DNA from: an uncultured Phascolarctobacterium sp.
GTDB taxonomy: Bacteria; Bacillota; Negativicutes; Acidaminococcales; Acidaminococcaceae
Length of the DNA stretch: 64,000 bases
NCBI GenBank assembly: GCA_949299135.1
Contig: CASFZG010000002.1
Location: forward strand, 1 to 64,000
Reading direction: 5' to 3'
Below, piece by piece: positions 1 through 64,000 of the stretch. The translations under genes were made by a program, and so were the position numbers. How positions within the stretch are numbered: position 1 is the stretch's first letter; every line of letters begins with the position of its first letter. The notes under the pieces were generated by a model. It had not been told where the DNA came from and searched no databases. It saw only the letters and a program-made list of their open reading frames with translations.

Positions 1-96
1 GGTCCACCTGTTCCCATCCCGAACACAGAAGTTAAGCCCTTATACGTCGAAAGTACTTGGCTGGAAGCGGCCCGGGAGGATAGATAGCTGCCGGTT
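1..96 (+). rRNA. rrf: 5S ribosomal RNA, 3' part (5' end outside window)
   Basis: The window opens inside a 5S rRNA. The highly conserved loop region (CCCATCCCGAACACAGAAGTT, split here at positions 15-34) and the 3' arm up to GCTGCCGGTT are present. About the first 20 bases of the gene lie before position 1. A strong hairpin terminator follows immediately, so this is the end of an rRNA operon. Confidence 0.93.
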
Positions 97-100
97 AAAC

Positions 101-133
101 AAAAACACCATGCAGAATTGCATGGTGTTTTTG
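101..133 (+). terminator. Intrinsic terminator of the rRNA operon
   Basis: A 14-bp inverted repeat (AAAAACACCATGCA / TGCATGGTGTTTTT) with a short loop ends in a T-run a few bases after the 5S rRNA. Confidence 0.9.
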
Positions 134-231
134 TTTATACTTGCATAGATAGCTGCCGTAAATTTTATTTGCCTTTATTTCTGCTTTCATTTACAATTAT
201 GGTAGATTACTTTATGGCTGAGGTGCGGAAT

Positions 232-1719
232 ATGGAATTAACTGAAGTAACCAAATTCAGGCGTGCGGTTTTAACTGGCATTGCCAAATTTACCTGGAGC
301 GATAGTTTACCTGAACACGTTTATGATATTTTATATAACACTGTTACGGAGGATACTCCGCGTGTGCGCTGCTGCGTGCATAAGGAGCGTGCGGTATTAA
401 AAAACAGGATTGATATGGCGCTGGGGCTGGAAACCGGCATAAATATTGTCGAAGCAAGCAAAAAAGCGCTGGCTGAGCCGCTTGATAAAACTTTACCGGT
501 TATTGACGTTTTGCCGGAAGCATGCGACCAGTGCCCGATTGATAAATTTCTGGTAACGGATGCCTGCCGTCACTGCGTTGCGCATAAGTGCATCAATAAA
601 TGCCCGCGCAAGGCGATTTCCATTTATCAGAACAGGGCTTATATTGATAAAACCAAATGCGTGGAATGTGGTATGTGTAAAAAGGCCTGTCCCTATGGCG
701 CGATTATTGAAATCAGCCGTCCGTGTGAACGTGCCTGCGTGCTTGGCGCAATAACTGCTGGTGCGGACAGAAAGGCTAAAATTGATTTTAATAAATGCGT
801 ACAATGCGGTGCCTGCCGCAGTGCCTGCCCGTTTGGCGCTATTGATGAGCGCAGTGCGATTGTGCAGGTTATTAAGGACATCAAAGCAGGCAAGCAGGTT
901 TATGCACTGCTGGCACCCTCCTTTGTTGGTCAGCTTGGCATAAAGGTTACACCGGCGCAGATTGTAGCCGCGCTTTTAAAAGCAGGTTTTACTGCAGTTA
1001 AAGAAGTCGCCGTCGGTGCGGACTTAACCGCTGCGCACGAAGCGCACGAACTGGCAGAAAAAGTACCGTCAGAACAGAAATATTTGACAAGTTCCTGCTG
1101 CCCGTCCTTTGTAAACATGATTAAAAAGCATGTGCCTGCCGCTGCTGCCAAAATTTCTCAGACGGTATCGCCGATGGTGGCCTGCGGACGCTATGTTAAG
1201 GAAAATAATCCTGCGGCAGTTACGGTATTCATCGGGCCTTGCATCGCCAAAAAGGCGGAGGCTTATGCCAACGATGACGCTATTGACTACGCCATGACCT
1301 TTGAAGAAATGGCGTGCCTTTTGGATGGCGCTGGCATTGACGCTGCAGCTTTGGAAGTGGACGAGTTCAGCTCCGAAGCTTCGCTGTACGGTATTTCTTT
1401 CCCCGTAAGCTGTGGCGTAAAAACTGCTGTTGCCAATGTTTTAGGTGAGCAGGGAAAAAACTTAAAAACACATTATGCCAGCGGGCTTGAGCGCTGCCTG
1501 ACAGAGGTCAAGCAGCTGGAAGAAGGCAAACTGGACTGCGAATATTTTGAGGGCATGGCCTGCGACCGCGGCTGTATGGACGGGCCGGGCAGTATGGCAG
1601 ATTATAATATCGTCAACATGCTGCTGAAAAAATATGCCGCCGCTAGCCCGCAGAAAAACGTCAGCGATGACAGCGAAGCGGCAAAAGTGCTGGGCAAAAT
1701 AAATTTGGATGTAAAATAA
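232..1719 (+). CDS. Monomeric [FeFe] hydrogenase, group B-like
   Basis: A 495-residue cytoplasmic [FeFe] hydrogenase that reversibly reduces protons with ferredoxin-type electrons. Two 4Fe-4S ferredoxin units are visible (CVECGMCKKAC near residue 143, CVQCGACRSAC near 189), preceded by an extra cysteine cluster near residues 100-125. The three H-cluster motifs follow: TSSCCPSF (about 286), IGPCIAKKAE (about 334) and EGMACDRGCMDGPG (about 438). The TSSCCPS form of motif 1 and the lack of partner subunits point to group B rather than the bifurcating or sensory groups. The start is the ATG with a GAGGTG site 6 bases upstream. In-frame ATGs at 199 and 214 are possible, but longer versions would run back into the rRNA terminator. 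No HydE, HydF or HydG maturase gene is in the window. Confidence 0.9.
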   Translation: MELTEVTKFRRAVLTGIAKFTWSDSLPEHVYDILYNTVTEDTPRVRCCVHKERAVLKNRIDMALGLETGINIVEASKKALAEPLDKTLPVIDVLPEACDQCPIDKFLVTDACRHCVAHKCINKCPRKAISIYQNRAYIDKTKCVECGMCKKACPYGAIIEISRPCERACVLGAITAGADRKAKIDFNKCVQCGACRSACPFGAIDERSAIVQVIKDIKAGKQVYALLAPSFVGQLGIKVTPAQIVAALLKAGFTAVKEVAVGADLTAAHEAHELAEKVPSEQKYLTSSCCPSFVNMIKKHVPAAAAKISQTVSPMVACGRYVKENNPAAVTVFIGPCIAKKAEAYANDDAIDYAMTFEEMACLLDGAGIDAAALEVDEFSSEASLYGISFPVSCGVKTAVANVLGEQGKNLKTHYASGLERCLTEVKQLEEGKLDCEYFEGMACDRGCMDGPGSMADYNIVNMLLKKYAAASPQKNVSDDSEAAKVLGKINLDVK

Positions 1720-1774
1720 CACAATTTAAACATATTTGCGGCTTATAATAAGGGCAAATAACGGAGGTGTTAGT

Positions 1775-2494
1775 ATGAAAAAATTTACATCGATGCTGGC
1801 AGTAGCGCTTTTGGTGTTCAGCGTTGCCGGTACTAACCTTGCGGACGCCGCTGAGCCGAATACCATCGCCGTGGGCGGCATGGCCGAGCAGGAGGTTGCG
1901 CCCGACATGGCGTATGTTGATTTGGGCATTGCCGTGCGCGCAAACGATGCGGAAACGGCGCGTGCCGAAGAAGCAAAAATTGCGCAGCAAATTCGCAGGT
2001 CGCTGCTGGGTCTTGCCATTACCGACAACGATTTGCAGAATACCGGTTACTACATGTATCAGGAATATAAGGTTGACCGCGACGGCAAACGCACTGCCGG
2101 TCAGTATGTGCTTAATTCTTCGGTAAAAGTTACCGTGCGCGATCTGGATAAGCTTTCTCAGGTGATTGACAACACTGTGAAAGCAGGTGTAACCAATATC
2201 GACAGCGTAAGCTACGCTTTAAGCACGCAGAACATTGTGCAGCGCCAGCTTCTGGCAGCTGCCGTGGAAAACGCGCGTGAAAAGGCCGCAGTGGTTGCGA
2301 GTGCAGGCAGCCGCACTTTGGGCAGCATGCTCAGCGCAGATATTAACGGCTTTACCGGCGGCACAATTGTTGCGGCAGGTTCCAACAAACTTCGCAGCGC
2401 AGCGCCAATGGCTGATGGTGCCGAAGATACCGAGCTTGCGCCGGGCAAGATTAAATTAAACGCCCGCGTACAGGTTGTATTTGCTTTAAACTAA
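1775..2494 (+). CDS. SIMPL domain-containing exported protein
   Basis: A 239-residue secreted or periplasmic protein of the SIMPL (DUF541, YggE-like) family. Residues 1-25 form a signal peptide with a Lys-Lys N-terminus, a hydrophobic core and an A-D-A cleavage site before AEP. The mature part starts with the family pattern TIAVGGMAEQEVAPDMAYVD and continues with the LGLAITDNDLQNTGY segment typical of YggE. The start ATG has a GGAGGTG site at 1763-1769, and a TATAAT-like box lies at 1744-1749. The molecular function of the family is poorly defined; links to oxidative stress and envelope functions are reported. It is a single-gene unit closed by its own terminator. Confidence 0.85.
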   Translation: MKKFTSMLAVALLVFSVAGTNLADAAEPNTIAVGGMAEQEVAPDMAYVDLGIAVRANDAETARAEEAKIAQQIRRSLLGLAITDNDLQNTGYYMYQEYKVDRDGKRTAGQYVLNSSVKVTVRDLDKLSQVIDNTVKAGVTNIDSVSYALSTQNIVQRQLLAAAVENAREKAAVVASAGSRTLGSMLSADINGFTGGTIVAAGSNKLRSAAPMADGAEDTELAPGKIKLNARVQVVFALN

Positions 2495-2504
2495 CATAAA
2501 AATA

Positions 2505-2551
2505 AGCAGCATTTTCATGGGGATTTATTCCGGTGGAAATGCTGCTTTTTT
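2505..2551 (+). terminator. Intrinsic terminator after the SIMPL gene
   Basis: The stem AGCAGCATTTTC / GAAATGCTGCT is followed by a run of T residues. Confidence 0.85.
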
Positions 2552-2620
2552 GCTGCGCAAATATGGTAAAAAGCGAACGTATGTGTTATTATATTTATAT
2601 AAAATTAAGGAGGCTTTGCA

Positions 2621-3769
2621 ATGCTGCGCTGGATTATGCACGCCGATATGGATGCCTTTTTTGCGTCCGTCGAACAACTTGATAACCCGGAACTGAAAGG
2701 TTTGCCGGTAATCGTCGGCGGCTTAAGCGGACGCGGCGTTGTATCGACCTGCTCGTATGAGGCGCGGTATGAGGCGCGTAAATTCGGCGTACATTCCGCT
2801 ATGCCGATGCACATGGCCAAACGCCTGTGCCCGCAGGGTGTGTTTATTCAGGGGCGCATGCGCCGGTATAAAGAAGTTTCCGATAAAATTATGGAAATCT
2901 TCCATACATTTTCACCGCTGGTTGAGCAGCTTTCGGTCGATGAGGCATTTTTGGACGTTACCGGCATGGAAGGGCTGTACCCTGACGTAATAACGCTTGC
3001 TAAGGCAATTAAAGCCAAAGTTTACGCAGAAACAGGGCTGCGCGTTTCCGTCGGCGTGGCGCCGAATAAATTTTTAGCCAAGCTGGCATCAGATTTGGAA
3101 AAGCCGGACGGGCTGGTGCTGATTAAACACGAAACTGCCGCTGCTTTTATTGCTCCGATGCCGGTGCGTAAAATTTTCGGCATTGGCAAAGCCGCCGAAA
3201 CGGAACTTTTAAAATACGGCATTGATACCATTGGCAAAATTGCCGCTGCCGATATCAAAATTTTGCAGCGGGTGTTTGGCATCAACGCGCAGACGGTACA
3301 CGATTTGGCGCGCGGCATTGATAACAGGCCGGTTGTTAACGAAACGGAAGCCAAGTCGATAGGTAAGGAACACACCTACGACAAGGATTTATACGCCGCT
3401 GCCGATTTGCGCAGCGCAGTGCGCGATTTGTGCGGCGAAACCGGCTGGCGCCTGCGCAACCACGGGCTGGTAGGCTACACGGTAACGCTTAAAGTTAAGT
3501 TCAGCTCGTTTAAAACCATTACGCGCAGCATAACTTCCGAAATGCCGGTGGCTTACGACGAAGAAATTTACGCGCTGGCGCTGAAGCTTTTGCAGCAGGT
3601 AAAATTAAGCGAAGGCGTGCGGCTCTTGGGCGTCAGCATATCGCATCTGGAGCAGGAGGGGGCTGCACCGGTGCTGAACTTTAACGATAACGAAAAACTT
3701 AAAAAGCGCAATGCCGCCGTGGATTTTTTAAAGAACAAATTCGGCGAAGGCATCATCAAGCGCGGCTGA
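2621..3769 (+). CDS. dinB: DNA polymerase IV (Y-family translesion polymerase)
   Basis: A 382-residue Y-family DNA polymerase that copies damaged templates. The N-terminal metal-binding motif HADMDAFFASVEQ lies at residues 7-19. The second catalytic motif SVDEAFLDV lies at about 105-113. The helix-hairpin-helix thumb (KIFGIGKAAETELLKYGIDTIG) and a C-terminal little-finger domain complete the family layout, and the length is normal. The ATG start follows AAGGAGG with a spacing of 7. It stands alone between two terminators. No clear LexA box was seen, so SOS control cannot be claimed. Confidence 0.95.
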   Translation: MLRWIMHADMDAFFASVEQLDNPELKGLPVIVGGLSGRGVVSTCSYEARYEARKFGVHSAMPMHMAKRLCPQGVFIQGRMRRYKEVSDKIMEIFHTFSPLVEQLSVDEAFLDVTGMEGLYPDVITLAKAIKAKVYAETGLRVSVGVAPNKFLAKLASDLEKPDGLVLIKHETAAAFIAPMPVRKIFGIGKAAETELLKYGIDTIGKIAAADIKILQRVFGINAQTVHDLARGIDNRPVVNETEAKSIGKEHTYDKDLYAAADLRSAVRDLCGETGWRLRNHGLVGYTVTLKVKFSSFKTITRSITSEMPVAYDEEIYALALKLLQQVKLSEGVRLLGVSISHLEQEGAAPVLNFNDNEKLKKRNAAVDFLKNKFGEGIIKRG

Positions 3770-3784
3770 AAAAAGCAAAAAAAT

Positions 3785-3814
3785 AAAGCCTGCAAGTGTT
3801 TGCAGGCTTTTTGT
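3785..3814. terminator. Bidirectional terminator between dinB and rpsT
   Basis: The inverted repeat AAAGCCTGCAA / TTGCAGGCTTT has T-runs in both directions and lies between the convergent genes dinB and rpsT. Confidence 0.85.
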
Positions 3815-3823
3815 ATATGGAAA

Positions 3824-4087
3824 TTATTCCATAGCATTGACTTTTTTAGCAAGTCTGGATTTTCTGCGGTTTGCAGCGTTTTTGTGGATGATACCTTTAC
3901 GTGCTGCTTTATCGATTAAACCGGATGCAGTTACATAAGTAGCTTTTGCATCTTCTTGAGTGCCGGTTTCAGTTAAAGCAACTACTTTGCGGGCAATGTT
4001 ACGGATTGCAGCTTTAACAGGTGCATTTTTTGCACGGCGTTCTGCATCAGTTTTTACACTACGAACGGAAGATTTAATGTTCGGCAA
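3824..4087 (-). CDS. rpsT: 30S ribosomal protein S20
   Basis: An 87-residue S20 protein of the small ribosomal subunit that binds 16S rRNA. The sequence PNIKSSVRSVKTDAERRAKN and the basic ANRRKSRLAKKV tail are characteristic, and the length is typical. The start is taken as TTG at 4087-4085, giving the normal M-P-N-I-K N-terminus, with AGGAGG eight bases upstream. A GTG three codons further upstream overlaps that ribosome binding site and is therefore unlikely. A weak start codon is notable because S20 synthesis in other bacteria is autoregulated at a UUG start; that is family knowledge, not shown here. It is monocistronic with its own promoter. Confidence 0.95.
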   Translation of the reverse strand: MPNIKSSVRSVKTDAERRAKNAPVKAAIRNIARKVVALTETGTQEDAKATYVTASGLIDKAARKGIIHKNAANRRKSRLAKKVNAME

Positions 4088-4125
4088 CGAATTCACCTCC
4101 TACCATCAATTACCTTTACCAAGTA

Positions 4126-4154
4126 ATTTTACCACAAAGTAAAAGCATGCGCAA
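4126..4154 (-). promoter_or_regulatory. Predicted rpsT promoter
   Basis: Read on the minus strand, TTGCGC (4154-4149) and TAAAAT (4131-4126) are separated by 17 bases, about 40 bases upstream of the rpsT start. Confidence 0.55.
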
Positions 4155-4211
4155 GGGCTTTTTGTTATAAATCCTGCCGCGGCAGAAATTTTTATAATGC
4201 GCTTTGCCTGC

Positions 4212-4241
4212 TTGCGGGCGCAGGGCTTAAAATGGTATAAT
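4212..4241 (+). promoter_or_regulatory. Predicted lepA promoter
   Basis: TTGCGG (4212-4217) and TATAAT (4236-4241) are 18 bases apart. The lepA start codon is 35 bases downstream of the -10 box. Confidence 0.5.
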
Positions 4242-4276
4242 AATTAGTCAGATGAGTTTTTTATAAGGAGAACGCA

Positions 4277-6073
4277 ATGGACCAAAAACATATACGCAAT
4301 TTTTCCATCATCGCCCATATCGACCACGGTAAAAGCACGCTGGCGGACCGCCTGATTGAATACACCGGCACGCTTACCAAGCGCGAGATGGAGGAACAGA
4401 TTTTAGACTCCATGGATTTGGAGCGCGAGCGCGGCATTACCATTAAGGCGCAGGCCGTGCGCAGCATTTACAACGCCCGCGACGGGCAGGAATACATGCT
4501 GAACTTTATCGATACGCCGGGCCACGTCGATTTTACCTACGAGGTTTCGCGTGCTCTGGCTGCGTGTGAGGGCGCGCTGCTGGTTATCGACGCTACGCAG
4601 GGTATTGAGGCGCAGACGCTGGCCAACGTATACCTTGCGCTGGATAATGATTTGGAAATTATTCCCGTTATCAACAAGATAGATTTGCCGAGTGCTGACC
4701 CTGACCGTGTTAAGCACGAAATTGAGGATGTTATCGGCATTGATGCTTCCGAAGCAGTGCTGACGAGCGCTAAAACCGGCATCGGCATTGAGGATGTACT
4801 GGAAGCGATTGTAGAAAAAATCCCCGCGCCGAGCGGCGACGCGCAAAAACCGTTGAAAGCGCTGGTGTTTGACAGCAAGTTTGACGCTTATAAGGGCGTT
4901 GTGCTGTACTTCCGCGTGATGGACGGCAGAGTAAAAAAAGGCATGAAAATCCGCATGATGGCGACCGGCGCGGAATTTGAAGTTACCGAAGTAGGCGTGT
5001 TTAAGCCGAACCCGGTGACTGTGGACGAGCTGGACGCAGGGCAGGTAGGCTTTTTGGCAGCGGCCATTAAAAACGTAAAGGACGCGCGCGTTGGCGATAC
5101 CATTACCGACGCCAACAATCCGGCGGCTGAGGCTTTGCCGGGCTACCGCAAGGCGACACCGATGGTTTACTGCGGCCTGTACCCTGTAGAAAATTCCGAT
5201 TATGATAACCTGCGCGACGCGCTGGAAAAATTACAGCTTAACGATGCTTCGTTGGTGTTCGAGCCGGAAACTTCCGTGGCTTTGGGCTTCGGCTTCCGCT
5301 GCGGCTTTTTGGGCCTGCTGCACATGGACGTTATTAAGGAGCGCCTGGAGCGCGAATACAATTTGGCGCTGATTACCACTGCGCCGAACGTAATTTATGA
5401 GGTGTTCCGCACTAACGGCGACGTAGAACTGGTGGATAACCCGTCCAACTTCCCAGACCCGACCGTTATCGACCATGTTGAGGAGCCTTATGTTAACGCG
5501 ACGATTATTGTGCCGAAGGATTATGTCGGTGCGGTAATGGAGCTGTCGCAGGAAAAACGCGGCGAATATGAGAATATGACGTACCTTGACGAAACGCGCG
5601 TTATGATTCATTATGCGCTGCCGCTGAGCGAGATTATTTTTGACTACTTCGACCGTTTGAAATCCGCAACACGCGGTTATGCTTCGCTGGATTACGAGCT
5701 GGCAGGCTACCGCATGAGCGATTTGGTAAAGGTTGATATTTTACTGAACGGCGACCCGGTGGACGCTTTGAGCGCCATTGTACACCGCGAAAAAGCTACC
5801 GTGCGCGGCAGGCAGCTGGTTGAAAAACTGCGCGGCTTGATCCCGCGCCAGATGTTTGAAATTCCGGTGCAGGCCGCTATCGGCAATAAAATCATCGCCC
5901 GCGAGAACGTGCGCGCGCTGCGCAAGGACGTACTGGCAAAATGCTACGGCGGCGATATTACCCGTAAGCGCAAATTGCTGGAAAAACAAAAAGAAGGCAA
6001 AAAGCGCATGAAACAGGTCGGCAGCGTGGAACTGCCGCAGGAAGCGTTCATGGCAATATTGAAAATGGATTAA
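4277..6073 (+). CDS. lepA: Elongation factor 4 (ribosome back-translocase GTPase)
   Basis: A 598-residue translational GTPase that acts on stalled or mistranslocated ribosomes. The G1 motif [13 protein letters not shown] starts at about residue 13, and G3 (DTPGHVDF) and G4 (NKID) follow. Domains II, III and V are homologous to EF-G. The C-terminal domain ends in [20 protein letters not shown], typical of LepA. The length is the usual one. The start ATG has AAGGAG 7 bases upstream. In this genome it is followed by an accessory toxin-antitoxin locus rather than by hemW. Confidence 0.97.
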
Positions 6074-6086
6074 AATCCGATAATGA

Positions 6087-6120
6087 AAAAAGAGCCGGAC
6101 TTAAAAGTTCGGCTCTTTTA
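6087..6120. terminator. Bidirectional terminator between lepA and hicB
   Basis: The stem AAAAGAGCCGGACTT / AAGTTCGGCTCTTTT carries A and T tracts on both sides and lies between convergent genes. Confidence 0.85.
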
Positions 6121-6130
6121 ATTGATAAGT

Positions 6131-6472
6131 TTATAAAATAGCTGCGACGGCATTCTTTAATGCTTTTTCTACAAAGCTGTTAAGGCTTATTTGTTTTGTA
6201 GCGGCACAAATTACAGCTTCTTTATGCAGTTCAGGTGAAATCCTGACGTTAAAGCTGCCTTTATAAGCTTTTTCCGGTTCGGTGTTGTTTTCTTTGCACA
6301 TTGCAAGATAATCGTCAACTGCATTATGAAAATCGTTAATAAGTTCTTTGGCATTTGTGCCTTCATAAGAAATTAGGCTGCGGATGCCTAAAACCTTGCC
6401 ATAAAAAACTTCGTCTTCTTCAGAAAATTCTACACTGCCAATGTAGCCTTTATATTGCATGATGTTGTTCAC
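6131..6472 (-). CDS. hicB: HicB-family antitoxin
   Basis: A 113-residue antitoxin of the HicB family. The N-terminal half (MQYKGYIGSVEFSEEDEVFYGKV) is the partially degenerate RNase H-like fold that blocks HicA. The C-terminal half (FNVRISPELHKEAVICAATK) is a ribbon-helix-helix DNA-binding domain, so this protein probably also represses the operon. It is the second gene of a two-gene operon, overlapping hicA by 4 bases (ATGA), which couples the two translationally. Confidence 0.88.
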   Translation of the reverse strand: MNNIMQYKGYIGSVEFSEEDEVFYGKVLGIRSLISYEGTNAKELINDFHNAVDDYLAMCKENNTEPEKAYKGSFNVRISPELHKEAVICAATKQISLNSFVEKALKNAVAAIL

Positions 6473-6723
6473 AGCAATCCCTCCTGACTTAACACTTCAA
6501 GCAATTGTTTTATTTGATAGGCAAGTAATTCTTTGTGTGGATGTGGTTTGTGAAGTAAGATTGATGCACGGTCTTTATTTGTAAAAATAACACGCGAGCC
6601 GCTGGTTCTGCCTTTATCTGAACGGACATAATCAAAATAATTCAAAAGTGTTTCTGCTTCTTCAAAAGTAAAATCTTTCGGTTTTGATTTTAATCGTTTA
6701 ATAAGTTTTTCTTTTTGACCCAA
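6469..6723 (-). CDS. hicA: HicA-family mRNA interferase toxin
   Basis: An 84-residue toxin of the HicA family, a small dsRBD-like fold that cleaves mRNA. The visible family features are an N-terminal helix, the segment SDKGRTSGSRVIFTNKD and the catalytic histidine in LLHKPHPHKELLAYQIKQLL. The start is TTG at 6723-6721, with AAAGGAG 7 bases upstream. Toxin-first order is usual for hicAB. An inverted repeat upstream (6772-6791) is a candidate operator. Confidence 0.88.
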   Translation of the reverse strand: MGQKEKLIKRLKSKPKDFTFEEAETLLNYFDYVRSDKGRTSGSRVIFTNKDRASILLHKPHPHKELLAYQIKQLLEVLSQEGLL

Positions 6724-6771
6724 ATTAAAACTCCTTTCTGTAATTTTAGTTTAACATAACATAAATGATTG

Positions 6772-6791
6772 TGCAACTAAAAATAGTTGCA
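6772..6791. promoter_or_regulatory. Candidate HicB operator (inverted repeat)
   Basis: The perfect 8-bp inverted repeat TGCAACTA-AAAA-TAGTTGCA lies about 50 bases upstream of the hicA start. That is where an autorepressing ribbon-helix-helix antitoxin would be expected to bind. Confidence 0.45.
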
Positions 6792-6808
6792 ATTGAATTT
6801 TTAAAATA

Positions 6809-6851
6809 AAAAACACTGTTTTACTAATTTATTAGCATAGCAGTGTTTTAC
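6809..6851. terminator. Hairpin between hicAB promoter region and the RHH gene
   Basis: AAAACACTG and CAGTGTTTT flank a nested CTAAT / ATTAG stem. The T-run on the minus strand suits termination of the small RHH gene at 6857-7024. Confidence 0.7.
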
Positions 6852-6856
6852 TTTAC

Positions 6857-7024
6857 TCAATCTTCAATTTTAATTTTGCCTTTTTGGTTTTCGTAATCTT
6901 CAACAACCCATTTTAAAATCTGTTCGATTTCTTTGTTGACGCTGCGGCCGTTATTTTCGGCAATAATCTTCATTTTTTTCATGATAATAGGGTGGATACG
7001 CAGGCTGAAACGTGCAGGTTCCAT
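6857..7024 (-). CDS. Small Arc-like ribbon-helix-helix protein
   Basis: A 55-residue gene with an AAGGAG site upstream. Its product begins MEPARFSLRIHPIIMKKMK and continues IIAENNGRSVNKEIEQILKW. The pattern RFSLRIHP followed by an amphipathic helix, N-G-R-S-V-N-K-E-I and a second helix is that of Arc/MetJ-type ribbon-helix-helix DNA-binding proteins. No toxin partner is adjacent: hicA lies downstream in the same orientation but behind a hairpin. It may be an orphan regulator or a remnant of another toxin-antitoxin unit. Confidence 0.7.
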   Translation of the reverse strand: MEPARFSLRIHPIIMKKMKIIAENNGRSVNKEIEQILKWVVEDYENQKGKIKIED

Positions 7025-7187
7025 AAAAAAACAGCTCCTTCACTTTGATGTCATTAGTATATCAAAACGGTTTTATATAATGTCATTATATAAAAATATT
7101 AATTTTTTGGCAAGTGCTGCAAAAATTTTTATCGCATTTGCGCGGATATGATAAAATAAAAATAGTGTTATTTTTGGAGGTAAACTT

Positions 7188-10112
7188 ATGAAGCTTGAAG
7201 TTAATAAAATTTACAGCGGCTTTGTGGTTAAGCATGCTGAATATGTTGACGAAATACAGAGCGACGCATATTTGCTGGAGCATGAAAAGAGCGGTGCAAG
7301 GCTGCTGTACCTTGCCAACAATGATGATAACAAGGTGTTCAGCATCAGCTTCCGCACGCCGCCGTACGACGATACTGGCGTGGCGCATATTTTGGAACAT
7401 TCCTCGCTGTGCGGTTCGCGCAAATATCATTTAAAAGAGCCTTTTGTGGAACTGGTTAAGGGTTCGATGAACACGTTTTTAAATGCGATGACTTACCCGG
7501 ATAAGACGATGTACCCGGTTGCCAGCCGCAACGACAAGGATTTTAAAAACCTGATGGACGTGTACCTTGATGCGGTGTTTTATCCGCTGATTTACGAAAA
7601 CCATTACACGCTGATGCAGGAGGGGTGGCATTACGAAATCGCCGATAAGGGCGGCGAGCTGGCCTACAACGGTGTTGTTTACAACGAGATGAAGGGCGTC
7701 TATTCCTCCGCCGATGCGATTGCCGAAAACGAAGTTATGAAGGCGCTGTTTCCGGACAGCCCGTACCGTTTTGAATCCGGCGGCTACCCGGCGGCTATTC
7801 CGCAGCTTACGCAGGAGGCGTTTGAAAACTTCCACCGCACCTATTACAGCCCGGAAAACTCTTTCATCTACCTGTACGGCGATATGGATATTGAGGCGAC
7901 GCTGGCTTATTTGGACGACGAATATTTATCGGCATTTGCCAAAACCGGCAGCGTAAAATCTGAAATCGCTTTGCAGCAGCCGTTTGCCAGAACCAAAGAG
8001 GTTGAGGCTTATTATCCCGCCGGGGCGGATGAGGATTTAACGGCTAAAACCTACCACGAACTTGATATTGTTTGTGGTGATGCGCGCGACGCAAAAACAA
8101 GCCTTGCGCTGCGCCTTTTGGAAACCGTGCTTTTGGAGGGCAACAGTGCGCCTTTGCGCCTGGCACTGCTTGAAAGCGGCATTTGCACCGATGCTTACGG
8201 CCAGTACACCGGCAGCCTGCGCCAGCCTGTGTTTGCGGTTAAGGTAAGCGGCAGCGAGGCGGACAAGCGCGACGAATTTTTGAGCATTGTGTACCGCACT
8301 TTGCAGAAGCTGACGATTGAAGGCATTGATAAAGAGCTTTTGGAAGCCTGCCTGAACATGCTGGAGTTTAAACTGCGTGAGGCCGATTTTGGCGCGTATC
8401 CGAAAGGGCTGATTTACGGCATCGGCGTGATGGATACATGGCTGTATGACGGCGACCCACTGGCAGGGCTGCGCTACAACAAAATGCTGGCAGAGCTGCG
8501 CGAAGGCATCAACAGCAATTATTACGAGCAGCTGATTGAAAATTACCTGCTGGACAACACGCATAAGGTATTGCTTACGCTGATGCCGAAAAAGGGTATG
8601 GAAGAAGCCGAGCAGGCAGAACTGGCGGCAGAAATGCAGCAGATTAAGGACGGCATGACGGACGCTGAACTGGAAGCTGCGATTGAACATTGCCGCATCC
8701 TGCACGAGCGTCAGGCAACGCCGGACAGCCCGGAAGCACTGGCAAGCATTCCGCTGCTGGAGCGCAGTGATATCCGCCGTGAGGCTGAAAAACTGGACGG
8801 CGAACTGACGAAAGAAGGCGGCAATGAATTTTTGTACGTGCCTGCCTTTACCAATAAAATTGCTTACCTGAACTGGTATTTTGATATGAGCGGCATCGAC
8901 GGCACGCTGCTGCCGTACTGCTATTTGCTGAGCGATATGCTGGGCAAGGTTGACGCCGGCAAGTATACCTATCAGCAGCTTTCCACGCTGGGCACAAAAT
9001 ACACCGGCGGCGTGGCGTTTCAGGTGCATGCTTATTCCGCGGCGGAAAGCGTTAACGACTACACCGTTAAATTTAATGTTACCGCCAAAGCGCTGGTGCA
9101 TAATTTAACGCACATGTTTGATATTCTGCGCGCTATTGCGCTGGAGAGCCGCTTTGACAGTACCAAACGCCTGCGCGAAGTGTTGGCCGAAGTTAAGAGT
9201 GACTGGGACAGCAATTTTTTCAGCCGCGGGCAGACGGTGGCGTGCGCGCGTTTGAATTCGTATTATTCACCGGCGGCGCGCGTTAATGAGCAGGATTATT
9301 ATTCGTACTACGAATTTTTGAAGGATTTAACTGAGCATTTTGACGAGCGCGCGGAAGAAGTTCTGGCAAAACTGCGCAGCCTGACCGGCGTATTTTTTGA
9401 AAATACCAAATACCTTTTGGCGTACAGCTGCGAGGAAGAAGACCGTGCGCAGGTGCTGGCAATGGCTAAAGAATTTGCCGCTGCTTTGCCGCAGTCTGCC
9501 GTGGCTGGCGCTGATGTAAAACCGCTGGCCGCACCGGGGCTGGATGAAGGCATTATGACTCCGGGCAAAGTGCAGTATGTCGCTGCTGGTGGCGACTTCC
9601 GCAAATACGGGCACAAATTTACCGGCGCGATGAAGGTTTTGGAAACCGTTCTGCGCTATGAATACCTGTGGACGAAAATCCGTATTCAGGGCGGCGCTTA
9701 CGGCGCATCGGCGGTGTTTGACCGTAACGGCAGCATGTATTTTGCTTCCTACCGTGACCCGAAACTGGCTGAATCGCTGGCGGCTTATAAAGGATTGCCC
9801 GACTGGCTGGAAAGCCTTGACTTGCCGGAGCGCGAGCTGACGAAGTACGTTATCGGCACTATCAGCGCGGCAGACGTGCCCTTAACCAATTCCATGCGCC
9901 TTTCGCAGACGGCGCTGGCTCATATCAAGGGCATTCCGCAGCAAATGCGCCAGCAGACCCGCGACGAAATTTTGAACCTGACTAACGACGATTTACGCAA
10001 GCTCGGACAGGTTGTGCGCGATACGCTCAGCGATAATTACCTGTGCGTTGTCGGCGGCAGCGGCGCGATTGAAGCCAATAAAGACCTGTTCAAAGCGGTT
10101 AAGCATATTTAA
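7188..10112 (+). CDS. M16C metallopeptidase (presequence protease-like)
   Basis: A 974-residue zinc peptidase of the insulinase (M16) family, subfamily M16C, like mitochondrial PreP/Cym1 and bacterial homologues. The inverted zinc motif HILEH lies at residues 67-71, followed by the family segment SSLCGSRKYHLKEPF and by LVKGSMNTFLNAMTYPDKT. The full length corresponds to four M16 domains in one chain, forming a closed chamber that degrades unfolded peptides. No signal peptide is visible, so it is probably cytoplasmic. The ATG start has GGAGG 7 bases upstream. The next gene starts 2 bases after the stop and is probably co-transcribed. Confidence 0.92.
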   Translation: MKLEVNKIYSGFVVKHAEYVDEIQSDAYLLEHEKSGARLLYLANNDDNKVFSISFRTPPYDDTGVAHILEHSSLCGSRKYHLKEPFVELVKGSMNTFLNAMTYPDKTMYPVASRNDKDFKNLMDVYLDAVFYPLIYENHYTLMQEGWHYEIADKGGELAYNGVVYNEMKGVYSSADAIAENEVMKALFPDSPYRFESGGYPAAIPQLTQEAFENFHRTYYSPENSFIYLYGDMDIEATLAYLDDEYLSAFAKTGSVKSEIALQQPFARTKEVEAYYPAGADEDLTAKTYHELDIVCGDARDAKTSLALRLLETVLLEGNSAPLRLALLESGICTDAYGQYTGSLRQPVFAVKVSGSEADKRDEFLSIVYRTLQKLTIEGIDKELLEACLNMLEFKLREADFGAYPKGLIYGIGVMDTWLYDGDPLAGLRYNKMLAELREGINSNYYEQLIENYLLDNTHKVLLTLMPKKGMEEAEQAELAAEMQQIKDGMTDAELEAAIEHCRILHERQATPDSPEALASIPLLERSDIRREAEKLDGELTKEGGNEFLYVPAFTNKIAYLNWYFDMSGIDGTLLPYCYLLSDMLGKVDAGKYTYQQLSTLGTKYTGGVAFQVHAYSAAESVNDYTVKFNVTAKALVHNLTHMFDILRAIALESRFDSTKRLREVLAEVKSDWDSNFFSRGQTVACARLNSYYSPAARVNEQDYYSYYEFLKDLTEHFDERAEEVLAKLRSLTGVFFENTKYLLAYSCEEEDRAQVLAMAKEFAAALPQSAVAGADVKPLAAPGLDEGIMTPGKVQYVAAGGDFRKYGHKFTGAMKVLETVLRYEYLWTKIRIQGGAYGASAVFDRNGSMYFASYRDPKLAESLAAYKGLPDWLESLDLPERELTKYVIGTISAADVPLTNSMRLSQTALAHIKGIPQQMRQQTRDEILNLTNDDLRKLGQVVRDTLSDNYLCVVGGSGAIEANKDLFKAVKHI

Positions 10113-10114
10113 GC

Positions 10115-11050
10115 ATGATTATCAGCGTAAGCCGCAGAACGGACATACCGGCGTTTTATGCGGACTGGTTTTATAACCGCTTGCGCGCCGGGTATGTGCT
10201 GGTGCGCAACCCGATGAATTTGCACAGCGTAAGCAAAGTGCTCCTTACGGCGGATGTTGTGGATGCCTTTGTGTTTTGGACGAAGAATCCGTTGCCGATG
10301 TCTTGGCGATTGGATGAACTGGGGGCGTATCCGTATTACTTTCAGTTTACGCTGACGGGCTACGGCGCGGATATTGAGCCGGGCGTGCCGGATAAAAGGA
10401 GCGTGCTGGTGCCTGCGTTTAAGGATTTATCGGCGCGGATTGGTAAAAAGCGAATTATCTGGCGGTACGACCCCATATTTTTCAGCAAAAAATATACGCC
10501 GGAATATCATTTGGCGTGCTTTGAAGTGTTGTCGGCAGAGCTGCATAACAGCACGGAACGCTGTGTAATCAGCTTTATGGACAGTTACCGCAACACCAAA
10601 CGCAATGCGCAGCAGTTGGGAGTGGTTGAACCAAGTGGCGAAGAACTGTATGCCTTTGCCGGGCAGCTTGCCAAAATTGCAGCAAAGTATGGGTTGAAGC
10701 TGCAAACCTGCGCGGAAAGTATGGATTTAACTGCGCTGGGCATAACTCATTCGGCGTGTATTGATAAGGTACTGCTGGAAGACATCGGCAACTTTAAACT
10801 GGATGTAAAAAAGGACGCTAACCAACGTACAGAATGCTGCTGCGCAGCAAGCATCGATATCGGCGCATATAACACCTGCCCCGGCGGCTGCCTGTATTGC
10901 TATGCCAACTATAACGCGCCTCTGGTGCAAACCAACATCGCCGCGCACGATAAAACAAGCCCGCTGCTGTTCGGCACATTAACACCACAAGACGTTGTAA
11001 CAGAACGAAAAATGAAAAGCTGTAAGATTATGGCAAATGGCTTGTTTTGA
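10115..11050 (+). CDS. DUF1848 family protein (cysteine-rich, possible Fe-S protein)
   Basis: A 311-residue protein of the DUF1848 family. The start MIISVSRRTDIPAFYADWF, the LVRNPMN segment and VFWTKNPLPM are hallmark family segments. The C-terminus holds the cysteine cluster CPGGCLYCYANY (about residues 254-265), with more cysteines just before it (ECCCA). The cluster resembles a radical SAM or Fe-S binding pattern, but at the opposite end from the usual position, so a catalytic role is only a suggestion. It starts 2 bases after the M16 peptidase stop. Confidence 0.82.
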   Translation: MIISVSRRTDIPAFYADWFYNRLRAGYVLVRNPMNLHSVSKVLLTADVVDAFVFWTKNPLPMSWRLDELGAYPYYFQFTLTGYGADIEPGVPDKRSVLVPAFKDLSARIGKKRIIWRYDPIFFSKKYTPEYHLACFEVLSAELHNSTERCVISFMDSYRNTKRNAQQLGVVEPSGEELYAFAGQLAKIAAKYGLKLQTCAESMDLTALGITHSACIDKVLLEDIGNFKLDVKKDANQRTECCCAASIDIGAYNTCPGGCLYCYANYNAPLVQTNIAAHDKTSPLLFGTLTPQDVVTERKMKSCKIMANGLF

Positions 11051-11054
11051 AATA

Positions 11055-11085
11055 AAAAGCCTGCATGTTTAACATGCAGGCTTTT
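11055..11085. terminator. Bidirectional terminator
   Basis: The 14-bp stem AAAGCCTGCATGTT / AACATGCAGGCTTT lies between the convergent DUF1848 and XRE genes. Confidence 0.88.
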
Positions 11086-11088
11086 GTG

Positions 11089-11511
11089 CTATTGCAGTAT
11101 TTCCAGATTGTTTTCCAATAAAGTTTCGTTAATGTACATCAGGATTTTGCCTCGGTCAATGCCGTAATAAATTAAACCGTCGCGGCGGTCACGCACATAC
11201 AGCGGCCTTTCCTGTGCATATTTTAAAAGGTTCTGTGTTTCGGCAATATCAGCACCGGCGGCAATGGCTAAAATTATCAGCTTATCGCGTCCCGGCGTTT
11301 TGGTGCCGCTTAAAATGTGGTATACATAAGTGCGTTCCAAATTGCTGTTGGCAATAAGCGTAGCTTTGCTTATATTTTTGCTTTGCAGCAGGTAATTTAA
11401 ATAATCAGCAGCGGAAGGAAATTGCAGTTCGGCGTTGTTGCGGCAGTAAAATTCGTCAAATGATTTTGCTTTTGTAAGTTCACTCTGCAAATCTTCGGTC
11501 GATTTATCCAT
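11089..11511 (-). CDS. XRE-type helix-turn-helix protein divergent from a kinase
   Basis: A 140-residue cytoplasmic protein. An XRE-like helix-turn-helix is visible at about residues 35-90 (YLLQSKNISKATLIANSNLERTYVYHILSGTKTPGRDK). The C-terminal part (about 95-140) contains LYVRDRRDGLIYYGIDRGK and an acidic tail. It is divergent from the Ser/Thr kinase gene across a 48-base promoter region. Proteins of this shape recur next to small bacterial kinases, so this one may be a regulator or a phosphorylation substrate of the neighbour; that link is inference. Confidence 0.75.
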   Translation of the reverse strand: MDKSTEDLQSELTKAKSFDEFYCRNNAELQFPSAADYLNYLLQSKNISKATLIANSNLERTYVYHILSGTKTPGRDKLIILAIAAGADIAETQNLLKYAQERPLYVRDRRDGLIYYGIDRGKILMYINETLLENNLEILQ

Positions 11512-11559
11512 AATACACCTCGTAATTTATCTATGCTATAATATTATACAACAAATCAA

Positions 11560-12948
11560 ATGGCGGAAGCAAAAATGAGTGCAACGGCAGAATTCATCCA
11601 AAACAATTTTAAAAGTATAACGGTATTAAAAGCAGGCGCAAACGGCATTACGGAGCTGGTTATGGATTGCACCAACGCTGTTTATATACGAAAAACGGTT
11701 AATGGCACAGGCCTCCCTTATCGCATGCTGGCGCAGATAAATACAAGCGGCCTTCCCAAAATTTATTACTGTGCGGAAGCTGATGGCAAAACTTACGTTG
11801 TTGAAGAATATATTAATGGCGTTAATTTGCAGGACGAGCTGGAACAGGGCAAAATTTTTACTGAAAAACAGGTGCTGCAAATAGCTTTACAGCTTTGTGA
11901 TGTACTGCTTGCAATCCATAGTAAAGGTATTTTACACCGTGATATTAAGCCCGGCAATATAATTTTGCAAAACGGCAGCACTTGGCTGATTGACTTCGGT
12001 GCGGCAAAAACCGTAAGCGGCGATAAAATGCAGGATACCAGAATTTTAGGCACGCCCGGTTTCGCTCCGCCGGAGCAGTACGGGTTCAGTACGACAGATA
12101 CGCGCAGTGATATTTATGCCTTAGGCAAAACCATGCAGGCATTGCTGGGCAAAAAATATAACGGCAAATTGAATGGCGTATTTGTTAAATGTACGCAGTT
12201 TGAGCCACAAAAGCGTATTGCAAGCGCTGCGGAACTGAAAAAGCTACTGCTGCAAACACCAAGCAGTAGTAAAAATCGTGTAGCAATAGCAGTTGCAGTT
12301 TTAGCAATTTTAACAAGCGGTTATTATTATCTAAACCTGCCTCAGCAGGATACAGCACAGCCACAACAACCGGCTGTAACAGAAACGCAAAAGGATATGC
12401 AGAGTGAAGCCGCAATCGAAGATGAAGTTTTAGCTACGCCCAAAGAAGAAAGTGTGCAGCGAACACAGGAAACACAGGAACAAATAACGGCAGGTTTAAC
12501 GGTAAAAAATTTAGATTTTGTCATCAGCACTAACCCGCTTTATCAAACAGCAAGAGAGCAGAGCAAGCAGGCAGGGCTTACCTTACTGGAACTGCCAAAA
12601 GGCAAAATACCAACCTTTACCGTGCATAACGACAGCGGACAGGAACTTAAAAATCCTAAACTGGTAATACAATTTACAAATTTAATGGTAACCGGTAATA
12701 ATCTTACAGCCGATTCATGGGGCGGCAGGCAAATTAACTGGCAGCTTGCCAAAAATAATCAGGTCTATGCCGGTACTGTTACCATCAGCTTAAGCGGAAC
12801 TATACCGGTCAATGATTATTTTGACTTTCCGCTTGCAGGCGCAGTGGCCAATTATTACACATCCGGCAGCCCGGCAGCGGCGCAGGTTACTTTAACGGCA
12901 GATAATTTAGAACCGCTGACGCAAACTTACAACATAAAAATAAACTAA
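11560..12948 (+). CDS. Hanks-type Ser/Thr protein kinase with one membrane segment
   Basis: A 462-residue eukaryotic-like kinase. Catalytic motifs are HRDIKPGN (about 126-133), DFGAAK (about 144-149) and the APPEQYG activation-segment end (about 170). The phosphate loop is poor (LKAGANGITELV). The kinase lobe is short, about 235 residues, and is followed by a transmembrane helix (AVAVLAILTSGYYYLNL, about 245-261). A Gln/Glu-rich linker and an external domain of about 130 residues complete the chain. The external domain is a beta-rich segment that I do not recognise and has no PASTA repeats. TATAAT lies at 11537-11542. The ATG at 11575 is an alternative start; neither has a good ribosome binding site. 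Confidence 0.85.
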   Translation: MAEAKMSATAEFIQNNFKSITVLKAGANGITELVMDCTNAVYIRKTVNGTGLPYRMLAQINTSGLPKIYYCAEADGKTYVVEEYINGVNLQDELEQGKIFTEKQVLQIALQLCDVLLAIHSKGILHRDIKPGNIILQNGSTWLIDFGAAKTVSGDKMQDTRILGTPGFAPPEQYGFSTTDTRSDIYALGKTMQALLGKKYNGKLNGVFVKCTQFEPQKRIASAAELKKLLLQTPSSSKNRVAIAVAVLAILTSGYYYLNLPQQDTAQPQQPAVTETQKDMQSEAAIEDEVLATPKEESVQRTQETQEQITAGLTVKNLDFVISTNPLYQTAREQSKQAGLTLLELPKGKIPTFTVHNDSGQELKNPKLVIQFTNLMVTGNNLTADSWGGRQINWQLAKNNQVYAGTVTISLSGTIPVNDYFDFPLAGAVANYYTSGSPAAAQVTLTADNLEPLTQTYNIKIN

Positions 12949-12950
12949 TT

Positions 12951-12983
12951 TAGCGCAGACCAAAAATCTGCGCTATTTTTGTG
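12951..12983 (+). terminator. Intrinsic terminator after the kinase gene
   Basis: TAGCGCAGA / TCTGCGCTA with a 7-base loop is followed by TTTTTGTG. Confidence 0.88.
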
Positions 12984-13098
12984 TCCTTTTGGGACACCGC
13001 TGAACCGTTTGTTTTTATTAAAATATAACTAAATAAGCCGCACAGTTGTAAGTTTTATCCTGACAGGAAGAAAAATAAACCTGCAAAGTGCCCGGCAT

Positions 13099-13132
13099 AA
13101 ACTATCAGTGCTAATTTTAAAACTATCAATGC
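13099..13132. repeat. Direct repeat upstream of an XRE gene, candidate operator
   Basis: AAACTATCAGTGC (13099) and AAACTATCAATGC (13120) match at 12 of 13 positions and are exactly 21 bases apart, two DNA turns. They sit 50-80 bases before the XRE gene at 13182, so they could be its binding sites. Confidence 0.45.
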
Positions 13133-13181
13133 AAGTTGGCTGCTTGCGCAGATGTCATAATAAAATAAGGCTGGTGATTGC

Positions 13182-13409
13182 ATGAGCGGTGAAAGCGAAA
13201 AATACAGAAAAATCGGCGCGAAAATTAAATTTTACAGGCAGTTAAAAAATATCGGGCAGACAGATTTGGCAGGGCAGGTTGGCATAACCTCGCAATATTT
13301 AAGCAAAATAGAATGCGGCAAGCAAATGCCCAGCTTACAGGTTTTGCTGCTGATTGCAGATAAGCTGGAAATTGATGCGGCTGCGCTGATTAGCGACAGC
13401 GTAGTATGA
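13182..13409 (+). CDS. Small XRE-family transcriptional regulator
   Basis: A 75-residue protein that is essentially one Cro/CI-type helix-turn-helix. The core is IGAKIKFYRQLKNIGQTDLA and GITSQYLSKIECGKQMPSLQ, followed by a short hydrophobic helix (VLLLIADKLEID). The GIT..YLSKIE recognition helix is canonical. It leads a gene string with two zinc-ribbon membrane proteins downstream in the same orientation, 33 bases apart. It may regulate them and itself. Confidence 0.88.
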   Translation: MSGESEKYRKIGAKIKFYRQLKNIGQTDLAGQVGITSQYLSKIECGKQMPSLQVLLLIADKLEIDAAALISDSVV

Positions 13410-13442
13410 AAGTTAAAATAAATTTTGAGAGGATGATTTGTT

Positions 13443-14033
13443 ATGACAGAAAATCAAAAATATCTTTGTCCATCCTGCAATGGACTGGTTGATTATGGAA
13501 CAAAATTTTGCCCTCATTGCGGTAATGCGCTTAATTTTTCCGTAACAGCGACTAAGAATGAACAAAATAGTGTTTCGAGTAATTTGGTTACTGAAGCAGA
13601 ATTTCAGTTTTCAAAACTACGTTTAATGCATATGTTGTTAAGTACGGTTAGTTTTAAAGGAACTAAAGTTGAGGTTAGGCAGAAAAATAAATGGCTGCCG
13701 TTTGTTAAAACAGATGCAGGCTTTGCACAATTTGACATAATGGACATTGAATCTGCATATCTCAAAAAATCGTATAATACCAAAATGTGTATTTTGCTGG
13801 CAATCTGTTTATTTGCTTTAGTTACGTCGGGAGAATTTGTAGTTTTACTTCTGACTATATTTATAGCTTTTTCGCTGCGAGAAACTGCTTTAATAATTAA
13901 ATATAAAGGCGGTTACTTAAAATTATTCAGCGATAAAAGTTATGGCAACGATGAAAAACAGGATGACCCGCAGCTTTTGCTGGAATATATAAAACAGTAT
14001 AATCCAGATTGTGTACATGTTTTGATGGATTGA
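13443..14033 (+). CDS. Zinc-ribbon membrane protein
   Basis: A 196-residue protein with an N-terminal zinc ribbon, CPSCNGLVDYGTKFCPHCG (residues 9-27), the double CxxC pattern of the zinc_ribbon_2/DZR families. A soluble segment follows. Two closely spaced hydrophobic helices (ILLAICLFALVTSGEFVVLL and the segment after it, about 117-150) come next, and then a short cytoplasmic tail. The function is unknown. The next gene, 13 bases downstream, has the same zinc ribbon plus membrane helix plan, so the two may form one membrane complex. Confidence 0.75.
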   Translation: MTENQKYLCPSCNGLVDYGTKFCPHCGNALNFSVTATKNEQNSVSSNLVTEAEFQFSKLRLMHMLLSTVSFKGTKVEVRQKNKWLPFVKTDAGFAQFDIMDIESAYLKKSYNTKMCILLAICLFALVTSGEFVVLLLTIFIAFSLRETALIIKYKGGYLKLFSDKSYGNDEKQDDPQLLLEYIKQYNPDCVHVLMD

Positions 14034-14046
14034 GGAGGAAAGGTAA

Positions 14047-15435
14047 ATGGATGAGCAGAAATATGTATGTCCTCATTGCGGGCAGTTAATTTCAAATGGC
14101 GAAACTCCGTGCCAGCATTGTGGTAAAGCTGTAAGCTGGGCAGATAATAATGATGCTGATAAGCAGAAAACAACATCTGGAGAAGTTACTAAAACAACAG
14201 AAGAATCAGGTAAACCGTGGAAGAAAATAATAATTTTATTTATTTTATGCTATGCAGTATATTCTTGCTTTTTTGCAGGAAATGGAACACCCGAAGAATA
14301 TTTTAAAGAAATGAATGAAAGTGATCATGATAAAATTGCATCTACATATACTACTTATTTAGATGAACTTGGAGAAGACAAAGCTGCACGCCGTAAAGCA
14401 GGGTATGAATTTGCTAGTTTGGTTTCCGGCGAAATTGCTTCCGGTAAGCGTGGGTTGACATATTATGAAAATCTTCAATTTAATCTTGATAAGTATCCTG
14501 AATTATCGCCGCTTAACTCTATTGGTACATTGGCTTTAAGATATAGTTGGGCTGATTCGCAAAGACGTAATATTGAAAATCAGCTTGGAATCAGTGATTA
14601 TAATCTAAAAAAAGAGATTATTTCTAAAATGGATGATGTACAACTTATAGATTGTTATGTTCCCGGAAAATTAAATGGAACTGATGATTTTTTAGGATTA
14701 CAATATCATTACTTTTTTGGCAGCTATGTTCCTGATCCTTTGCAAAAAGCAATTTGCACCTTTATAAACAATCCTGATAACATTTTTGATCACTTTGGTC
14801 AATATTATGTTCGAGGCATTGTCTTAAATGACCAAATGAATATAAAAACAGCAACAGGTATTTCTTATCAGGTGCCTCGTGTTTATGTACTAAGTAATAG
14901 GATTTTGGATAGTTTTGGTTATTATCGTCAATTGAATATTGCATATCAAGAACCTTCTAAAGATACTATTTTTAAAGACCGCATGAATGAAATGCACAAT
15001 CACTTTGTAAAACTTATGAACTCTTATAAGGATAATAAAGTAGTGCCTTTAACATATTCTGGCAAAAATATGGATACAAAAGTTAAAGAAGCATTAGTTG
15101 GTAATGCCGAAGTGGTTGGAACAGAAGACAGAATAGTTTATCTTACACCGGGTATGAGTATTGAAACAAATTTCGGTTTGAGGGAAGACCCCCAGTTTAT
15201 ATTTTTATTAAAAGGGTTTGCAGGTATTTTACCGGGTAACCTTAAAATTGGTTCTACCACTAAAGATATTACATTAAGCTATCTGAAAAATTCAGGATAT
15301 ACATACGAAGAAGCTGGTGATACAGTAAGAGTATTATCGCCTAATGCTGAAATTTGGAGATTTTATTTTAAAGATAACCTGTTAGGCCATATAGAAATAA
15401 CCAGAGATTTGAATTATATGGATTCAGCATATTAA
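14047..15435 (+). CDS. Zinc-ribbon protein with membrane anchor and large external domain
   Basis: A 462-residue protein. The N-terminal zinc ribbon is CPHCGQLISNGETPCQHCG (about residues 8-26). A low-complexity Thr/Glu linker leads to one transmembrane helix (IIILFILCYAVYSCFFAG, about 59-76). The remaining 385 residues are probably extracytoplasmic and have no motif I recognise. GAGGAAAGG precedes the ATG. It is clearly richer in A+T than the core genes. The plan of ribbon, helix and external domain resembles that of the kinase at 11560, with the kinase replaced by a zinc ribbon. Confidence 0.7.
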   Translation: MDEQKYVCPHCGQLISNGETPCQHCGKAVSWADNNDADKQKTTSGEVTKTTEESGKPWKKIIILFILCYAVYSCFFAGNGTPEEYFKEMNESDHDKIASTYTTYLDELGEDKAARRKAGYEFASLVSGEIASGKRGLTYYENLQFNLDKYPELSPLNSIGTLALRYSWADSQRRNIENQLGISDYNLKKEIISKMDDVQLIDCYVPGKLNGTDDFLGLQYHYFFGSYVPDPLQKAICTFINNPDNIFDHFGQYYVRGIVLNDQMNIKTATGISYQVPRVYVLSNRILDSFGYYRQLNIAYQEPSKDTIFKDRMNEMHNHFVKLMNSYKDNKVVPLTYSGKNMDTKVKEALVGNAEVVGTEDRIVYLTPGMSIETNFGLREDPQFIFLLKGFAGILPGNLKIGSTTKDITLSYLKNSGYTYEEAGDTVRVLSPNAEIWRFYFKDNLLGHIEITRDLNYMDSAY

Positions 15436-15439
15436 TATT

Positions 15440-15475
15440 AAGAAAGATAGGATAAATTTCCTATCTTTCTTTTTG
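15440..15475 (+). terminator. Intrinsic terminator
   Basis: The stem AAGAAAGATAGGA / TCCTATCTTTCTT is followed by TTTT and ends the zinc-ribbon gene string. Confidence 0.85.
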
Positions 15476-15572
15476 AGAGTAAATACAAACTATATACCTA
15501 AAAAAACAGTCTATAAGCGCAAAATTAAAAACGTAAAATATGAGAAAATTAAATATAGAGGTGAGAATAGCC

Positions 15573-15803
15573 GTGTTTGCAATGCGATACAAAATGATAG
15601 GCTTAAAAATTGCATATTACCGCAAGCTTCGCGGCTATACACAAGGGCAGCTGGCAGGCAAAATCGGCATAAGTACAACTTATCTGGGGCAGATAGAACG
15701 CGGCAATAACGGAAAAAGTTTTTCGCTGGAAACTTTGCTTTTAATCGCCACAGGGCTTGATGTTGAGGTGGATTTACTGCTGCGTTGCAACGAAAATGTT
15801 TAA
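15573..15803 (+). CDS. XRE-family transcriptional regulator
   Basis: A 76-residue single-domain helix-turn-helix regulator. The segments MIGLKIAYYRKLRGYTQGQL and GKIGISTTYLGQIERGNNGK form a canonical Cro/CI helix-turn-helix, and a C-terminal helix (LETLLLIATGLDVEVDLLL) follows. The start is taken as GTG at 15573, which has GAGGTG 9 bases upstream; ATG at 15582 is the alternative. A longer reading from 15540 passes through that ribosome binding site and is unlikely. It resembles the XRE gene at 13182 in size and plan. Confidence 0.85.
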   Translation: MFAMRYKMIGLKIAYYRKLRGYTQGQLAGKIGISTTYLGQIERGNNGKSFSLETLLLIATGLDVEVDLLLRCNENV

Positions 15804-15923
15804 AGCACTTAACTTATATTAAATTTTAGTTTTGTGAAGGTAATTAAGCATAGATTGTAGAATAATATAAAAGCTAATTATATTTTGGGGATATTTAGTA
15901 CAGTAGCTAACAATTTAATTTAA

Positions 15924-15955
15924 ACATAGCCAATATGCTGGCTATGTAGTTTTGT
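15924..15955 (+). terminator. Terminator-like hairpin with ATAGCCA core
   Basis: ACATAGCCA / TGGCTATGT (15924-15947) with a 6-base loop is followed by GTTTTGT. The ATAGCCA / TGGCTAT core recurs in hairpins at 32276 and 32696. Confidence 0.7.
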
Positions 15956-15993
15956 ATGATGTAAACATATAAAACCATACCGGAAGGTTGAGC

Positions 15994-16959
15994 ATGATGA
16001 TTACAGACTTAAAAGACACCAAAATAGCCAAAGACCGTTTACTTAATATGTACGCTACGCTTGCCGAAGGCAAAGCACTGTATAAAGCACGCGAAGCAGT
16101 AAAGTTTAACTGCTCGCTGCGTTCCATACAGCGTGATATTGAAGATTTACGGTCTTTTTTTGCTAACCAAAGCGAAGCAACAGGCGTGGTGCAGGAACTT
16201 ATTTACGACAGAAAGCTTAACGCTTACCGGCTTGTCCCGCCTTTGCGTAATCTTTTGAACAACGAAGAAACCTTCGCAGTGCTGAAAATACTTTTGGAGA
16301 GCCGTTCACTGACGGAAGCAGAACTGTTTCCAATCCTGCAAAAATTAATAACTTGCTGCGTGCCGCCGGATGAACAAAATAGAGTAAACGATTTAATTGC
16401 TAACGAAAAATTTCATTACGTAGAACCCAAGCATAAAAGCAAGCTACTTCTAAAAATGTGGGAGCTTTCTGGTGCTTTACGTGAACATAAGCTGGTAAAA
16501 GTTATATATATGCGGCGCGAAGGCAAAGAGGTTACGCGTTATATTAAGCCAGTGGGTATAATGTTTTCCGAATTTTATTTTTATCTGGTAGCGTTTATAG
16601 ATGAAGAAGCGAGCGGTGAAAAGATTGTATACGAACCGGGCAGTGAAAGCTATCCGACCATTTACAGAATAGACCGCATTAAGGAATACACTATAACCGA
16701 CAAGCATTTTAGTGTACCATATCAAGACCGTTTTGAAGAAGGCGAGTTCCGCCAACGTGTGCAGTTTATGTACGGCGGCAAACTGCAAAAAATAAAGTTC
16801 TGGTATAAAGGACCTTCGGTAGAAGCAGTTTTAGACCGTCTGCCGACAGCAAAAATATTGCAACACGATGATAACGGCTATTTAATCAGCGCCGAAGTTT
16901 TTGGTAAAGGTATTGATATGTGGTTAAGAAGCCAGGGCGATATGGTGGAAAGAGTTTAA
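15994..16959 (+). CDS. WYL-domain transcriptional regulator
   Basis: A 321-residue regulator. The N-terminal winged helix-turn-helix (RLLNMYATLAEGKALYKARE, then CSLRSIQRDIEDLRSFF) is followed by a WYL ligand-sensing domain. In that domain LVKVIYMRREGKEVTRYIKP and FYLVAF occupy the usual beta strands, and a C-terminal WCX-like extension follows. The ATG at 15994 has GGAAGG 6 bases upstream. WYL proteins often control defence and mobile-element genes, such as BrxR and CapW. A decayed copy of this gene's 3' end is found at 18700-18930, upstream of the helicase operon. Confidence 0.88.
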   Translation: MMITDLKDTKIAKDRLLNMYATLAEGKALYKAREAVKFNCSLRSIQRDIEDLRSFFANQSEATGVVQELIYDRKLNAYRLVPPLRNLLNNEETFAVLKILLESRSLTEAELFPILQKLITCCVPPDEQNRVNDLIANEKFHYVEPKHKSKLLLKMWELSGALREHKLVKVIYMRREGKEVTRYIKPVGIMFSEFYFYLVAFIDEEASGEKIVYEPGSESYPTIYRIDRIKEYTITDKHFSVPYQDRFEEGEFRQRVQFMYGGKLQKIKFWYKGPSVEAVLDRLPTAKILQHDDNGYLISAEVFGKGIDMWLRSQGDMVERV

Positions 16960-16982
16960 TATTTGGGATTGGAGAAATCAAG

Positions 16983-18074
16983 ATGAATAAAGTAAAAGAA
17001 ATATTAAGAAACATAGAACCTGATAGCTATGGCAACTATTTTTACTGCCATTATGGTTTGCGTCAAGTTATGGGAATGCTATATGATGCTGCGGATGGTA
17101 CAAGCAAAGATGAATTGGCCGACTGGAAAATAGAAAATCAGTTTACTCAAAGTAATGAAACATTATTAAGCGGTAACTTATTAATGATTAATAGAAATAA
17201 CGGAGTAAAAATTAATCCGGAGTACGATAAAAAACTTCAGATAAAATATAGTGCTAAAAGCTTATTTTATAATGACAATAACCTCAAAAATATAATAAAA
17301 GAAGCTAATGATTTTGTAGAAGAACATACAGGTGGGCACATAAAAAATGCAGTTAATGAAGATAACTTAAAAGAAGCGGCTGCGATAGTAACTAATTCTG
17401 TTTATTTTTACAGCAAATGGTCAGAAAAACTTAAAGAAACTGGCAACATCTTGTTTTCATTAACCCAAAATAATGAAAAAGAGGTTGTTGCAGTAAAAGG
17501 TAAAACCAATAAATATATTTCGAACGAAAAGGTACATGGATTTAGTTATGCTTACTCAGATAAAAGGTATAGTTTCATAGCATTAATGCTTAAAAATGAA
17601 GATAAAAAATTTAGCTGGCAGGATGTTCCAAATTTAGAGAAATTTGAAGAAACAGTAGAAGATAAAGGTTCTATTTCTAATAATGGTGAAATTACAGAAT
17701 CCGGTAGTACAAAAATAAATAAAAAAGAAGTCCATTTTACTATGCCAAAGTTTAAGGTAGATGCAGAAGTCAACTTTGATGAAGCATTAAAAGCTCTGGG
17801 TATAAAAAGTATATACGGGACAAATGCAAATTTATCTAAAGGTTTTTCCTGTTACAACGGTTTGTATTTAAGCACTGTTAACCAAAAAAGCGGCATTCTC
17901 GTAGATGAAAATGGAACTGAAGCGTGGTCTTTTTTGTCTGGAACTGCGTTTTCTAAAACGATGATAGAAGCTGTTCAATTAACTTTTAATAAACCTTACT
18001 TCTTTATGGTATATGACAAGGTTGATGAGCAGCCGGTATTTGCTGGAATTATTAATAATCCGCGGTGGGAATAA
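16983..18074 (+). CDS. Serpin-family protease inhibitor, no signal peptide
   Basis: A 363-residue serpin. The family signatures are in the C-terminal third: the breach and hinge segment VDENGTEAWSFLSGTAF and the final NKPYFFMVYDKVDEQPVFAG, which matches the serpin signature near the C-terminus. Upstream, EAAAIVTNSVYFYSKWSEK corresponds to strand 3A. The length is normal for a single serpin domain. The hinge is less alanine-rich than in classical inhibitory serpins, so inhibition is uncertain. There is no secretion signal, which is unusual among gut-bacterial serpins. GGAGAAATCAAG precedes the ATG. It lies 23 bases after the WYL gene. Confidence 0.85.
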   Translation: MNKVKEILRNIEPDSYGNYFYCHYGLRQVMGMLYDAADGTSKDELADWKIENQFTQSNETLLSGNLLMINRNNGVKINPEYDKKLQIKYSAKSLFYNDNNLKNIIKEANDFVEEHTGGHIKNAVNEDNLKEAAAIVTNSVYFYSKWSEKLKETGNILFSLTQNNEKEVVAVKGKTNKYISNEKVHGFSYAYSDKRYSFIALMLKNEDKKFSWQDVPNLEKFEETVEDKGSISNNGEITESGSTKINKKEVHFTMPKFKVDAEVNFDEALKALGIKSIYGTNANLSKGFSCYNGLYLSTVNQKSGILVDENGTEAWSFLSGTAFSKTMIEAVQLTFNKPYFFMVYDKVDEQPVFAGIINNPRWE

Positions 18075-18128
18075 ATTGTAATGTTATTGTAGTTATGTGA
18101 AAAAGTCAATGATAGAGGTGATTGATAT

Positions 18129-18290
18129 ATGTCTAATTTCAGAAGACCAAGTCCTGATGAAGTAAAGAGAAATAAGGAATGGAAAGAAAAAATGAAAAAA
18201 ATCATTATGGATGATCCAGAACTTTCTATATTTGAAAAATTAAAAAAGATTCACGAATTAGATTCGATGGATAAAATAATTAAATATTAA
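18129..18290 (+). CDS. Small charged hypothetical protein
   Basis: A 53-residue ORF with GAGGTG 8 bases before the ATG. The product starts MSNFRRPSPDEVKRNKEWKE and is rich in Lys, Glu and Asp, with predicted helices and no hydrophobic segment. I do not recognise a family. It lies between the serpin gene and a small membrane-protein gene in the same orientation, so it may belong to one short operon. Confidence 0.55.
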   Translation: MSNFRRPSPDEVKRNKEWKEKMKKIIMDDPELSIFEKLKKIHELDSMDKIIKY

Positions 18291-18313
18291 TTTCGTTAAA
18301 TGTGGTGATAAAA

Positions 18314-18541
18314 GTGTTAAAAATTTTATTAATTATTTTTGTTATTGCCTTAATAATTTTTGGATTTTCATTTTTACTTGGTGCTTTGTCAATTATTATG
18401 AATGCTTTAGGTGCTATATTTGTATTTATATTCGCCGCTATAAAAGGAATTTTTGCCATAGGATTTTCTAAATTATTTTCAACCGTTGGTTTAGTAGCAT
18501 TAGTTATTATTGTACTATTTATTTACTTTTTGAAAAAATAA
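18314..18541 (+). CDS. Small hydrophobic membrane protein
   Basis: A product of about 75 residues, nearly all hydrophobic, with two or three transmembrane helices (ILLIIFVIALIIFGFSFLLG, then a Gly/Ala-rich middle and LVALVIIVLFIYFLKK). The GTG at 18314 is preceded by GGTGAT; GTG codons at 18302 and 18305 are alternatives. No family is recognised. The Gly-rich centre and charged C-terminus resemble small pore-like or toxin-like membrane peptides, but there is no direct support for that. Confidence 0.55.
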   Translation: MLKILLIIFVIALIIFGFSFLLGALSIIMNALGAIFVFIFAAIKGIFAIGFSKLFSTVGLVALVIIVLFIYFLKK

Positions 18542-18568
18542 ATGTTAATTTTGAAGAGGATGATATTT

Positions 18569-18694
18569 ATGAGAATAGATTTAGCAAAGTACTTAGATAA
18601 TGTTAATAAAGAAATAACTAAATTAAACAATAATGAGAATGAAATATTAATAGTAAATGCAGGATTTATAAACGGCTATCAGCAGCTAATTTAA
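18569..18694 (+). CDS. Very small hypothetical protein
   Basis: A 41-residue ORF preceded by GAAGAGGATG, with the ATG at 18569. The product begins MRIDLAKYLDNVNKEITKLN and is Asn- and Leu-rich. It ends just before the WYL remnant and may be a truncated gene whose 3' end was lost in the same rearrangement. Confidence 0.4.
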   Translation: MRIDLAKYLDNVNKEITKLNNNENEILIVNAGFINGYQQLI

Positions 18695-18699
18695 TATAA

Positions 18700-18930
18700 A
18701 TTTGAAGAAGTCGAGTTTTTCAAACGTGTACAGTTTATGTATGACGGCAAGCTTCAAAAATAAAGTTTTGGTATACAGATCTTTCGATATAAGTTGTTTT
18801 AAATTGCCTGCCAACAACAAAATATTACAAATGTTGATAAGATCTACTTAATTAGCATTGAAGTTTTTGGCAAAGGCATGATTGCGGCTGAGAAGCCAGT
18901 ATGATATAGTTAAGGTAGTGGAGATAAACC
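18700..18930 (+). pseudogene. Remnant of a WYL regulator gene (3' end)
   Basis: This stretch is a decayed copy of the last 220 or so bases of the intact WYL gene (16736-16959). Matching blocks include GAAGAAG-TCGAG, CAGTTTATGTA, ACGGCAA, AAAGTT-TGGTAT, AAAATATT and GAAGTTTTTGG. A one-base deletion and an in-frame TAA at about 18761 break the reading frame. Translated blocks such as RVQFMYDGKLQK and EVFGKG match the intact protein. It lies directly upstream of the helicase operon. Confidence 0.85.
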
Positions 18931-19070
18931 AATAATTTAATAATAATTGATAAAGGTAAAAAATGTTTTTTGGAAAATGATAAAAATAAGATAAGGAAAT
19001 GACTAACCAATATTTATAATTGTCAATTCTAATATAAAAACGAATACAATGTTCAGATTGGAGAAATAAT

Positions 19071-22000
19071 ATGGCTATAATTTTTGATGACATTATTTGG
19101 GCAGACTGGGGTTTGAAAAGAAATGCCACTAATTTATCTAACTCACAATATAAGCCTGCTAAACCAGATGATATAGAGGATGATAATGGGAATTATTATG
19201 ATAGTCATACTCTTGATATTGCCGATGAGGAAATTGATAATACTGATTTAAGTTATACAGACAAGAATATTTGTATTAAATTAAATAATAAAAATATTAC
19301 TAGAATCAATAAAAGCGAAAAAGTTCTGTGCGACAAATTTCCGAAGCTGAGGGAAATACCGTCAGGGGATCGGATGAATATGATTTTAAAAGGATTGTTT
19401 CTGGAAGGTTGTAGAAAGCATATGTATATCCGCAATCTTACTTTCACACATCAAAGTGATGGTTTGGATGTAAAAATGCTTGGTATTAGACCAGAAAGAA
19501 CGCCTGGAGATTTCCTCGATGGCTATATTCCCAATGATGTTTCCTTATTGTTCAAGGGTTATATTTCAGGAAAAGTATTTATTGTCAATTCGATTCATGA
19601 AGTTGCAAATACTGAACAGTTAGATTTTGAAGCCGATGTAGTTGCAATTCCATATGAAAATCCAGAAATGATTCGCAGCAATTTTCTGTATGATATTCTG
19701 GATAATGCTGGTTCCTTGACGGAGTACACCGGAGAGAAACTTGAGGAATGGAAAGAATATTTGCAATGGAAGATGGAAGTGGCTAAACGGCAGATTTATG
19801 GTTGTAAATACTACAAAGTTGCTTTTGATGATGTTAGAAAGCGCTTGAATTTTTGGTTGGTTTTTGAGAATAAAGATACATTTAGTGCTTTCCGAAAGTA
19901 TCTTGGCAGAGATATTCAAGTCTTTGATAATAACTATTCCAAAGATAAGTGGCATTTTGATTTTGCGGGCGACATCAATAACAAACGTCAAAGATTTAAT
20001 AGCGTAGAACTTGGACGATATAAGGGTGTTGTCAGTGAATACTATTTAAAGGACAATGCTACATCCTCTGACAAAGGTAAGAATTTGACAGGGGAAGATA
20101 TGCATCTTGCATATAGCCTGCAGAGCGAAAGTAATTATTACTTTGACGATTCTGAAGAAGATGATGACGCGGCTTCCGAGCAAGATCTTTATGATGAGTT
20201 TGATAATCCTTACATTGTTCAAGTTGCATACGAGCTCAACAGAAAAGATATTGATGAAATAAATCGCCTTAACTTGGATGATGAGAGTATTTCACAATAT
20301 GTTCATGAGTATGTCTTGGGGAATTACTATTCAAATGGATTTCTTGCATTGTCAGCTATTGGTGATTTTGTTTTAATACATAGATTTCAACAAGCTATTC
20401 GGCAGCTTGAAATGGATGAATGCTATTCTCCAAATCTTGCGATGTGGCTATTTAATGTTGCAAGAGCTCGTATTCCGGGTGATGGAGAGAATGTTTCTGT
20501 TGATCAATGGCTCAATCCACATATTGCTAAAAATGAAAATCAAAAACAAGCCGTTTACAAGATGCTGTCTGCGCCGGACCTTTGCTTAGTGCAAGGACCT
20601 CCTGGTACCGGAAAAACAACGGTTATTGCAGAAGCCATATATCAATTTGTAAAAAAAGGATACAGAGTACTTGTAGCTTCTCAATCGAATGATGCGGTTG
20701 ACAATGCGTTGGAACGACTTGCAGATACTCCGGTAATTCGTGCTATAAGATTAGGGCAGAAAGGAAAGCGAAAACGCAGGATTGATGATCTTAGTACAAG
20801 AAAATTTTCTGAAGACGAGGCCTTAAAATACTACTATAATGCTCTCGCTGTCCAAGTATCTAAGAATTGGCTTGACGCTTGGGACGCTCTTGAAAAAAAC
20901 GGTGCCTTGTACGATAAGGACATCCGCGATGCGAAGATGTTTAACTATGATATAGCTGAATTGAACAATGAACTTATATCTCTTAATGATAGCTATGGAA
21001 ATATACGCCGTAAATTAGATGATATTTCCAAAGAATTTTCTGATGCCAATAATTTTAACACTTCTTTGGAAAATGATAAGCAGCAGTTTAGGATTGCTGA
21101 AGATTGCTTTATCGGTAAAAAAGAGATTCCATTCTATTTTTCTGAATCTATGGTTCGCATTTGTGAAGATGTGTTAAACAGTTTAATTGAAAGTACAATT
21201 CAAAAAGGTGTATATATAGCGCCTAAAAAACTTGACCTTGATGATATGGGACTTGGCAAAGAGCAGGCGTGCATTGTTTTAATCGCAAAAAATCTTACGA
21301 TTCTTGAGAACTTTGTAAAGAAGCTTCGAGAAAAAGTAGGGGCAGATAGCTCCGCTGATGGTGAAATGATGATTCTTACCAGCCAGTTACAGGAAGAACA
21401 GAAGAAACTTATAGAATATATTACTACTGAAGATGAAGATGGCGAGGCTGAATGCAAAAAGCAAATAAAGGTGCTTAAGAAAAGAATTGATGAACTTAAG
21501 TTTTCTTCATCAATCGTTGATGTTTCCAGTGATGAAGAAGATATTTTGTCTAAAGAAATGCTTTCTTCCATTTCTGCTGATACCACAAGTAGTACTTTTG
21601 ATTTGTTAAGTAAAATTATTTCAGAATGGACTATGACTATCCAAAAGATGCTTAAACAGATCAAGTGTGAGCTTTCCAATAGACAACCCGTAGATATTTC
21701 TGATATTTCGAATAGACAGAAAATTGCTGAAATTGAATTGGATTCAGTAAATGAGAATATCAAGAATGTCAAAGGTCAGATTGTCAGCAAACAGCAGACT
21801 TTGCGAAAATTACGTGAAAAGTATTCAATTGACTCAACAAATGCAAATGAGATTGTTGAACATATACAGCGGCTTAAGGAGGAGAATATTCAGAAGTTAC
21901 ATAACCAAAAAAGTTTCAGAGATGATTGGGAAAAAACATTACGGTCTTTTAAAGAACGTTTAGTTGATGAAGATGCGTTTAAATATGATAAAGAGTATTA

Positions 22001-23174
22001 TCAGAAATTCTATATTAACGCTTGCAATGTTGTAGGTATTTCTTGTACTGACAATATGCGTAATCTAACCGATAATGGATATGATGACTTTGATGTTGTC
22101 ATAATAGACGAAGTAAGTAAGGCTACACCGCCTGAACTGTTAATTCCGTTGATGAAAGCAAGAAAGGCTATTTTGGTCGGAGATCATAGGCAACTTCCTC
22201 CTATGTTCAAAGAACATGAAGGGTCATACAAGGAACTTGTTGAGAGTGAGTATGATACGCCTGAAGAAGTGCGTGATTTGCTTACTGAGGAAAACTTCCG
22301 TAGATTCCGAAAGATGGTCACAGCGTCTTTATTCAAAGATTATTTTGAACAGGCTGATGATAGAATTAAGCATTCTTTGTTAGTCCAATACCGTATGCAT
22401 ACGGATATCATGGACATCATCAACAGATTTTATGAGCAACGTCTTTCTTGCGGCCTTTCAGAAGATGTTGAAAACATGGAGAAAAGCCACGGGTTGACAA
22501 TTAAGGGAGTTGATGGAAGCACTTTTATCGTACCTGACAGACACGCATATTGGATTGATTCCTCTTATACACCTAGTGGTAAAGCTATTTACGAGATTCG
22601 GCCTCATAACAGCACTTCAAATTACAATGTATTGGAAAAATTCATTGTTATGGAATTGCTCAAGAAGATTGCAGATACTTATAAGGAACAAGGGTATGGT
22701 GGCGTCAACAGAAAAACAATAGGGGTTATTAGTTTTTATCAAATGCAGGTGAATGAACTTCGAGAAGCATTTAGAGAAGCCAAAAGAACTTACGACTTTT
22801 CTGCGATAGATGTCGATATCAATACTGTTGATAGATTCCAAGGTAAGGAAAAAAATATTATAATTACCTGCTTAGTTAGAAACAACAGGAGTAGAAAAGC
22901 AAGTAAGCATGTTGTTGCTTTTGAAAGAATCAATGTTGCTTTTTCGAGAGCACAGGAACTTTTGTTTATTGTAGGAGCAAAGGATATGTACGAAAACCAG
23001 CAAGTTCAATTGCCCAATATGGATATGCCTGGATTCAGGACAGTTCCCGTTTATAAGAATATAATTGAGACTTTGAATCGAAAAGGTTGTTTTAAGTCCT
23101 GCAACAAACTTATTACGCCTCAACTTGAAGCAAAAGTTATTGATGAATACATCGAGAACGGAGGCAGGTTATGA
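19071..23174 (+). CDS. SF1 (Upf1/DNA2-like) helicase with long insertion
   Basis: A 1367-residue protein. Residues 1-470 are an uncharacterised N-terminal region with an acidic stretch. The helicase core has Walker A GPPGTGKTT (about 508-516), Walker B VVIIDEVSKATPPEL (about 1009), motif III VGDHRQLPPMF, motif V VDRFQGKEKNIIIT and motif VI ERINVAFSRAQELLF. Between motifs I and II lie about 400 residues of mostly coiled-coil sequence, much larger than in typical AAA_11/AAA_12 helicases. The gene overlaps the PIN gene by 4 bases and heads a five-gene operon. The RBS segment GATTGGAGAAAT also precedes the serpin gene. Confidence 0.88.
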   Translation: MAIIFDDIIWADWGLKRNATNLSNSQYKPAKPDDIEDDNGNYYDSHTLDIADEEIDNTDLSYTDKNICIKLNNKNITRINKSEKVLCDKFPKLREIPSGDRMNMILKGLFLEGCRKHMYIRNLTFTHQSDGLDVKMLGIRPERTPGDFLDGYIPNDVSLLFKGYISGKVFIVNSIHEVANTEQLDFEADVVAIPYENPEMIRSNFLYDILDNAGSLTEYTGEKLEEWKEYLQWKMEVAKRQIYGCKYYKVAFDDVRKRLNFWLVFENKDTFSAFRKYLGRDIQVFDNNYSKDKWHFDFAGDINNKRQRFNSVELGRYKGVVSEYYLKDNATSSDKGKNLTGEDMHLAYSLQSESNYYFDDSEEDDDAASEQDLYDEFDNPYIVQVAYELNRKDIDEINRLNLDDESISQYVHEYVLGNYYSNGFLALSAIGDFVLIHRFQQAIRQLEMDECYSPNLAMWLFNVARARIPGDGENVSVDQWLNPHIAKNENQKQAVYKMLSAPDLCLVQGPPGTGKTTVIAEAIYQFVKKGYRVLVASQSNDAVDNALERLADTPVIRAIRLGQKGKRKRRIDDLSTRKFSEDEALKYYYNALAVQVSKNWLDAWDALEKNGALYDKDIRDAKMFNYDIAELNNELISLNDSYGNIRRKLDDISKEFSDANNFNTSLENDKQQFRIAEDCFIGKKEIPFYFSESMVRICEDVLNSLIESTIQKGVYIAPKKLDLDDMGLGKEQACIVLIAKNLTILENFVKKLREKVGADSSADGEMMILTSQLQEEQKKLIEYITTEDEDGEAECKKQIKVLKKRIDELKFSSSIVDVSSDEEDILSKEMLSSISADTTSSTFDLLSKIISEWTMTIQKMLKQIKCELSNRQPVDISDISNRQKIAEIELDSVNENIKNVKGQIVSKQQTLRKLREKYSIDSTNANEIVEHIQRLKEENIQKLHNQKSFRDDWEKTLRSFKERLVDEDAFKYDKEYYQKFYINACNVVGISCTDNMRNLTDNGYDDFDVVIIDEVSKATPPELLIPLMKARKAILVGDHRQLPPMFKEHEGSYKELVESEYDTPEEVRDLLTEENFRRFRKMVTASLFKDYFEQADDRIKHSLLVQYRMHTDIMDIINRFYEQRLSCGLSEDVENMEKSHGLTIKGVDGSTFIVPDRHAYWIDSSYTPSGKAIYEIRPHNSTSNYNVLEKFIVMELLKKIADTYKEQGYGGVNRKTIGVISFYQMQVNELREAFREAKRTYDFSAIDVDINTVDRFQGKEKNIIITCLVRNNRSRKASKHVVAFERINVAFSRAQELLFIVGAKDMYENQQVQLPNMDMPGFRTVPVYKNIIETLNRKGCFKSCNKLITPQLEAKVIDEYIENGGRL

Positions 23175-25630
23175 TTATATCCGAGGTTATAATGTCTTAC
23201 CCTTGCATAAAATACGAGGTTGAGGTTTCTCATTTTACTGAGAGGAAATCTACGGCGATAGAATGGGTCATTCTTGAAGCAATCAATAGATGTAATGTAT
23301 TAACTCAGTATGAAGGCGTTTCAATATCTGATTTTTTTAAGAGTATTTTTACTATTTCAGATGCAGATTTATTAATTCGGCCTTGTTTGCTTGCCCTTCA
23401 CGATATGGGAGCAATTAACATTTCAGGCATTGATAATGAAACTGAGTTATCAACGGTTCCTATGAGAAATTTACAGCTAACTAAAATTGGCAAAGAGTTG
23501 CAGATGCAAGGGCTTCTTCCTGGTACTATTGCAGAAGATACTTTTACGATTTATTATGATTTGATAAACAGAACCCTTATAAAAGATACACGACTGTATC
23601 AAGAAAATGCAACCGGTATTAAAGTGATGGAGACTGATGAAACCGAAAGTGTTGAGTTCCCATATTCTGCAATCCGTGAATGGCTTAGTTCCATTCAACA
23701 GAACAATAGAAGAACAGAAATGAACTGGCTATATCCTACCACCAAAATTCAAGATATAACTTCGCTTGAAGCAGATGTTTTATGGAAAAATACAGTTAAA
23801 AAGATTGACTTAACTTATGGAATGCAATGGCGAGTTGTGGACGAAGAAAATGAGGAATTTCATGAGATTTCATTAAAAGGTGCAGAGCTTTCTTGCCCTG
23901 ATGAAATGAAAAGTCTGCCTAAACTTGATATCGTAGATCCTGATGACGAAATCGAACAATTTGTTCCTGTGTCAGAAGTTAACGCTTTTGTTGGAAATTA
24001 TCAACGCAAAGATGACCTGTTTTGTATTAATAAAAAATATTATACAGAATTAAGAGCAGACCAGCTAAGCAAAAGAAAAAAATTAAGGGTGGGTTTTGTT
24101 TTCGGAGCAGACTCTTTTAAGGTAGAAAGTAAAGGAAAACAGTTAATCATCTGGATTCCGGAAAGTATTGGCAGCAATGTTCTTTATAGAAATGATAAAG
24201 CTGTTGTTCAAGCCGGAATCATCACTGTATATGCAGGTAGTACGGCTAAAAATATGGCAATAGCTTACGTGCCAAAGACCTGTCAACTCAACAACTTAAC
24301 TGAAGAATTATTGCCTTATGTTGAGAAGTATTATGAGCAAGAAAACAGTATCCTTTTTGTTCTTGTCGAAATTGGATTAAAGGACTTGTTTCTTGAGTAT
24401 GTTGAACGTCTTGTAAAAAAAGAAGAAACTATTAGTAAAAAAGCTGAAATAATTGATTTGCTTAACTACAAAAGCAACGGCTACTATAATCAAAAGCTGA
24501 TATCTTCTTCGGATAAGGAGCGGTTTATTCTTGATGTTGGATATATACGAGAACGCTGCAATAGTATCAATGATGCTATATCTATTCTTGAAGAATATTC
24601 TTCCGTTACATCACTGCTACGAGAAGAAGGCATTATTCAGAGAGTTATTCAAACTATTGTTGATATCATTGGAGAAGTAAATGATTTGAATGATATTTGG
24701 AGTCTTTGGAATGCCATTGAAAAAATTAAGAGATCACACATCACTTGGATTAACAAAACTGGTATATACAAAAGAGTATACTCAAATACCGGTATTTCTG
24801 ATTTGTTTGAGAAGTTTAAAGATGATGAAGTTTTTAACATTAAAGAATATACAGCAGTGGAACAAATCTTTCTTAATATGAAACGGATTTATATTCGTAT
24901 CCAAGAATTCCTCCCGGAATTTGATATGTATTCTCATGCCAGCAACGAAAAGTATAATGAAATCGTGATCAAGCATATGGATAGCCTCAGTAACTTGTAT
25001 GACGAAATTCGACAGTGGAAAGACGAAGAAGAAAAGTTCAGCAATAAAGTTCTTGATATCAAAGACTTTATTCGCCCCGGCACTTCTTTCGCAAATGTCA
25101 AGGCTAATGTTGATGGTTTGTGTAGTGCATTGGCTAGCTACTTTGATGATTCTTTCATGAAGTACAATAAAGTTTACATTATTGATACTTGCACGCTGAT
25201 GCACGCGCCAGGGGTGATTTCTTGGTTTGACGGAGAAAATGCATTGCTCATTGTTCCAATGATTGTTCTTGATGAACTAGATGATAAAAAATCATCTGAT
25301 GATGAGGACGAAGCATTTTGCGCAAGAGCTGCCATTAGAAATATAAATAATTATCGTTCATATGAATGGATCAATGTTGGCCAGAATAGTTATCCGGAAT
25401 TATTATCTGATGATTTAGATAAAGAACGTAATGATAATAAAATCCTTTCTATTGCATTGCGGTATAAGATAAAAAATCCAATCATCTTAACAGATGATAT
25501 TAATTTGGGAAACATTGCTGACGGCTATAAAATCAAAAGTATGACTCTTAAATCGTATAGGGCTATGAGAGAACATGCAAAACTTACTACAAAAGTCAAT
25601 GGAAAGAAAAAGCAAAGAAAGAAGAAATGA
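23171..25630 (+). CDS. Large protein with C-terminal PIN nuclease domain
   Basis: An 819-residue protein. The last 140 residues are a PIN-type ribonuclease domain with the acidic residues in place: YIIDTCTLMH, VPMIVLDELDD, NDNKILSIALRY and ILTDDINLG. The N-terminal 110 residues look like a winged-helix module (AIEWVILEAINRCNVLTQYE, then a MRNLQLTKIGKELQMQGLLPG end). The middle is unassigned and partly helical, and the C-terminus is a Lys-rich tail. The start ATG overlaps the helicase stop (ATGA) and has GGAGG 6 bases upstream; ATG at 23201 is an alternative. Coupling to a helicase suggests cleavage of unwound RNA or DNA. Confidence 0.8.
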   Translation: MIISEVIMSYPCIKYEVEVSHFTERKSTAIEWVILEAINRCNVLTQYEGVSISDFFKSIFTISDADLLIRPCLLALHDMGAINISGIDNETELSTVPMRNLQLTKIGKELQMQGLLPGTIAEDTFTIYYDLINRTLIKDTRLYQENATGIKVMETDETESVEFPYSAIREWLSSIQQNNRRTEMNWLYPTTKIQDITSLEADVLWKNTVKKIDLTYGMQWRVVDEENEEFHEISLKGAELSCPDEMKSLPKLDIVDPDDEIEQFVPVSEVNAFVGNYQRKDDLFCINKKYYTELRADQLSKRKKLRVGFVFGADSFKVESKGKQLIIWIPESIGSNVLYRNDKAVVQAGIITVYAGSTAKNMAIAYVPKTCQLNNLTEELLPYVEKYYEQENSILFVLVEIGLKDLFLEYVERLVKKEETISKKAEIIDLLNYKSNGYYNQKLISSSDKERFILDVGYIRERCNSINDAISILEEYSSVTSLLREEGIIQRVIQTIVDIIGEVNDLNDIWSLWNAIEKIKRSHITWINKTGIYKRVYSNTGISDLFEKFKDDEVFNIKEYTAVEQIFLNMKRIYIRIQEFLPEFDMYSHASNEKYNEIVIKHMDSLSNLYDEIRQWKDEEEKFSNKVLDIKDFIRPGTSFANVKANVDGLCSALASYFDDSFMKYNKVYIIDTCTLMHAPGVISWFDGENALLIVPMIVLDELDDKKSSDDEDEAFCARAAIRNINNYRSYEWINVGQNSYPELLSDDLDKERNDNKILSIALRYKIKNPIILTDDINLGNIADGYKIKSMTLKSYRAMREHAKLTTKVNGKKKQRKKK

Positions 25631-25641
25631 GGTGAACAGCT

Positions 25642-26772
25642 TTGAGCAGATCTTATGAATATTCCTATGCTTTAGAAGCGGCTATAAGAAGAAAAATTTA
25701 TTTGAACAGAATAAGTTCAAAAACGGAGCAGTTTTATTCTCGCTATTTGGAACAGTATAACCGAATGAAAAAAGATGGGGTTGCTGCCTATATTCCAGAC
25801 GAAATGAATCGCTTGGAATCGGATCTGTCCCGTATTAGAACTTTGCTTATATCTGACCCGGAAGAAGCTAGGGAATTGAGTTATACTGTAGGGTCATATA
25901 TTAGAAGTATGTCGTCTTTGGCATCCGTTGCCAGAGAAGAGTTTGACCGTGCCGAACGGCTTAGGGTTGAGAATATGAGGATTGAGCGTCAACAGCATCA
26001 AAGTGAACTGGTTCAAGCGTACTTTGAAATACTGAAAAGTATAACCAATTCTATTGTTGTTAATTATTCTGCGTTGGGTTTGCAAGATTTAAAGAAAAAA
26101 ATTGATACTGGCATTTTAACCGACAAAGCTGAGCTTATAGCAAGGGCAAAGGCTATTATTGCAAATGCCGAAAAAATGGCGGATGAATGGAAGTCCAAGA
26201 CCATCAACAGTAACAGACGAACAAATGCTGTTGAGATAATCAATGATACGGAAGCAAGGTTAAGAAACGAAAATATTGAGGATAAAGAAAAGACACAACA
26301 ATTCTTGGATAGAATAAATCAGTTACGTTCCGGACTTGCCAATGGAAAAATTGATGTCGAAGCTGTCGAAAAACAAATTAATGCTTTAGAAAATGAAGTG
26401 GATGATACGCATATTACAGAAGAAACAAGGAGGGAAACCGTCAAGGCTATTATAAAGCTGCTTAGGAGCCAAGAGTTTACGGTCGAAAAACCTCAAGTGG
26501 TTCAAATGGAGGGAAAAAATTATGTAAAAATAGTTGCAAAACAGCCTTCCGGTAAAAGAGCCATTTGCAATATTGATTTACATGGGAAAATTGCTTACAA
26601 ATTTGATAACTATGAAGGAATGACTTGCTTAAAGGACATTGAAAAATTTAATGTTGACTTGCAGCAAGTGTATTCAATAAAACTTTCTGATGAAAGAGTG
26701 CTGTGGAGTAATCCGGATAAATTGGACAAGGATGTGAACAGTACACCCAATACCGATAGGAGGAGTAAATAA
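25642..26772 (+). CDS. Coiled-coil protein of the helicase operon
   Basis: A 376-residue, largely helical protein with long coiled-coil stretches (about residues 20-130 and 180-260). A C-terminal globular part of about 110 residues begins near RREAVKAI-like text and contains VEKPQVVQMEGKNYVKIVAK and ICNIDLHGKIAYKFDNYEG. No family is recognised. TTG is the start, with GAGGTGA 5 bases upstream. It begins 11 bases after the PIN gene and overlaps the AAA+ gene by 1 base (TAATG), so it is a fixed operon member and may be the scaffold of the complex. Confidence 0.7.
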   Translation: MSRSYEYSYALEAAIRRKIYLNRISSKTEQFYSRYLEQYNRMKKDGVAAYIPDEMNRLESDLSRIRTLLISDPEEARELSYTVGSYIRSMSSLASVAREEFDRAERLRVENMRIERQQHQSELVQAYFEILKSITNSIVVNYSALGLQDLKKKIDTGILTDKAELIARAKAIIANAEKMADEWKSKTINSNRRTNAVEIINDTEARLRNENIEDKEKTQQFLDRINQLRSGLANGKIDVEAVEKQINALENEVDDTHITEETRRETVKAIIKLLRSQEFTVEKPQVVQMEGKNYVKIVAKQPSGKRAICNIDLHGKIAYKFDNYEGMTCLKDIEKFNVDLQQVYSIKLSDERVLWSNPDKLDKDVNSTPNTDRRSK

Positions 26773-28613
26773 TGGCAGAAATGAATATATGGCTTGAGCG
26801 TTTTAATAGAGATATAGGTTACAAATCTTCGGTTATTGTATTTGGTAACACATCTGATATTATGCTCAATCCTAAAAACTTTGGAAAGTATGATAAAGTT
26901 ATTGACACACTTATTGCATATGTTCGTGATAAAGGTTACAAGCAGATTGTTAAGTGGGACAGAGTTGATGGAATTGACTATTCTGTATCAGATGAAATTA
27001 TAAACGCTAATCCCGACAATAACGTTCCGCAGCAATCGAATAATTCCGATTACGACCTTGGCGAAGATTTTGATGTGAGTTCTACAGCTCAATATGGGAA
27101 TACATACAAAAATCCGGACGAATTCTTTCCCTATATGCTGAGCGTAATAAAAAATGGTTCCAATAAAACAGCATTTGTTTTGGATTATTCAGATTACCTT
27201 TTTGGTAACGCAAATTCACTTTCTGAAAAAGAGAGATACTATTTAACAACTCTCGGCAAGATATTAGAGTCCAGCCAGTCTTATAATATGCTTAAAAGTG
27301 ACTTTGCATCGGTTGGAAATATCGTTATTATCGTTGCGAAAAACAATGCTATGATTCCCCCGGCATTTTATCTCAATAACTCCATGGTAAGTTCTGTAAA
27401 TGTTCCAATGCCGGGACATCATGAAAGAGAACACTTTATCGAATTTAATATGGCTTGTTTAAATATCAGCCAAAACATTATGGCTGATAAAAATGCTAAA
27501 GATGATTTGATCGATGCTTTGGATGGGTTCACTCTTAGAGATATTGCGCAGATGATAAAACTATCTCGTCAGATGCCTGAAAAACTTTCTTTCGAGAAAT
27601 TGATTAACCTCTTTAAGTACGGTGAAAAAGTGAGCCCTTGGGAGGAACTGTCAAAGGATAAAGTTGAAAGAATTGAGGAAGAACTTAGTAAGCGAGTGAA
27701 AGGTCAAGATGAAGCTATTTCTAAAGTAAAAGATGTTATAATCAGAGCCTATACAGGATTTTCTGGTTTGCAGCATTCATCTAAGCAGAAAAAGCCTAAA
27801 GGAATACTGTTTTTTGTTGGACCTACCGGTGTTGGTAAAACAGAACTAGCAAAGTCTCTTGCAGCATTTGTATTTGGTGATGAAAATGCTTGTATACGAT
27901 TTGATATGTCTGAGTATAACCATGAGCATAGTGACCAAAGATTGGTTGGAGCACCTCCTGGATATGTAGGTTACGAAGCCGGTGGACAGCTCACAAATGC
28001 CGTCAAAGAAAAACCTTTTTGCGTTCTTTTGTTTGATGAAATTGAAAAAGCCCATGGAAGAATTCTTGACAAGTTTCTTCAGATTTTGGAAGATGGTCGA
28101 TTAACTGATGGCAAGGGTGAAACGGTTTACTTCTCTGAAACAATCATTATTTTTACATCTAATATCGGTGCCGCTGAAGTTAGTGCAGATTTGAGCCCGA
28201 AAGAGGTGAAGAAGCTTTTTGTTAAAAAGGTGCAAGAGCATTTCATCACAAAACTCGGAAGACCTGAGTTGTTGAACAGAATTGGCGATAATATTGTTGC
28301 CTTCAATTTCATTGATGATCCAGAAGTATTTACAAAGATTGCAAAACTCAAATTTAAAACTATTGAAGAGTTTGTTAAAGAACGTTATGGTGCCAAAATT
28401 GTGTTTGAAAAAGAAGATGCTATTTTTATGGCTATTGGTAAAAAAGCCGAAAAGAAAGATGGTGGACGTGGATTGCTTAATGTGATGGAAAGTGTTATTA
28501 TCAACCCTCTATCTGAGTTTATATTTGAACGCTCTAATATGATTAGAAACAGACAAATAGTTATTAAGCCACTTTTTTTGGATAAACCAGAATTTGACTT
28601 TGAATTAAGGTAG
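26772..28613 (+). CDS. ClpB/ClpA-like AAA+ ATPase with degenerate first module
   Basis: A 613-residue AAA+ protein. The C-terminal module (about 300-613) is ClpB-like AAA-2: GPTGVGKTELAKSLA (Walker A), FDMSEYNHEHSDQRLVGAPP pore-loop region, CVLLFDEIEKAH (Walker B), FTSNIG sensor and RPELLNRIGD with the arginine finger. The N-terminal 290 residues look like a second AAA domain that has lost its P-loop. They keep a Walker B-like strand (KTAFVLDYSDYLFG), a sensor-1-like strand (GNIVIIVAKNN) and a sensor-2-like helix (FTLRDIAQMIKLS). No N-terminal Clp repeat domain is present. It probably remodels or unfolds a partner of the operon. Confidence 0.85.
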   Translation: MAEMNIWLERFNRDIGYKSSVIVFGNTSDIMLNPKNFGKYDKVIDTLIAYVRDKGYKQIVKWDRVDGIDYSVSDEIINANPDNNVPQQSNNSDYDLGEDFDVSSTAQYGNTYKNPDEFFPYMLSVIKNGSNKTAFVLDYSDYLFGNANSLSEKERYYLTTLGKILESSQSYNMLKSDFASVGNIVIIVAKNNAMIPPAFYLNNSMVSSVNVPMPGHHEREHFIEFNMACLNISQNIMADKNAKDDLIDALDGFTLRDIAQMIKLSRQMPEKLSFEKLINLFKYGEKVSPWEELSKDKVERIEEELSKRVKGQDEAISKVKDVIIRAYTGFSGLQHSSKQKKPKGILFFVGPTGVGKTELAKSLAAFVFGDENACIRFDMSEYNHEHSDQRLVGAPPGYVGYEAGGQLTNAVKEKPFCVLLFDEIEKAHGRILDKFLQILEDGRLTDGKGETVYFSETIIIFTSNIGAAEVSADLSPKEVKKLFVKKVQEHFITKLGRPELLNRIGDNIVAFNFIDDPEVFTKIAKLKFKTIEEFVKERYGAKIVFEKEDAIFMAIGKKAEKKDGGRGLLNVMESVIINPLSEFIFERSNMIRNRQIVIKPLFLDKPEFDFELR

Positions 28614-28620
28614 GTAAGGT

Positions 28621-29187
28621 ATGGGGTATCTTAATATTGCCTCCGTGAGATTGTGCACGGAGGCAGAAGGACCTGGAAAACGCTTTGCTATATGGGTACA
28701 AGGGTGCAAAAATCGTTGCCCAGGTTGCTGCAATCCTGAAATGCAAAAAATAAAAGTAAACATCATAGTTGATACAGCAGATGTGATAGAACTGATTAAA
28801 ACTGCAAAAGAACAGTTCGGTGTCGAAGGGGTTTCTTTCATTGGCGGAGAGCCAATGCTTCAAGCACTGGGGTTAGCTGAAATTGCGGAATGGTGCCAAT
28901 CAGCAGGATTATCGGTGCTTGTTTTTACAGGATATTTATATGAGGATTTAAATTCAACTAATGATGTCTCCATCAAACGGCTGCTTGATAACACTGATAT
29001 ACTGGTTGACGGTCCGTTTATACAAAATGAATATGATGATAAACGTGATTGGGTAGGATCAAAAAATCAAAAGGTATTGTTGTTGAGTGACCGATATGAA
29101 CCGGGAGTAGAATTCAAACATAGTCAAAGAATTATGGAGGTTCTTGTGTCTGAGGACAGTATTTGCATTAATGGTTGGCCGTTTTAA
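28621..29187 (+). CDS. NrdG-like radical SAM activating enzyme (operon 1)
   Basis: A 188-residue radical SAM protein of the class III reductase activase type. The cluster motif CKNRCPGC places Cys29, Cys33 and Cys36, and the SAM-binding strand is FIGGEPM (about 73-79). The length is slightly above typical NrdG. It begins 7 bases after the AAA+ stop and is the last gene of the helicase operon, although another NrdG-like gene with its own reductase follows 133 bases later. It could activate that reductase or another glycyl radical protein, or modify a substrate of the operon; none of these is shown. Confidence 0.82.
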   Translation: MGYLNIASVRLCTEAEGPGKRFAIWVQGCKNRCPGCCNPEMQKIKVNIIVDTADVIELIKTAKEQFGVEGVSFIGGEPMLQALGLAEIAEWCQSAGLSVLVFTGYLYEDLNSTNDVSIKRLLDNTDILVDGPFIQNEYDDKRDWVGSKNQKVLLLSDRYEPGVEFKHSQRIMEVLVSEDSICINGWPF

Positions 29188-29230
29188 TCTTGTATTCTTA
29201 TTGCAAATTATTATCTTATATTTATATAAA

Positions 29231-29269
29231 ATAGTCTAAAGCTATACTAAATGTACAGCTTTAGACTAT
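29231..29269 (+). repeat. Strong palindrome between the two operons
   Basis: ATAGTCTAAAGCT / AGCTTTAGACTAT is a perfect 13-bp inverted repeat with a 13-base loop. No T-run follows, so it may be a poor terminator, a processing site or an operator for the next operon. Confidence 0.6.
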
Positions 29270-29320
29270 CATTAATAAGTTTGACTTGTTTGGAGAAAGA
29301 AAGTACGAGGAACTAAAAAT

Positions 29321-29788
29321 ATGAATTTAAAAGTTGGAGGTTTTATTGAAACAAGTGCAGCAGATGGACCAGGAATTCGAAGTGTTTTGTTTCTTCAAGG
29401 GTGTCACCGAAATTGTGAAGGATGTCACAATAAAAAACTACAAAATCCTGATGGTGGAGTTTTACTCAGCATAACTGAGGCAGTGGAATACATCAACAAA
29501 CACTGCCAAAACAAAAAACTTACAATATCCGGTGGTGAACCGCTAGAGCAACTGCCTGCATTGATTGAGTTAACCGAGCTGCTAGTAAATATGAGGTTTG
29601 ACCTATGTGTCTATACCGGCAATAATTTAGAAGATGTTCCGTTATTGCTGAGAAAAAATCTTCATTGGCTGAAAGTTGGTAATTTTCGTGTCGACCAGCG
29701 AACCTTGACAAAACCTTTTGTTGGTTCATCTAACCAAAATATGATAGAATTAAACAAAAAGAGTGAGGACTGTTATGCGAAAACATGA
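29321..29788 (+). CDS. nrdG: NrdG-like anaerobic reductase activase (operon 2)
   Basis: A 155-residue radical SAM activase. GPGIRSVLFLQGCHRNCEGC places the cluster cysteines at 28, 32 and 35, and SGGEPLEQLP is the SAM-binding strand. Size and motifs fit NrdG, which generates the glycyl radical of class III ribonucleotide reductase. The 3' end overlaps the start of the reductase gene by 14 bases. It is A+T-rich like its neighbours, which suggests an accessory copy rather than the housekeeping nrdG. Confidence 0.87.
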   Translation: MNLKVGGFIETSAADGPGIRSVLFLQGCHRNCEGCHNKKLQNPDGGVLLSITEAVEYINKHCQNKKLTISGGEPLEQLPALIELTELLVNMRFDLCVYTGNNLEDVPLLLRKNLHWLKVGNFRVDQRTLTKPFVGSSNQNMIELNKKSEDCYAKT

Positions 29789-31460
29789 ACGTGAATTAGC
29801 AAACTGCGAAGAAAATGCTTCATCGAGAATTATTCAGTTGGGTGAACAGGTGAAAAAAAGCCGTCTGTCTTCTGTAATTCCGCCGTGGTTGTATGAAATG
29901 CATGAAAAGTGTCAATTCCATATCCACGATATGGAATTTTATGATATTACTTATAACTGCATCGGTGTAAACCCATCTGATTTAATTGTATCCGCATCAA
30001 ATTTTCATGACGCTATTCTTAAATTGGCGTATGGGATTACAGCTTTAACTAATCAGCAGTCTGGTGGAATTGGATTTATAGACTTTGATGGAGATTTATC
30101 TAAATATATTGATAGTGAATCAGAGTATGATATCCAAAATGAACTTGTTACATTACTTTCACTTTTAAACTTTCCATTACGTAAAGGATGTGAAAAAGCG
30201 TATGTTACATTTAATTTTGGCCTATGTACAACAGAAAAAGGAAGACTACTTACTAGATGTCTATTAAACGCATATAGAAAAAGCGGACAGGCTTTTCCCA
30301 ACCTAGTGTTCAAAGTTAAAGGAAACATTAATCACTGTATAGGTTCTCCAAATTATGATCTGTTTAGGTTGGCCTGCGAAGTTACAGCAGAATGTATGAA
30401 TCCTACTTACTTAAATATGGATGCAACATTTAATAGAAATTTCGATCCAGACAGCTTTGGAATTATGGGTTGTCGCACTCGTATAGGTGAAAATCGTTTT
30501 GGTAAGAGTGGCTCTCTACATCGTGGCAATATTGCCGCGATATCAATTAATCTGGTTCAAATTGCTGCAAGAAACATAGGTAATTTACCTGCTTTTTACA
30601 AAGATCTGTCTTGTGTAATGCTGAATGCAATGGAGCTATTATTGCACCGTTTTAACACTCTCTGTCACTCAGAAAAGGCAACACTTACTCACCTCCAAAT
30701 AGGATGTCTCTATCAAGGATATGATAAAGGGAATAACGCAGATATGTTGAAGAACGGTACGCTCTCTATTGGGTTTATAGGGTTATGGGATGCTGTTATG
30801 ATGTTATTTGGTTTAGCTAAGTTCCCTATAGAAGAATTAGAAAAATGGCGAGATTTAGGGTTGAAAATTGTTCATAAGATGCGTAATTTGACAGATCAGT
30901 TCGCTGAAGAAAATCAGTTAAACATCTCGCTATTGGCTTCTTCTGGAGAAGGAATTTCGGGACGCTTTCCGCAGCATGATATTGTAAACGATATTCATAC
31001 TGCATATGTAGCAAAAAAAGGTTTTTACACTAACTCTTTTCATGTTCCTGTAGATATTGCAGTAAATTGTTTTCATAAAATTGATTTAGAGGCACCATTT
31101 CATAACATATGTAATGGTGGTCACATTACATATGTTGAACTTAATGAGATACCAATTGGAAATAGCTCTGCTATTCAGGATTTAGTTGATTATGCTATAT
31201 CTCAGAATATTGGTTATTTTGGTGTGAATTACCCTTTGGATATTTGTTCTTCTTGTGGTGCGAAGGGAACATTTGCTAAATTCTGCCCAATTTGTGGTAA
31301 TGAACATATTAAGCGTTTGCGCCGCGTGTCTGGATACTTGTCTGAAAAGGATTCTTTTACCGTTGGCAAACAGTCTGAGCTTTATTGTCGTACTGCTCAT
31401 AATGGATACTCTGATTTCAAAAATTATAGATTAGGCAACAGGAGACCTGAAAAGGAATAA
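29775..31460 (+). CDS. nrdD: Class III (anaerobic) ribonucleoside-triphosphate reductase, short form
   Basis: A 561-residue glycyl radical reductase that makes dNTPs from NTPs. Visible active-site features are the N-terminal cysteine in YNCIGVN, the radical cysteine in IMGCRTR, RGNIAAISINL, a C-terminal zinc site (CSSCGAKG then CPICG) and the glycyl radical loop RVSGYLSEKD. Full-length NrdD is usually about 700-780 residues; this one lacks the N-terminal ATP-cone, so overall allosteric control by ATP/dATP is probably absent. The ATG at 29775 has GTGAGG upstream and overlaps nrdG; a GTG at 29763 is less likely. An accessory copy next to a helicase/nuclease operon is unusual. Confidence 0.88.
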   Translation: MRKHERELANCEENASSRIIQLGEQVKKSRLSSVIPPWLYEMHEKCQFHIHDMEFYDITYNCIGVNPSDLIVSASNFHDAILKLAYGITALTNQQSGGIGFIDFDGDLSKYIDSESEYDIQNELVTLLSLLNFPLRKGCEKAYVTFNFGLCTTEKGRLLTRCLLNAYRKSGQAFPNLVFKVKGNINHCIGSPNYDLFRLACEVTAECMNPTYLNMDATFNRNFDPDSFGIMGCRTRIGENRFGKSGSLHRGNIAAISINLVQIAARNIGNLPAFYKDLSCVMLNAMELLLHRFNTLCHSEKATLTHLQIGCLYQGYDKGNNADMLKNGTLSIGFIGLWDAVMMLFGLAKFPIEELEKWRDLGLKIVHKMRNLTDQFAEENQLNISLLASSGEGISGRFPQHDIVNDIHTAYVAKKGFYTNSFHVPVDIAVNCFHKIDLEAPFHNICNGGHITYVELNEIPIGNSSAIQDLVDYAISQNIGYFGVNYPLDICSSCGAKGTFAKFCPICGNEHIKRLRRVSGYLSEKDSFTVGKQSELYCRTAHNGYSDFKNYRLGNRRPEKE

Positions 31461-31462
31461 AA

Positions 31463-32044
31463 ATGCATATTGCAATCGAAGGATTAGACGGTGTTGGAAA
31501 AACACAAACTGCTAAATTGTTGGCAAAACAGTATAATTTTACCTTTATTGAAAAACCATTGCATTATCTAACAGATACTGATGGAATGGAAAACTACCTT
31601 CGTATGATGAAGTACATCAATAAAGAAATGGATGATGATTTTAAAGCTTTATACTATGGACTTGGCAATCTATATCTGAGCAAAATTTCAAAAGGAACTA
31701 ATGTTGTGACTGATCGGCATCTTTGTTCCACATATTTTTGGAATCATACTGCGAACAATCATATTTTATTTGACTATCTGGTGCAAACAGCCGGTCTTCC
31801 AGATTTGACCGTTATACTTTTTGCCGATGCCGAAGTGCGTCGACAACGTATGTTGGAGCGCAGTGCTAGCGATACAGATTTAGTAGAAAAGGTTTTTCCA
31901 AATAATCAATATAAGAAAATGATTGAGTTTGTTAAAAATTATGGAGCAAACTTTGTTATTATAGACAATTCCGATAAGACTTTAAATGAAACGGTTCAAG
32001 AAATTGCAAAAATAGCTGGATTAAAGTATGTTGAAATTTTTTAA
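31463..32044 (+). CDS. Thymidylate kinase-like (d)NMP kinase
   Basis: A 193-residue P-loop kinase. GLDGVGKTQTAK at residues 7-18 is the tmk-type Walker A, DRHLCSTYFW is the DR motif that binds the monophosphate, and RRQRMLERSASD is a LID-like arginine region. The closest activity is dTMP to dTDP phosphorylation, but the acceptor base cannot be read from sequence. It starts 2 bases after the nrdD stop. With nrdG and nrdD it forms a compact deoxynucleotide-supply operon, separate from the cell's normal tmk. Confidence 0.82.
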   Translation: MHIAIEGLDGVGKTQTAKLLAKQYNFTFIEKPLHYLTDTDGMENYLRMMKYINKEMDDDFKALYYGLGNLYLSKISKGTNVVTDRHLCSTYFWNHTANNHILFDYLVQTAGLPDLTVILFADAEVRRQRMLERSASDTDLVEKVFPNNQYKKMIEFVKNYGANFVIIDNSDKTLNETVQEIAKIAGLKYVEIF

Positions 32045-32056
32045 CTTTAGTACCCA

Positions 32057-32257
32057 ATGTATATGTATATACAAACAGATAACGTGGATATTAATGTTAA
32101 TTTATGCAAAGACAGTTGTTTAAAATTAAAAGCTGAAACTGGATATATAATCAACCAATGCCATAAAGGTAAAGATAAAGTAATAAATAAACTGATTTGC
32201 AAAAGTAATAATGGCGGACAATTATGTAAGTTAAGTATTGAAAATTTTATTTTTTAA
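32057..32257 (+). CDS. Possible small cysteine-containing protein
   Basis: A 66-codon ORF with four cysteines and no clear ribosome binding site, located between the kinase and a terminator. It reads as a coherent polar peptide but has no recognised family. It may be a chance ORF or a decayed gene. Confidence 0.25.
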   Translation: MYMYIQTDNVDINVNLCKDSCLKLKAETGYIINQCHKGKDKVINKLICKSNNGGQLCKLSIENFIF

Positions 32258-32275
32258 TAATATGATTAAATTTTT

Positions 32276-32309
32276 GAGATAGCCAGTATCTGGCTATCTC
32301 ATTTTTTAT
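32276..32309 (+). terminator. Terminator with ATAGCCA core (operon 2 end)
   Basis: The 10-bp stem GAGATAGCCA / TGGCTATCTC with a 5-base loop is followed by ATTTTTT. It is the second member of the three-copy hairpin family. Confidence 0.82.
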
Positions 32310-32374
32310 ACTATAAATACAAAGAAGGTTAATCGTCTAAACGATTAAATATATTGAAAGTGAGGTAATTCATT

Positions 32375-32683
32375 ATGGCATTTCCAATCGCATGGGCAGT
32401 AGGTAGTTTTGTAGGTGGGCTTTTGGCAAAAGAGTTTTATGATGATGTTATTGCCGATAACTATGAAGATGACGAAGAAGAAAAAGATGATTATAACGAT
32501 GAGGTTATTGCTGCGCTGTTTAAAAAGCTTTTAAAGGCTAATGACGCCCAAGGTTTATATGACTTTGGTTGTATTTTGGAAGCTGGGAATAAAGAATGGG
32601 CAAGAACTTTTATTAAGACAGCGGCCAATATGGATTTTATGCTTGCACAGCAAAAGCTCCGCTGCATGGATGCAGAAAATTAA
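32375..32683 (+). CDS. Small hypothetical protein with acidic linker
   Basis: A 102-residue protein. A Gly-rich hydrophobic N-terminus (MAFPIAWAVGSFVGGLLAKE) is followed by a strongly acidic stretch (residues 31-44, mostly Asp and Glu). A helical C-terminus with a tetratricopeptide-like feel (AQGLYDFGCILEAGNKEWAR) follows. GTGAGG precedes the ATG. It is isolated between two ATAGCCA hairpins, so it is its own transcription unit. No function is recognised. Confidence 0.6.
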   Translation: MAFPIAWAVGSFVGGLLAKEFYDDVIADNYEDDEEEKDDYNDEVIAALFKKLLKANDAQGLYDFGCILEAGNKEWARTFIKTAANMDFMLAQQKLRCMDAEN

Positions 32684-32695
32684 AAACTGGTAATT

Positions 32696-32731
32696 AAAAC
32701 AGGATAGCCAAATACTGGCTATCCTGTTTTC
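32696..32731 (+). terminator. Terminator with ATAGCCA core
   Basis: The 15-bp stem AAAACAGGATAGCCA / TGGCTATCCTGTTTT is the longest of the three related hairpins. A TATAAT box lies within 10 bases downstream. Confidence 0.82.
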
Positions 32732-32758
32732 TATAATGTAGGAAAAGGGGGATTGAAA

Positions 32759-32938
32759 ATGTTTTATGCTTTGTGTGTTTCGGTGTGTACGGCGGTAATG
32801 TATGCTTTGGTAAAATGTTTTTGTTGGCAGTATCGTGGGCAAGCGTTGATATTTTTATTGGCAATTACTTCCGTTATCTTATTTGGATTATATAATTTAC
32901 CGGATAATTCGTCGCTCGCAAAAACGCTGTTCGGGTAA
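32759..32938 (+). CDS. Tiny membrane protein A
   Basis: A product of 59 residues with two transmembrane helices (FYALCVSVCTAVMYALVKCF and ALIFLLAITSVILFGLY) and several cysteines. The ribosome binding site AAGGGGG lies 7 bases before the ATG. It is the first of three consecutive tiny membrane-protein genes. Confidence 0.6.
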   Translation: MFYALCVSVCTAVMYALVKCFCWQYRGQALIFLLAITSVILFGLYNLPDNSSLAKTLFG

Positions 32939-32940
32939 GG

Positions 32941-33051
32941 ATGAAAGTAATGGAGTATTTTGATAAGGAAGATTTTATAGTGCTGGCTTGTTTGGCGCAG
33001 ATATTTTTAGTTATTTTTCAAGTTATGTATTTGAAAGGGATAACGATTTAA
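32941..33051 (+). CDS. Tiny membrane protein B
   Basis: A 36-residue product with one transmembrane helix (IVLACLAQIFLVIFQVMYL). The ATG lies 2 bases after the previous stop, with GGGTAAGG overlapping that stop. It ends just before the next ribosome binding site, so the three ORFs look like a compact operon. Confidence 0.5.
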   Translation: MKVMEYFDKEDFIVLACLAQIFLVIFQVMYLKGITI

Positions 33052-33065
33052 AAGGGGGATTAGTG

Positions 33066-33248
33066 ATGACTAAGTTGGAGATTATTTTTATAACCGTGAT
33101 GTTTATTGCTGCTGTTATCAGTTTTTTGCAGACGCATTGGTTTATGGCGATGTTGATTGTTGCATTGTTTGGCATTGTGCTGTGGTTGCTGTATGCACTT
33201 TTAAGCAATATAAATCTTTTTGTGATACCGTTGCTTTTATGGCGGTAA
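33066..33248 (+). CDS. Tiny membrane protein C
   Basis: A 60-residue product with two or three hydrophobic helices (IIFITVMFIAAVISFLQ and MAMLIVALFGIVLWLLYALL). An AAAGGGGGATT site precedes the ATG. No family is recognised. It closes the three-gene string and faces the Fic gene across a shared terminator. Confidence 0.55.
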   Translation: MTKLEIIFITVMFIAAVISFLQTHWFMAMLIVALFGIVLWLLYALLSNINLFVIPLLLWR

Positions 33249-33257
33249 ATAACAAAA

Positions 33258-33276
33258 GGCAGCCTGAAAGGCTGCA
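33258..33276. terminator. Hairpin between convergent genes
   Basis: GCAGCC-TGAAA-GGCTGC lies between the tiny membrane-protein string and the Fic gene and has AAAA or ATTTG flanks. Confidence 0.6.
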
Positions 33277-33284
33277 TTTGTGCG

Positions 33285-34034
33285 TTAGTTTTGCATTTTT
33301 AAGATGTTTAAGTAGCGTTCTAATTCTGCTTTTTCGTAGTTGGCAATCAGGTCAATCATTGCTTGCGGATTTTTGTTGTTGGTGTGGTAACTATCAAATG
33401 CATTGTAATATTTGCGACGGTCGGTAAATTTAATATCTACCGGTAAAAATCCGTGCTTGATGAGTTCAAAGTTTAAAAGTAATCTGCCGGTGCGCCCGTT
33501 GCCGTCTATAAACGGGTGGATGGCTTCAAATTCAAGGTGCAGCAGGGCAACGGCTTCAATAATATGCTTTTGCTCTTTCCATTTAATGTAGTTTTTTAAA
33601 AGCTGTTCCAGCTCCGGCTGGATTAAATACGGCTGCGGCGGTGTGTGCGCAGCGCCTAAAATCTGCACGGGAACTTTGCGGTAACGTCCGCGGTTTTCGG
33701 CATCGCTCATAAGCACCAGCGAGTGGATATCAAGAATAGTTTTTTCTGTAAGCGGCGAATTTTGCCCTGCCAGTTCAACCATATAGTTAAAGGCGTCTTT
33801 AAAGCCGATGATATCCAAATGGTCGCGCAAAGGTTTTTCGGCTATGGTTATTCCTTCCTGCAAAATCAGCGCCGTTTCGCGCAGCGTCAGGGTGTTGCCT
33901 TCAATAGCATTGGAGTTGTAGGTGGTTTCTATAATAAATTCGTCGCGCAGGCGTTTCAGCTCGGCTGCGTTTAACGGGCGCATGCCTTTTAATTCGTTTT
34001 GAAGTTTATCTATTTCTGCTAAAAGGTTTTCCAT
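33285..34034 (-). CDS. Fic-domain protein (class II, self-inhibited)
   Basis: A 249-residue Fic protein, expected to transfer AMP or another nucleotide monophosphate to target hydroxyls. The complete active-site motif HPFIDGNGRTGR lies at residues 173-184. The N-terminal inhibitory helix SNAIEGN (41-47) marks a class II enzyme held inactive by its own glutamate. The C-terminal part carries a short helical extension. No separate antitoxin is needed or present. It is a single-gene unit on the minus strand, downstream of a tRNA gene in the same orientation. Confidence 0.92.
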   Translation of the reverse strand: MENLLAEIDKLQNELKGMRPLNAAELKRLRDEFIIETTYNSNAIEGNTLTLRETALILQEGITIAEKPLRDHLDIIGFKDAFNYMVELAGQNSPLTEKTILDIHSLVLMSDAENRGRYRKVPVQILGAAHTPPQPYLIQPELEQLLKNYIKWKEQKHIIEAVALLHLEFEAIHPFIDGNGRTGRLLLNFELIKHGFLPVDIKFTDRRKYYNAFDSYHTNNKNPQAMIDLIANYEKAELERYLNILKMQN

Positions 34035-34092
34035 TTTTGCAATCCTTTCGCTAAAGGTTTTAATTTATTATAACAAATAAACGCATAAAAAA

Positions 34093-34124
34093 CAAAAACG
34101 CTTCCGATATTATCAGAAGCGTTA
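34093..34124 (-). terminator. Terminator of tRNA-Leu
   Basis: AACGCTTC / GAAGCGTT, followed on the minus strand by a T-rich tract, lies 9 bases beyond the tRNA 3' end. Confidence 0.8.
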
Positions 34125-34132
34125 ATTTCATT

Positions 34133-34220
34133 TGGTGCCGAAGGCCGGACTCGAACCGGCACGAGCGTAAACCCGCTTGATTTTGAGTCAAGTGCGTCTG
34201 CCAATTCCGCCACTTCGGCA
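34133..34220 (-). tRNA. tRNA-Leu (anticodon CAA)
   Basis: On the minus strand the 7-bp acceptor stem TGCCGAA / TTCGGCA ends in an encoded CCA. The anticodon loop CTCAAAA in the CTTGA / TCAAG stem gives CAA, reading UUG. The long variable arm and 88-base length fit tRNA-Leu. Confidence 0.95.
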
Positions 34221-34407
34221 CGTTTGGTATCCGTTTATAACGGAACAATAGTAATAATACCACGGCGGCGCGGGTTTGTCAACAAAATTTATTATGGTGC
34301 GTAAAATTTGCGTTTGTTTTGGCAAAGGGCTGTAAAATATTTTTGTTTTTTATTTTTAGCTTGTTTTGATATAATATAAGCATAACAACATAAAAGAAGG
34401 ATTGAAA

Positions 34408-35154
34408 ATGCGAGTTAAATTTGATGAACCATTAACAATTACCGGGCCTTACGGCGATATGGAGGCTAAGTTTCAGCCGTGCCAGTACGACGATGCGCCC
34501 AACAACCTTTTAATAATGGCGCACGGCTTCCGCGGAAGCATGGAGGGCGGCGGCAGAGCGGCGTATCTGTCGCAGATGGCTTCGATGTTTGTAAATGTGC
34601 TGCGTTTTAATTTTACGGGCAGCCAGATTCTTTCGCACCAGATTGCAGAACTTAATGCAGTGCTTGATTTTGCGCTGAAAAAGTACAACAACCCGCGCTC
34701 GTTTTTGCTTGGGCGCAGCATGGGCGGGGCGGCGTCTTTGGTAACGGCATCGCGCCGCAGCGAAATTGCCGGGCTTGCTTTGTGGGCAACGCCCAATGAT
34801 TTGCACGCTACGTTTAAAAACGCGCTGGGTGATGAGAATTACCGCCGTTTAAAGGGCGGCGAAACGCTTGATTTAGAGGATGAGCGCGGCAGCCTGACAC
34901 TGACGCCTGATTTTGTCAGTGACCTTGATAACTACAATTTGCCGCTGCTGTTGAAAAACTGGCAGAAGCGCCCGCTTTTAATTATTCACGGTAGTGACGA
35001 TGAAACCGTTGCGGTTGAGCAGGCGCAGCGCAGCTTTGCACTGGCGGGGCGACCGAAGAAGCTGGTAATTGTAAACGGCGCAGACCACAGCTTTACCAAC
35101 CACAGCAATAAGGCGGCGGAAGAAGTTATCGGCTGGCTGCGTGCGCATTTATAA
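34408..35154 (+). CDS. Alpha/beta hydrolase
   Basis: A 248-residue serine hydrolase of the alpha/beta fold. The oxyanion segment is MAHGFRGS, the nucleophile elbow is GRSMGG, the acid is in IHGSDDETV, and the histidine is in GADHSF near the C-terminus. The family includes esterases and acyl-peptide hydrolase-like enzymes, and the substrate is unknown. ATG is chosen because AGAAGGA lies upstream; a TTG two codons earlier is less likely. No signal peptide is present. Confidence 0.88.
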   Translation: MRVKFDEPLTITGPYGDMEAKFQPCQYDDAPNNLLIMAHGFRGSMEGGGRAAYLSQMASMFVNVLRFNFTGSQILSHQIAELNAVLDFALKKYNNPRSFLLGRSMGGAASLVTASRRSEIAGLALWATPNDLHATFKNALGDENYRRLKGGETLDLEDERGSLTLTPDFVSDLDNYNLPLLLKNWQKRPLLIIHGSDDETVAVEQAQRSFALAGRPKKLVIVNGADHSFTNHSNKAAEEVIGWLRAHL

Positions 35155-35157
35155 TTT

Positions 35158-35187
35158 TTGACGCGCTTCGGTTTAAAGAGTTATAAT
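35158..35187 (+). promoter_or_regulatory. Predicted promoter of the cyclophilin-phoH-era gene string
   Basis: TTGACG (35158-35163) and TATAAT (35182-35187) are 18 bases apart and 36 bases upstream of the lipoprotein start. Confidence 0.65.
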
Positions 35188-35222
35188 ATACTTATACGCT
35201 ATTTTACATGGAGGGAACGGCT

Positions 35223-35771
35223 TTGAAAAAAGTTTTGCTTTTAATAATGCTTATGTGCAGCTTTGCGTTAAGCGCTTGCGGCAGCGAGCCGGAGGCAGAA
35301 AAATTGCCGCCTGCGACGGCTGTGTTTGAAACGAATATGGGCAGTTTTGAAATTGTTTTGGCGACGGATTTGGCGCCGAACACCTGCAAAAATTTTATGG
35401 ACCTTGCGAACAAGGGCTTTTACAACGGTGTGATTTTTCACCGCGTTATTGATAATTTTATGATTCAGGGCGGCGACCCGACGGGCACCGGCATGGGCGG
35501 CCCGGGTTATACAATTAAGGACGAGTTCAGCAGCAAACTGCTGCATGACGGCCCGGGCGTGCTTTCGATGGCTAACGCTGGCCCTAACACCGGCGGCAGC
35601 CAGTTTTTCATCACGCTGCGCGATTGCCCGTGGCTTGACGGCAAGCATGCCGTTTTTGGAAAAGTAACGAAGGGCATGGACGTTGTTTATAAAATCGGCC
35701 ATGTGGTTACGGACGCTAACGACAGGCCGGTTGAGGATGTTGTTATTAAAAAGATTACGATAAAAGAGTGA
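35223..35771 (+). CDS. Cyclophilin-type peptidyl-prolyl isomerase lipoprotein
   Basis: A 182-residue lipoprotein. The lipobox LSAC places the acylated cysteine at residue 19, after a hydrophobic signal, and a short linker follows. The cyclophilin domain shows FHRVIDNFMIQGGDPTGTG, SMANAGPNTGGSQFFI and WLDGKHAVFGKV, so the catalytic arginine and substrate-binding residues are kept. It folds proteins outside the cytoplasmic membrane by isomerising prolyl bonds. The start is TTG with GGAGGG 7 bases upstream; the ATG at 35208 overlaps that site and is rejected. Confidence 0.93.
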   Translation: MKKVLLLIMLMCSFALSACGSEPEAEKLPPATAVFETNMGSFEIVLATDLAPNTCKNFMDLANKGFYNGVIFHRVIDNFMIQGGDPTGTGMGGPGYTIKDEFSSKLLHDGPGVLSMANAGPNTGGSQFFITLRDCPWLDGKHAVFGKVTKGMDVVYKIGHVVTDANDRPVEDVVIKKITIKE

Positions 35772-35787
35772 CGAAAGGAGCGCGGAT

Positions 35788-36789
35788 TTGACTTTAATGC
35801 AAAGCGAAGGCCTGATTGAAGTAGCAGACCAGCAGGAGATGCTGGCGGTTTTGGGACGCAACGATGAGCTTTTGCGCGTGATTCAGGATTGCTACGACGC
35901 CAAAATTGTGGCGCGCGGCAACACCATTGCCTTCAGCGGCGATGAAAACGAGGTTAAGCAGCTGGAGAGCCTGTTTAAGGAGCTGCTGTTTTTGGAGCGT
36001 CAGGGGGCGGCGATAACGACGCATGACGTACGTTACAGCATCCGCATGATTGCCGAGGCACAACTGGACGCGCTGCACCGCATGTACGCCGATACGATAA
36101 TCGTTACGCGCCGCGGCAGGCAGGTTAAGGCTAAAACGCTGGGGCAGTGGAACTACATCGACGCTATCCGCCGCAATGCGATTACCATTGGCATCGGCCC
36201 TGCGGGCACGGGCAAAACGTATTTGGCTGTTGCCCTTGCGGTAAAGGCGCTGAAAAATAAGGAAGTTGAGCGCATTATTTTAACGCGCCCCGCCGTGGAA
36301 GCAGGCGAGAAGCTGGGATTTTTGCCGGGCGATATGCAGGACAAAGTTGACCCGTACCTGCGTCCGCTGTACGACGCGCTGTACGATATGCTGGGCAACG
36401 AAACCTTCCAGAAATATGTTACGCGCGGCACGATTGAGGTTGCGCCGCTGGCCTATATGCGCGGGCGCACGCTGAACGATGCTTTTATTATTTTGGACGA
36501 GGCGCAGAATACGACGCCGGAGCAGATGAAGATGTTTTTGACGCGCTTCGGCTTCGGCTCGAAGATGGTTATTACCGGCGACGTGACGCAGATTGACCTG
36601 CCGGGCGGCAAAAAAAGCGGCTTGAAGCAGGCGGCTTACATTTTGCGCAACACTCCGGGCATCGGCATTGTAAACTTTGGCGAAAGCGATGTTGTGCGCC
36701 ACGAGATTGTCGGCGCAGTTATCCGCGCTTACGAGGAATACGAAAAGCATAAACGGGAGAAAAAACATGCTGATAACATTGGAAAATGA
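35788..36789 (+). CDS. phoH: PhoH-like ATPase
   Basis: A 333-residue cytoplasmic P-loop protein. Walker A is GPAGTGKTYLAVALAV (about 132-147) and Walker B is DAFIILDEAQNTTPEQMKMF, followed by GFGSKMVITGDVTQIDLP. The N-terminal 110 residues form a KH-like module typical of the YbeZ type. YbeZ acts with the RNase YbeY in ribosome maturation, and ybeY follows here with an overlap. TTG is the start, with AAAGGAG 7 bases upstream. Confidence 0.93.
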   Translation: MTLMQSEGLIEVADQQEMLAVLGRNDELLRVIQDCYDAKIVARGNTIAFSGDENEVKQLESLFKELLFLERQGAAITTHDVRYSIRMIAEAQLDALHRMYADTIIVTRRGRQVKAKTLGQWNYIDAIRRNAITIGIGPAGTGKTYLAVALAVKALKNKEVERIILTRPAVEAGEKLGFLPGDMQDKVDPYLRPLYDALYDMLGNETFQKYVTRGTIEVAPLAYMRGRTLNDAFIILDEAQNTTPEQMKMFLTRFGFGSKMVITGDVTQIDLPGGKKSGLKQAAYILRNTPGIGIVNFGESDVVRHEIVGAVIRAYEEYEKHKREKKHADNIGK

Positions 36790-37255
36790 CCAGGACAAAA
36801 TTGAGATAGACCAAGCCCTTGAGGACAGGCTGATTGCCGGGCTGAACGCCGTGGCACGCTTGCACGGGCTGACGGAGCAGACAGAAGTTGACATTACCAT
36901 TGTCGATGACGAGGAAATACACCGCCTGAACCGTGAATACCGCGATGTTGACCGCCCGACCGACGTTTTAAGTTTTGCGCTTGACGAAGGCGGCGACGAC
37001 GAGCCGGAGCTTTTGGACGCACCGGAGGAACACCTTTTGGGCGATATAATTATCAGTGCCGAAACGGCGCAGCGTCAGGGCGAGGAATTTGGGCACGGGC
37101 TGACGCGCGAGATGGTGTACCTTGCCGTGCATGGTTTGCTGCATCTTTTGGGCTACGACCACATGGTGGAAGAAGATAAAGTTGTTATGCGCGCCAAGGA
37201 AGAAGAAGCCCTGCGCGAGATTGAACTGAGCGAAGAATTTTTGGAGCAGAAATGA
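36767..37255 (+). CDS. ybeY: rRNA maturation endoribonuclease YbeY
   Basis: A 162-residue zinc-dependent RNase. The signature HGLLHLLGYDH gives the metal ligands, and DRPTDVLSFAL is conserved. It takes part in 16S rRNA 3' maturation and ribosome quality control. The ATG at 36767 lies inside the phoH 3' end (23-base overlap) with GGGAGA upstream. Order phoH-ybeY-cdd-era-recO is usual in Bacillota, although diacylglycerol kinase, often between ybeY and cdd, is absent here. Confidence 0.95.
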   Translation: MLITLENDQDKIEIDQALEDRLIAGLNAVARLHGLTEQTEVDITIVDDEEIHRLNREYRDVDRPTDVLSFALDEGGDDEPELLDAPEEHLLGDIIISAETAQRQGEEFGHGLTREMVYLAVHGLLHLLGYDHMVEEDKVVMRAKEEEALREIELSEEFLEQK

Positions 37256-37665
37256 TGGACGCTGAAACGAAAGAACTGTGGCAGGCGGCGGTAAAGGTAA
37301 GGCAAAACGCTTACACTCCGTATTCGCGCTTTAAGGTTGGCGCAGCGTTGCTTGCAGCAAGCGGCAAAATTTACTGCGGCTGTAATATCGAAAACGCCAG
37401 TTACGGGCTGACCTGCTGCGCTGAACGCAATGCTATATTTACAGCAGTCTGCGCGGGCGAGCGCGATTTTAAAGCATTGTGCGTGGTTGCGGACGGCGAT
37501 AAGCCTGTTGCGCCGTGCGGTGCTTGCCGGCAGGTAATTGCCGAGTTTGGCATACCAAAAATTGTGATGAGTAATTTACAAGGCGATATAAAAATAATGA
37601 CGGCAGAGGAGCTTTTGCCTTACAGCTTTAACGCCGCCAGCATGGATGAAAAAGGAGAGAAGTAA
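37252..37665 (+). CDS. cdd: Cytidine deaminase
   Basis: A 137-residue pyrimidine salvage enzyme converting cytidine and deoxycytidine to uridine and deoxyuridine. Zinc ligands are in CCAERNAIF and CGACRQV. YSRFKVGAALLA and NIENASYGLTCCAER are typical. The start overlaps the ybeY stop (ATGATG). Confidence 0.95.
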   Translation: MMDAETKELWQAAVKVRQNAYTPYSRFKVGAALLAASGKIYCGCNIENASYGLTCCAERNAIFTAVCAGERDFKALCVVADGDKPVAPCGACRQVIAEFGIPKIVMSNLQGDIKIMTAEELLPYSFNAASMDEKGEK

Positions 37666-38569
37666 AATAGATAAGAAGAACAAGCATTACACCGGCTTTG
37701 CCGCAATGGTCGGCAGGCCGAACGTAGGCAAAAGCACTTTAACCAACGCGCTGATTGGCGAAAAAATTGCCATTATGAGCGACCGCCCGCAGACGACGCG
37801 CAACAAAATCATGTGCATTTTAAACACGGATAATGCGCAGATTATGTTCCTCGATACCCCGGGCATCCACAAGCCGCACCACAAGCTGGGGCAGTACATG
37901 GTGCGCGCGGCTGAAAGCACGCTGAAGGAAGTGGATGTAATCCTGTTTGTGGTTGACGTTAGCGAAAAGCGCGGCGCAGGCGAGGATTACATCATTGAGC
38001 AGCTGAAAAAGGTAAAAACGCCGGTAATTTTAGTTGCCAATAAAGTTGACAAGCTGGAGGACAAATCCAGGCTGTTCAGCATTATTGCCAACTATGTCAA
38101 CGATTACAATTTTGCCGCCGTCGTGCCGGTATCCGCATTGGAGGATACCGATTTTAAAGGCCTGGTTGATGAAATTACCAAACATCTGCCGGAAGGCCCC
38201 GCGTATTATGATGAGGATATGATTACCGACCAGCCGGAGCGCGTAATTGCCGCCGAAATGATACGCGAAAAGGTTCTGCTTTCCACGCGCGACGAAATTC
38301 CCCATTCCGTTGCGGTGGAGGTTGAAGAATTTAAAGTACGCGGCAACAACGATATTTACATCCGCGCCACGATTTTTGTGGAGCGCGAATCTCAGAAGGG
38401 CATTGTTATCGGCGCTAAAGGCAGCTTGCTTAAAAAAATCGGGCTTGAGGCCCGCCGCGATATTGAGGCGCTTTTGGGCGACAAAGTATTTTTGGATTTG
38501 TGGGTAAAAGTTAAGCCGGACTGGCGCAACAAGGATAAAGCCTTAAAACAGTTTGGCTACACCGTTTAA
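37646..38569 (+). CDS. era: GTPase Era
   Basis: A GTPase that helps assemble the 30S subunit. G1 is GRPNVGKST, G3 is DTPGIH and G4 is NKVD. The C-terminal KH domain carries KGIVIGAKGSLLKKIG, which binds the 3' end of 16S rRNA. The start is uncertain. ATG at 37646 gives 307 residues but has no ribosome binding site. A good AAGGAG lies at 37652-37657, 9 bases before an in-frame ATA at 37667 (product starting I-D-K-K-N), so an unusual AUA start is plausible. It overlaps cdd by 20 bases if 37646 is used. Confidence 0.95.
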   Translation: MKKERSKIDKKNKHYTGFAAMVGRPNVGKSTLTNALIGEKIAIMSDRPQTTRNKIMCILNTDNAQIMFLDTPGIHKPHHKLGQYMVRAAESTLKEVDVILFVVDVSEKRGAGEDYIIEQLKKVKTPVILVANKVDKLEDKSRLFSIIANYVNDYNFAAVVPVSALEDTDFKGLVDEITKHLPEGPAYYDEDMITDQPERVIAAEMIREKVLLSTRDEIPHSVAVEVEEFKVRGNNDIYIRATIFVERESQKGIVIGAKGSLLKKIGLEARRDIEALLGDKVFLDLWVKVKPDWRNKDKALKQFGYTV

Positions 38570-38609
38570 TTTATTTTAAAGTTGGGAGTGATGTCTTATC
38601 GACAGTCAC

Positions 38610-39926
38610 GTGGCGGACTTATTAAAGATTGCAGCCGCCCTTTTAATTACAGGTTTAAACGCATTTTTTGTAGTGTCGGAATACGCGCTGGTAAGCATGC
38701 GCCCGGCACGCCTTGAAGAAATGATTGCCGCAGGCAACAGCACTGCGGAACTGGTTTTAAAAATGACGCAGAAACGCGACACGTATTTAAGCGCCATTCA
38801 GCTGGGTATAACGGCGTCGTCGCTGATTCTTGGCTGGTTTTGCGGTCCGCTTTTAGCGGGGCTTATGGCAGACTGGTTCGACCTTATCGGCGAGCACTGG
38901 TATGACGACGGCGTGGTTGTGCTGTGTACGTTTCTGCTGATTGTGTTTGTGCATGTGGTGTTTGGCGAGCTGGTGCCGCGTGTTATCAGCCTTGGGCATG
39001 TGGAACGCGCCGCCATGGCGATTGCTTACCCGCTGATTTTCTTCCATTATCTGATGTACCCGCTGGTAATCTTTTTCAACGCAGCATCGCACGCGGTGCT
39101 GAAGCTTTTGAACATGGACAAGGTGCCGTTGGAGGATATAAGCCGCAGCGAGGAAGAACTGCGCATGATTGTAAGCGCCAGTGAGCGCGGCGGTAAGCTT
39201 GACCACATGGAAAGCCGCCTGCTGGACAACGTATTTGACTTTGCCGACCGCGTTGCGCGCGAGGTAATGGTGCCGCGTCAGGACATGGTGTGCCTGTATG
39301 CGGAGGACAGCTTTGAAAAGAACATCCAAAAGGTAATGGCAACGCGCCATACGCGTTACCCGTTGTGCGAGGAGGATAAGGACCACGTGCTGGGCGTTAT
39401 TCATGTGCGCAGTTTACTGAATATTTCCGACGACGAAAAGGCTACTTTTGACATCCGCTCGCGCATGAACGCGCTAACGGTTGTGCCGGAGAGCATGGAA
39501 ATAAGCAAGGTGCTGCAGACGATGCAGCAAAAGCGCGTGCAGCTTTGCGTTGTTGCCGACGAGTACGGCGGCACGGCAGGCCTTGTAACAATGGAAGATT
39601 TGCTGGAGGAAATTGTAGGCGACATTCAGGACGAGCACGACGAGGAGAAGGAAGAAGAAGTTGTGCACCGCGCCGACGGCACCTACGAATTTGCCGGCAT
39701 TGTGCTTTTGGACGATATTCAGGATTTTTTGCATATTAAATTTGAAGAACCGGAAGAAGATACTATCGGCGGTCTGGTGTTCGGGCTGTTGGAGCGCAAG
39801 CCGGAAATCGGCGATAAGATTGAGGTTGACGGCTGGAGCTTTGAAGTGCTGCGCACGGAGGGCTTCCGCGTGACGCGTGTGCGTGCCAGCAAGCTGCCGG
39901 AAGTGCCGGTTTATGCGGATGAATGA
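38610..39926 (+). CDS. CNNM/CorC-type membrane protein (hemolysin family)
   Basis: A 438-residue protein with an N-terminal CNNM (DUF21) membrane domain of three or four helices (LLITGLNAFFVVSEYALVSM through LMYPLVIFFNAASHAVLKLL). Two CBS domains (EVMVPRQDMVCLYAEDSF and VVPESMEISKVLQTMQQK) and a C-terminal CorC/HlyC domain follow. The family is linked to magnesium and cobalt export or homeostasis. GTG at 38610 is a weak start; GGGAGTG at 38583-38589 lies further upstream than usual, and an ATC at 38598 would fit its spacing better. It overlaps recO by 4 bases. Confidence 0.9.
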   Translation: MADLLKIAAALLITGLNAFFVVSEYALVSMRPARLEEMIAAGNSTAELVLKMTQKRDTYLSAIQLGITASSLILGWFCGPLLAGLMADWFDLIGEHWYDDGVVVLCTFLLIVFVHVVFGELVPRVISLGHVERAAMAIAYPLIFFHYLMYPLVIFFNAASHAVLKLLNMDKVPLEDISRSEEELRMIVSASERGGKLDHMESRLLDNVFDFADRVAREVMVPRQDMVCLYAEDSFEKNIQKVMATRHTRYPLCEEDKDHVLGVIHVRSLLNISDDEKATFDIRSRMNALTVVPESMEISKVLQTMQQKRVQLCVVADEYGGTAGLVTMEDLLEEIVGDIQDEHDEEKEEEVVHRADGTYEFAGIVLLDDIQDFLHIKFEEPEEDTIGGLVFGLLERKPEIGDKIEVDGWSFEVLRTEGFRVTRVRASKLPEVPVYADE

Positions 39927-40663
39927 AAATGACTGACAAGGGTTTCAGCGACGAAGCGATTATTTTAAAAGTTAAAAACTGGCAGACTGCGGATAAGTAC
40001 GCAGTCTGCTTTTCGCGCGCGCACGGCAAGGTTACGTTTTTAGCTTACGGGGCGCGCTATGCGCGGACTAACGGCGGCAGGCTGATTCAGCCGTTTGCGG
40101 TGCTGGACATTAATTTTTTCGGCGGCAAAAAGCTGGACACTTTAAAAAGCTGCGAGCTTATCAGCTACCCGGCGCAGTTTAATTTGCAGCAGATGGCTTA
40201 TGCCGGGCTGATTGCCGAAGTAACGGAGCATTTAAGCGAGGAGCATCAGCAGCAGGAGGAAGTGTACGAGCTGCTTTTGGAAACGCGCGAGGTGCTGATG
40301 CAGCGCAACCCGCGCCTTGTGGCGCTGTCGTTCATCGTCAAGCTGCTGTTTTTGACGGGCATTCTGCCGCAGTACCAGACCTGCGTCAACTGCGGCAAAC
40401 CGGCGGACGGCGATGCGCATTTTTCCGTCGTGCAGGGAGGTTTAATCTGCGGCGATTGCCATGGCGGCGAGGAATTACCGTTCAGCCGTGAGGCGCAGGA
40501 ATTTTTAACCGAGCTTTTAACGCTGGACTTTAAGAACCCGCAGCCGTTTAAGGTGCGCGGCGGTACGCTGATGGAGCTGGAAAAAATTTTGCAGCGTTTT
40601 ATTGTGTACCAGACGGACAAGCCTTTAAAGAGTTTGGACTTTTTAAGCCAGACCGGCGTTTAA
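39923..40663 (+). CDS. recO: DNA repair protein RecO
   Basis: A 246-residue recombination mediator that helps load RecA on SSB-coated DNA in the RecFOR pathway. The N-terminal OB fold (DEAIILKVKNWQTADKYAV) and the C-terminal zinc site (CVNCGK, then CGDCHGG) are both present. It overlaps the CNNM gene by 4 bases and ends the string that began at the cyclophilin gene. Confidence 0.93.
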   Translation: MKMTDKGFSDEAIILKVKNWQTADKYAVCFSRAHGKVTFLAYGARYARTNGGRLIQPFAVLDINFFGGKKLDTLKSCELISYPAQFNLQQMAYAGLIAEVTEHLSEEHQQQEEVYELLLETREVLMQRNPRLVALSFIVKLLFLTGILPQYQTCVNCGKPADGDAHFSVVQGGLICGDCHGGEELPFSREAQEFLTELLTLDFKNPQPFKVRGGTLMELEKILQRFIVYQTDKPLKSLDFLSQTGV

Positions 40664-40666
40664 GCA

Positions 40667-40695
40667 TTGACAAACGCCGTGTTATTTGCTATATT
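40667..40695 (+). promoter_or_regulatory. Promoter of the glyQS T-box leader
   Basis: TTGACA (40667-40672) and TATATT (40690-40695) are 17 bases apart. The 16-base block ATTGACAAACGCCGTG at 40666 is identical to the rpsU promoter region at 61875. Confidence 0.8.
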
Positions 40696-40703
40696 TTTGG
40701 GTA

Positions 40704-40906
40704 AGCAATGATAAGGAGTAGTAACCGCGTATTTCAGCGAGCCGGGACGGTGCAAGCCGGCGCAGACGGCGAAGGCGCCTTGGAGCATAAATTTTATAAA
40801 CATCGAGGCGGGCTGCAATTTTGCGGCCAAGCAGGGTGGAACCGCGGAGACTATGCCTCCGTCCCTGTAACTATTTTGTTACAGAGGCGGGGGCTTTCGT
40901 TTTTGT
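40704..40906 (+). promoter_or_regulatory. Glycine T-box riboswitch
   Basis: A T-box leader that senses uncharged tRNA-Gly and controls read-through into glyQS. The T-box sequence AAGCAGGGTGGAACCGCGG lies at 40829-40847. Its TGGA core pairs with a tRNA acceptor end that has a U discriminator, as in tRNA-Gly. Stem I starts with GGAGTAGTAACCGCG, and a GGC triplet near 40774 is the likely glycine specifier. A terminator with the arms CTGTAAC / GTTACAG and CCTCCG / GGCGGGGGC, ending in TTTTTG, completes it. Confidence 0.92.
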
Positions 40907-40930
40907 AACAGCCAATACAGGAGGGATACT

Positions 40931-41809
40931 ATGGATTTTCAGACAATTATTTTGAAACTGCAAAAATTCTGGGGCGCACAAAACTGTATTTTAACTCAGC
41001 CCTATGATATTGAAAAAGGTGCAGGCACCATGAACCCGCGCACGTTTTTGCGCGTGCTTGGTCCTGAGCCCTGGCGCGTGGCTTATGTTGAACCGAGCCG
41101 CCGCCCGGCAGACGGACGTTACGGCGATAACCCGAACCGTCTGTTCCAGCATCATCAGTTCCAGGTTATCATTAAACCGTCGCCGGACAACATTCAGGAG
41201 CTGTACCTGCAAAGCCTTGCAGAACTTGGCATCCATCAGGATGAACATGACATCCGCTTTGTAGAAGACAACTGGGAATCCCCGACGCTGGGCGCCTGGG
41301 GTCTTGGCTGGGAAGTTTGGCTGGACGGCATGGAAATTACCCAGTTCACTTACTTCCAGCAGGTTGGCAGCATCGACGTTAAACCTGTCAGCGTAGAAAT
41401 TACGTATGGTTTGGAACGCCTTGCCATGTACATTCAGGGCGTGGAAAACGTATTCGATATTCAGTGGGTGGAAGGTGTTACCTACGGCGATGTATTCCAC
41501 ACCAACGAAGTTGAACAATCCTACTACAACTTTGAAGTAGCCGATACCGATTTACTGTTTGATTTGTTTGATAAATACGAAGCCGAAGCAAAACGCGTCA
41601 TCGCGCTCGGTTATATCCGCCCGGCGTACGATTACGTTTTGAAATGCTCGCATACCTTCAACCTGCTCGATTCTCGCGGAGCTATCAGCGTAAGCGAAAG
41701 AACGGCGTTTATTGCCCGCGTGCGTGCCATGGCAAGGCTGTGTGCGGCTGCGTATGTTGAACAAAGGGAGAAGCTGGGCTTCCCGATGCTGAAAGGGGAG
41801 AATTTATAA
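40931..41809 (+). CDS. glyQ: Glycyl-tRNA synthetase alpha subunit
   Basis: A 292-residue catalytic subunit of the bacterial alpha2beta2 Gly[19 protein letters not shown] and [14 protein letters not shown] are the family start; [17 protein letters not shown] is in the active site. Length is typical. GGAGGG lies 6 bases before the ATG. Control is by the upstream T-box. It overlaps glyS by one base. Confidence 0.97.
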
Positions 41810-43956
41810 TGGAAAAATTATTGTTTGAAATTGGCACAGAAGAAATTCCGGCAAAGTTTATGCCCGGCATTTTAAAACAGCTTAAAGAGCTTGCCGCAGC
41901 CAAAATGCAGGAGCTGCGCATTCCGTTTGAAGATATTACCGTTTACGGCACTCCCCGCCGCATGGCGTTTATTGCAGGCGGCGTTGCGGAAACTCAGGCC
42001 GACGTTGTTGTCGAAGCCAAAGGGCCTTCCGTGCAGATTGCCTATGTAAGCGGCGCGCCGAGCAAAGCGGCACAGGGCTTTGCCCGCGGTCAGGGCGTTG
42101 ACGTTAACGATCTTGTTGTACGCGATAATTACGTTTACGCCGTTAAACATCTGGCAGGCCAGCCGGTTATTGACCTGCTGCCGGGCCTTTTGATGGACAT
42201 TTTAACTTCCCTTTCCTTCCCCAAAACCATGCGCTGGGCGGATTACGACTTCCGTTTTGTGCGTCCTATCCGCTGGATGGTGGCACTGTTCGGCGAGCAG
42301 GTTGTGCCGGTGGAAATCTGCGGCGTAATGAGCGGCAAATATTCCATGGGCCACCGCTTTATGCAGCAGTCTCTTAAAGACGCTGCCGAAAGCCAGGGGC
42401 TTATCAGCGCCGCGCTGACCAAAATGGGCAACAAAGTTTATTCCGCTTTGGCGGGAGTTAAAGGCGCTGTGGAAATTCCGTCTGCCGGTGACTACAAAAA
42501 AGTTATGTACGATAATTTTGTAATGGTTGACCAGGACGAACGCCGCGCGCTGATTTTGCAGCAGATTAAGGATTTGGCTGCGCAGAACGGCGGCGAAGCC
42601 GAGATTAACGAAGACCTTTTAGAAGAAGTAAACTACCTTGTTGAATGGCCGACCGCGCTGTGCGGCAAGTTTGAAGAAAAATTCCTGCGCCTGCCGAAAG
42701 AATGCATTATTACCCCGATGCGCGAGCACCAGAGATACTTCCCGGTGCTGGACGAGGACGGAAATTTGCTGAACAAGTTTATTACCGTGCGCAACGGCGG
42801 CAGCGAACACCTTGCCATTGTAACCCACGGCAACGAGCGCGTGCTGCGTGCGCGTTTGAGCGACGCCGAGTTCTTCTTTAACGAAGACCGCAAACAGAAA
42901 CTGGCAGACCGTCTGGAAAAACTGAAAACAGTTTCCTTCCAGGAAGGTTTGGGCAATATGTACGATAAGAGCGAGCGCCTTGTTAAAATGGCGGAAATGC
43001 TGCGTTATGCGGTTGAAGCACAGGTTGACGAGGACGCACTGCGCCGCACCGCGCTGCTTTGCAAAACAGACCTTGTTACCGGCATGGTAATTGAATTTAC
43101 CGAACTGCAGGGCGTAATGGGCCGCGAATATGCGCTGCTGGACGGCGAAAAACCGGAAGTTGCAGCCGGCATTTACGAACATTACCTGCCGCGCTTTGCA
43201 GGCGACGAGCTGCCGAAAACCGTTATCGGCCGCATTGTAGGCATCGGCGATAAACTGGACAACATCTGCGCAACCTTCAGCCGCGGGCTGGCGCCGACCG
43301 GTTCTCAGGACCCGTACGCGCTGCGCCGTCAGGCACTGGGCATTATCAACATCCTGCTGGACGCAAATTACCATATTTCGCTGGGCAAGGTTATTGCCGG
43401 CGCGCTGTATCTGCTGGACATCAAACCGGAAGAAACCGGCAAACTTGTACCGCAGATTCTGGACTTCTTTAAACAGCGTTTAAGAAACCTTTTGATGGAA
43501 CAGGGTATCCGTTACGACGTTATCGACGCCGTATTTGCTGATAAACGCTGCGACGACGTTGTGGAAATCGCAGCACGCTGCCAGGCACTGGCCGCTTATG
43601 TGGAAGCAGGCAGCGCTGAACCGCTGGTACAGGTTTCCGTGCGCGTAAGCAATCTGTGCAAAAAGATTGAAAAAGAAGTTGCCATCAGCGCAGGGCTGTT
43701 TAAACATGAAAGTGAAAGCGAACTGCAAAAGGTTGTGGCAGCAGTCAACAAAGAAATCATCCCCGAAATGGTGCTGTTTGATTACGCAGCCGTTTTGAAA
43801 GCTGCCGAAAAAGTTATCGAACCGGTTAACACCTTCTTTGATAACGTAATGGTTATGGACGAGGACGAAAACGTTAAACATAACCGTCTGGCGCTTTTGG
43901 ACGAAGTCCGCAGCGTAGTAAATGCCGTCGGCGATTTGAGTTTGCTGGTGCTGTAA
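41809..43956 (+). CDS. glyS: Glycyl-tRNA synthetase beta subunit
   Basis: A 715-residue beta subunit for tRNA-Gly recognition. LLFEIGTEEIPAKFMPGIL at the N-terminus and EVNYLVEWPTALCGKFEEKF in the middle are characteristic. An HD-like domain and a C-terminal anticodon-binding region follow. Its length is slightly longer than the 690 residues usual in Bacillota. TAATGG joins it to glyQ. Confidence 0.97.
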   Translation: MEKLLFEIGTEEIPAKFMPGILKQLKELAAAKMQELRIPFEDITVYGTPRRMAFIAGGVAETQADVVVEAKGPSVQIAYVSGAPSKAAQGFARGQGVDVNDLVVRDNYVYAVKHLAGQPVIDLLPGLLMDILTSLSFPKTMRWADYDFRFVRPIRWMVALFGEQVVPVEICGVMSGKYSMGHRFMQQSLKDAAESQGLISAALTKMGNKVYSALAGVKGAVEIPSAGDYKKVMYDNFVMVDQDERRALILQQIKDLAAQNGGEAEINEDLLEEVNYLVEWPTALCGKFEEKFLRLPKECIITPMREHQRYFPVLDEDGNLLNKFITVRNGGSEHLAIVTHGNERVLRARLSDAEFFFNEDRKQKLADRLEKLKTVSFQEGLGNMYDKSERLVKMAEMLRYAVEAQVDEDALRRTALLCKTDLVTGMVIEFTELQGVMGREYALLDGEKPEVAAGIYEHYLPRFAGDELPKTVIGRIVGIGDKLDNICATFSRGLAPTGSQDPYALRRQALGIINILLDANYHISLGKVIAGALYLLDIKPEETGKLVPQILDFFKQRLRNLLMEQGIRYDVIDAVFADKRCDDVVEIAARCQALAAYVEAGSAEPLVQVSVRVSNLCKKIEKEVAISAGLFKHESESELQKVVAAVNKEIIPEMVLFDYAAVLKAAEKVIEPVNTFFDNVMVMDEDENVKHNRLALLDEVRSVVNAVGDLSLLVL

Positions 43957-43997
43957 AAGTAGAAACGCCAAAACTTAATATTTAATTTGCATATAAC

Positions 43998-44036
43998 AAA
44001 ACTCCTGTTGGGCTTAAGTCTGACGGGAGTTTTTGC
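43998..44036 (+). terminator. Terminator of glyQS
   Basis: AAAACTCC / GGGAGTTTTT, with a partly paired interior, is followed by TTTTG. Confidence 0.85.
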
Positions 44037-44204
44037 TATTACAAACATTCGTTAAATTTTTGAGATATAATAAAATTTCAAATCAAAGCTTATTTATCTG
44101 CTAAATGCGAAAAATGAGCAGAAAATGATAAAAAGTAAAAATTAAATTTTTATGATATAATTTGATTAGTAAATTTAAATAAACGAATGAAAAGGAGCTT
44201 TAAT

Positions 44205-46241
44205 ATGATTACTTTTAATAAAGAAAAGTTAAAAGAATATATAGAAATGTATAAAGAAAATTTTGAGCGTGTAAACCAGGAAGAAATTTATAAATGGTGT
44301 TTTGTAAAAACTTTTCAGGATAATTGGAATATAGATGCACTTAATTTTAGAGGCATGTTTTCTATGGCTGTTGCTGATTCTGTAAAAACGCCATATAGCG
44401 GAAATAAAAAAGTAAAAAATAATATTTTACAAACTTTTCGCTACTATCCACGTCAGTTTATTCTTGCGGCAGCTGAAATAGAACCTGAAACAGTTAGAAA
44501 ATGGTTTAGAGAATTATTTGATGAAAGTAAAGATATTACGGTAAGAAATAAAACATTTCAAGAAGAAACACAAGAATTTTTTATAAAATATAAGTCAAAT
44601 TCAAAATTAAGCAGTTTTACTTATTCTTATCAACGAAATTTATCAGTCAGCAACTTTTTGTTTTTACGTTATCCGGACAAGTATTACATTTCCAAGTATA
44701 GTGTAATGAAAGATTGCAGCCAAATTTTAGGCGCTAATTGGATACCTAAAAATGCCGATTATGATAACATAGAAAAATGCCGTCAATTTTTTGATGAAAT
44801 CAATAAAGTCGTTTTAGAAGATACTGAATTATTGGCATTATCTAAAAAACGTTTGCAAAATGATTTATGCTATCCTGATGAAGAATTTAAAATTTTAACG
44901 CAGGATATAGTTTGGTTTATAGTTAATAAAGTGAAGAATATTGAAAATAATAATGAATGGTGGCCAGCTTTAAAAGAGTATGACCCTGGTATTAGTGTTA
45001 GTCAGTGGAGAAAATTATTTAATAATGAGAATGTTTTTACGAAAGAATCAAAAGATTTGATTTTGAAAATGTTAGATTTTCCTGATGGTATAACATGTAA
45101 ACAATTGGCAGCAGATTTTGGCGGAGAGCCTAATTATTATAATAATATGTCGTGGCAATTGGCAAAAAGAGTGCAACAAGTTACTAATTGCCCGATAATT
45201 AAAAGATTGGAAAATGATGGAAATAAATATTGGCCAATTCTTTATATAGGAAAGTATACTCAAAACAAAAAAGACGGGACATTTTTATGGAAACTTCGTG
45301 ATGAACTTCGTAAAGCTTTACTAAATACTCCTGAAAACGATGAAGTTGAAGCAGTAAAAAATAAAGAAGAAAATAATAAATATACAAAAGCAGATTTTCT
45401 TACCGATGTTTTTATGACGGAAGAAAATTACAATAAACTTGTTGCGTTGTTAAAATTTAAAAGGAACATAATTTTGCAGGGCGCACCGGGAGTAGGCAAA
45501 ACTTATGCTGCTAAGCGTCTCGCTTATTCACTTATCGGTGCGGAAGATAATAGTAAAGTTGCTATGGTGCAGTTCCATCAAAATTATTCATATGAAGATT
45601 TTGTAATGGGATACCGCCCAACGGAAAACGGTTTTGAACTGCGTAACGGTGTATTCTATGAATTTTGCCAAAAAGCCCGTAATGATTTAGAACATAATTA
45701 TTATTTTATTATTGATGAAATAAACCGTGGTAATTTAAGTGCAATTTTTGGTGAGCTGTTAATGCTTATCGAAAGCGATTACCGTAATAAGCCGGTAACA
45801 CTTGTTTATAAAAAAGATGAGCAATTCAGTGTACCGCCTAATGTTTACATTATCGGCATGATGAATACTGCTGACCGCAGTATAGCCATGATTGATTATG
45901 CGCTTCGCCGCCGATTCAGCTTTTTTACAATGAACCCCGGTTTTGATAGTGATGGATTTAAACGTATGCAGAGTGATATTGATAATTCTGTGTATAATGA
46001 TTTAATTGCTGAAATTAAAAGTTTAAATTCTGAAATTGCGCAGGATGATTCCCTGGGTGAAGGCTTCTGCATTGGCCACAGTTATTTTGTATATGATAAT
46101 AATTGCCGAACAGATGTAGAAGTATGGCTAAAAAATGTTGTGGAATACGATATTTTACCAATGCTAAATGAATATTGGTTTGACGAGAAAACCAAAGCTG
46201 ATAACTGGAAGAATAAGCTGATGGGTGTTTTTGATAAATGA
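44205..46241 (+). CDS. mcrB: McrB-like AAA+ GTPase subunit
   Basis: A 678-residue motor subunit of a McrBC-type modification-dependent restriction system. GAPGVGKTYAAKRLAY (about 426-441) is Walker A, YYFIIDEINRGNLSAIFGEL is Walker B, MMNTADRSIAMIDYALRRRF holds the NTxD GTP-specificity signature and sensor region. The N-terminal 400 residues are the target-recognition part and do not look like the E. coli DNA-binding domain. AAAGGAG is 7 bases before the ATG, and an extended -10 TGATATAAT lies at 44153-44161. It is much richer in A+T than flanking genes and overlaps mcrC by 4 bases. Confidence 0.92.
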   Translation: MITFNKEKLKEYIEMYKENFERVNQEEIYKWCFVKTFQDNWNIDALNFRGMFSMAVADSVKTPYSGNKKVKNNILQTFRYYPRQFILAAAEIEPETVRKWFRELFDESKDITVRNKTFQEETQEFFIKYKSNSKLSSFTYSYQRNLSVSNFLFLRYPDKYYISKYSVMKDCSQILGANWIPKNADYDNIEKCRQFFDEINKVVLEDTELLALSKKRLQNDLCYPDEEFKILTQDIVWFIVNKVKNIENNNEWWPALKEYDPGISVSQWRKLFNNENVFTKESKDLILKMLDFPDGITCKQLAADFGGEPNYYNNMSWQLAKRVQQVTNCPIIKRLENDGNKYWPILYIGKYTQNKKDGTFLWKLRDELRKALLNTPENDEVEAVKNKEENNKYTKADFLTDVFMTEENYNKLVALLKFKRNIILQGAPGVGKTYAAKRLAYSLIGAEDNSKVAMVQFHQNYSYEDFVMGYRPTENGFELRNGVFYEFCQKARNDLEHNYYFIIDEINRGNLSAIFGELLMLIESDYRNKPVTLVYKKDEQFSVPPNVYIIGMMNTADRSIAMIDYALRRRFSFFTMNPGFDSDGFKRMQSDIDNSVYNDLIAEIKSLNSEIAQDDSLGEGFCIGHSYFVYDNNCRTDVEVWLKNVVEYDILPMLNEYWFDEKTKADNWKNKLMGVFDK

Positions 46242-47281
46242 GTGCTGAGCAAAATATTTTAATAAAAAACATTTATTATATGCTGGCGTATGCCTATAAA
46301 GCTTTGCAGCAGGAAGGCTTTGAAAAAATAGGTGCTGAAAAATTCACAAATATCCATGATTTATTTGCTGCTGTCCTTGTAAGAGGAATTGAGCATCAGG
46401 TGAAGCAGGGCCTGACAAAAGAATATTTAAAACATCAGCGTTTGCGCAAAACTTTGCGTGGTAAAGTTGATATTATCGGCACTTTGCAGCAAATGTCAAA
46501 GCGGCAGAGAAATTTGAACTGTGAATACGAAGTATTGACAGAAGATAATTTACTAAACCGTATTTTAAAATCCGCGGTAGTTTTATTGTTTCATCACGGT
46601 GACGTAACACAGGAAAATAAAAAGGCTTTGAAAAAAGCACTGTTGTTTTTTAGTAATGTCAGTGACATCAATCCGCTTAATATAAACTGGTCGCTGTTAA
46701 GTTACCGTAAAGGCAATGCTTCGTATCAAATGTTAATTTATCTTTGCCGATTACTGTTTGAAGGTATGTTAATCAATAAAGATGGAAAGGTAAAACTGGC
46801 AAAATTTTTAGATGGGCAAAGGTTGTGCAATTTGTATGAAAAATTTGTGCTGGCATATTATCAGAAACATTATCCGGAATTAAATCCATCCGCACCAATG
46901 ATAGAGTGGGATTTAACAGGTAAGACGGATGAATTTTTGCCGAAGATGTATACGGATATTACTCTTGAGAACAGCAGCAAAATTTTAATTATCGACACAA
47001 AATGTTATTCCAGAATTTTGTCAGAGCAGTATGATAAAAAGAGTATTAATTCAGCAAATTTATATCAGATTTATGCTTATGTAAAAAATAAAGCTGCCAA
47101 AACAGATAAAGAAGTAAATGGCATGTTGTTGTATGCTAAAACGAAAGAACGTATAGTGCCTGATACTTTTTATGATATGCGTGACAATAAGATTTTTGTT
47201 CGTACTTTGGATTTGAATTGTGAGTTTGACAATATCAAAGTCCAGCTTGACAGAATAATAACTGAAAATTTTGGTGGGTAA
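46238..47281 (+). CDS. mcrC: McrC-like nuclease subunit
   Basis: A 347-residue partner of McrB. The N-terminal part (NILIKNIYYMLAYAYKAL, then LRGKVDIIGTLQQ) matches the McrC family. The PD-(D/E)xK nuclease core is visible as DITLENSSKILIIDTKCY (about 240-258). It cuts DNA after McrB translocation. It is co-transcribed with mcrB and ends at a terminator. Confidence 0.92.
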   Translation: MSAEQNILIKNIYYMLAYAYKALQQEGFEKIGAEKFTNIHDLFAAVLVRGIEHQVKQGLTKEYLKHQRLRKTLRGKVDIIGTLQQMSKRQRNLNCEYEVLTEDNLLNRILKSAVVLLFHHGDVTQENKKALKKALLFFSNVSDINPLNINWSLLSYRKGNASYQMLIYLCRLLFEGMLINKDGKVKLAKFLDGQRLCNLYEKFVLAYYQKHYPELNPSAPMIEWDLTGKTDEFLPKMYTDITLENSSKILIIDTKCYSRILSEQYDKKSINSANLYQIYAYVKNKAAKTDKEVNGMLLYAKTKERIVPDTFYDMRDNKIFVRTLDLNCEFDNIKVQLDRIITENFGG

Positions 47282-47285
47282 AAAT

Positions 47286-47320
47286 AGCAGAGCAGTTTAA
47301 AAAGCTGCTCTTTTTGTTTT
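47286..47320 (+). terminator. Terminator of mcrBC
   Basis: GAGCAG / CTGCTC with an A-rich loop is followed by TTTTTGTTTTT. Confidence 0.82.
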
Positions 47321-47345
47321 TGCGCGGGAAGCTTTGGTAACACTG

Positions 47346-47359
47346 CTACCGTACGGTAG
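47346..47359. promoter_or_regulatory. Perfect palindrome, candidate operator
   Basis: CTACCGTACGGTAG is a perfect 14-bp palindrome in the 456-base gap between mcrC and the SulP gene. It resembles a dimeric repressor site. The rest of the gap (47361-47737) shows only AT-rich sequence with weak repeats of GGTTAA, and no gene. Confidence 0.4.
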
Positions 47360-47737
47360 TAGTTTAGGGAACAAGGTAGATTATATATAATAATCTTTTA
47401 ATTAACTTAGAACAAGGTTTGAACGTAGATGGCAAAGAAAAGATAAAGAGAAAAAACAGGTAAAAAAGAGAAAAGAAAAGAAACTCTCATCCACATAAAC
47501 GGTTAACTGCGGATAAAATTAACCCGGCTTAAAAAATTATGCGCAAAAAATTTTGGCGGCGGTTAATTTTTTTATCACGGCGGCGTTTATATGGTTGTAA
47601 GGGATTAAGGCTTATAAAAAACTTTGCGTAAAATTTTATCGGCAAAGGTTTGTTTTGGGCGCTTCGCCTATGGTAAAATAAATACAGGCTGTTTTATAAT
47701 TTGCGTTTAAATTTGTTTGGCGAAGGGGTTGTTTGTG

Positions 47738-49360
47738 ATGATGATTGAGCGCTATAAGCGCGATTTGATTAGAGAGTTCCACAATTACGACAAAATGATG
47801 CTGATGAAGGATTTAATGGCGGGGCTGACGGTAACGGCGGTGGCTATTCCGCTGGCGCTGGCGTTTGGCGTTGGCAGCGGTGCAACGGCGGCTTCCGGTC
47901 TTGTTACGGCAATTATTGCCGGTGTAATTATCAGCGCACTGGGCGGAGCGTATTTTCAGATTTCCGGCCCGACGGGCGCGATGGCGGCGATTTTGATGTC
48001 CATCATTGCGCAGTACGATTTGCAGGGCGTGTTTGTGGCAACAGTGCTTGCAGGCATTATCCTCGTTATAGCCGGGGTGCTGCATCTGGGCAAGCTGATT
48101 TCGTTCATCCCGATGCCGGTTATCAGCGGCTTTACCTCCGGCATTGCCGTTATTATTGCCATGGGGCAGATTGATAATTTTTTTGGCGTTACCTCCGAAG
48201 GCAGCAGCGTAACGGAGAAGTTTTTAAGTTACTGGCAGCTTGGTTTTGAGCCGAATATGACGGCGGTGAGCATTGGCCTGTTTGTAATGCTGATGATGCT
48301 GCTGTTTCCGATGCGGTACAGCAAGTATATACCTTCTTCGCTGTTTGCCATTATTGTGGCGACGGCGGCCAATATTGCGCTGAACCTTGATGTGGCGGTG
48401 GTAGGAAACATACCGGCAACGCTTATTTTGGATGACCGCTTGGAGCTTGCTTCGCTGCTTGATTTCCGTACTGTTATCGGGCTTTTGGCGCCGGCCGTGA
48501 GTATTGCGGTGCTGGCGATGATTGAAAGCCTGTTGTGCGGCGCAACTGCTTCGCGTATGACCGGCGCAAGGCTCGACAGCAACCGTGAACTTCTGGCGCA
48601 GGGCATTGGCAACATCATAGTGCCGTTTTTTGGCGGCATTCCGGCAACGGCGGCTATTGCACGTACCAGTGTGGCGGTAAAATCTGGTGCGGTTACGCGC
48701 CTGACGGGCATCTTTCATGCGCTTGGCATTTTGCTTGCCATGTTTGTGCTGGCGCCGGTAATGAGCCAGATTCCGCTGGCGGCGCTGGCCGGTGTTTTGA
48801 TGGTGGTTTCATGGCGCATGAACGAATGGGTAACGATTAATTTTATTTTAAAAGGCAAGTTTAAAGGCGCTATTTTAAAATTTGTTGTTACCATGCTGAC
48901 GACCATTATAGTTGACTTGACAACCGCCATTATGATTGGTGTTATTATCGGGCTTGTTTTGCAGGCTGTGCGTTTTTCGCACCTGCGCATTACTTATGAC
49001 GAAATTGACCCGCAGCGTCTGCACGAAGAAATTGAGGATTTGCCGGATGACGGGCTGGTTTGCTACATTAACGGGCCGATTGTATTTGCCAATACGGAAC
49101 GCCTTGAGGAGATACCCAAAAAGGCAAAGCGTTACGGCTATGTGTATTTTTCAATGCGCGGCGTGCCGGATATAGACATCAGCGGCGTGCAGGAATTTGC
49201 CAAAATTGTGCAGGAAATGAAGGACGCCGGCAAAAAGATTTACCTTTGCAGTTTGCAGGATGAAGCAATGGAAATGCTCAAACGCGGAGGCGTGTACGAT
49301 ATGATTGGGCAGGACGCAGTTTACTGGAGCGTGGAACGTGCGCTTTTGCACCGTCACTGA
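47738..49360 (+). CDS. SulP-family anion transporter with STAS domain
   Basis: A 540-residue inner-membrane transporter. The family signature region AVAIPLALAFGVGSGATAAS and ISGPTGAMAAIL is followed by about 12-14 transmembrane segments. A cytoplasmic STAS domain (about 425-540; FSMRGVPDIDISGVQEFAKI) completes it. Substrates in the family are sulfate, bicarbonate and other anions, and the one here cannot be read from sequence. AAGGGGT lies 8 bases before the chosen ATG; a GTG just upstream is an alternative. Confidence 0.92.
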   Translation: MMIERYKRDLIREFHNYDKMMLMKDLMAGLTVTAVAIPLALAFGVGSGATAASGLVTAIIAGVIISALGGAYFQISGPTGAMAAILMSIIAQYDLQGVFVATVLAGIILVIAGVLHLGKLISFIPMPVISGFTSGIAVIIAMGQIDNFFGVTSEGSSVTEKFLSYWQLGFEPNMTAVSIGLFVMLMMLLFPMRYSKYIPSSLFAIIVATAANIALNLDVAVVGNIPATLILDDRLELASLLDFRTVIGLLAPAVSIAVLAMIESLLCGATASRMTGARLDSNRELLAQGIGNIIVPFFGGIPATAAIARTSVAVKSGAVTRLTGIFHALGILLAMFVLAPVMSQIPLAALAGVLMVVSWRMNEWVTINFILKGKFKGAILKFVVTMLTTIIVDLTTAIMIGVIIGLVLQAVRFSHLRITYDEIDPQRLHEEIEDLPDDGLVCYINGPIVFANTERLEEIPKKAKRYGYVYFSMRGVPDIDISGVQEFAKIVQEMKDAGKKIYLCSLQDEAMEMLKRGGVYDMIGQDAVYWSVERALLHRH

Positions 49361-49392
49361 CCGTTTTTACATAAATTGACGAAAGAGGCATA

Positions 49393-50019
49393 ATGATGAA
49401 AGATTTTTTACTGGTGGATTTTGAGTTTACAACCTATACAAAACCTGTAGGGCGCCCGCGCGGATTTTTTTCGGAAATTATTGAAATTGGCGCGGTAAGG
49501 CTTAAGGGTGAAGATTTTGCGGAAGCAGGGAAAATACAAAACTTTGTTAAACCGCATTTTTACCCCAAGCAGGCAAAAGACAGCATGGATTTTTGCATGA
49601 TTACCGAAAAGGATATGAAAAAAGGCATTGAATACCAGGAAATGGTGGCGAAGCTGGCGGGAATTTACGAAGCCGGGCAGACTTATTTTGTTGCCTGGGG
49701 CACGGAAGATTACAAAGTTTTAAACACCGGCTGCGAGCGCCATAAAATAGAAAACCCGGTTCAGTATGAAGATTACCTTGACCTTGCCGAAGCATACAAG
49801 CTGTGGAAGGGCGACGAGCTTACAACAGGGCTGAAACGCGCAACCGAGGAGCAGGAAGTTGACACGGCAGGTTTGTGGCATACTGCTTATGACGATGCTG
49901 CCAACACCGGCAAACTGCTTGTAAGAATGCTGGAAAAAGGCTGGACGCCCGAACTTTATTTTGAACAGAAAGCTGCGTATGATGCGGAAAAGGCAGAGCG
50001 CAGGCTGCACGGAAGGTAA
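49393..50019 (+). CDS. DEDDh 3'-5' exonuclease (DnaQ/KapD-like)
   Basis: A 208-residue exonuclease. Exo I is LVDFEFTTY with D and E, Exo II includes FVAWGTEDYKVL, and Exo III is HTAYDDAANTGKLL. Similar to the KapD and ERI1-like subgroup, which degrade RNA or DNA 3' ends. GAAAGAGG precedes the ATG; a second ATG is the next codon. Confidence 0.87.
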   Translation: MMKDFLLVDFEFTTYTKPVGRPRGFFSEIIEIGAVRLKGEDFAEAGKIQNFVKPHFYPKQAKDSMDFCMITEKDMKKGIEYQEMVAKLAGIYEAGQTYFVAWGTEDYKVLNTGCERHKIENPVQYEDYLDLAEAYKLWKGDELTTGLKRATEEQEVDTAGLWHTAYDDAANTGKLLVRMLEKGWTPELYFEQKAAYDAEKAERRLHGR

Positions 50020-50039
50020 ATTTAATAATAAAAAACAAC

Positions 50040-50069
50040 AAGCGCATCCGCTGTTAACGGGTGCGCTTA
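50040..50069 (-). terminator. Hairpin, terminator for minus-strand transcription
   Basis: AAGCGCATCCG / CGGGTGCGCTT has its T-rich tail on the minus strand, which suggests it ends a leftward transcript from the 50100-50400 toxin locus. It is also 21 bases after the exonuclease stop, so it may serve both. Confidence 0.5.
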
Positions 50070-50219
50070 AAGTATCTTTACAGGATTATATTTTTCTGTT
50101 AAACTATCTAGGCAAATGTGCTGCCATAACGGTAGGCGGTTAGCCCTCCCCGGAGGGACTGTGACCCTCCGTTGACATAGAAATCCGTAAAACGGAAATA
50201 CTATGCAGGAGGGGATAGC

Positions 50220-50315
50220 ATGGACGTTATTGAACTGTTAACCGTAATAGGTTATACAATAACAGTATTTTCTCTTGGCTATGCCCTCGGAAAAGACTAC
50301 GCTAAAAAACAGTAA
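50220..50315 (+). CDS. Small hydrophobic peptide, type I toxin-like
   Basis: A 31-residue peptide (MDVIELLTVIGYTITVFSLG then a short basic tail) with one transmembrane helix and the lysine-rich end seen in holin-like/TxpA-type toxins. An unusually strong AGGAGGGG lies 4 bases before the ATG. Upstream is a set of inverted repeats (CCTCC and GGAGG), and downstream two overlapping hairpins. Such peptides are usually held off by an antisense RNA. No antitoxin gene is visible, and the minus strand carries a terminator at 50040, so an antisense RNA is plausible. Confidence 0.6.
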   Translation: MDVIELLTVIGYTITVFSLGYALGKDYAKKQ

Positions 50316-50376
50316 CGGCCGCCATTAGCCTCGCAAACTTTGACGGTCGTTACTTATAACAACTTTTTATTATTTG

Positions 50377-50409
50377 CGGCTGACCGTCTATCGGCAGCCG
50401 TTTGTTTTT
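50377..50409 (+). terminator. Terminator after the toxin-like peptide
   Basis: CGGCTGACCG / CGGCAGCCG is followed by TTTGTTTTT. Its arm GACCGT can pair alternatively with ACGGTC at 50343. Confidence 0.78.
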
Positions 50410-50503
50410 CTATAATTATTATATCAAACATAACGCAAAAGTCAAAGTATGCTATAATTAAAATAAAAATCAGCGTAAAATTAGCCGCTGCTTACTGCAA
50501 AAA

Positions 50504-50533
50504 TTGCTGAAAAGGTTTAAATTATGGTATAAT
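50504..50533 (+). promoter_or_regulatory. Predicted miaB-mutSL promoter
   Basis: TTGCTG (50504-50509) and TATAAT (50528-50533) are 18 bases apart, 28 bases before the miaB start. Confidence 0.55.
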
Positions 50534-50561
50534 TTATTATTAGAGATTTTTGGAGGTAAGT

Positions 50562-51914
50562 ATGATTTCAGATAAAAATTTTGTTGATGCCGCTGAGGGA
50601 AAAACTTATTTTATCCTCAATTACGGGTGCCAGATGAACGAAAGCGACGCCGAGCACTATGCCGGTCAGCTGGAGGAAATGGGCTATGCCAAAGCGGACG
50701 ATTTCCATAATGCGGATATTATCGTTGTTAATACCTGCTGCGTGCGCGAAAGCGCGGAAAAACGCATTTTGGGCAAAATCGGGGAACTGAAGCGTGTTAA
50801 GGAAAACCATCCGGGGCAGGTTATCTGCGTGGCAGGCTGCATGGCGCAGAAGGACGGCGAAAAGCTTATTAAAAAGCATCCGCAGATTGATTTATTAATA
50901 GGCACTGCGCATGTAAACAGCTTTAAGGAAATTCTTACAGATTTTCTGGCGGACAAAGGCGGCCGCATTTATGACGATATGATAATTGCTGACAGCGAAT
51001 TTGAAGGCAACCGCGTGCGCCAGAGCGGCTTTTCGGCGTGGATACCAATTATGTACGGCTGCAACAATTTCTGCACTTACTGCATAGTGCCTTATGTGCG
51101 CGGGCGCGAGCGCAGCCGCAGCATTGAAAACATTGTGGAAGAAGTTGAACAGGCAGTGGCAAACGGCTACAAAGAGTTTACCCTGCTTGGGCAGAACGTA
51201 AATTCCTACGGCAAGGATTTTGGCGAAAAAGGCATGTTTGCCAAACTTCTGCGCCGCGTAAATGATGTGCCAGGTGTTGAGCGCATCCGCTATATGACAA
51301 GCCATCCGCGCGATATGGGTGAGGACGTTATTCAGGCGGTTGCGGAATGTGAGCATATCTGTGAAAACTTCCATGTGCCGTTTCAGGCAGGTTCCAGCCG
51401 CATTTTAAAAATGATGAACCGCGGCTACACGCGCGAACAGTACCTTGAACTTGTGAAAATGATTCGCCGCTATGTGCCGGACGCCGCTGTTACAACCGAT
51501 ATAATTGTGGGTTTCCCGGGTGAAACGGAAGAAGATTTTGAAGAAACGCTTTCTCTTGTAAAAGAGGTTGGCTTTGACGCTGCCTACACCTTTATTTACA
51601 GCAAGCGCAGCGGTACTCCTGCCGCCAAAATGGAAGGGCAGGTGCCGCTGGACGTTAAAAAAGCACGCCTTAACCGTTTAATGGCCGTGCAGAACGAAAA
51701 CAGCCTGAAGCGCAACGAAGAAATGGTTGGCAAAACCTACGAGGTGCTTGCCGAAGGCCCGAGCGCCAATAACCTCAGTGTATGGAGCGGCAGGACGCGC
51801 ACCAACAAGCTCGTGCTGTGGCCCACGGAAGGGCGCACTTTTACGGCAGGGCAGAAGGTTAACGTAAAAATCTGCAATGCGCAGACTTGGCTTGTGAAAG
51901 GACAGGCAGAATAA
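50562..51914 (+). CDS. miaB: tRNA-2-methylthio-N6-dimethylallyladenosine synthase
   Basis: A 450-residue radical SAM methylthiotransferase that converts i6A37 to ms2i6A37 in tRNAs reading UNN codons. The N-terminal cluster cysteines are in YGCQMNESD, TCCVRESAEKR and AGCMAQ. The radical SAM CxxxCxxC is GCNNFCTYCIVPYVRGRE. A TRAM domain ends the protein. GGAGGT lies 4 bases before the ATG. It is followed by mutS after one base. Confidence 0.96.
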   Translation: MISDKNFVDAAEGKTYFILNYGCQMNESDAEHYAGQLEEMGYAKADDFHNADIIVVNTCCVRESAEKRILGKIGELKRVKENHPGQVICVAGCMAQKDGEKLIKKHPQIDLLIGTAHVNSFKEILTDFLADKGGRIYDDMIIADSEFEGNRVRQSGFSAWIPIMYGCNNFCTYCIVPYVRGRERSRSIENIVEEVEQAVANGYKEFTLLGQNVNSYGKDFGEKGMFAKLLRRVNDVPGVERIRYMTSHPRDMGEDVIQAVAECEHICENFHVPFQAGSSRILKMMNRGYTREQYLELVKMIRRYVPDAAVTTDIIVGFPGETEEDFEETLSLVKEVGFDAAYTFIYSKRSGTPAAKMEGQVPLDVKKARLNRLMAVQNENSLKRNEEMVGKTYEVLAEGPSANNLSVWSGRTRTNKLVLWPTEGRTFTAGQKVNVKICNAQTWLVKGQAE

Positions 51915-51915
51915 A

Positions 51916-54498
51916 ATGGCTGCAAACTATACGCCTATGGTGCAGCAGTATCTGGAGGTTAAACGCCAGCATCAGGATGAACTGCTGTTTTTCCGTTTGG
52001 GCGATTTTTACGAAATGTTTTTTGACGATGCCTTAACGGCGTCGCGCGAACTGAATATTACTTTAACCGGGCGTGCCGCGGGGCTTGAAGAACGCATACC
52101 TATGTGCGGCGTGCCTTACCACAGTGTTGACGGCTACATTGCCAAACTGATAAAAAAAGGCTACCGCATTGCCATTTGCGAGCAGGTGGAAGACCCCAAG
52201 CTTGCCAAAGGCATTGTAGAGCGCAAGGTTATAAAAATCATTACGCCGGGCACGGCTTTAAACGAGCAGCTTTTGGACGACAAGCATAACCGTTTCCTGG
52301 TGTTTTTGCAGCAGGACGGCGCGCGTTTGTGCCTTGTGGCGGCAGATATTTCTACCGGCGAGTGCCAGTGGTTTACCGGCGAAGGCAGCGAAATGCTGAG
52401 CGCGGTACAGGAGCAGCTGTTCCGCATTCAGCCTGCGGAAGCGGTGGTATACAGCGGCATTGAAGGCTGGGAAAAACTGGAAGCATGGCTGAAGGCAAAG
52501 CTGCCGGAATGTGCAATATCTTTCTATCAGGAAGAAAACGAAAATGCTGATTATTTTGCCGCGCATTTTGCTGGCAGCGAATACGGTGGCGATGCCCTTG
52601 TACACAGTGCGGCGGAGCACATGCTGCGCTATCTGCACAGCACCGTTAAGGCGGATTTAACGCATATTAACCGCTTAACGCGCATAGCCGTGGAAAAATT
52701 TATTAACCTTGACGCCACTGCCATCCGCAATCTGGAGCTTGTTAAAAACATGCGTGACGGCACTAAGCGCGGCACGCTTCTGGATGTGCTTGATTTTACC
52801 GTAACCAGCATGGGCGCGCGCAAGCTCCGCGGCTGGATTGAGTGCCCGCTTTTGGATTTGGCGCAGATAAACGCGCGCCAGCAGGCAGTGAAAGAGCTTT
52901 TGGAAAATTTGCAGCTGCGTACCGGTCTTGCGGAAGAAATGAAAAAAGTTTTCGATTTGGAACGCATTATTTCCCGCATTGAAGTGGGCAGCGCCAACGC
53001 CCGCGATTTGGTAGCCCTGCGCAGTTCGCTTGCCGTGCTGCCGGGCATAAAAGAGCTTTTAAACAGTGCGTCAAGCCGCCTGCTTGCGCATCTTGCCGGC
53101 GGAATTCATCTGCATCAGGAAATTTACGATACTCTGGCAGCGGCGATTGTGGACGAACCGCCGTTTTCCGTCCGTGAAGGCGGCATGATACGCACCGGTT
53201 TTGATTTGGAACTGGACGAGCTGCACAGCATTGCCAGCGACAACAAAACATGGATGCAGAATTTTGAGCAGCGCATTAAAGAAGAAACAGGCATTAAAAC
53301 CTTAAAAGTAGGCTACAACAAGGTTTTTGGCTATTATATCGAAGTCAGCAAGGGCCAGTCGGCTTCCGCGCCGGATTATTTTGTGCGCAAGCAGACCCTT
53401 GTTAACGCTGAGCGCTACATTGTGCCGGAACTTAAGGATTTTGAGAACAAAATTTTAAGCGCCAAAGAAAAAATAGAACAGCTTGAATATTATATTTTTA
53501 ACAATCTGCGCGAGCAGATACGTGCCAAAATACCGGAGATACAGGAAACCGCGCGTGCGCTGGCCAATATCGACGTGCTGGCTTCGCTGGCAGAAGCGGC
53601 GTTTAAATATAACTATATTAAGCCGGAACTGAACAACCGCAGCGAAATACGTATCCTTGACGGGCGCCACCCGGTTGTGGAGCGCCTTTTGGAGCGCGAT
53701 ATTTTTGTGCCTAACGATACCAACTTAAACAGCACGGACGAACGCATGATTATCATTACCGGGCCGAACATGGCAGGCAAATCCACCTATATGCGCCAGG
53801 TTGCGCTTTTAACGCTAATGACGCAGATGGGCAGCTTTATTCCTGCGCGGCAGGCCAGCATTTGCCCGGTGGATAAGATTTTTACCCGCGTAGGCGCAAG
53901 CGACGACCTTGCCACGGGGCAAAGCACCTTTATGGTGGAAATGAACGAGGTGGCACAGATTTTGAAATATGCCACCAAAAACAGTCTGATTATTCTGGAC
54001 GAAGTTGGCCGCGGCACCAGCACCTTTGACGGTATGAGCATTGCGCGCGCGGTGATGGAATACATCCACGAAAGGATTAAGGCTAAAACGCTGTTTGCCA
54101 CGCATTACCACCAGCTGATTGAACTGGAAAACACGATGGCGGGCGTAAAAAATTACAGCGTGGCCGTTAAAGAACGCGGCAACGACATTGTATTTTTGCG
54201 CCGTATTGTGCGCGGCGGCAGCGATAAAAGCTACGGCGTGCATGTGGCAAGGCTGGCGGGGCTTCCTAAGAAGGTTCTGGAGCGCGCCAACGAGTTTTTG
54301 CAGGAGTACGACAGCGGCGGACAGCAGCAGGCAAAAGCTGCGCCGCAGGCGGATGGCGGCATGATGGGTTCGCTGTTCGGCAGTGCCTTGCAGCAGCGGC
54401 TTGCCAATATGGACGTAATGAGCATGACGCCGATTGAGGCGATGAACACTTTATACAAATTGCAGGAGGAGGCTAAGCGCGAGGGAGGTGCATTATGA
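51916..54498 (+). CDS. mutS: DNA mismatch repair protein MutS
   Basis: An 860-residue mismatch sensor. The F-x-E mismatch wedge is in RLGDFYEMFFDDA, and the ATPase has TGPNMAGKSTYMRQVALL, DEVGRGTSTFDG and ATHYHQL. Length is normal for MutS1. The last 4 bases overlap mutL. Confidence 0.97.
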   Translation: MAANYTPMVQQYLEVKRQHQDELLFFRLGDFYEMFFDDALTASRELNITLTGRAAGLEERIPMCGVPYHSVDGYIAKLIKKGYRIAICEQVEDPKLAKGIVERKVIKIITPGTALNEQLLDDKHNRFLVFLQQDGARLCLVAADISTGECQWFTGEGSEMLSAVQEQLFRIQPAEAVVYSGIEGWEKLEAWLKAKLPECAISFYQEENENADYFAAHFAGSEYGGDALVHSAAEHMLRYLHSTVKADLTHINRLTRIAVEKFINLDATAIRNLELVKNMRDGTKRGTLLDVLDFTVTSMGARKLRGWIECPLLDLAQINARQQAVKELLENLQLRTGLAEEMKKVFDLERIISRIEVGSANARDLVALRSSLAVLPGIKELLNSASSRLLAHLAGGIHLHQEIYDTLAAAIVDEPPFSVREGGMIRTGFDLELDELHSIASDNKTWMQNFEQRIKEETGIKTLKVGYNKVFGYYIEVSKGQSASAPDYFVRKQTLVNAERYIVPELKDFENKILSAKEKIEQLEYYIFNNLREQIRAKIPEIQETARALANIDVLASLAEAAFKYNYIKPELNNRSEIRILDGRHPVVERLLERDIFVPNDTNLNSTDERMIIITGPNMAGKSTYMRQVALLTLMTQMGSFIPARQASICPVDKIFTRVGASDDLATGQSTFMVEMNEVAQILKYATKNSLIILDEVGRGTSTFDGMSIARAVMEYIHERIKAKTLFATHYHQLIELENTMAGVKNYSVAVKERGNDIVFLRRIVRGGSDKSYGVHVARLAGLPKKVLERANEFLQEYDSGGQQQAKAAPQADGGMMGSLFGSALQQRLANMDVMSMTPIEAMNTLYKLQEEAKREGGAL

Positions 54499-56405
54499 CG
54501 GCCGAGGTTAAGCTTTTAGACCAGAACACGGCTAACCAGATTGCGGCCGGCGAAGTGGTGGAAAAACCTGCTTCCGTAGTGAAGGAGCTGGTGGAAAACG
54601 CCCTTGACGCCGGCGCCGATAAGATAGAAGTAACGATTTTTGAAGGCGGCACGCAGTATATCCGCGTGGCGGATAACGGCAGCGGCATGACGGAGGCTAA
54701 CGCTAAACTTGCGGTGCTGCGCCATGCCACCAGCAAAATCCGCGCGGCGGAGGATTTAATGAGCCTGCACACGCTGGGCTTCCGCGGCGAAGCTTTGCCG
54801 AGCATTGCGTCCGTCAGCAATTTTCAGCTGTTAACGCGCCCGGTGGATGAAGAATTTGCAACCAGCATCCACATCGATGGCGGCGAAGACATGCGCTGCG
54901 AGCAGACTGGCGGGCAGGCAGGCACGACGGTTATTGTTGAGAACTTGTTTTTTAACGTACCGGCACGCCGCAAATTTTTGCGCACCAACGTGACAGAAGG
55001 GCGTTACATCAACGAACTGTTGACGCGCCTTGCTTTGTCGCGCCCGGAAGTGCGCTTTAAACTTGTCAGCAACGACAAGGAAGTTTTAAGCACGCCCGGC
55101 AACGGCAGCCTGTTTGATACGATAACGGCTCTGTACGGCAAAAAAGTCAGCGACGAGCTTTTAAAGGTAGAATTTTGCGGCGAGGACATCAAAATCAGCG
55201 GCTATATAGGCAAACCGACGCTGCTGAAAGGCACGCGCCAGTGGCAGACCTTCATGGTCAACGGGCGCATTATCAACAACCGCATGATGAGCAAGGCTAT
55301 TGACCACGCCTACCAGTCGCAGATACCGAAAAGCGGCTTTCCGTTTGCCGTACTGCTGGTTGAAGTTGATACGCACAGTATTGATGTAAACGTGCATCCG
55401 CAGAAAAGCGAGATTAAATTTAGCGACGACAGCGTGGTTTACAAAGCACTATACAGGGCGCTGACCGACGCACTGACGCGACCGATGAGCGCCAAACCGC
55501 AGCAGGAGCTTGAATTTTTGCCGGACAGCGAGCTGGCTGTGTTTAAACCTGTAGGGCAGGGCATTATTACGGACGATATGCCCGCACAGCCTGCGCAGCA
55601 GCCAAAACCGCAGCCGCAGGCAAAACCCGCTTACGCGGATATTTTTAAACCGGCAGATACGCCGAAGCCGGTTTACGATAAACCGATGCAGCCCAGTGTT
55701 TGGAAAGAACCGGAATACACCTACACGCCGCCCAAAACGGAACCAGTTTATACCATTAACGAGGTGCGTGAGGAGTTTAAAAAGCAGGACACCGTGACGG
55801 ACAATGTCATCGGCTTTACGGATACAGACAACGAAACGAGTACCATCTGGCCCATCGGGCAGGTGGATAAAACTTTTATCATCGCGCAGAGCGAGGATAC
55901 ATTGTATTTGATTGACCAGCACGCAGCGCACGAGCGCATTTTGTACGACAAGTTTGTGAACGCGCATAACAACATACCGGCGCAGACGATGCTGATGCCG
56001 CTGTACCTTGACGTGACGGCGCACGATGTAGAACTGATTGAACAGCACCGCGAGGATTTTTTGCGCCTTGGCGTTGATGTTGAGCCTGCTGGCGAGGATG
56101 TACTGCGCGTAAGCAGTTTACCGACTGATATTAAGGCGGACGGCGCGGAGGACTTTATCCGCGAGATTACCAAAATGCTGAGTGAGATGAAAAACATCAG
56201 CCCCAGCGATTTGCGCCAGAACATGCTGCACATGATGGCGTGCAAGGCGGCTATCAAAGCAGGCGAGGTGCTGAACATGCGCCAGATGCGTCAGCTGATT
56301 ATTGAACTGTGCAACACGGAGCACCCGTTTACCTGCCCGCACGGACGCCCGTGCATGATTGAAATGAGCTCGGCAGAGCTTTATAAAATGTTTAAACGCA
56401 CATGA
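54495..56405 (+). CDS. mutL: DNA mismatch repair protein MutL
   Basis: A 636-residue GHKL ATPase. LDQNTANQIAAGEVVEKPAS, DNGSGM and TLGFRGEALPSI are the N-box region. A proline- and glutamine-rich linker (about 360-430) leads to a C-terminal endonuclease-type domain with QHAAHERILYDKF and a CPHGRP end, as in species without MutH. It overlaps mutS and the next gene by 4 bases each. Confidence 0.97.
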   Translation: MTAEVKLLDQNTANQIAAGEVVEKPASVVKELVENALDAGADKIEVTIFEGGTQYIRVADNGSGMTEANAKLAVLRHATSKIRAAEDLMSLHTLGFRGEALPSIASVSNFQLLTRPVDEEFATSIHIDGGEDMRCEQTGGQAGTTVIVENLFFNVPARRKFLRTNVTEGRYINELLTRLALSRPEVRFKLVSNDKEVLSTPGNGSLFDTITALYGKKVSDELLKVEFCGEDIKISGYIGKPTLLKGTRQWQTFMVNGRIINNRMMSKAIDHAYQSQIPKSGFPFAVLLVEVDTHSIDVNVHPQKSEIKFSDDSVVYKALYRALTDALTRPMSAKPQQELEFLPDSELAVFKPVGQGIITDDMPAQPAQQPKPQPQAKPAYADIFKPADTPKPVYDKPMQPSVWKEPEYTYTPPKTEPVYTINEVREEFKKQDTVTDNVIGFTDTDNETSTIWPIGQVDKTFIIAQSEDTLYLIDQHAAHERILYDKFVNAHNNIPAQTMLMPLYLDVTAHDVELIEQHREDFLRLGVDVEPAGEDVLRVSSLPTDIKADGAEDFIREITKMLSEMKNISPSDLRQNMLHMMACKAAIKAGEVLNMRQMRQLIIELCNTEHPFTCPHGRPCMIEMSSAELYKMFKRT

Positions 56406-57181
56406 ACGAACTGAAATTTGCGGTAACAGCGGGGCGCAACAGCGGATTGCAGTGGCAGGCGCGCGCCTGGGCACAGGGTTTTGGCGTGCCTTATTTGCGG
56501 CGCGGGCACAGCGGCAGCCTTGATGAATTATACGAAAAGTACGGGTTGGACGCGCTTTTGGTGGCTACCAAATTAGGCCCGCATGTTTTTACGGAGGAAG
56601 GGCGCTTTTTCTTTCACCCCAGCATGGCGGATTTGCGTTTGAAGCATATCGCCGCCGGTGAAAGCGACCATTTAATAGAAGCGCTGGCTTTGAAGCCCGG
56701 CGCAAAAGTTTTGGACTGCACTTTGGGGCTTGCCAGCGACGCTTTGGTGGCAAGTTACGCGGTTGGCGCTGCCGGCAAAGTGGTCGGCGTGGAAGCATCG
56801 CCGCTGCTGGCATTTACCGTGGCGCGCGGTTTGCAGCAGTATGCAACCGGCAAAGCGGATGTTGACGCTGCCATGCGCAGGATAAAAGTCATCCACGCCA
56901 AAGCGGAGGATTATTTGAAAATCCTGCCGCCGGACAGCTTTGATGCAGTTTATTTTGACCCGATGTTCCGCTTCGGCGTAAAAACATCGGCCAATATGAA
57001 GCCGCTGCGCCCGATTGCCTACGAAAAGGAAGTATCGGCAGAGGTGCTGGAGCTGGCGCTTAAAATCGCGCCGCGCGTGGTGATAAAAGAACGCGGCGAG
57101 GACTTTTTGCGCAGCCTTGGCTGCACGGAGGTTCAGGGCGGCAGGTACAGCCGCGTAAAATACGGAATTATCAGGAGATAG
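56402..57181 (+). CDS. SAM-dependent methyltransferase, RsmJ-like
   Basis: A 259-residue class I methyltransferase. Motif I is VLDCTLGLASDALVA, and the catalytic motif is VYFDPMFRFG. The layout matches the RsmJ/DUF548 family, whose E. coli member methylates G1516 of 16S rRNA. Between mutL and miaA it is a fixed operon member. Confidence 0.85.
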   Translation: MNELKFAVTAGRNSGLQWQARAWAQGFGVPYLRRGHSGSLDELYEKYGLDALLVATKLGPHVFTEEGRFFFHPSMADLRLKHIAAGESDHLIEALALKPGAKVLDCTLGLASDALVASYAVGAAGKVVGVEASPLLAFTVARGLQQYATGKADVDAAMRRIKVIHAKAEDYLKILPPDSFDAVYFDPMFRFGVKTSANMKPLRPIAYEKEVSAEVLELALKIAPRVVIKERGEDFLRSLGCTEVQGGRYSRVKYGIIRR

Positions 57182-57183
57182 TT

Positions 57184-58107
57184 ATGAAGAAGAAATTAGC
57201 CGTTATCTTAGGCCCTACCGCCACCGGCAAAAGCCATTGCGGCATTGCGTTGGCGCAGGCGCTGGACGGCGAAATTATATCGGGCGACTCAATGCTGGTG
57301 TACCGCGGTATGGACATCGGCACGGCCAAGCCCACGACGGAAGAACTGGCAGCGGTGCCGCACCATATGGTGGATATTCTGCCGCCGGACGCCGGTTTTA
57401 ACGTGGTGGATTTTAAGGAGCAGGCCGAACTGCTGATTGATGATATTACGGAGCGCGGCAGACTGCCCATAATTGTCGGCGGCACGGGCTTATACATTAA
57501 AGCGCTGCTGGAAAACTACCATTTTAACGCTGCGGGCGAGAATGCGGAGCTGCGCCGTGAACTGGAAACGCTGCTGGCGGAAAAGGGCAAGGAAATTTTG
57601 TTTGCCCGCCTGCAAAAAGCAGCGCCGCACGAGGCGGAACGCATCGATATCAACAACACGCGCCGTGTAATCCGCGCTATCGAAGCGGCGGAAAGCGGCG
57701 ATAACCTTTCGCATACCAACGATGGCGAGCTTGCTTACGACGCTGTGGTTTTTGGCCTGCGCATGGAACGCAGCGTGCTGTATGACCGCATTAACCGCCG
57801 CGTTGATATCATGCTGGAGCAGGGACTGCTGGAGGAAACAAAAAAGCTGCTGGACTCGGGTGTGCCTGCGTCGGCACAGTCCATGCAGGCTATCGGCTAC
57901 CGCCAGACGGTGATGTATTTAACAGGGCAGCTTGATTATGCAACTGCCGTTGATAAATTAAAGCAGGCAACGCGCAACTTTGCCAAGCGGCAGTTTACGT
58001 GGTACAAAAAAATGCCGTATGTGCAGTGGTTTGACTTGCCCGCCCAGCCGGATTACGAACAGTTAACGGCGGAAATGATTGAGATTATTAAAAATAGGTG
58101 GAAGTAA
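57184..58107 (+). CDS. miaA: tRNA dimethylallyltransferase
   Basis: A 307-residue enzyme that adds the isopentenyl group to A37, the substrate of MiaB upstream. GPTATGKSHCGIALA is the P-loop, GDSMLVYRGMDIGTAKP and GGTGLYIKALLE follow, and LKQATRNFAKRQFTWYKK is the tRNA-binding end. Start follows GGAGATAGTT. No hfq gene follows. Confidence 0.97.
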   Translation: MKKKLAVILGPTATGKSHCGIALAQALDGEIISGDSMLVYRGMDIGTAKPTTEELAAVPHHMVDILPPDAGFNVVDFKEQAELLIDDITERGRLPIIVGGTGLYIKALLENYHFNAAGENAELRRELETLLAEKGKEILFARLQKAAPHEAERIDINNTRRVIRAIEAAESGDNLSHTNDGELAYDAVVFGLRMERSVLYDRINRRVDIMLEQGLLEETKKLLDSGVPASAQSMQAIGYRQTVMYLTGQLDYATAVDKLKQATRNFAKRQFTWYKKMPYVQWFDLPAQPDYEQLTAEMIEIIKNRWK

Positions 58108-58119
58108 GACTATTATAAC

Positions 58120-58280
58120 AGCCAAAGGTTGTACTATTTCAACAGCGCAAAAATGCTGCGGCTCCTCCGATTCCGTCCGGGCTTCGCGGCCGGACTCCCG
58201 GAGATTGTACCTTAAAATTAGCCGCCGCAGTTTTTGTCTGCTGTTTCATAGCACAAACCTTTGGCTTTTGTGTTTTATTG
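58120..58280 (+). ncRNA. Candidate structured RNA, long imperfect hairpin
   Basis: Between miaA and prmA, about 145 bases fold into one long interrupted stem: AGCCAAAGGTTGT / ACAAACCTTTGGCT; CTAT / ATAG; AACAGC / GCTGTT; CAAAAA-CTGCGGC / GCCGCCGCAGTTTTTG; CTCCG / CGGAG; GTCCGG / CCGGAC, with a GCTTCGCGG loop. A large one-sided bulge (ATTGTACCTTAAAATTA) lies on the 3' side. A T-rich tail follows, so it can be a terminated RNA. I cannot match it to a known family, and an independent promoter is not clear. Confidence 0.5.
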
Positions 58281-58454
58281 TGTTTCTAAGTTTGGTATAA
58301 TCGGATAACATCAAATTAAACGCCGCTTGTTTTATCCGCCCAAGCGGGAGGGTGCTTTATTTTTATATGTACATTTAAGCGCGGGTGTGATAAGATATCA
58401 GTTGTAAATTTATATCTTTTTACTATGGTTTGAGAATTTTGAGGAGTGAAAGAC

Positions 58455-59393
58455 ATGCAGTGGACGGAAGTAAGCTTGCAGACGACGCATGAGCAGGCTG
58501 ACACGATAGCCGATATTTTATACAGCGCCGGTGCGCAGGGCGTGGCGATGGAGGACCCGCTTTTGATTAACCAGCTTCGCAATAGCGGCACGTGGGAGCT
58601 GTGCGACATACCCGAGCAGCAGAACACGGAGGTTGTTACCGTTACGGCGTATTACCCGGACGATGAAAAATTGCACGACCGCCTGGCGTTTATTGAGCGC
58701 GAGGTAAAAGCCGTTGAAGAACGCATCGGGGCAAAATGCGTGTTCCGCAACCCGTTGTTCCGCACGCTGTGCGAGCAGGACTGGGCTAACGAGTGGAAGC
58801 AGTATTTTCACGTTACGCACATCGGCAAGCGTTTGGTGATTAAGCCGTCGTGGGAGAAATACGACGCTAAACCCGAAGATTTGGTGATTGAAATCGACCC
58901 TGGCATGGCGTTTGGCACGGGCACACACCACACCACCAGCATGTGCATGGAAACGCTGGAGGATATCATCACGCCTGAGGCGGAGGTTTTTGACGTTGGC
59001 TGCGGCAGCGGCATTTTGGCGATTGCGGCGGCTAAACTGGGCGCTAAAAACATCGTCGCTGTGGATATTGACGCCAACGCGGTGCGCATTGCCAAAGAAA
59101 ATATTGCGGGTAACGGCCTCAGCGAGCGCATTACCGTTAAAGAGGGCGATTTGCTGCATGGCACGGAGGACAAGGCGGACGTGATTATTGCCAACATCAT
59201 TGCCGATATTATCATTATGCTGCTGCCGGACGTTGCTAAAAAACTTAAAGCTACGGGCAGATTTTTAGCCAGCGGCATTATCGAGGAACGTGAGGACGAT
59301 ATCCGCAAGGCGGCTGCCGCAAACGGCATTAAGGTTTTAAGCGTTAAGCACAAAGGCGGCTGGGTTGCCATGCTGATGGCACTGGAGGACTGA
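58455..59393 (+). CDS. prmA: Ribosomal protein L11 methyltransferase
   Basis: A 312-residue class I methyltransferase. The N-terminal L11-recognition domain starts WTEVSLQTTHEQADTIADIL, and the catalytic domain has DPGMAFGTGTHHTT, VFDVGCGSGILAIAAAKLGA and the NIIADIII motif. GAGGAG is 8 bases before the ATG; a GTG three codons earlier overlaps that site. A hairpin CCGCTTG / CAAGCGG lies in the leader at 58323-58347. It overlaps rsmE by one base. Confidence 0.95.
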   Translation: MQWTEVSLQTTHEQADTIADILYSAGAQGVAMEDPLLINQLRNSGTWELCDIPEQQNTEVVTVTAYYPDDEKLHDRLAFIEREVKAVEERIGAKCVFRNPLFRTLCEQDWANEWKQYFHVTHIGKRLVIKPSWEKYDAKPEDLVIEIDPGMAFGTGTHHTTSMCMETLEDIITPEAEVFDVGCGSGILAIAAAKLGAKNIVAVDIDANAVRIAKENIAGNGLSERITVKEGDLLHGTEDKADVIIANIIADIIIMLLPDVAKKLKATGRFLASGIIEEREDDIRKAAAANGIKVLSVKHKGGWVAMLMALED

Positions 59394-60127
59394 TGCACAG
59401 ATTTTTTATTCCGCGCCCATACGCGGACGAGATGGAAATAGACGGCATTGACGCGCGCCACATTTATACGGTTTTAAAAATGAAACCGGGCGAGAAGGTG
59501 CAGATTGTAAGCGACGACGGCGTTACCGCACTGGCGCAAATTACGGAAACCGCACCGGGGCGCACTATGGTAAAATGCCTTGAAGTTATTGCCGAAAGCC
59601 ACGAACCGGCGGTGAAGATTACGCTGGCGCAGGGGCTTGTAAAGGGCGAAAAAATGGATTTTATTATCCAGAAGGCGGTGGAACTTGGCGTAAGCCGCAT
59701 TGTGCCGCTGGCGATGGAGCACAGCGTTGTGCGTTATGACGGCGATAAGGCTGCCAAAAAACGCGAGCGCTGGCAGAAGATTGCTGAAAGCGCCGCCAAG
59801 CAGAGCAAACGCGATATTATTCCAGAGGTGGCGGCGGTGACAACGATGGACAGCCTGATGGCGGAGTGTGATTGCGCTACCAAAATTATTGCCTACGAAT
59901 GTGAAGATAAACAAGGTTTGAAACAGGCGCTGCGCGCCAATCAGCAGACGGCCAGCATTCTGGTTATTATCGGGCCGGAAGGCGGCATCAGCGAGGCGGA
60001 GCTTAACACTGCCCGCGCAGGCGGGGCGGTGCCGGTAAGTTTGGGCAGGCGTATTTTGCGTGCCGAAACCGCCGGTCTGACTGCTTTAAGCGTGATTTTA
60101 TACGAATTTGACGAACTGGGAGGCTGA
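59393..60127 (+). CDS. rsmE: 16S rRNA (uracil-1498-N3)-methyltransferase
   Basis: A 244-residue SPOUT methyltransferase. The N-terminal PUA-like domain is followed by the knot with IGPEGGISEAEL and VSLGRRILRAETAGLTAL, typical of RsmE. prmA-rsmE-mtaB is a common order in Bacillota. Confidence 0.95.
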   Translation: MHRFFIPRPYADEMEIDGIDARHIYTVLKMKPGEKVQIVSDDGVTALAQITETAPGRTMVKCLEVIAESHEPAVKITLAQGLVKGEKMDFIIQKAVELGVSRIVPLAMEHSVVRYDGDKAAKKRERWQKIAESAAKQSKRDIIPEVAAVTTMDSLMAECDCATKIIAYECEDKQGLKQALRANQQTASILVIIGPEGGISEAELNTARAGGAVPVSLGRRILRAETAGLTALSVILYEFDELGG

Positions 60128-60129
60128 AC

Positions 60130-61437
60130 ATGGCAAAAATTGCATTTTATACGCTGGGCTGCAAGGTCAATCAGGCCGATACCGCCAGCATGGAAAACCT
60201 GTTTTTGCGCGCAGGCCACCAGATTGTCAGCTTTGACGGCGACGCCGATGTGTACATTATAAACACCTGCGTCGTTACCAACACCGGCCAGCGCAAATCG
60301 CGACAGACCATTCATCGTGCTATCCGCAAGAACCCCAATGCGGTAATTGTGGTTACGGGCTGCTATCCGCAGACGGCGGCGGAAGAAGTAAAAGCCATTG
60401 CCGGTGTGGATTTGATTATTGGCAATCAGGACCGCGCGCAGATTGTAAAAATGGTGGAAGAACGCCTGCAGCACAGGCAGGTTGACACCTTTGACGCCGT
60501 GCACAAACTGACGGCAAGCACCGAGTTTGAAGAAATGGCGGCGGGTGATATTACCGATAAAACGCGCGCCTTTTTAAAAATTCAGGAAGGCTGCAACCAG
60601 TTCTGCACTTACTGCATTATCCCATATGCACGCGGGCCGCTGCGTTCGCGCAGCCTGTCAGGCATCCGCACGGAAACGGAGCGCCTTGTAAACGCCGGGT
60701 TTAAAGAGATTGTGCTTATTGGCATCCATTTGGGCTGCTACGGCAAGGAAAACCCCGGCGGTGCGACTTTGTACGATGCAGTAAAAACAGTTCTGGCTGT
60801 GCCGGGCGTGCAGCGCGTGCGTTTAGGCTCACTGGAATCTGTCGAAGTTGAGCCGCGTTTGCTGGAGCTTATGCGTGAGGACAGCCGTTTTTGCAGGCAT
60901 CTGCATTTGCCGCTGCAATCGGGCTGCGACAAAATTTTGCAGGCTATGCACCGCCCTTACAGCACTGCAAAATTTAAATCGCTTCTGGCGGATATCAGGG
61001 CGGCCGTGCCGGATATTGCTGTTACGACTGACGTTATTGTTGGCTTCCCCGGCGAAACGGAAGAAGATTTTGCCGCGACCTGCAAGTTTTCCGAAAGCTG
61101 CGGCTTCAGTAAAATGCACATCTTTCCGTTTTCATCCCGCAAGGGGACGCCTGCCGAAAAATTTGCGGGCGCTGTAACGGAAGCGGTTAAAAAAGACCGC
61201 GCCGACGCTTTGGGCAAAATTGACGAAGCCATGCACCGCAGCTTTTTACAGGGCATGGTGGGCCAAACGGCGGAAGTTTTGTTTGAACAGCCCGCGGGCG
61301 AATATTTTGAAGGCCTGACCGGCAACTACCAGCGCGTTTTTGTAAAAAGCGAAGGCAAAAATCTGGGCGGCGAAATTCTGCCGGTAAAAATAACCGCGTT
61401 TGACGGCGAAAAGCTGTTGGGCGAACTGATAAAATAA
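60130..61437 (+). CDS. mtaB: tRNA t6A37 methylthiotransferase MtaB
   Basis: A 435-residue radical SAM methylthiotransferase converting t6A37 to ms2t6A37. YTLGCKVNQADTASME and INTCVVTNTGQRKSR hold the auxiliary cluster cysteines; EGCNQFCTYCIIPYARGP is the radical SAM motif. GLRSRSLSGI-like spacing and the TRAM end fit MtaB rather than MiaB. It starts 2 bases after rsmE. Confidence 0.95.
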   Translation: MAKIAFYTLGCKVNQADTASMENLFLRAGHQIVSFDGDADVYIINTCVVTNTGQRKSRQTIHRAIRKNPNAVIVVTGCYPQTAAEEVKAIAGVDLIIGNQDRAQIVKMVEERLQHRQVDTFDAVHKLTASTEFEEMAAGDITDKTRAFLKIQEGCNQFCTYCIIPYARGPLRSRSLSGIRTETERLVNAGFKEIVLIGIHLGCYGKENPGGATLYDAVKTVLAVPGVQRVRLGSLESVEVEPRLLELMREDSRFCRHLHLPLQSGCDKILQAMHRPYSTAKFKSLLADIRAAVPDIAVTTDVIVGFPGETEEDFAATCKFSESCGFSKMHIFPFSSRKGTPAEKFAGAVTEAVKKDRADALGKIDEAMHRSFLQGMVGQTAEVLFEQPAGEYFEGLTGNYQRVFVKSEGKNLGGEILPVKITAFDGEKLLGELIK

Positions 61438-61539
61438 TAAATAATTTGCCGGATTTGAAAGGGTTTTTAACAAATTTGGCGAATTTAACAAAAGTTAGTA
61501 AATTAACAGAAAATCCTTAAACAGCGAGGAGGTAAAAAT

Positions 61540-61875
61540 ATGAACGACTGCGTATTCTGCCGTATTATTTCCGGTGAAATCTCTTCCGAAAGAATATACG
61601 AAGACGATAAAATGATTGTTATCCGCGACGCCGCGCCCGCTGCGCCCGTACACGTACTGATGATTCCGAAGGAGCATACCGAAAACATTGTTGCCGCTGA
61701 CCCGGAGCTTGTTAAACACATGCTCGGCAAGGTAAAAATGCTCAGCGAAAAACTTGGCGTAAGCGAAAAAGGCTTCCGCATCGTTGTCAACACCGGCGAC
61801 GAAGGCGGCCAGACCGTCCATCACCTGCATATTCATCTTTTGGGCGGTAAAATGCTCGGTTGGCCTCCGTGCTGA
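61540..61875 (+). CDS. HIT-family nucleotide-binding protein
   Basis: A 111-residue histidine triad hydrolase of the HINT type, acting on purine nucleoside phosphoramidates. DCVFCRIISGEISSERIYED is the N-terminus and HHLHIHLLGGK is the triad. AGGAGG lies 7 bases before the ATG. Confidence 0.95.
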   Translation: MNDCVFCRIISGEISSERIYEDDKMIVIRDAAPAAPVHVLMIPKEHTENIVAADPELVKHMLGKVKMLSEKLGVSEKGFRIVVNTGDEGGQTVHHLHIHLLGGKMLGWPPC

Positions 61876-61904
61876 TTGACAAACGCCGTGCCGTGAGGTA
61901 TAAT
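61876..61904 (+). promoter_or_regulatory. rpsU promoter
   Basis: A consensus promoter: TTGACA (61876-61881), 17 bases, TATAAT (61899-61904). It starts at the last base of the HIT stop codon. Confidence 0.85.
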
Positions 61905-61910
61905 TAAACG

Positions 61911-61976
61911 GTGAGATTATATGCTTCGGAGAGCAATCTCAAAGCATATAAATTGTATATACACTTCCCTAAGTGT
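61911..61976 (+). promoter_or_regulatory. Structured rpsU leader
   Basis: GAGATT (61913) can pair with AATCTC (61935), and TTATATGCTT (61917) with AAGCATATAA (61942). The arms cross, so they form a pseudoknot or exclude each other. A third stem, ACACTT / AAGTGT (61961-61976), abuts the ribosome binding site. Confidence 0.5.
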
Positions 61977-61995
61977 GTGGAGGGAGGGAGATCAG

Positions 61996-62172
61996 ATGGC
62001 AGAAATTAAAGTTGGCAAAAACGAAACTCTTGACAGTGCACTGCGCAGATTCAAAAGAGCTACCCAGAAAGCCGGCATCCTTTCTGAAGTTAGAAAACGC
62101 GAACACTACGAAAAACCGAGCGTTCAGCGCAAAAAGAAATCCGAAGCCGCAAGAAAACGTAAATCCAGATAA
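61996..62172 (+). CDS. rpsU: 30S ribosomal protein S21
   Basis: A 58-residue basic protein of the small subunit ([20 protein letters not shown], then a [11 protein letters not shown] tail), normal for Bacillota. GGAGGGAGGGAG lies just upstream. yqeY follows after 15 bases. Confidence 0.96.
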
Positions 62173-62187
62173 TGGGGGCGCGTGCAG

Positions 62188-62631
62188 ATGTCAATTAAAG
62201 ATCAGCTGACAGAAGATATGAAGCAGGCCATGAAAGCCCACAACAAAGTGGCGCTGGAAACTATCCGCATGGCGCGTGCCAATATCAAAAACGTCGAGAT
62301 CAATGACAAAAAAGAACTTACTGAAGACGAAGTAATTGCAGTTTTGATGAAAGAAGTTAAGATGCGGCAGGATTCCCTTGCGGAATTTGAAAAAGCAAAC
62401 CGCACCGATCTTATAGAACAGGCCAAAGCTGAGATTGAAGTGCTGCAGAAATATCTTCCGGCAGCAATGGAAGATGACGAGCTTGAAGCCCTTGTTAAGG
62501 CAGTAATTGCCGAAACGGGCGCAGCCAGCATGAAGGACATGGGCAAGGTAATGCCGAAGGTTATTGCCAAAGCCGGTGGCCGTGCCGATGGCAAACGCAT
62601 CAATGCTATGGTTAAACAACTTTTACAGTAA
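62188..62631 (+). CDS. GatB/YqeY domain protein
   Basis: A 147-residue protein of the YqeY family, related to the tail of GatB, which binds tRNA. KDQLTEDMKQAMKAHNKVAL and GRADGKRINAMVKQLL are typical. rpsU-yqeY is a common pair in Bacillota. GTG two codons upstream is an alternative start. Confidence 0.92.
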   Translation: MSIKDQLTEDMKQAMKAHNKVALETIRMARANIKNVEINDKKELTEDEVIAVLMKEVKMRQDSLAEFEKANRTDLIEQAKAEIEVLQKYLPAAMEDDELEALVKAVIAETGAASMKDMGKVMPKVIAKAGGRADGKRINAMVKQLLQ

Positions 62632-62645
62632 GTAAAGCCAATGCT

Positions 62646-62682
62646 TAATAACAGGACCGTACCAACGGCCCTGTTATTTTTG
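62646..62682 (+). terminator. Terminator after yqeY
   Basis: AATAACAGG-ACCG / CGGCCCTGTTATT is followed by TTTTTG. Confidence 0.88.
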
Positions 62683-62702
62683 TTTTACAGGGCTTTTGCC
62701 AC

Positions 62703-62731
62703 TTGTGATTTTACGCAATTTTTGCTATTAT
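62703..62731 (+). promoter_or_regulatory. Predicted 6S RNA promoter
   Basis: TTGTGA (62703-62708) and TATTAT (62726-62731) are 17 bases apart. Transcription would start near 62738, giving a precursor of about 35 bases 5' of the closing stem. Confidence 0.5.
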
Positions 62732-62773
62732 AGATATAGATAGAACGGCGATGAGCCGGGCTTATATTGGAGC

Positions 62774-62969
62774 AAATTCCCCTGCGGTGTTTTCGTTACA
62801 TTGCCTATTAGTTTTGAGCCAACACACTTACCTAGGGAGCCTGGAATTTGAGCTCCGCCTGTTAAAAACAAGCCCTTTCGAGGGGACTTTTGCGGCAGGC
62901 GGGAGGGCACCCACCTGCACATGCAGGTTCAAAACATTGGGCAGGACGGCATTGCGGGGAAATTTTTTT
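62774..62969 (+). ncRNA. ssrS: 6S RNA
   Basis: A 196-base RNA with the 6S plan. Closing stem AAATTCCCC / GGGGAAATTT; second stem GTTTTGAGCC / GGTTCAAAAC; a large central bubble with the small 3'-side hairpin ACCTGC / GCAGGT; apical stem CTCCGCCTG / CAGGCGGGAG capped by CCCTTTCGAGGGG. A T-run ends it. 6S RNA binds the vegetative RNA polymerase as a promoter mimic. Its position beside tcdA and rarA matches the bsrA locus of Bacillus. Confidence 0.85.
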
Positions 62970-62978
62970 GGAGGGCTT

Positions 62979-63671
62979 ATGGATTTATCCCGCGTGGAAA
63001 TGGTTATCGGCCCTGAGGCCGTACAAAAATTAAATGACGCCACTGTTGCCGTTATCGGCCTTGGCGGCGTAGGGTCTTATGTGGCGGAGGCACTTTGCCG
63101 CAGCGGCATTGGCAGCTTTATTATTATGGATAACGACACGGTTGAACCGAGCAACATTAACCGCCAGCTGCCTGCGCTTACAAGCACCATCGGCCGCTTT
63201 AAGGCGGACATTATGGTGGCGCGTATGCGCGATATTAATCCGCTGTGCCGGATAAAAGTTGTTAAGGAATTTTACAAGCCGGGCAGTTTTGAGCAGCTTT
63301 TTTTGAACGACGAGCCTGATTTTATTGCCGACGCGATTGACAGCACAGAATCAAAAGCCGACCTGTTGAAAGAGGTTTACAGCCACGGCGTGCCGGTAAT
63401 ATCCGCCATGGGCACGGGCAATAAGCTGCACCCGGAGCTTTTGGAGATTGCGGACATCAGCAAAACAAGTGTGTGCCCGCTGGCCCGCAGTATGCGCAAG
63501 CGTCTGCGCGATGCCGGCATTACGCAGGGAATTACGGTGGTTTATTCGCACGAGGAGCCGCAGCATGCGGTGGCGGCCAATGTGCCGGGCAGCATGGTTT
63601 TTGTGCCGGCCTGCGCCGGATTGATGATGGCCTCCTACATTGTACAGAAAATTATTGCTAAACAGGATTGA
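62979..63671 (+). CDS. tcdA: tRNA threonylcarbamoyladenosine dehydratase
   Basis: A 230-residue E1-like enzyme that cyclises t6A37 to ct6A37. The ATP site is AVIGLGGVGSYVAEALCRSG, and DNDTVEPSNINRQ and SVCPLARSMRKRLR follow. The start ATG has GGAGGG only 3 bases upstream, directly after the 6S RNA T-run. A longer reading from 62751 would run through the 6S gene and is rejected. Confidence 0.94.
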   Translation: MDLSRVEMVIGPEAVQKLNDATVAVIGLGGVGSYVAEALCRSGIGSFIIMDNDTVEPSNINRQLPALTSTIGRFKADIMVARMRDINPLCRIKVVKEFYKPGSFEQLFLNDEPDFIADAIDSTESKADLLKEVYSHGVPVISAMGTGNKLHPELLEIADISKTSVCPLARSMRKRLRDAGITQGITVVYSHEEPQHAVAANVPGSMVFVPACAGLMMASYIVQKIIAKQD

Positions 63672-63676
63672 GATAG

Positions 63677-64000
63677 ATGGACAGTTTATTTGCACAAACA
63701 GTTACCAAGCCGCTGGCCGACAGGATGCGCCCGCGGCGTTTAAGTGATTTTGCCGGGCAGGAAAAGGCGGTGGGCGCCGGCAGCCCGCTGCGCCGCATGA
63801 TTGAGCGCGACGCTTTGCAGTCGCTGCTGTTTTACGGGCCGCCGGGCACGGGCAAAACTACGCTGGCGCATATTATCGCCAACATGACGCAAAGCCGTTT
63901 TGTATCGCTGAACGCGGTGGCAAGCGGTGTGCCGGAGCTGCGCAAGCTGATAGGCGAGGCGCGCGACGCGCTTTACAGCGGCATGGGGCGCACGATAGTT
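63677..64000 (+). CDS. rarA: Replication-associated recombination protein A, N-terminal part
   Basis: The first 108 residues of an AAA+ clamp-loader-like ATPase (MgsA/RarA), cut by the window end. LADRMRPRRLSDFAGQEKAV and FYGPPGTGKTTLAHIIAN (Walker A) are diagnostic. RarA acts at stalled replication forks. It starts 5 bases after tcdA. Confidence 0.93.
   Translation, partial: MDSLFAQTVTKPLADRMRPRRLSDFAGQEKAVGAGSPLRRMIERDALQSLLFYGPPGTGKTTLAHIIANMTQSRFVSLNAVASGVPELRKLIGEARDALYSGMGRTIV

Follow-up and report, generated by a model that had tools for sequence, protein, structure and literature searches.

The DNA analyzed here, a stretch of 64,000 nucleotides that we call the window, carries five closely spaced genes that encode a UPF1-like SF1 helicase, a protein with a winged-HTH-like N terminus and a C-terminal PIN nuclease, a predicted coiled-coil protein, a Clp-type AAA+ motor, and an NrdG-like radical-SAM protein (Table 1). 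Neighboring genes overlap by 4 bases (genes 1 and 2), are separated by 11 bases (genes 2 and 3), overlap again by 1 base (genes 3 and 4), and are separated by 7 bases (genes 4 and 5). Their GC content is 0.30 to 0.37, compared to approximately 0.50 in the flanks. An earlier description made from the letters alone (the sequence-only reading) had reported five same-strand, AT-rich genes with these overlaps and gaps; all of the coordinates were reproduced on the + strand, and each of the domains it had claimed (SF1 helicase, PIN, ClpB-type motor, and NrdG-like radical SAM) was found in family searches.

The five genes lie within an AT-rich stretch of ∼20 kb between flanks with a GC content of 0.5, and this stretch ends at a tRNA-Leu gene (34133-34219). 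The transcription unit probably extends beyond position 29187, through the NrdG2, NrdD, and tmk-like genes, to the stem-loop listed in Table 1. Promoter-like sites in the region occurred at chance frequency.

Table 1. Features of the five-gene locus and its surroundings in the window
Feature	Coordinates	Strand	Basis or remark
WYL-domain regulator	15988..16959	+	Common to locus L074, there directly upstream of the helicase
Gene 1, UPF1-like SF1 helicase, 1367 aa	19071..23174	+	AAA_11/AAA_12; PADLOC MkoA
Gene 2, winged-HTH-like N terminus and C-terminal PIN_4 nuclease	23171..25630	+	Family searches; profile comparison
Gene 3, predicted coiled-coil scaffold, 376 aa	25642..26772	+	Alignment conservation; TTG start
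Gene 4, ClpB/ClpC-type AAA+ unfoldase, 613 aa	26772..28613	+	AAA_2 match; motif conservation
Gene 5, NrdG-like radical-SAM protein, 188 aa	28621..29187	+	TIGR02491, 102 bits; motifs
Second NrdG-like activase (NrdG2), accessory	29321..29788	+	Homologue in L074, also after the module
Short anaerobic RNR (NrdD-like) with RVSGY glycyl-radical motif, accessory	29763..31460	+	The genome's third NrdD
Thymidylate-kinase-like P-loop kinase, accessory	31463..32044	+	29% identical to a kinase downstream of the module on an Acinetobacter plasmid (L004)
Terminator-like stem-loop, probable end of transcription unit	32275..32301	+	Other terminator matches in the region near chance

The helicase and its winged-HTH effector

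UPF1-like helicases translocate on RNA or single-stranded DNA, and helicase-effector pairs recur across prokaryotic immunity. Gene 1 strongly matched the PADLOC model MkoA (E=7.8e-108, 360 bits, residues 330-1337); the match begins at model position 482, and no kinase region was found in the protein. An insertion of about 400 residues, already described in the sequence-only reading, lies between the Walker A motif (residues 508-517) and the DEVSKATP motif (residues 1013-1020).

Gene 2 combines an MkoB/CnuE-like winged-HTH region (residues ∼8-140) with a PIN_4 domain (residues 669-793). PIN_4 proteins are ribonucleases, and the acidic residues of the window copy are D672, E702, D755, and D776. 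The four catalytic acids are kept in 60, 67, 59, and 58 of 68 aligned sequences, a count from the alignment that supersedes one made with a crude regular expression (26/69). The first catalytic Asp is missing in L053, L055, L057, and L058 and also in L065, L067, L068, and L104; four Treponema loci are among the copies without it, and a Lys occupies the position in five of the 68 aligned sequences.

The effector domain itself is interchangeable across the family. PIN_4 was recognized in 57 of 77 gene 2 C termini, the others being Ppx/GppA or unrecognized. A Ppx/GppA phosphatase takes the place of PIN in L071 (4903-8196) and L123 (4948-8040), which suggests that these two proteins may be (p)ppGpp or polyphosphate effectors.

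To what extent gene 2 is related to MkoB appears to depend on the member considered. The gene 2 protein of L116 matched the MkoB model directly (E=3e-12), and a profile of 28 gene 2 N termini aligned with one true MkoB over 116 columns (E=4.6e-5), while the same profile gave no match to a second true MkoB. The kinship therefore looks solid for some members, such as L116, and weak for others. The true MkoB proteins, which the model drew from genomes, have the same type of N terminus and a different C terminus, of PLD type as judged by eye; a PLD-like domain is given for Mokosh type I (PMC10952713).

A second known relative is found among the CoCoNuT systems. In Bell et al. 2024 (PMC11090510), UPF1-like helicases whose Walker A is followed by a large insertion are reported to have, typically, a downstream protein with an elongated winged-HTH and one of a variety of effectors, mostly nucleases; CnuH relatives in other contexts are also noted there. 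The window matches this cnuHE-type layout, with the insertion between residues 517 and 1013, a wHTH-like N terminus, and a PIN C terminus. Judged by these features, genes 1 and 2 are of a known kind, a helicase followed by a winged-HTH-nuclease, as in MkoAB and CnuHE.

The sequence-only reading could match the five genes to no named system. That statement holds for the full set, which no PADLOC, NCBIfam, or Pfam model names, but not for the helicase and winged-HTH-nuclease pair, which is known from MkoAB and from cnuHE (PMC11090510). No description of the five-gene combination was found in the literature searched; an earlier sighting of single components is possible. Like Mokosh type I, the module has a UPF1-like SF1 helicase directly before a protein with an N-terminal wHTH-like region and a C-terminal nuclease. 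It differs from Mokosh type I, with its PLD nuclease and kinase-fused MkoA, in having PIN rather than PLD, in having no kinase on the window helicase, and in adding obligate coiled-coil, ClpB-like, and NrdG-like genes. With CoCoNuT types II and III (CnuH-CnuE, with McrBC-like CnuB/CnuC; PMC11090510), it shares the post-Walker A insertion, a downstream elongated-wHTH effector, coiled coils, and an AAA+ hexamer; a frequent TerY-P triad and AAA+ proteins in which only the C-terminal ATPase is active also occur there. Unlike CoCoNuT, the module contains no McrB or McrC, its AAA+ protein being a ClpB/ClpC-type unfoldase and not a McrB GTPase; its core includes a radical-SAM enzyme; and its effector is PIN, not HEPN, Vsr, or PLD. 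The new part is thus the set of genes 3 to 5, in fixed coupling to a known helicase-wHTH-nuclease pair, and it looks as though a radical-chemistry enzyme had not been tied to an RNA-cutting helicase pair before.

The coiled-coil, Clp-type, and radical-SAM proteins

ClpB-type motors thread proteins. The gene 4 model aligns over both D1 and D2 of ClpC/ClpB, and the D2 Walker A (residues 350-358), GYVG pore loop (397-400), and Walker B (419-428) are retained in essentially all 84 sequences. Compared to ClpB/ClpC, with which it shares the D1-D2 fold and a fully conserved D2 motor and pore loop, gene 4 is set apart by its length and by a D1 that has no Walker A in residues 1-280; the AAA Pfam models match D2 only. 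The ClpP-type [ILVM]GF loop is also absent from the five gene 4 copies that were checked. We predict that gene 4 is a ClpB-type unfoldase with a dead D1 and an intact D2.

The gene 3 protein is a helical rod (residues 1-276) followed by a small beta-beta-beta-beta-alpha C-terminal domain (residues 285-344), in which all 80 sequences keep Y324 and C329 and 79 keep G326. The tail is also conserved (W355-N357-P358). No Pfam family matched the protein at cutoff, and no PDB fold matched below E=0.001. The C-terminal domain matched DUF2997 in only 3 of the 50 members compared, none below E=0.014, and no DUF2997 sequence for comparison turned up in 61 genomes of the phylum.

Gene 5 carries the CX3CX2C(C)N motif at residues 29-38, GGEP at 75-78, and WVGSxNQ at 144-150. 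The CX3CX2C motif is present in 84 of 84 gene 5 sequences, and the NrdG-like GGEP and GSxNQ motifs are also kept. Although the protein is NrdG-like along its whole length, its score against the NrdG model TIGR02491 falls below the cutoff of 126 bits. Activases of the NrdG/PFL-AE type abstract hydrogen from protein glycines, and no known glycyl-radical motif was recognized by eye in genes 1 to 4.

Given this similarity, gene 5 could be an ordinary NrdG that was captured with the operon, in which case the module would include nucleotide reduction. The NrdG2-NrdD pair that follows the module in the window and in L074 fits this explanation, as does the likeness of gene 5 to NrdG from end to end. 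Nevertheless, we consider it highly improbable. Of the 30 host genomes searched, 20 are without NrdD, and 19 of these NrdD-less genomes also lack any Gly_radical domain; the NrdD and Gly_radical searches gave positives in Escherichia coli and other controls. Gene 5 is also under the NrdG cutoff, and the window has a separate NrdG2 beside its NrdD. A role as RNR activase was therefore rejected on these host counts, and in the hosts that lack NrdD and Gly_radical gene 5 must have another substrate. That the activase is fixed even in hosts without a glycyl-radical enzyme points to a new NrdG-family substrate.

Recurrence across bacteria

We scanned 84,980 species genomes with two gene 4-specific motifs, [FY]NHEH[AS]DQ and A[YF]TG[LF]SGLQ; a third candidate, RFDMSE, was dropped because it also matches ordinary Clp proteins. 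The scan gave 96 confirmed loci, of which 80 were fetched for study. A search with gene 3 alone (tblastn against plasmids) found ten plasmids in five genera. In each of the five that we examined (Polaromonas, Moellerella, Acinetobacter, Photobacterium, and Leisingera) the five genes are present in identical order and strand, and these copies span alpha-, beta-, and gammaproteobacteria. The 80 fetched loci, the five plasmids, and the window were scored with profiles of the five families. Gene 2 proteins without a PIN match were scored by position or, in L069, L073, and L079, by position plus a wHTH-like N terminus, for which the profile match in L079 was weak.

The sequence-only reading would have fallen if the five genes did not occur together elsewhere or if the set already had a name, and neither proved to be the case. 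Although loci were found by searching gene 4 or gene 3 alone, all five families were present in 72 of 72 untruncated loci; the other 14 were truncated by contig ends or lay on short contigs. The hosts, assigned to phyla from the organism names in record titles, belong to about a dozen phyla in total: Bacillota, Actinomycetota, Pseudomonadota, Bacteroidota, Planctomycetota, Spirochaetota, Synergistota, Myxococcota, Campylobacterota, Verrucomicrobiota/Lentisphaerota, Fibrobacterota, and Cloacimonadota. Adjacent genes overlap or are narrowly separated, with median intergenic distances of -4, -1, and +3 bases. Pairwise gene distances are correlated (Spearman 0.61 to 0.78), most highly for the coiled-coil and radical-SAM proteins. 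An unfoldase and a radical-SAM activase are fixed parts of a helicase-effector system in distant phyla.

The module is nonetheless rare: gene 3 was found in 1 of 199 genomes sampled from the window's phylum, and the Moellerella operon had no close counterpart in E. coli genomes. Viral contigs gave weak, generic Clp-like matches only (25 to 34% identity), and no copy of gene 2 was present in any phage record searched. The helicase gene is broken into several frames in L115 (Helicobacter suis, 1573-5465) and is likewise split in L046, L060, L074, and L122.

In three variant loci (L069, L073, and L079), the coiled-coil, Clp, and radical-SAM genes remain linked while the helicase has moved behind a set of vWA, PP2C, and kinase genes; these three genes thus behave as one block. 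Such sets resemble the TerY-P triads, which are absent from the window and from most loci. The C terminus of the wHTH-like gene in these three loci runs beyond the fetched region.

These loci bear on whether the module is simply a further Mokosh subtype, in which the helicase and wHTH-nuclease would do all of the defense, with PIN for PLD, and genes 3 to 5 would be loose accessories. The strong MkoA match of gene 1, the MkoB match of the L116 protein, and the shared wHTH-plus-nuclease layout are all what such a subtype would show. We consider it unlikely, given that genes 3 to 5 are present in every untruncated locus, that they stay joined when the helicase pair has moved to the vWA-PP2C-kinase triad, and that the PLD and fused kinase of Mokosh type I are absent.

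Neighbors, mobility, and proposed function

A same-genus genome with flanks 92 to 96% identical to those of the window has about 3.3 kb at the corresponding site, compared to about 20 kb in the window. The two share the left flank, and the comparison is bounded on the other side by a Fic-like gene and the tRNA-Leu gene. The segment is thus missing from this relative at the shared tRNA-Leu site, which identifies the module as an insertion. In another congener, other cargo follows the WYL gene. The WYL protein, which L074 has in common with the window together with the module, NrdG2 (as a shortened ORF), and NrdD, is a probable regulator of the module.

Between the WYL and helicase genes of the window lies a bacterial serpin gene (16920-18074; Pfam Serpin, E=1.6e-37). 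The WYL 3' end occurs twice (16732-16946 and 18701-18910, 77% over 215 bp), the second copy being degenerate. These two copies bracket the serpin, and in L074 the WYL and helicase genes are adjacent; the serpin segment therefore seems to have entered between these two genes. Neither the serpin nor a zinc-ribbon neighbor has relatives in the other loci, and we did not count them as parts of the module.

Defense genes are found near several copies. On the Acinetobacter plasmid, brxL and DarT genes are found close to the module; on the Leisingera plasmid, a BREX-3 brxF and a WYL gene are. Proteins in the flanks of other loci belong to Abi, CARF/Csx1, type IV restriction, DRT, pVip, and candidate (PDC) families, and flank Pfam families also include type I restriction, RAMP, TnsA, and integrase. 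As evidence that the module is enriched in defense islands, we regard these neighbors as suggestive only.

Ordinary housekeeping genes flank several loci, and a UPF1-like helicase, a PIN RNase, and an unfoldase are parts used in RNA surveillance, so the module might serve RNA quality control or a stress response, like eukaryotic UPF1/SMG6 decay with a Clp/CDC48 extractor, rather than defense. We find this decidedly unlikely, as the module is rare, patchy, and plasmid-borne, occupies a variable tRNA-adjacent site, swaps effectors, and has defense neighbors, which is the pattern of a conflict system. Instead we favor, with somewhat better than even confidence, the inference that the module is an RNA-targeting, mobile anti-invader system, in which a helicase-wHTH-effector core is joined to an unfoldase/radical-SAM control module. 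A conflict system that targets nucleic acid and has a radical-SAM component, much as the sequence-only reading proposed, is thus well supported by conservation, mobility, and neighbors, with the qualification that its helicase/nuclease pair is of an already known kind.

Radical-SAM was the commonest Pfam family in both sets of flank proteins (7/143 at E<=1e-4 and 5/120 at E<=1e-8). The background, taken from 15 host genomes, is about 4 per Mb. Relative to it, these counts correspond to binomial P values of about 2e-6 and 1e-4, which assume one gene per kb and ignore the shared ancestry of the loci. Extra radical-SAM cassettes appear to be enriched beside the module, and by clustering these genes fall into several distinct cassettes, one of which, NrdG2-NrdD, is found in the window and L074.

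Such neighbors raise the alternative that the radical-SAM enzyme produces a small molecule, like viperin, or else modifies a nucleic acid, and that the other proteins then sense or use the result. The radical-SAM, kinase, PHP, and JmjC cassettes that adjoin the module could be read in this way, and prokaryotic viperins (pVip) are likewise radical-SAM superfamily proteins in a defense setting. However, the match of gene 5 to pVip is weak and at the superfamily level (E=7e-5); gene 5 encodes an activase of the NrdG type and not a ddhNTP synthase. To our knowledge, the known members of this small activase type (NrdG/PFL-AE) act on proteins. The loci also have no conserved, shared partner that would make a substrate, and we judge this alternative to be improbable.

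For the anti-invader system that we favor, we propose the following mechanism. The UPF1-like helicase would load on invader RNA or single-stranded DNA, and its insertion, together with the winged-HTH of gene 2, would drive the PIN ribonuclease to cut target, and perhaps host, RNA. The coiled-coil protein would serve a ClpB/ClpC-type hexamer both as a scaffold and as an adaptor; having a single live ATPase ring, this hexamer would unfold or dismantle the assembly with no hand-over to ClpP. The radical-SAM enzyme would have one of the system's own proteins as its target, most likely the C-terminal domain of the coiled-coil protein (Gly326-x-x-Cys329), and this modification would set whether the nuclease is held or released. 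RNA as the target, the role in defense, and the scaffold and unfolding roles are what we infer; the most speculative steps are what the radical-SAM enzyme acts on and which way the switch works, the action on the coiled-coil protein being suggested by the conserved Gly-x-x-Cys and by coevolution only.

In its most specific form, the proposal is that a glycyl-radical-type or other radical-SAM modification of the coiled-coil scaffold, read by the Clp unfoldase, may control an immune ribonuclease, and that hosts may plug exchangeable radical-SAM cassettes into this switch. We put this forward tentatively, as a possibility short of a probability. The module points to a control step in immunity that relies on radical chemistry and, if the proposal is true, radical protein modification would be an immune signal.

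Three further groupings recur among the flanks, with membership that varies from locus to locus: radical-SAM with PHP (L072, L088, L090, L096, L106, and L110), SPASM-like radical-SAM with JmjC_2 (L086, L092, L094, L101, L104, and L108), and a kinase with a Cys-rich 390-aa protein and hydrolase-like and glycosyltransferase-like proteins (L045, L049, and L070). In the window itself, an McrB-like AAA ATPase gene and an McrC-like gene, judged by eye, occupy a second AT-rich patch outside the island (44187-47281).

Follow-up and report, generated by a model that had tools for sequence, protein, structure and literature searches.

Three adjacent genes of an uncultured gut bacterium, Phascolarctobacterium sp., coding for a radical SAM activase (NrdG), a class III ribonucleotide reductase (NrdD) and a nucleotide kinase, probably represent, on balance, a horizontally moving accessory module for dNTP supply that is shared with phages. 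A gut phage and scattered, unrelated microbes carry this kit with its gene order unchanged, which argues for a travelling module and not for a household gene or a part of the adjacent defence-like operon. The genes lie in positions 1-64,000 of the forward strand of contig CASFZG010000002.1 (assembly GCA_949299135.1), a stretch of 64,000 nucleotides referred to here as the window (Table 1). As judged from its sequence, the trio most likely functions in the manner of phage-type class III reductase sets, here joined by a nucleotide kinase, and would supply dNTPs without being shut off by dATP.

Table 1. Positions of the trio and of the surrounding features in the window
Feature	Position	Strand	Remarks
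NrdG-type radical SAM activase	29321..29788	+	155 aa; CX3CX2C motif
NrdD, class III ribonucleotide reductase without ATP-cone	29775..31460	+	561 aa
NMP kinase, thymidylate-kinase fold	31463..32044	+	193 aa; related to PADLOC VakA and PDC-M51B
Inverted repeat between helicase operon and trio	29222..29278	.	26-nt arms, 81% complementary
Probable intrinsic terminator of the trio	32275..32307	+	Perfect 12-bp stem, 3-nt loop, T6
Variable AT-rich hotspot holding the trio	13417..33277	.	Beside tRNA-Leu (34133-34219); genus mates with other genes here
Helicase operon, separate from the trio: MkoA-like SF1 helicase, PIN-domain protein, 376-aa protein, ClpB-like AAA protein, NrdG-like protein	19071..29187	+	

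Gene content and reductase motifs

The open reading frames and their ends agree with the trio located at 29321-32044 in the preliminary description, including the gap of 2 bases between NrdD and kinase. Each gene is intact and has a ribosome site and its motifs. Translation of nrdD may begin at GTG 29763 (565 aa) or at ATG 29775 (561 aa), the latter having the better ribosome site. The terminator downstream of the kinase was called for its perfect stem, the count of the terminator scanner being at chance level. The NrdD matches the whole Pfam NRDD profile (2e-101, positions 3-562 of 562) and scores above the TIGR02487 cut-off. The NrdG matches Fer4_12/NrdG in Pfam (3e-23) and TIGR02491 (4.7e-22), below the cut-off of the latter. 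The kinase matches Pfam Thymidylate_kin (2e-16) and reaches 53 bits with TIGR00041, whose curated cut-off for dTMP kinases is 83.25 bits; both NrdG and kinase thus remain under the NCBIfam equivalog cut-offs. As in class III reductases, the NrdD adjoins a radical SAM activase with a CX3CX2C motif. Whole-profile matches and motifs together rule out a chance resemblance or a mis-annotation of the trio.

The catalytic cysteines, zinc site and glycyl radical loop previously claimed for the NrdD are all present. Numbered from GTG 29763 and positioned by alignment to the T4 and Prevotella NrdDs, they comprise Cys66, an MGCR finger loop (Cys237), Asn256, the zinc cysteines 495, 498, 508 and 511, and Gly524 in RRVSGYL. 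The MGCR sequence is a marker of the single-cysteine, formate-using NrdD subclass (PMC9669993). The protein is also, as described, devoid of an ATP-cone: at E<=0.01, PF03477 was detected neither in the window NrdD nor in five NrdDs of related trios, whereas both other NrdDs of the same genome, serving as positive controls, match at about 5e-23. Having no N-terminal PF03477, the window NrdD does not belong to the ATP-cone-regulated NrdDs, and dATP feedback is probably absent. The T4 and T. maritima NrdDs likewise have no ATP-cone (PMC11226230), so that a cone-less NrdD as such is not new.

Relatives of the trio and phylogeny of NrdD

The proposal that such a trio is phage-like was borne out by NatCom_17901 (PV036423.1, 57 kb, human gut, Ca. 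Heliusvirales), the best phage match, whose genes XTK82703-XTK82701 code, in the order of the window trio, for an NrdG, a cone-less NrdD of 564 aa and a kinase, with 38-42% identity to the window proteins. Besides one viral contig (L037), a search with a kinase alignment returned 13 loci of bacterial or archaeal genomes. A cone-less NrdD precedes the kinase wherever the contig is long enough, and NrdG nearly always precedes NrdD, a few loci being cut by contig ends or having no called NrdG. We name this arrangement the NatCom-type trio cassette, defined by the order NrdG, cone-less NrdD of about 560 aa and TMK-fold kinase and by a single NrdD clade; the window trio has both. Its proteins are only 38-50% identical to those of any trio relative (38-47% for NrdG). 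Retention of this order in bacteria, phages and an archaeal MAG whose proteins share about 40% identity suggests a coupled function under selection.

Phylogenetic trees were built from 44 rows and from 28 rows on better-filled columns. The window NrdD and 14 trio NrdDs, drawn from loci found through the kinase or as the phage hit, form one side of a branch with support 100/99; as the MAG loci were chosen by their kinase, the grouping of the NrdDs is not circular. This clade includes NatCom_17901, one viral contig, and Clostridia, Bacteroidales, Bacilli, Myxococcota and Heimdallarchaeota MAGs. Constrained trees placing the window NrdD in the housekeeping group (origin from the host's own nrdD) or among the T4-like phage NrdDs (T4-like origin) were rejected, with p-AU of 0.018 and 0.017, respectively, noting that the window NrdD sits on a long branch and that the tested clades were named after the first tree had been seen. 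One of the closest known systems is that of T4 (NrdD/NrdG), with a phage-linked cone-less class III reductase, a single-cysteine formate-type finger loop and a dNMP kinase, the product of gene 1. However, the T4-like NrdDs stand on another branch, the T4 genes are not gathered in one tight trio and the T4 kinase comes from another family.

Most trio loci carry additional genes. A metallophosphoesterase (174-188 aa) was found in eight of them, and a BspA-type LRR protein and an N6/N4 DNA methyltransferase lie downstream in most; NatCom_17901 likewise has an LRR protein and a DNA methyltransferase after its kinase. The window holds the core trio only, with no phosphoesterase, LRR_5 protein or N6/N4 DNA methyltransferase. 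The last two are also absent downstream of the trio in L040, one of the two nearest kinase relatives, where a U32 peptidase-type protein, a SAM methyltransferase and a PLP decarboxylase-like protein are inserted between NrdD and kinase. The LRR and methyltransferase are sometimes fused (L044:6008-8413, L045:10563-12980, L051:10564-12987), and the LRR may be the target-recognition part of the fused enzyme. A small gene of about 135-157 aa with a KCGHVG motif immediately precedes NrdG in seven of the MAG trio loci and, judging by the motif, in the phage as well (e.g. L048:6848-7321, L045:6870-7334, L035:7009-7413).

Viral carriage amounts to one phage record and one viral contig, and most trio loci lie on bacterial contigs with no clear phage structural gene in the vicinity, so that a role in virus replication is not the sole reading. 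In scans of viral contigs, neither the window NrdD nor a two-row alignment retrieved anything, and an 11-row alignment recovered only the L037 contig again. No LRR-methyltransferase was found in viral contigs, no kinase was found on plasmids, and megablast of L048 and L050 against phages gave no useful match. MT835921 (H19) was discounted as a source of a phage NrdD, since the contig reads as a bacterial fragment.

Genomic setting of the trio

A family-by-family search of the same genome revealed nrdD and nrdG pairs on contig 15 and contig 1, both with an ATP-cone, as well as a normal dTMP kinase (contig 12); the trio is consequently a third, accessory set. The window nrdD is thus neither the sole copy of the genome nor, by its position with the phage copy in the tree, a member of the housekeeping group, in agreement with the accessory status initially suggested. 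Full-length trio-type NrdDs measure about 552-575 aa, whereas the cone-bearing copies of the same genome have 651-708 aa. The closest NrdD of the genus mates belongs to the housekeeping type (about 37% identity), and these genomes lack the kinase. The housekeeping NrdD of the class (PRK07111 type, here on C1) belongs to the same reductase family and shares most catalytic motifs, but it has an ATP-cone, forms a separate clade and, in this genus, misses the glycyl loop.

Indeed, the housekeeping nrdD at C1:119838-121415 (-) (L002), 651 aa with its ATP-cone, covers positions 1-534 of 562 of NRDD and ends just before the glycyl-radical loop. A separate 93-aa protein at C3:91349-91627 (-) (L004) corresponds exactly to the missing loop (NRDD 533-562). 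It was found in 6/6 genus genomes searched and matched in 85 of 150 relatives, a count that includes some full-length NrdDs matching by their ends; its gene directly adjoins the truncated nrdD in several f15 genomes. No NCBIfam family names it. By their sequences, the two genes read as a split or spare-part class III reductase.

The trio is located in a variable hotspot, bounded by core genes and the tRNA-Leu, whose GC content is 0.33-0.40 versus about 0.52 in the flanking core genes, and whose strain-specific part spans about 18.9-32.2 kb. Three genus mates (G001, G003, G005) carry other genes at this site, neither the helicase operon nor the trio. The preliminary description also considered a phage-derived leftover. 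A decayed prophage remnant with no present function would be consistent with the phage-borne copy, the missing phosphoesterase, LRR and methyltransferase partners and the tRNA-side hotspot. It is nevertheless quite unlikely: the three genes are intact, with their ribosome sites and motifs, neither integrase nor phage structural genes were recognised around the trio, most relatives are on bacterial contigs, and the near relative L040 has no LRR or methyltransferase either.

The preliminary description further suggested that the trio may supply or alter nucleotides for the adjacent helicase operon. The two are neighbours on the same strand and both contain an NrdG-like gene; the operon does end in such a protein (at 28621), a constant member of the five-gene unit that is 26% identical to the trio NrdG. 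This NrdG-like member has no glycyl-radical partner within the operon. A working partnership of trio and operon is however highly improbable, as each occurs without the other. The five-gene operon, conserved as a unit in several genomes of the class, is complete but not followed by a trio in G373, G299 and G122, and none of the 14 other genomes or records with a trio has the operon PIN protein. The operon AAA gene was found in 12 other genomes of the class, only one of which has the kinase, on another contig and with no adjoining NrdD. The two loci are also separated by a hairpin, the inverted repeat of Table 1, which may split them into two transcription units.

Kinase and possible role of the module

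The AlphaFold2 model of the kinase (pLDDT 90) has thymidylate kinases as best PDB matches (TM about 0.7), and the modelled fold is TMK-like. The thymine-binding motif of TMK is AYQ; as read by eye, it is seemingly not conserved here. Matches to PADLOC PDC-M51B (1e-19) and VakA (4.5e-17) span the whole length of the protein. In contrast to viperin-associated VakA, the trio includes no viperin, the radical SAM enzyme that makes ddhNTP: the radical SAM protein of the trio is NrdG, its match to pVip is only 1e-5 and partial, and the kinase is partnered with a full reductase instead. The literature searched contained nothing on PDC-M51 or on an NrdG/NrdD/kinase cassette of this type. A kinase relative without NrdD was observed at L082:10614-12909, on a contig with cas1-like genes, and is preceded by ORFs read by eye as a 701-aa histidine-kinase-like and a 536-aa response-regulator-like protein.

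These defence-related matches raise the possibility of an anti-phage defence or a phage counter-defence, in which an unregulated reductase and a viperin-associated-like kinase would make altered nucleotides or refill dNTP pools drained by nucleotide-depleting defences. Such a role would accord with the location of the trio in a hotspot next to an MkoA-like helicase operon, with the isolated kinase relative just described, near cas1-like genes of G308 as read by eye, and with the rarity and patchy spread of the kinase, found in 2 of 380 genomes of the class and in 1 of 398 genomes of a phylum sample, namely the window's own. It would also accord with a HEPN/MNT-like pair, identified by motif and by eye, near the cassette in the phage and in L050. 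This homologous pair, HEPN-like (RNHTMH) plus nucleotidyltransferase, resembles a toxin-antitoxin system (L050:5693-7004, phage L035:4312-5581). A role in defence or counter-defence is conceivable but less likely, because the trio has no viperin or known defence system, the NrdD active site is complete and ordinary, and the usual partners include a DNA methyltransferase but no recognised restriction nuclease.

For the accessory supply module, we infer the following activity. NrdG, with SAM and an iron-sulphur cluster, would put a radical on Gly524 of NrdD, which would in turn reduce ribonucleotides, most likely with formate as expected for the MGCR type. The TMK-fold kinase would convert a deoxynucleoside monophosphate to the diphosphate. 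In the absence of an ATP-cone, dATP should not shut NrdD off and the module would push dNTP synthesis, presumably while a mobile genome replicates anaerobically. That a DNA methyltransferase is often among the partners fits the care of an element for its own replicating DNA. The window copy is a divergent, core-only version, probably placed in the accessory-gene hotspot by horizontal transfer. A broader, rather unlikely reading is that the trio forms the core of an undescribed cassette that an archaeal MAG and distant bacteria share with gut phages. In conflicts between phage and host, its unregulated anaerobic reductase, VakA-like kinase, phosphoesterase and LRR-linked DNA methyltransferase would jointly change DNA or nucleotide pools.

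Overall, the accessory supply module takes a concrete form, a cone-less NrdD with a VakA-like kinase, often with LRR and DNA methyltransferase partners, that may allow mobile elements to increase the dNTP pools of strict anaerobes.
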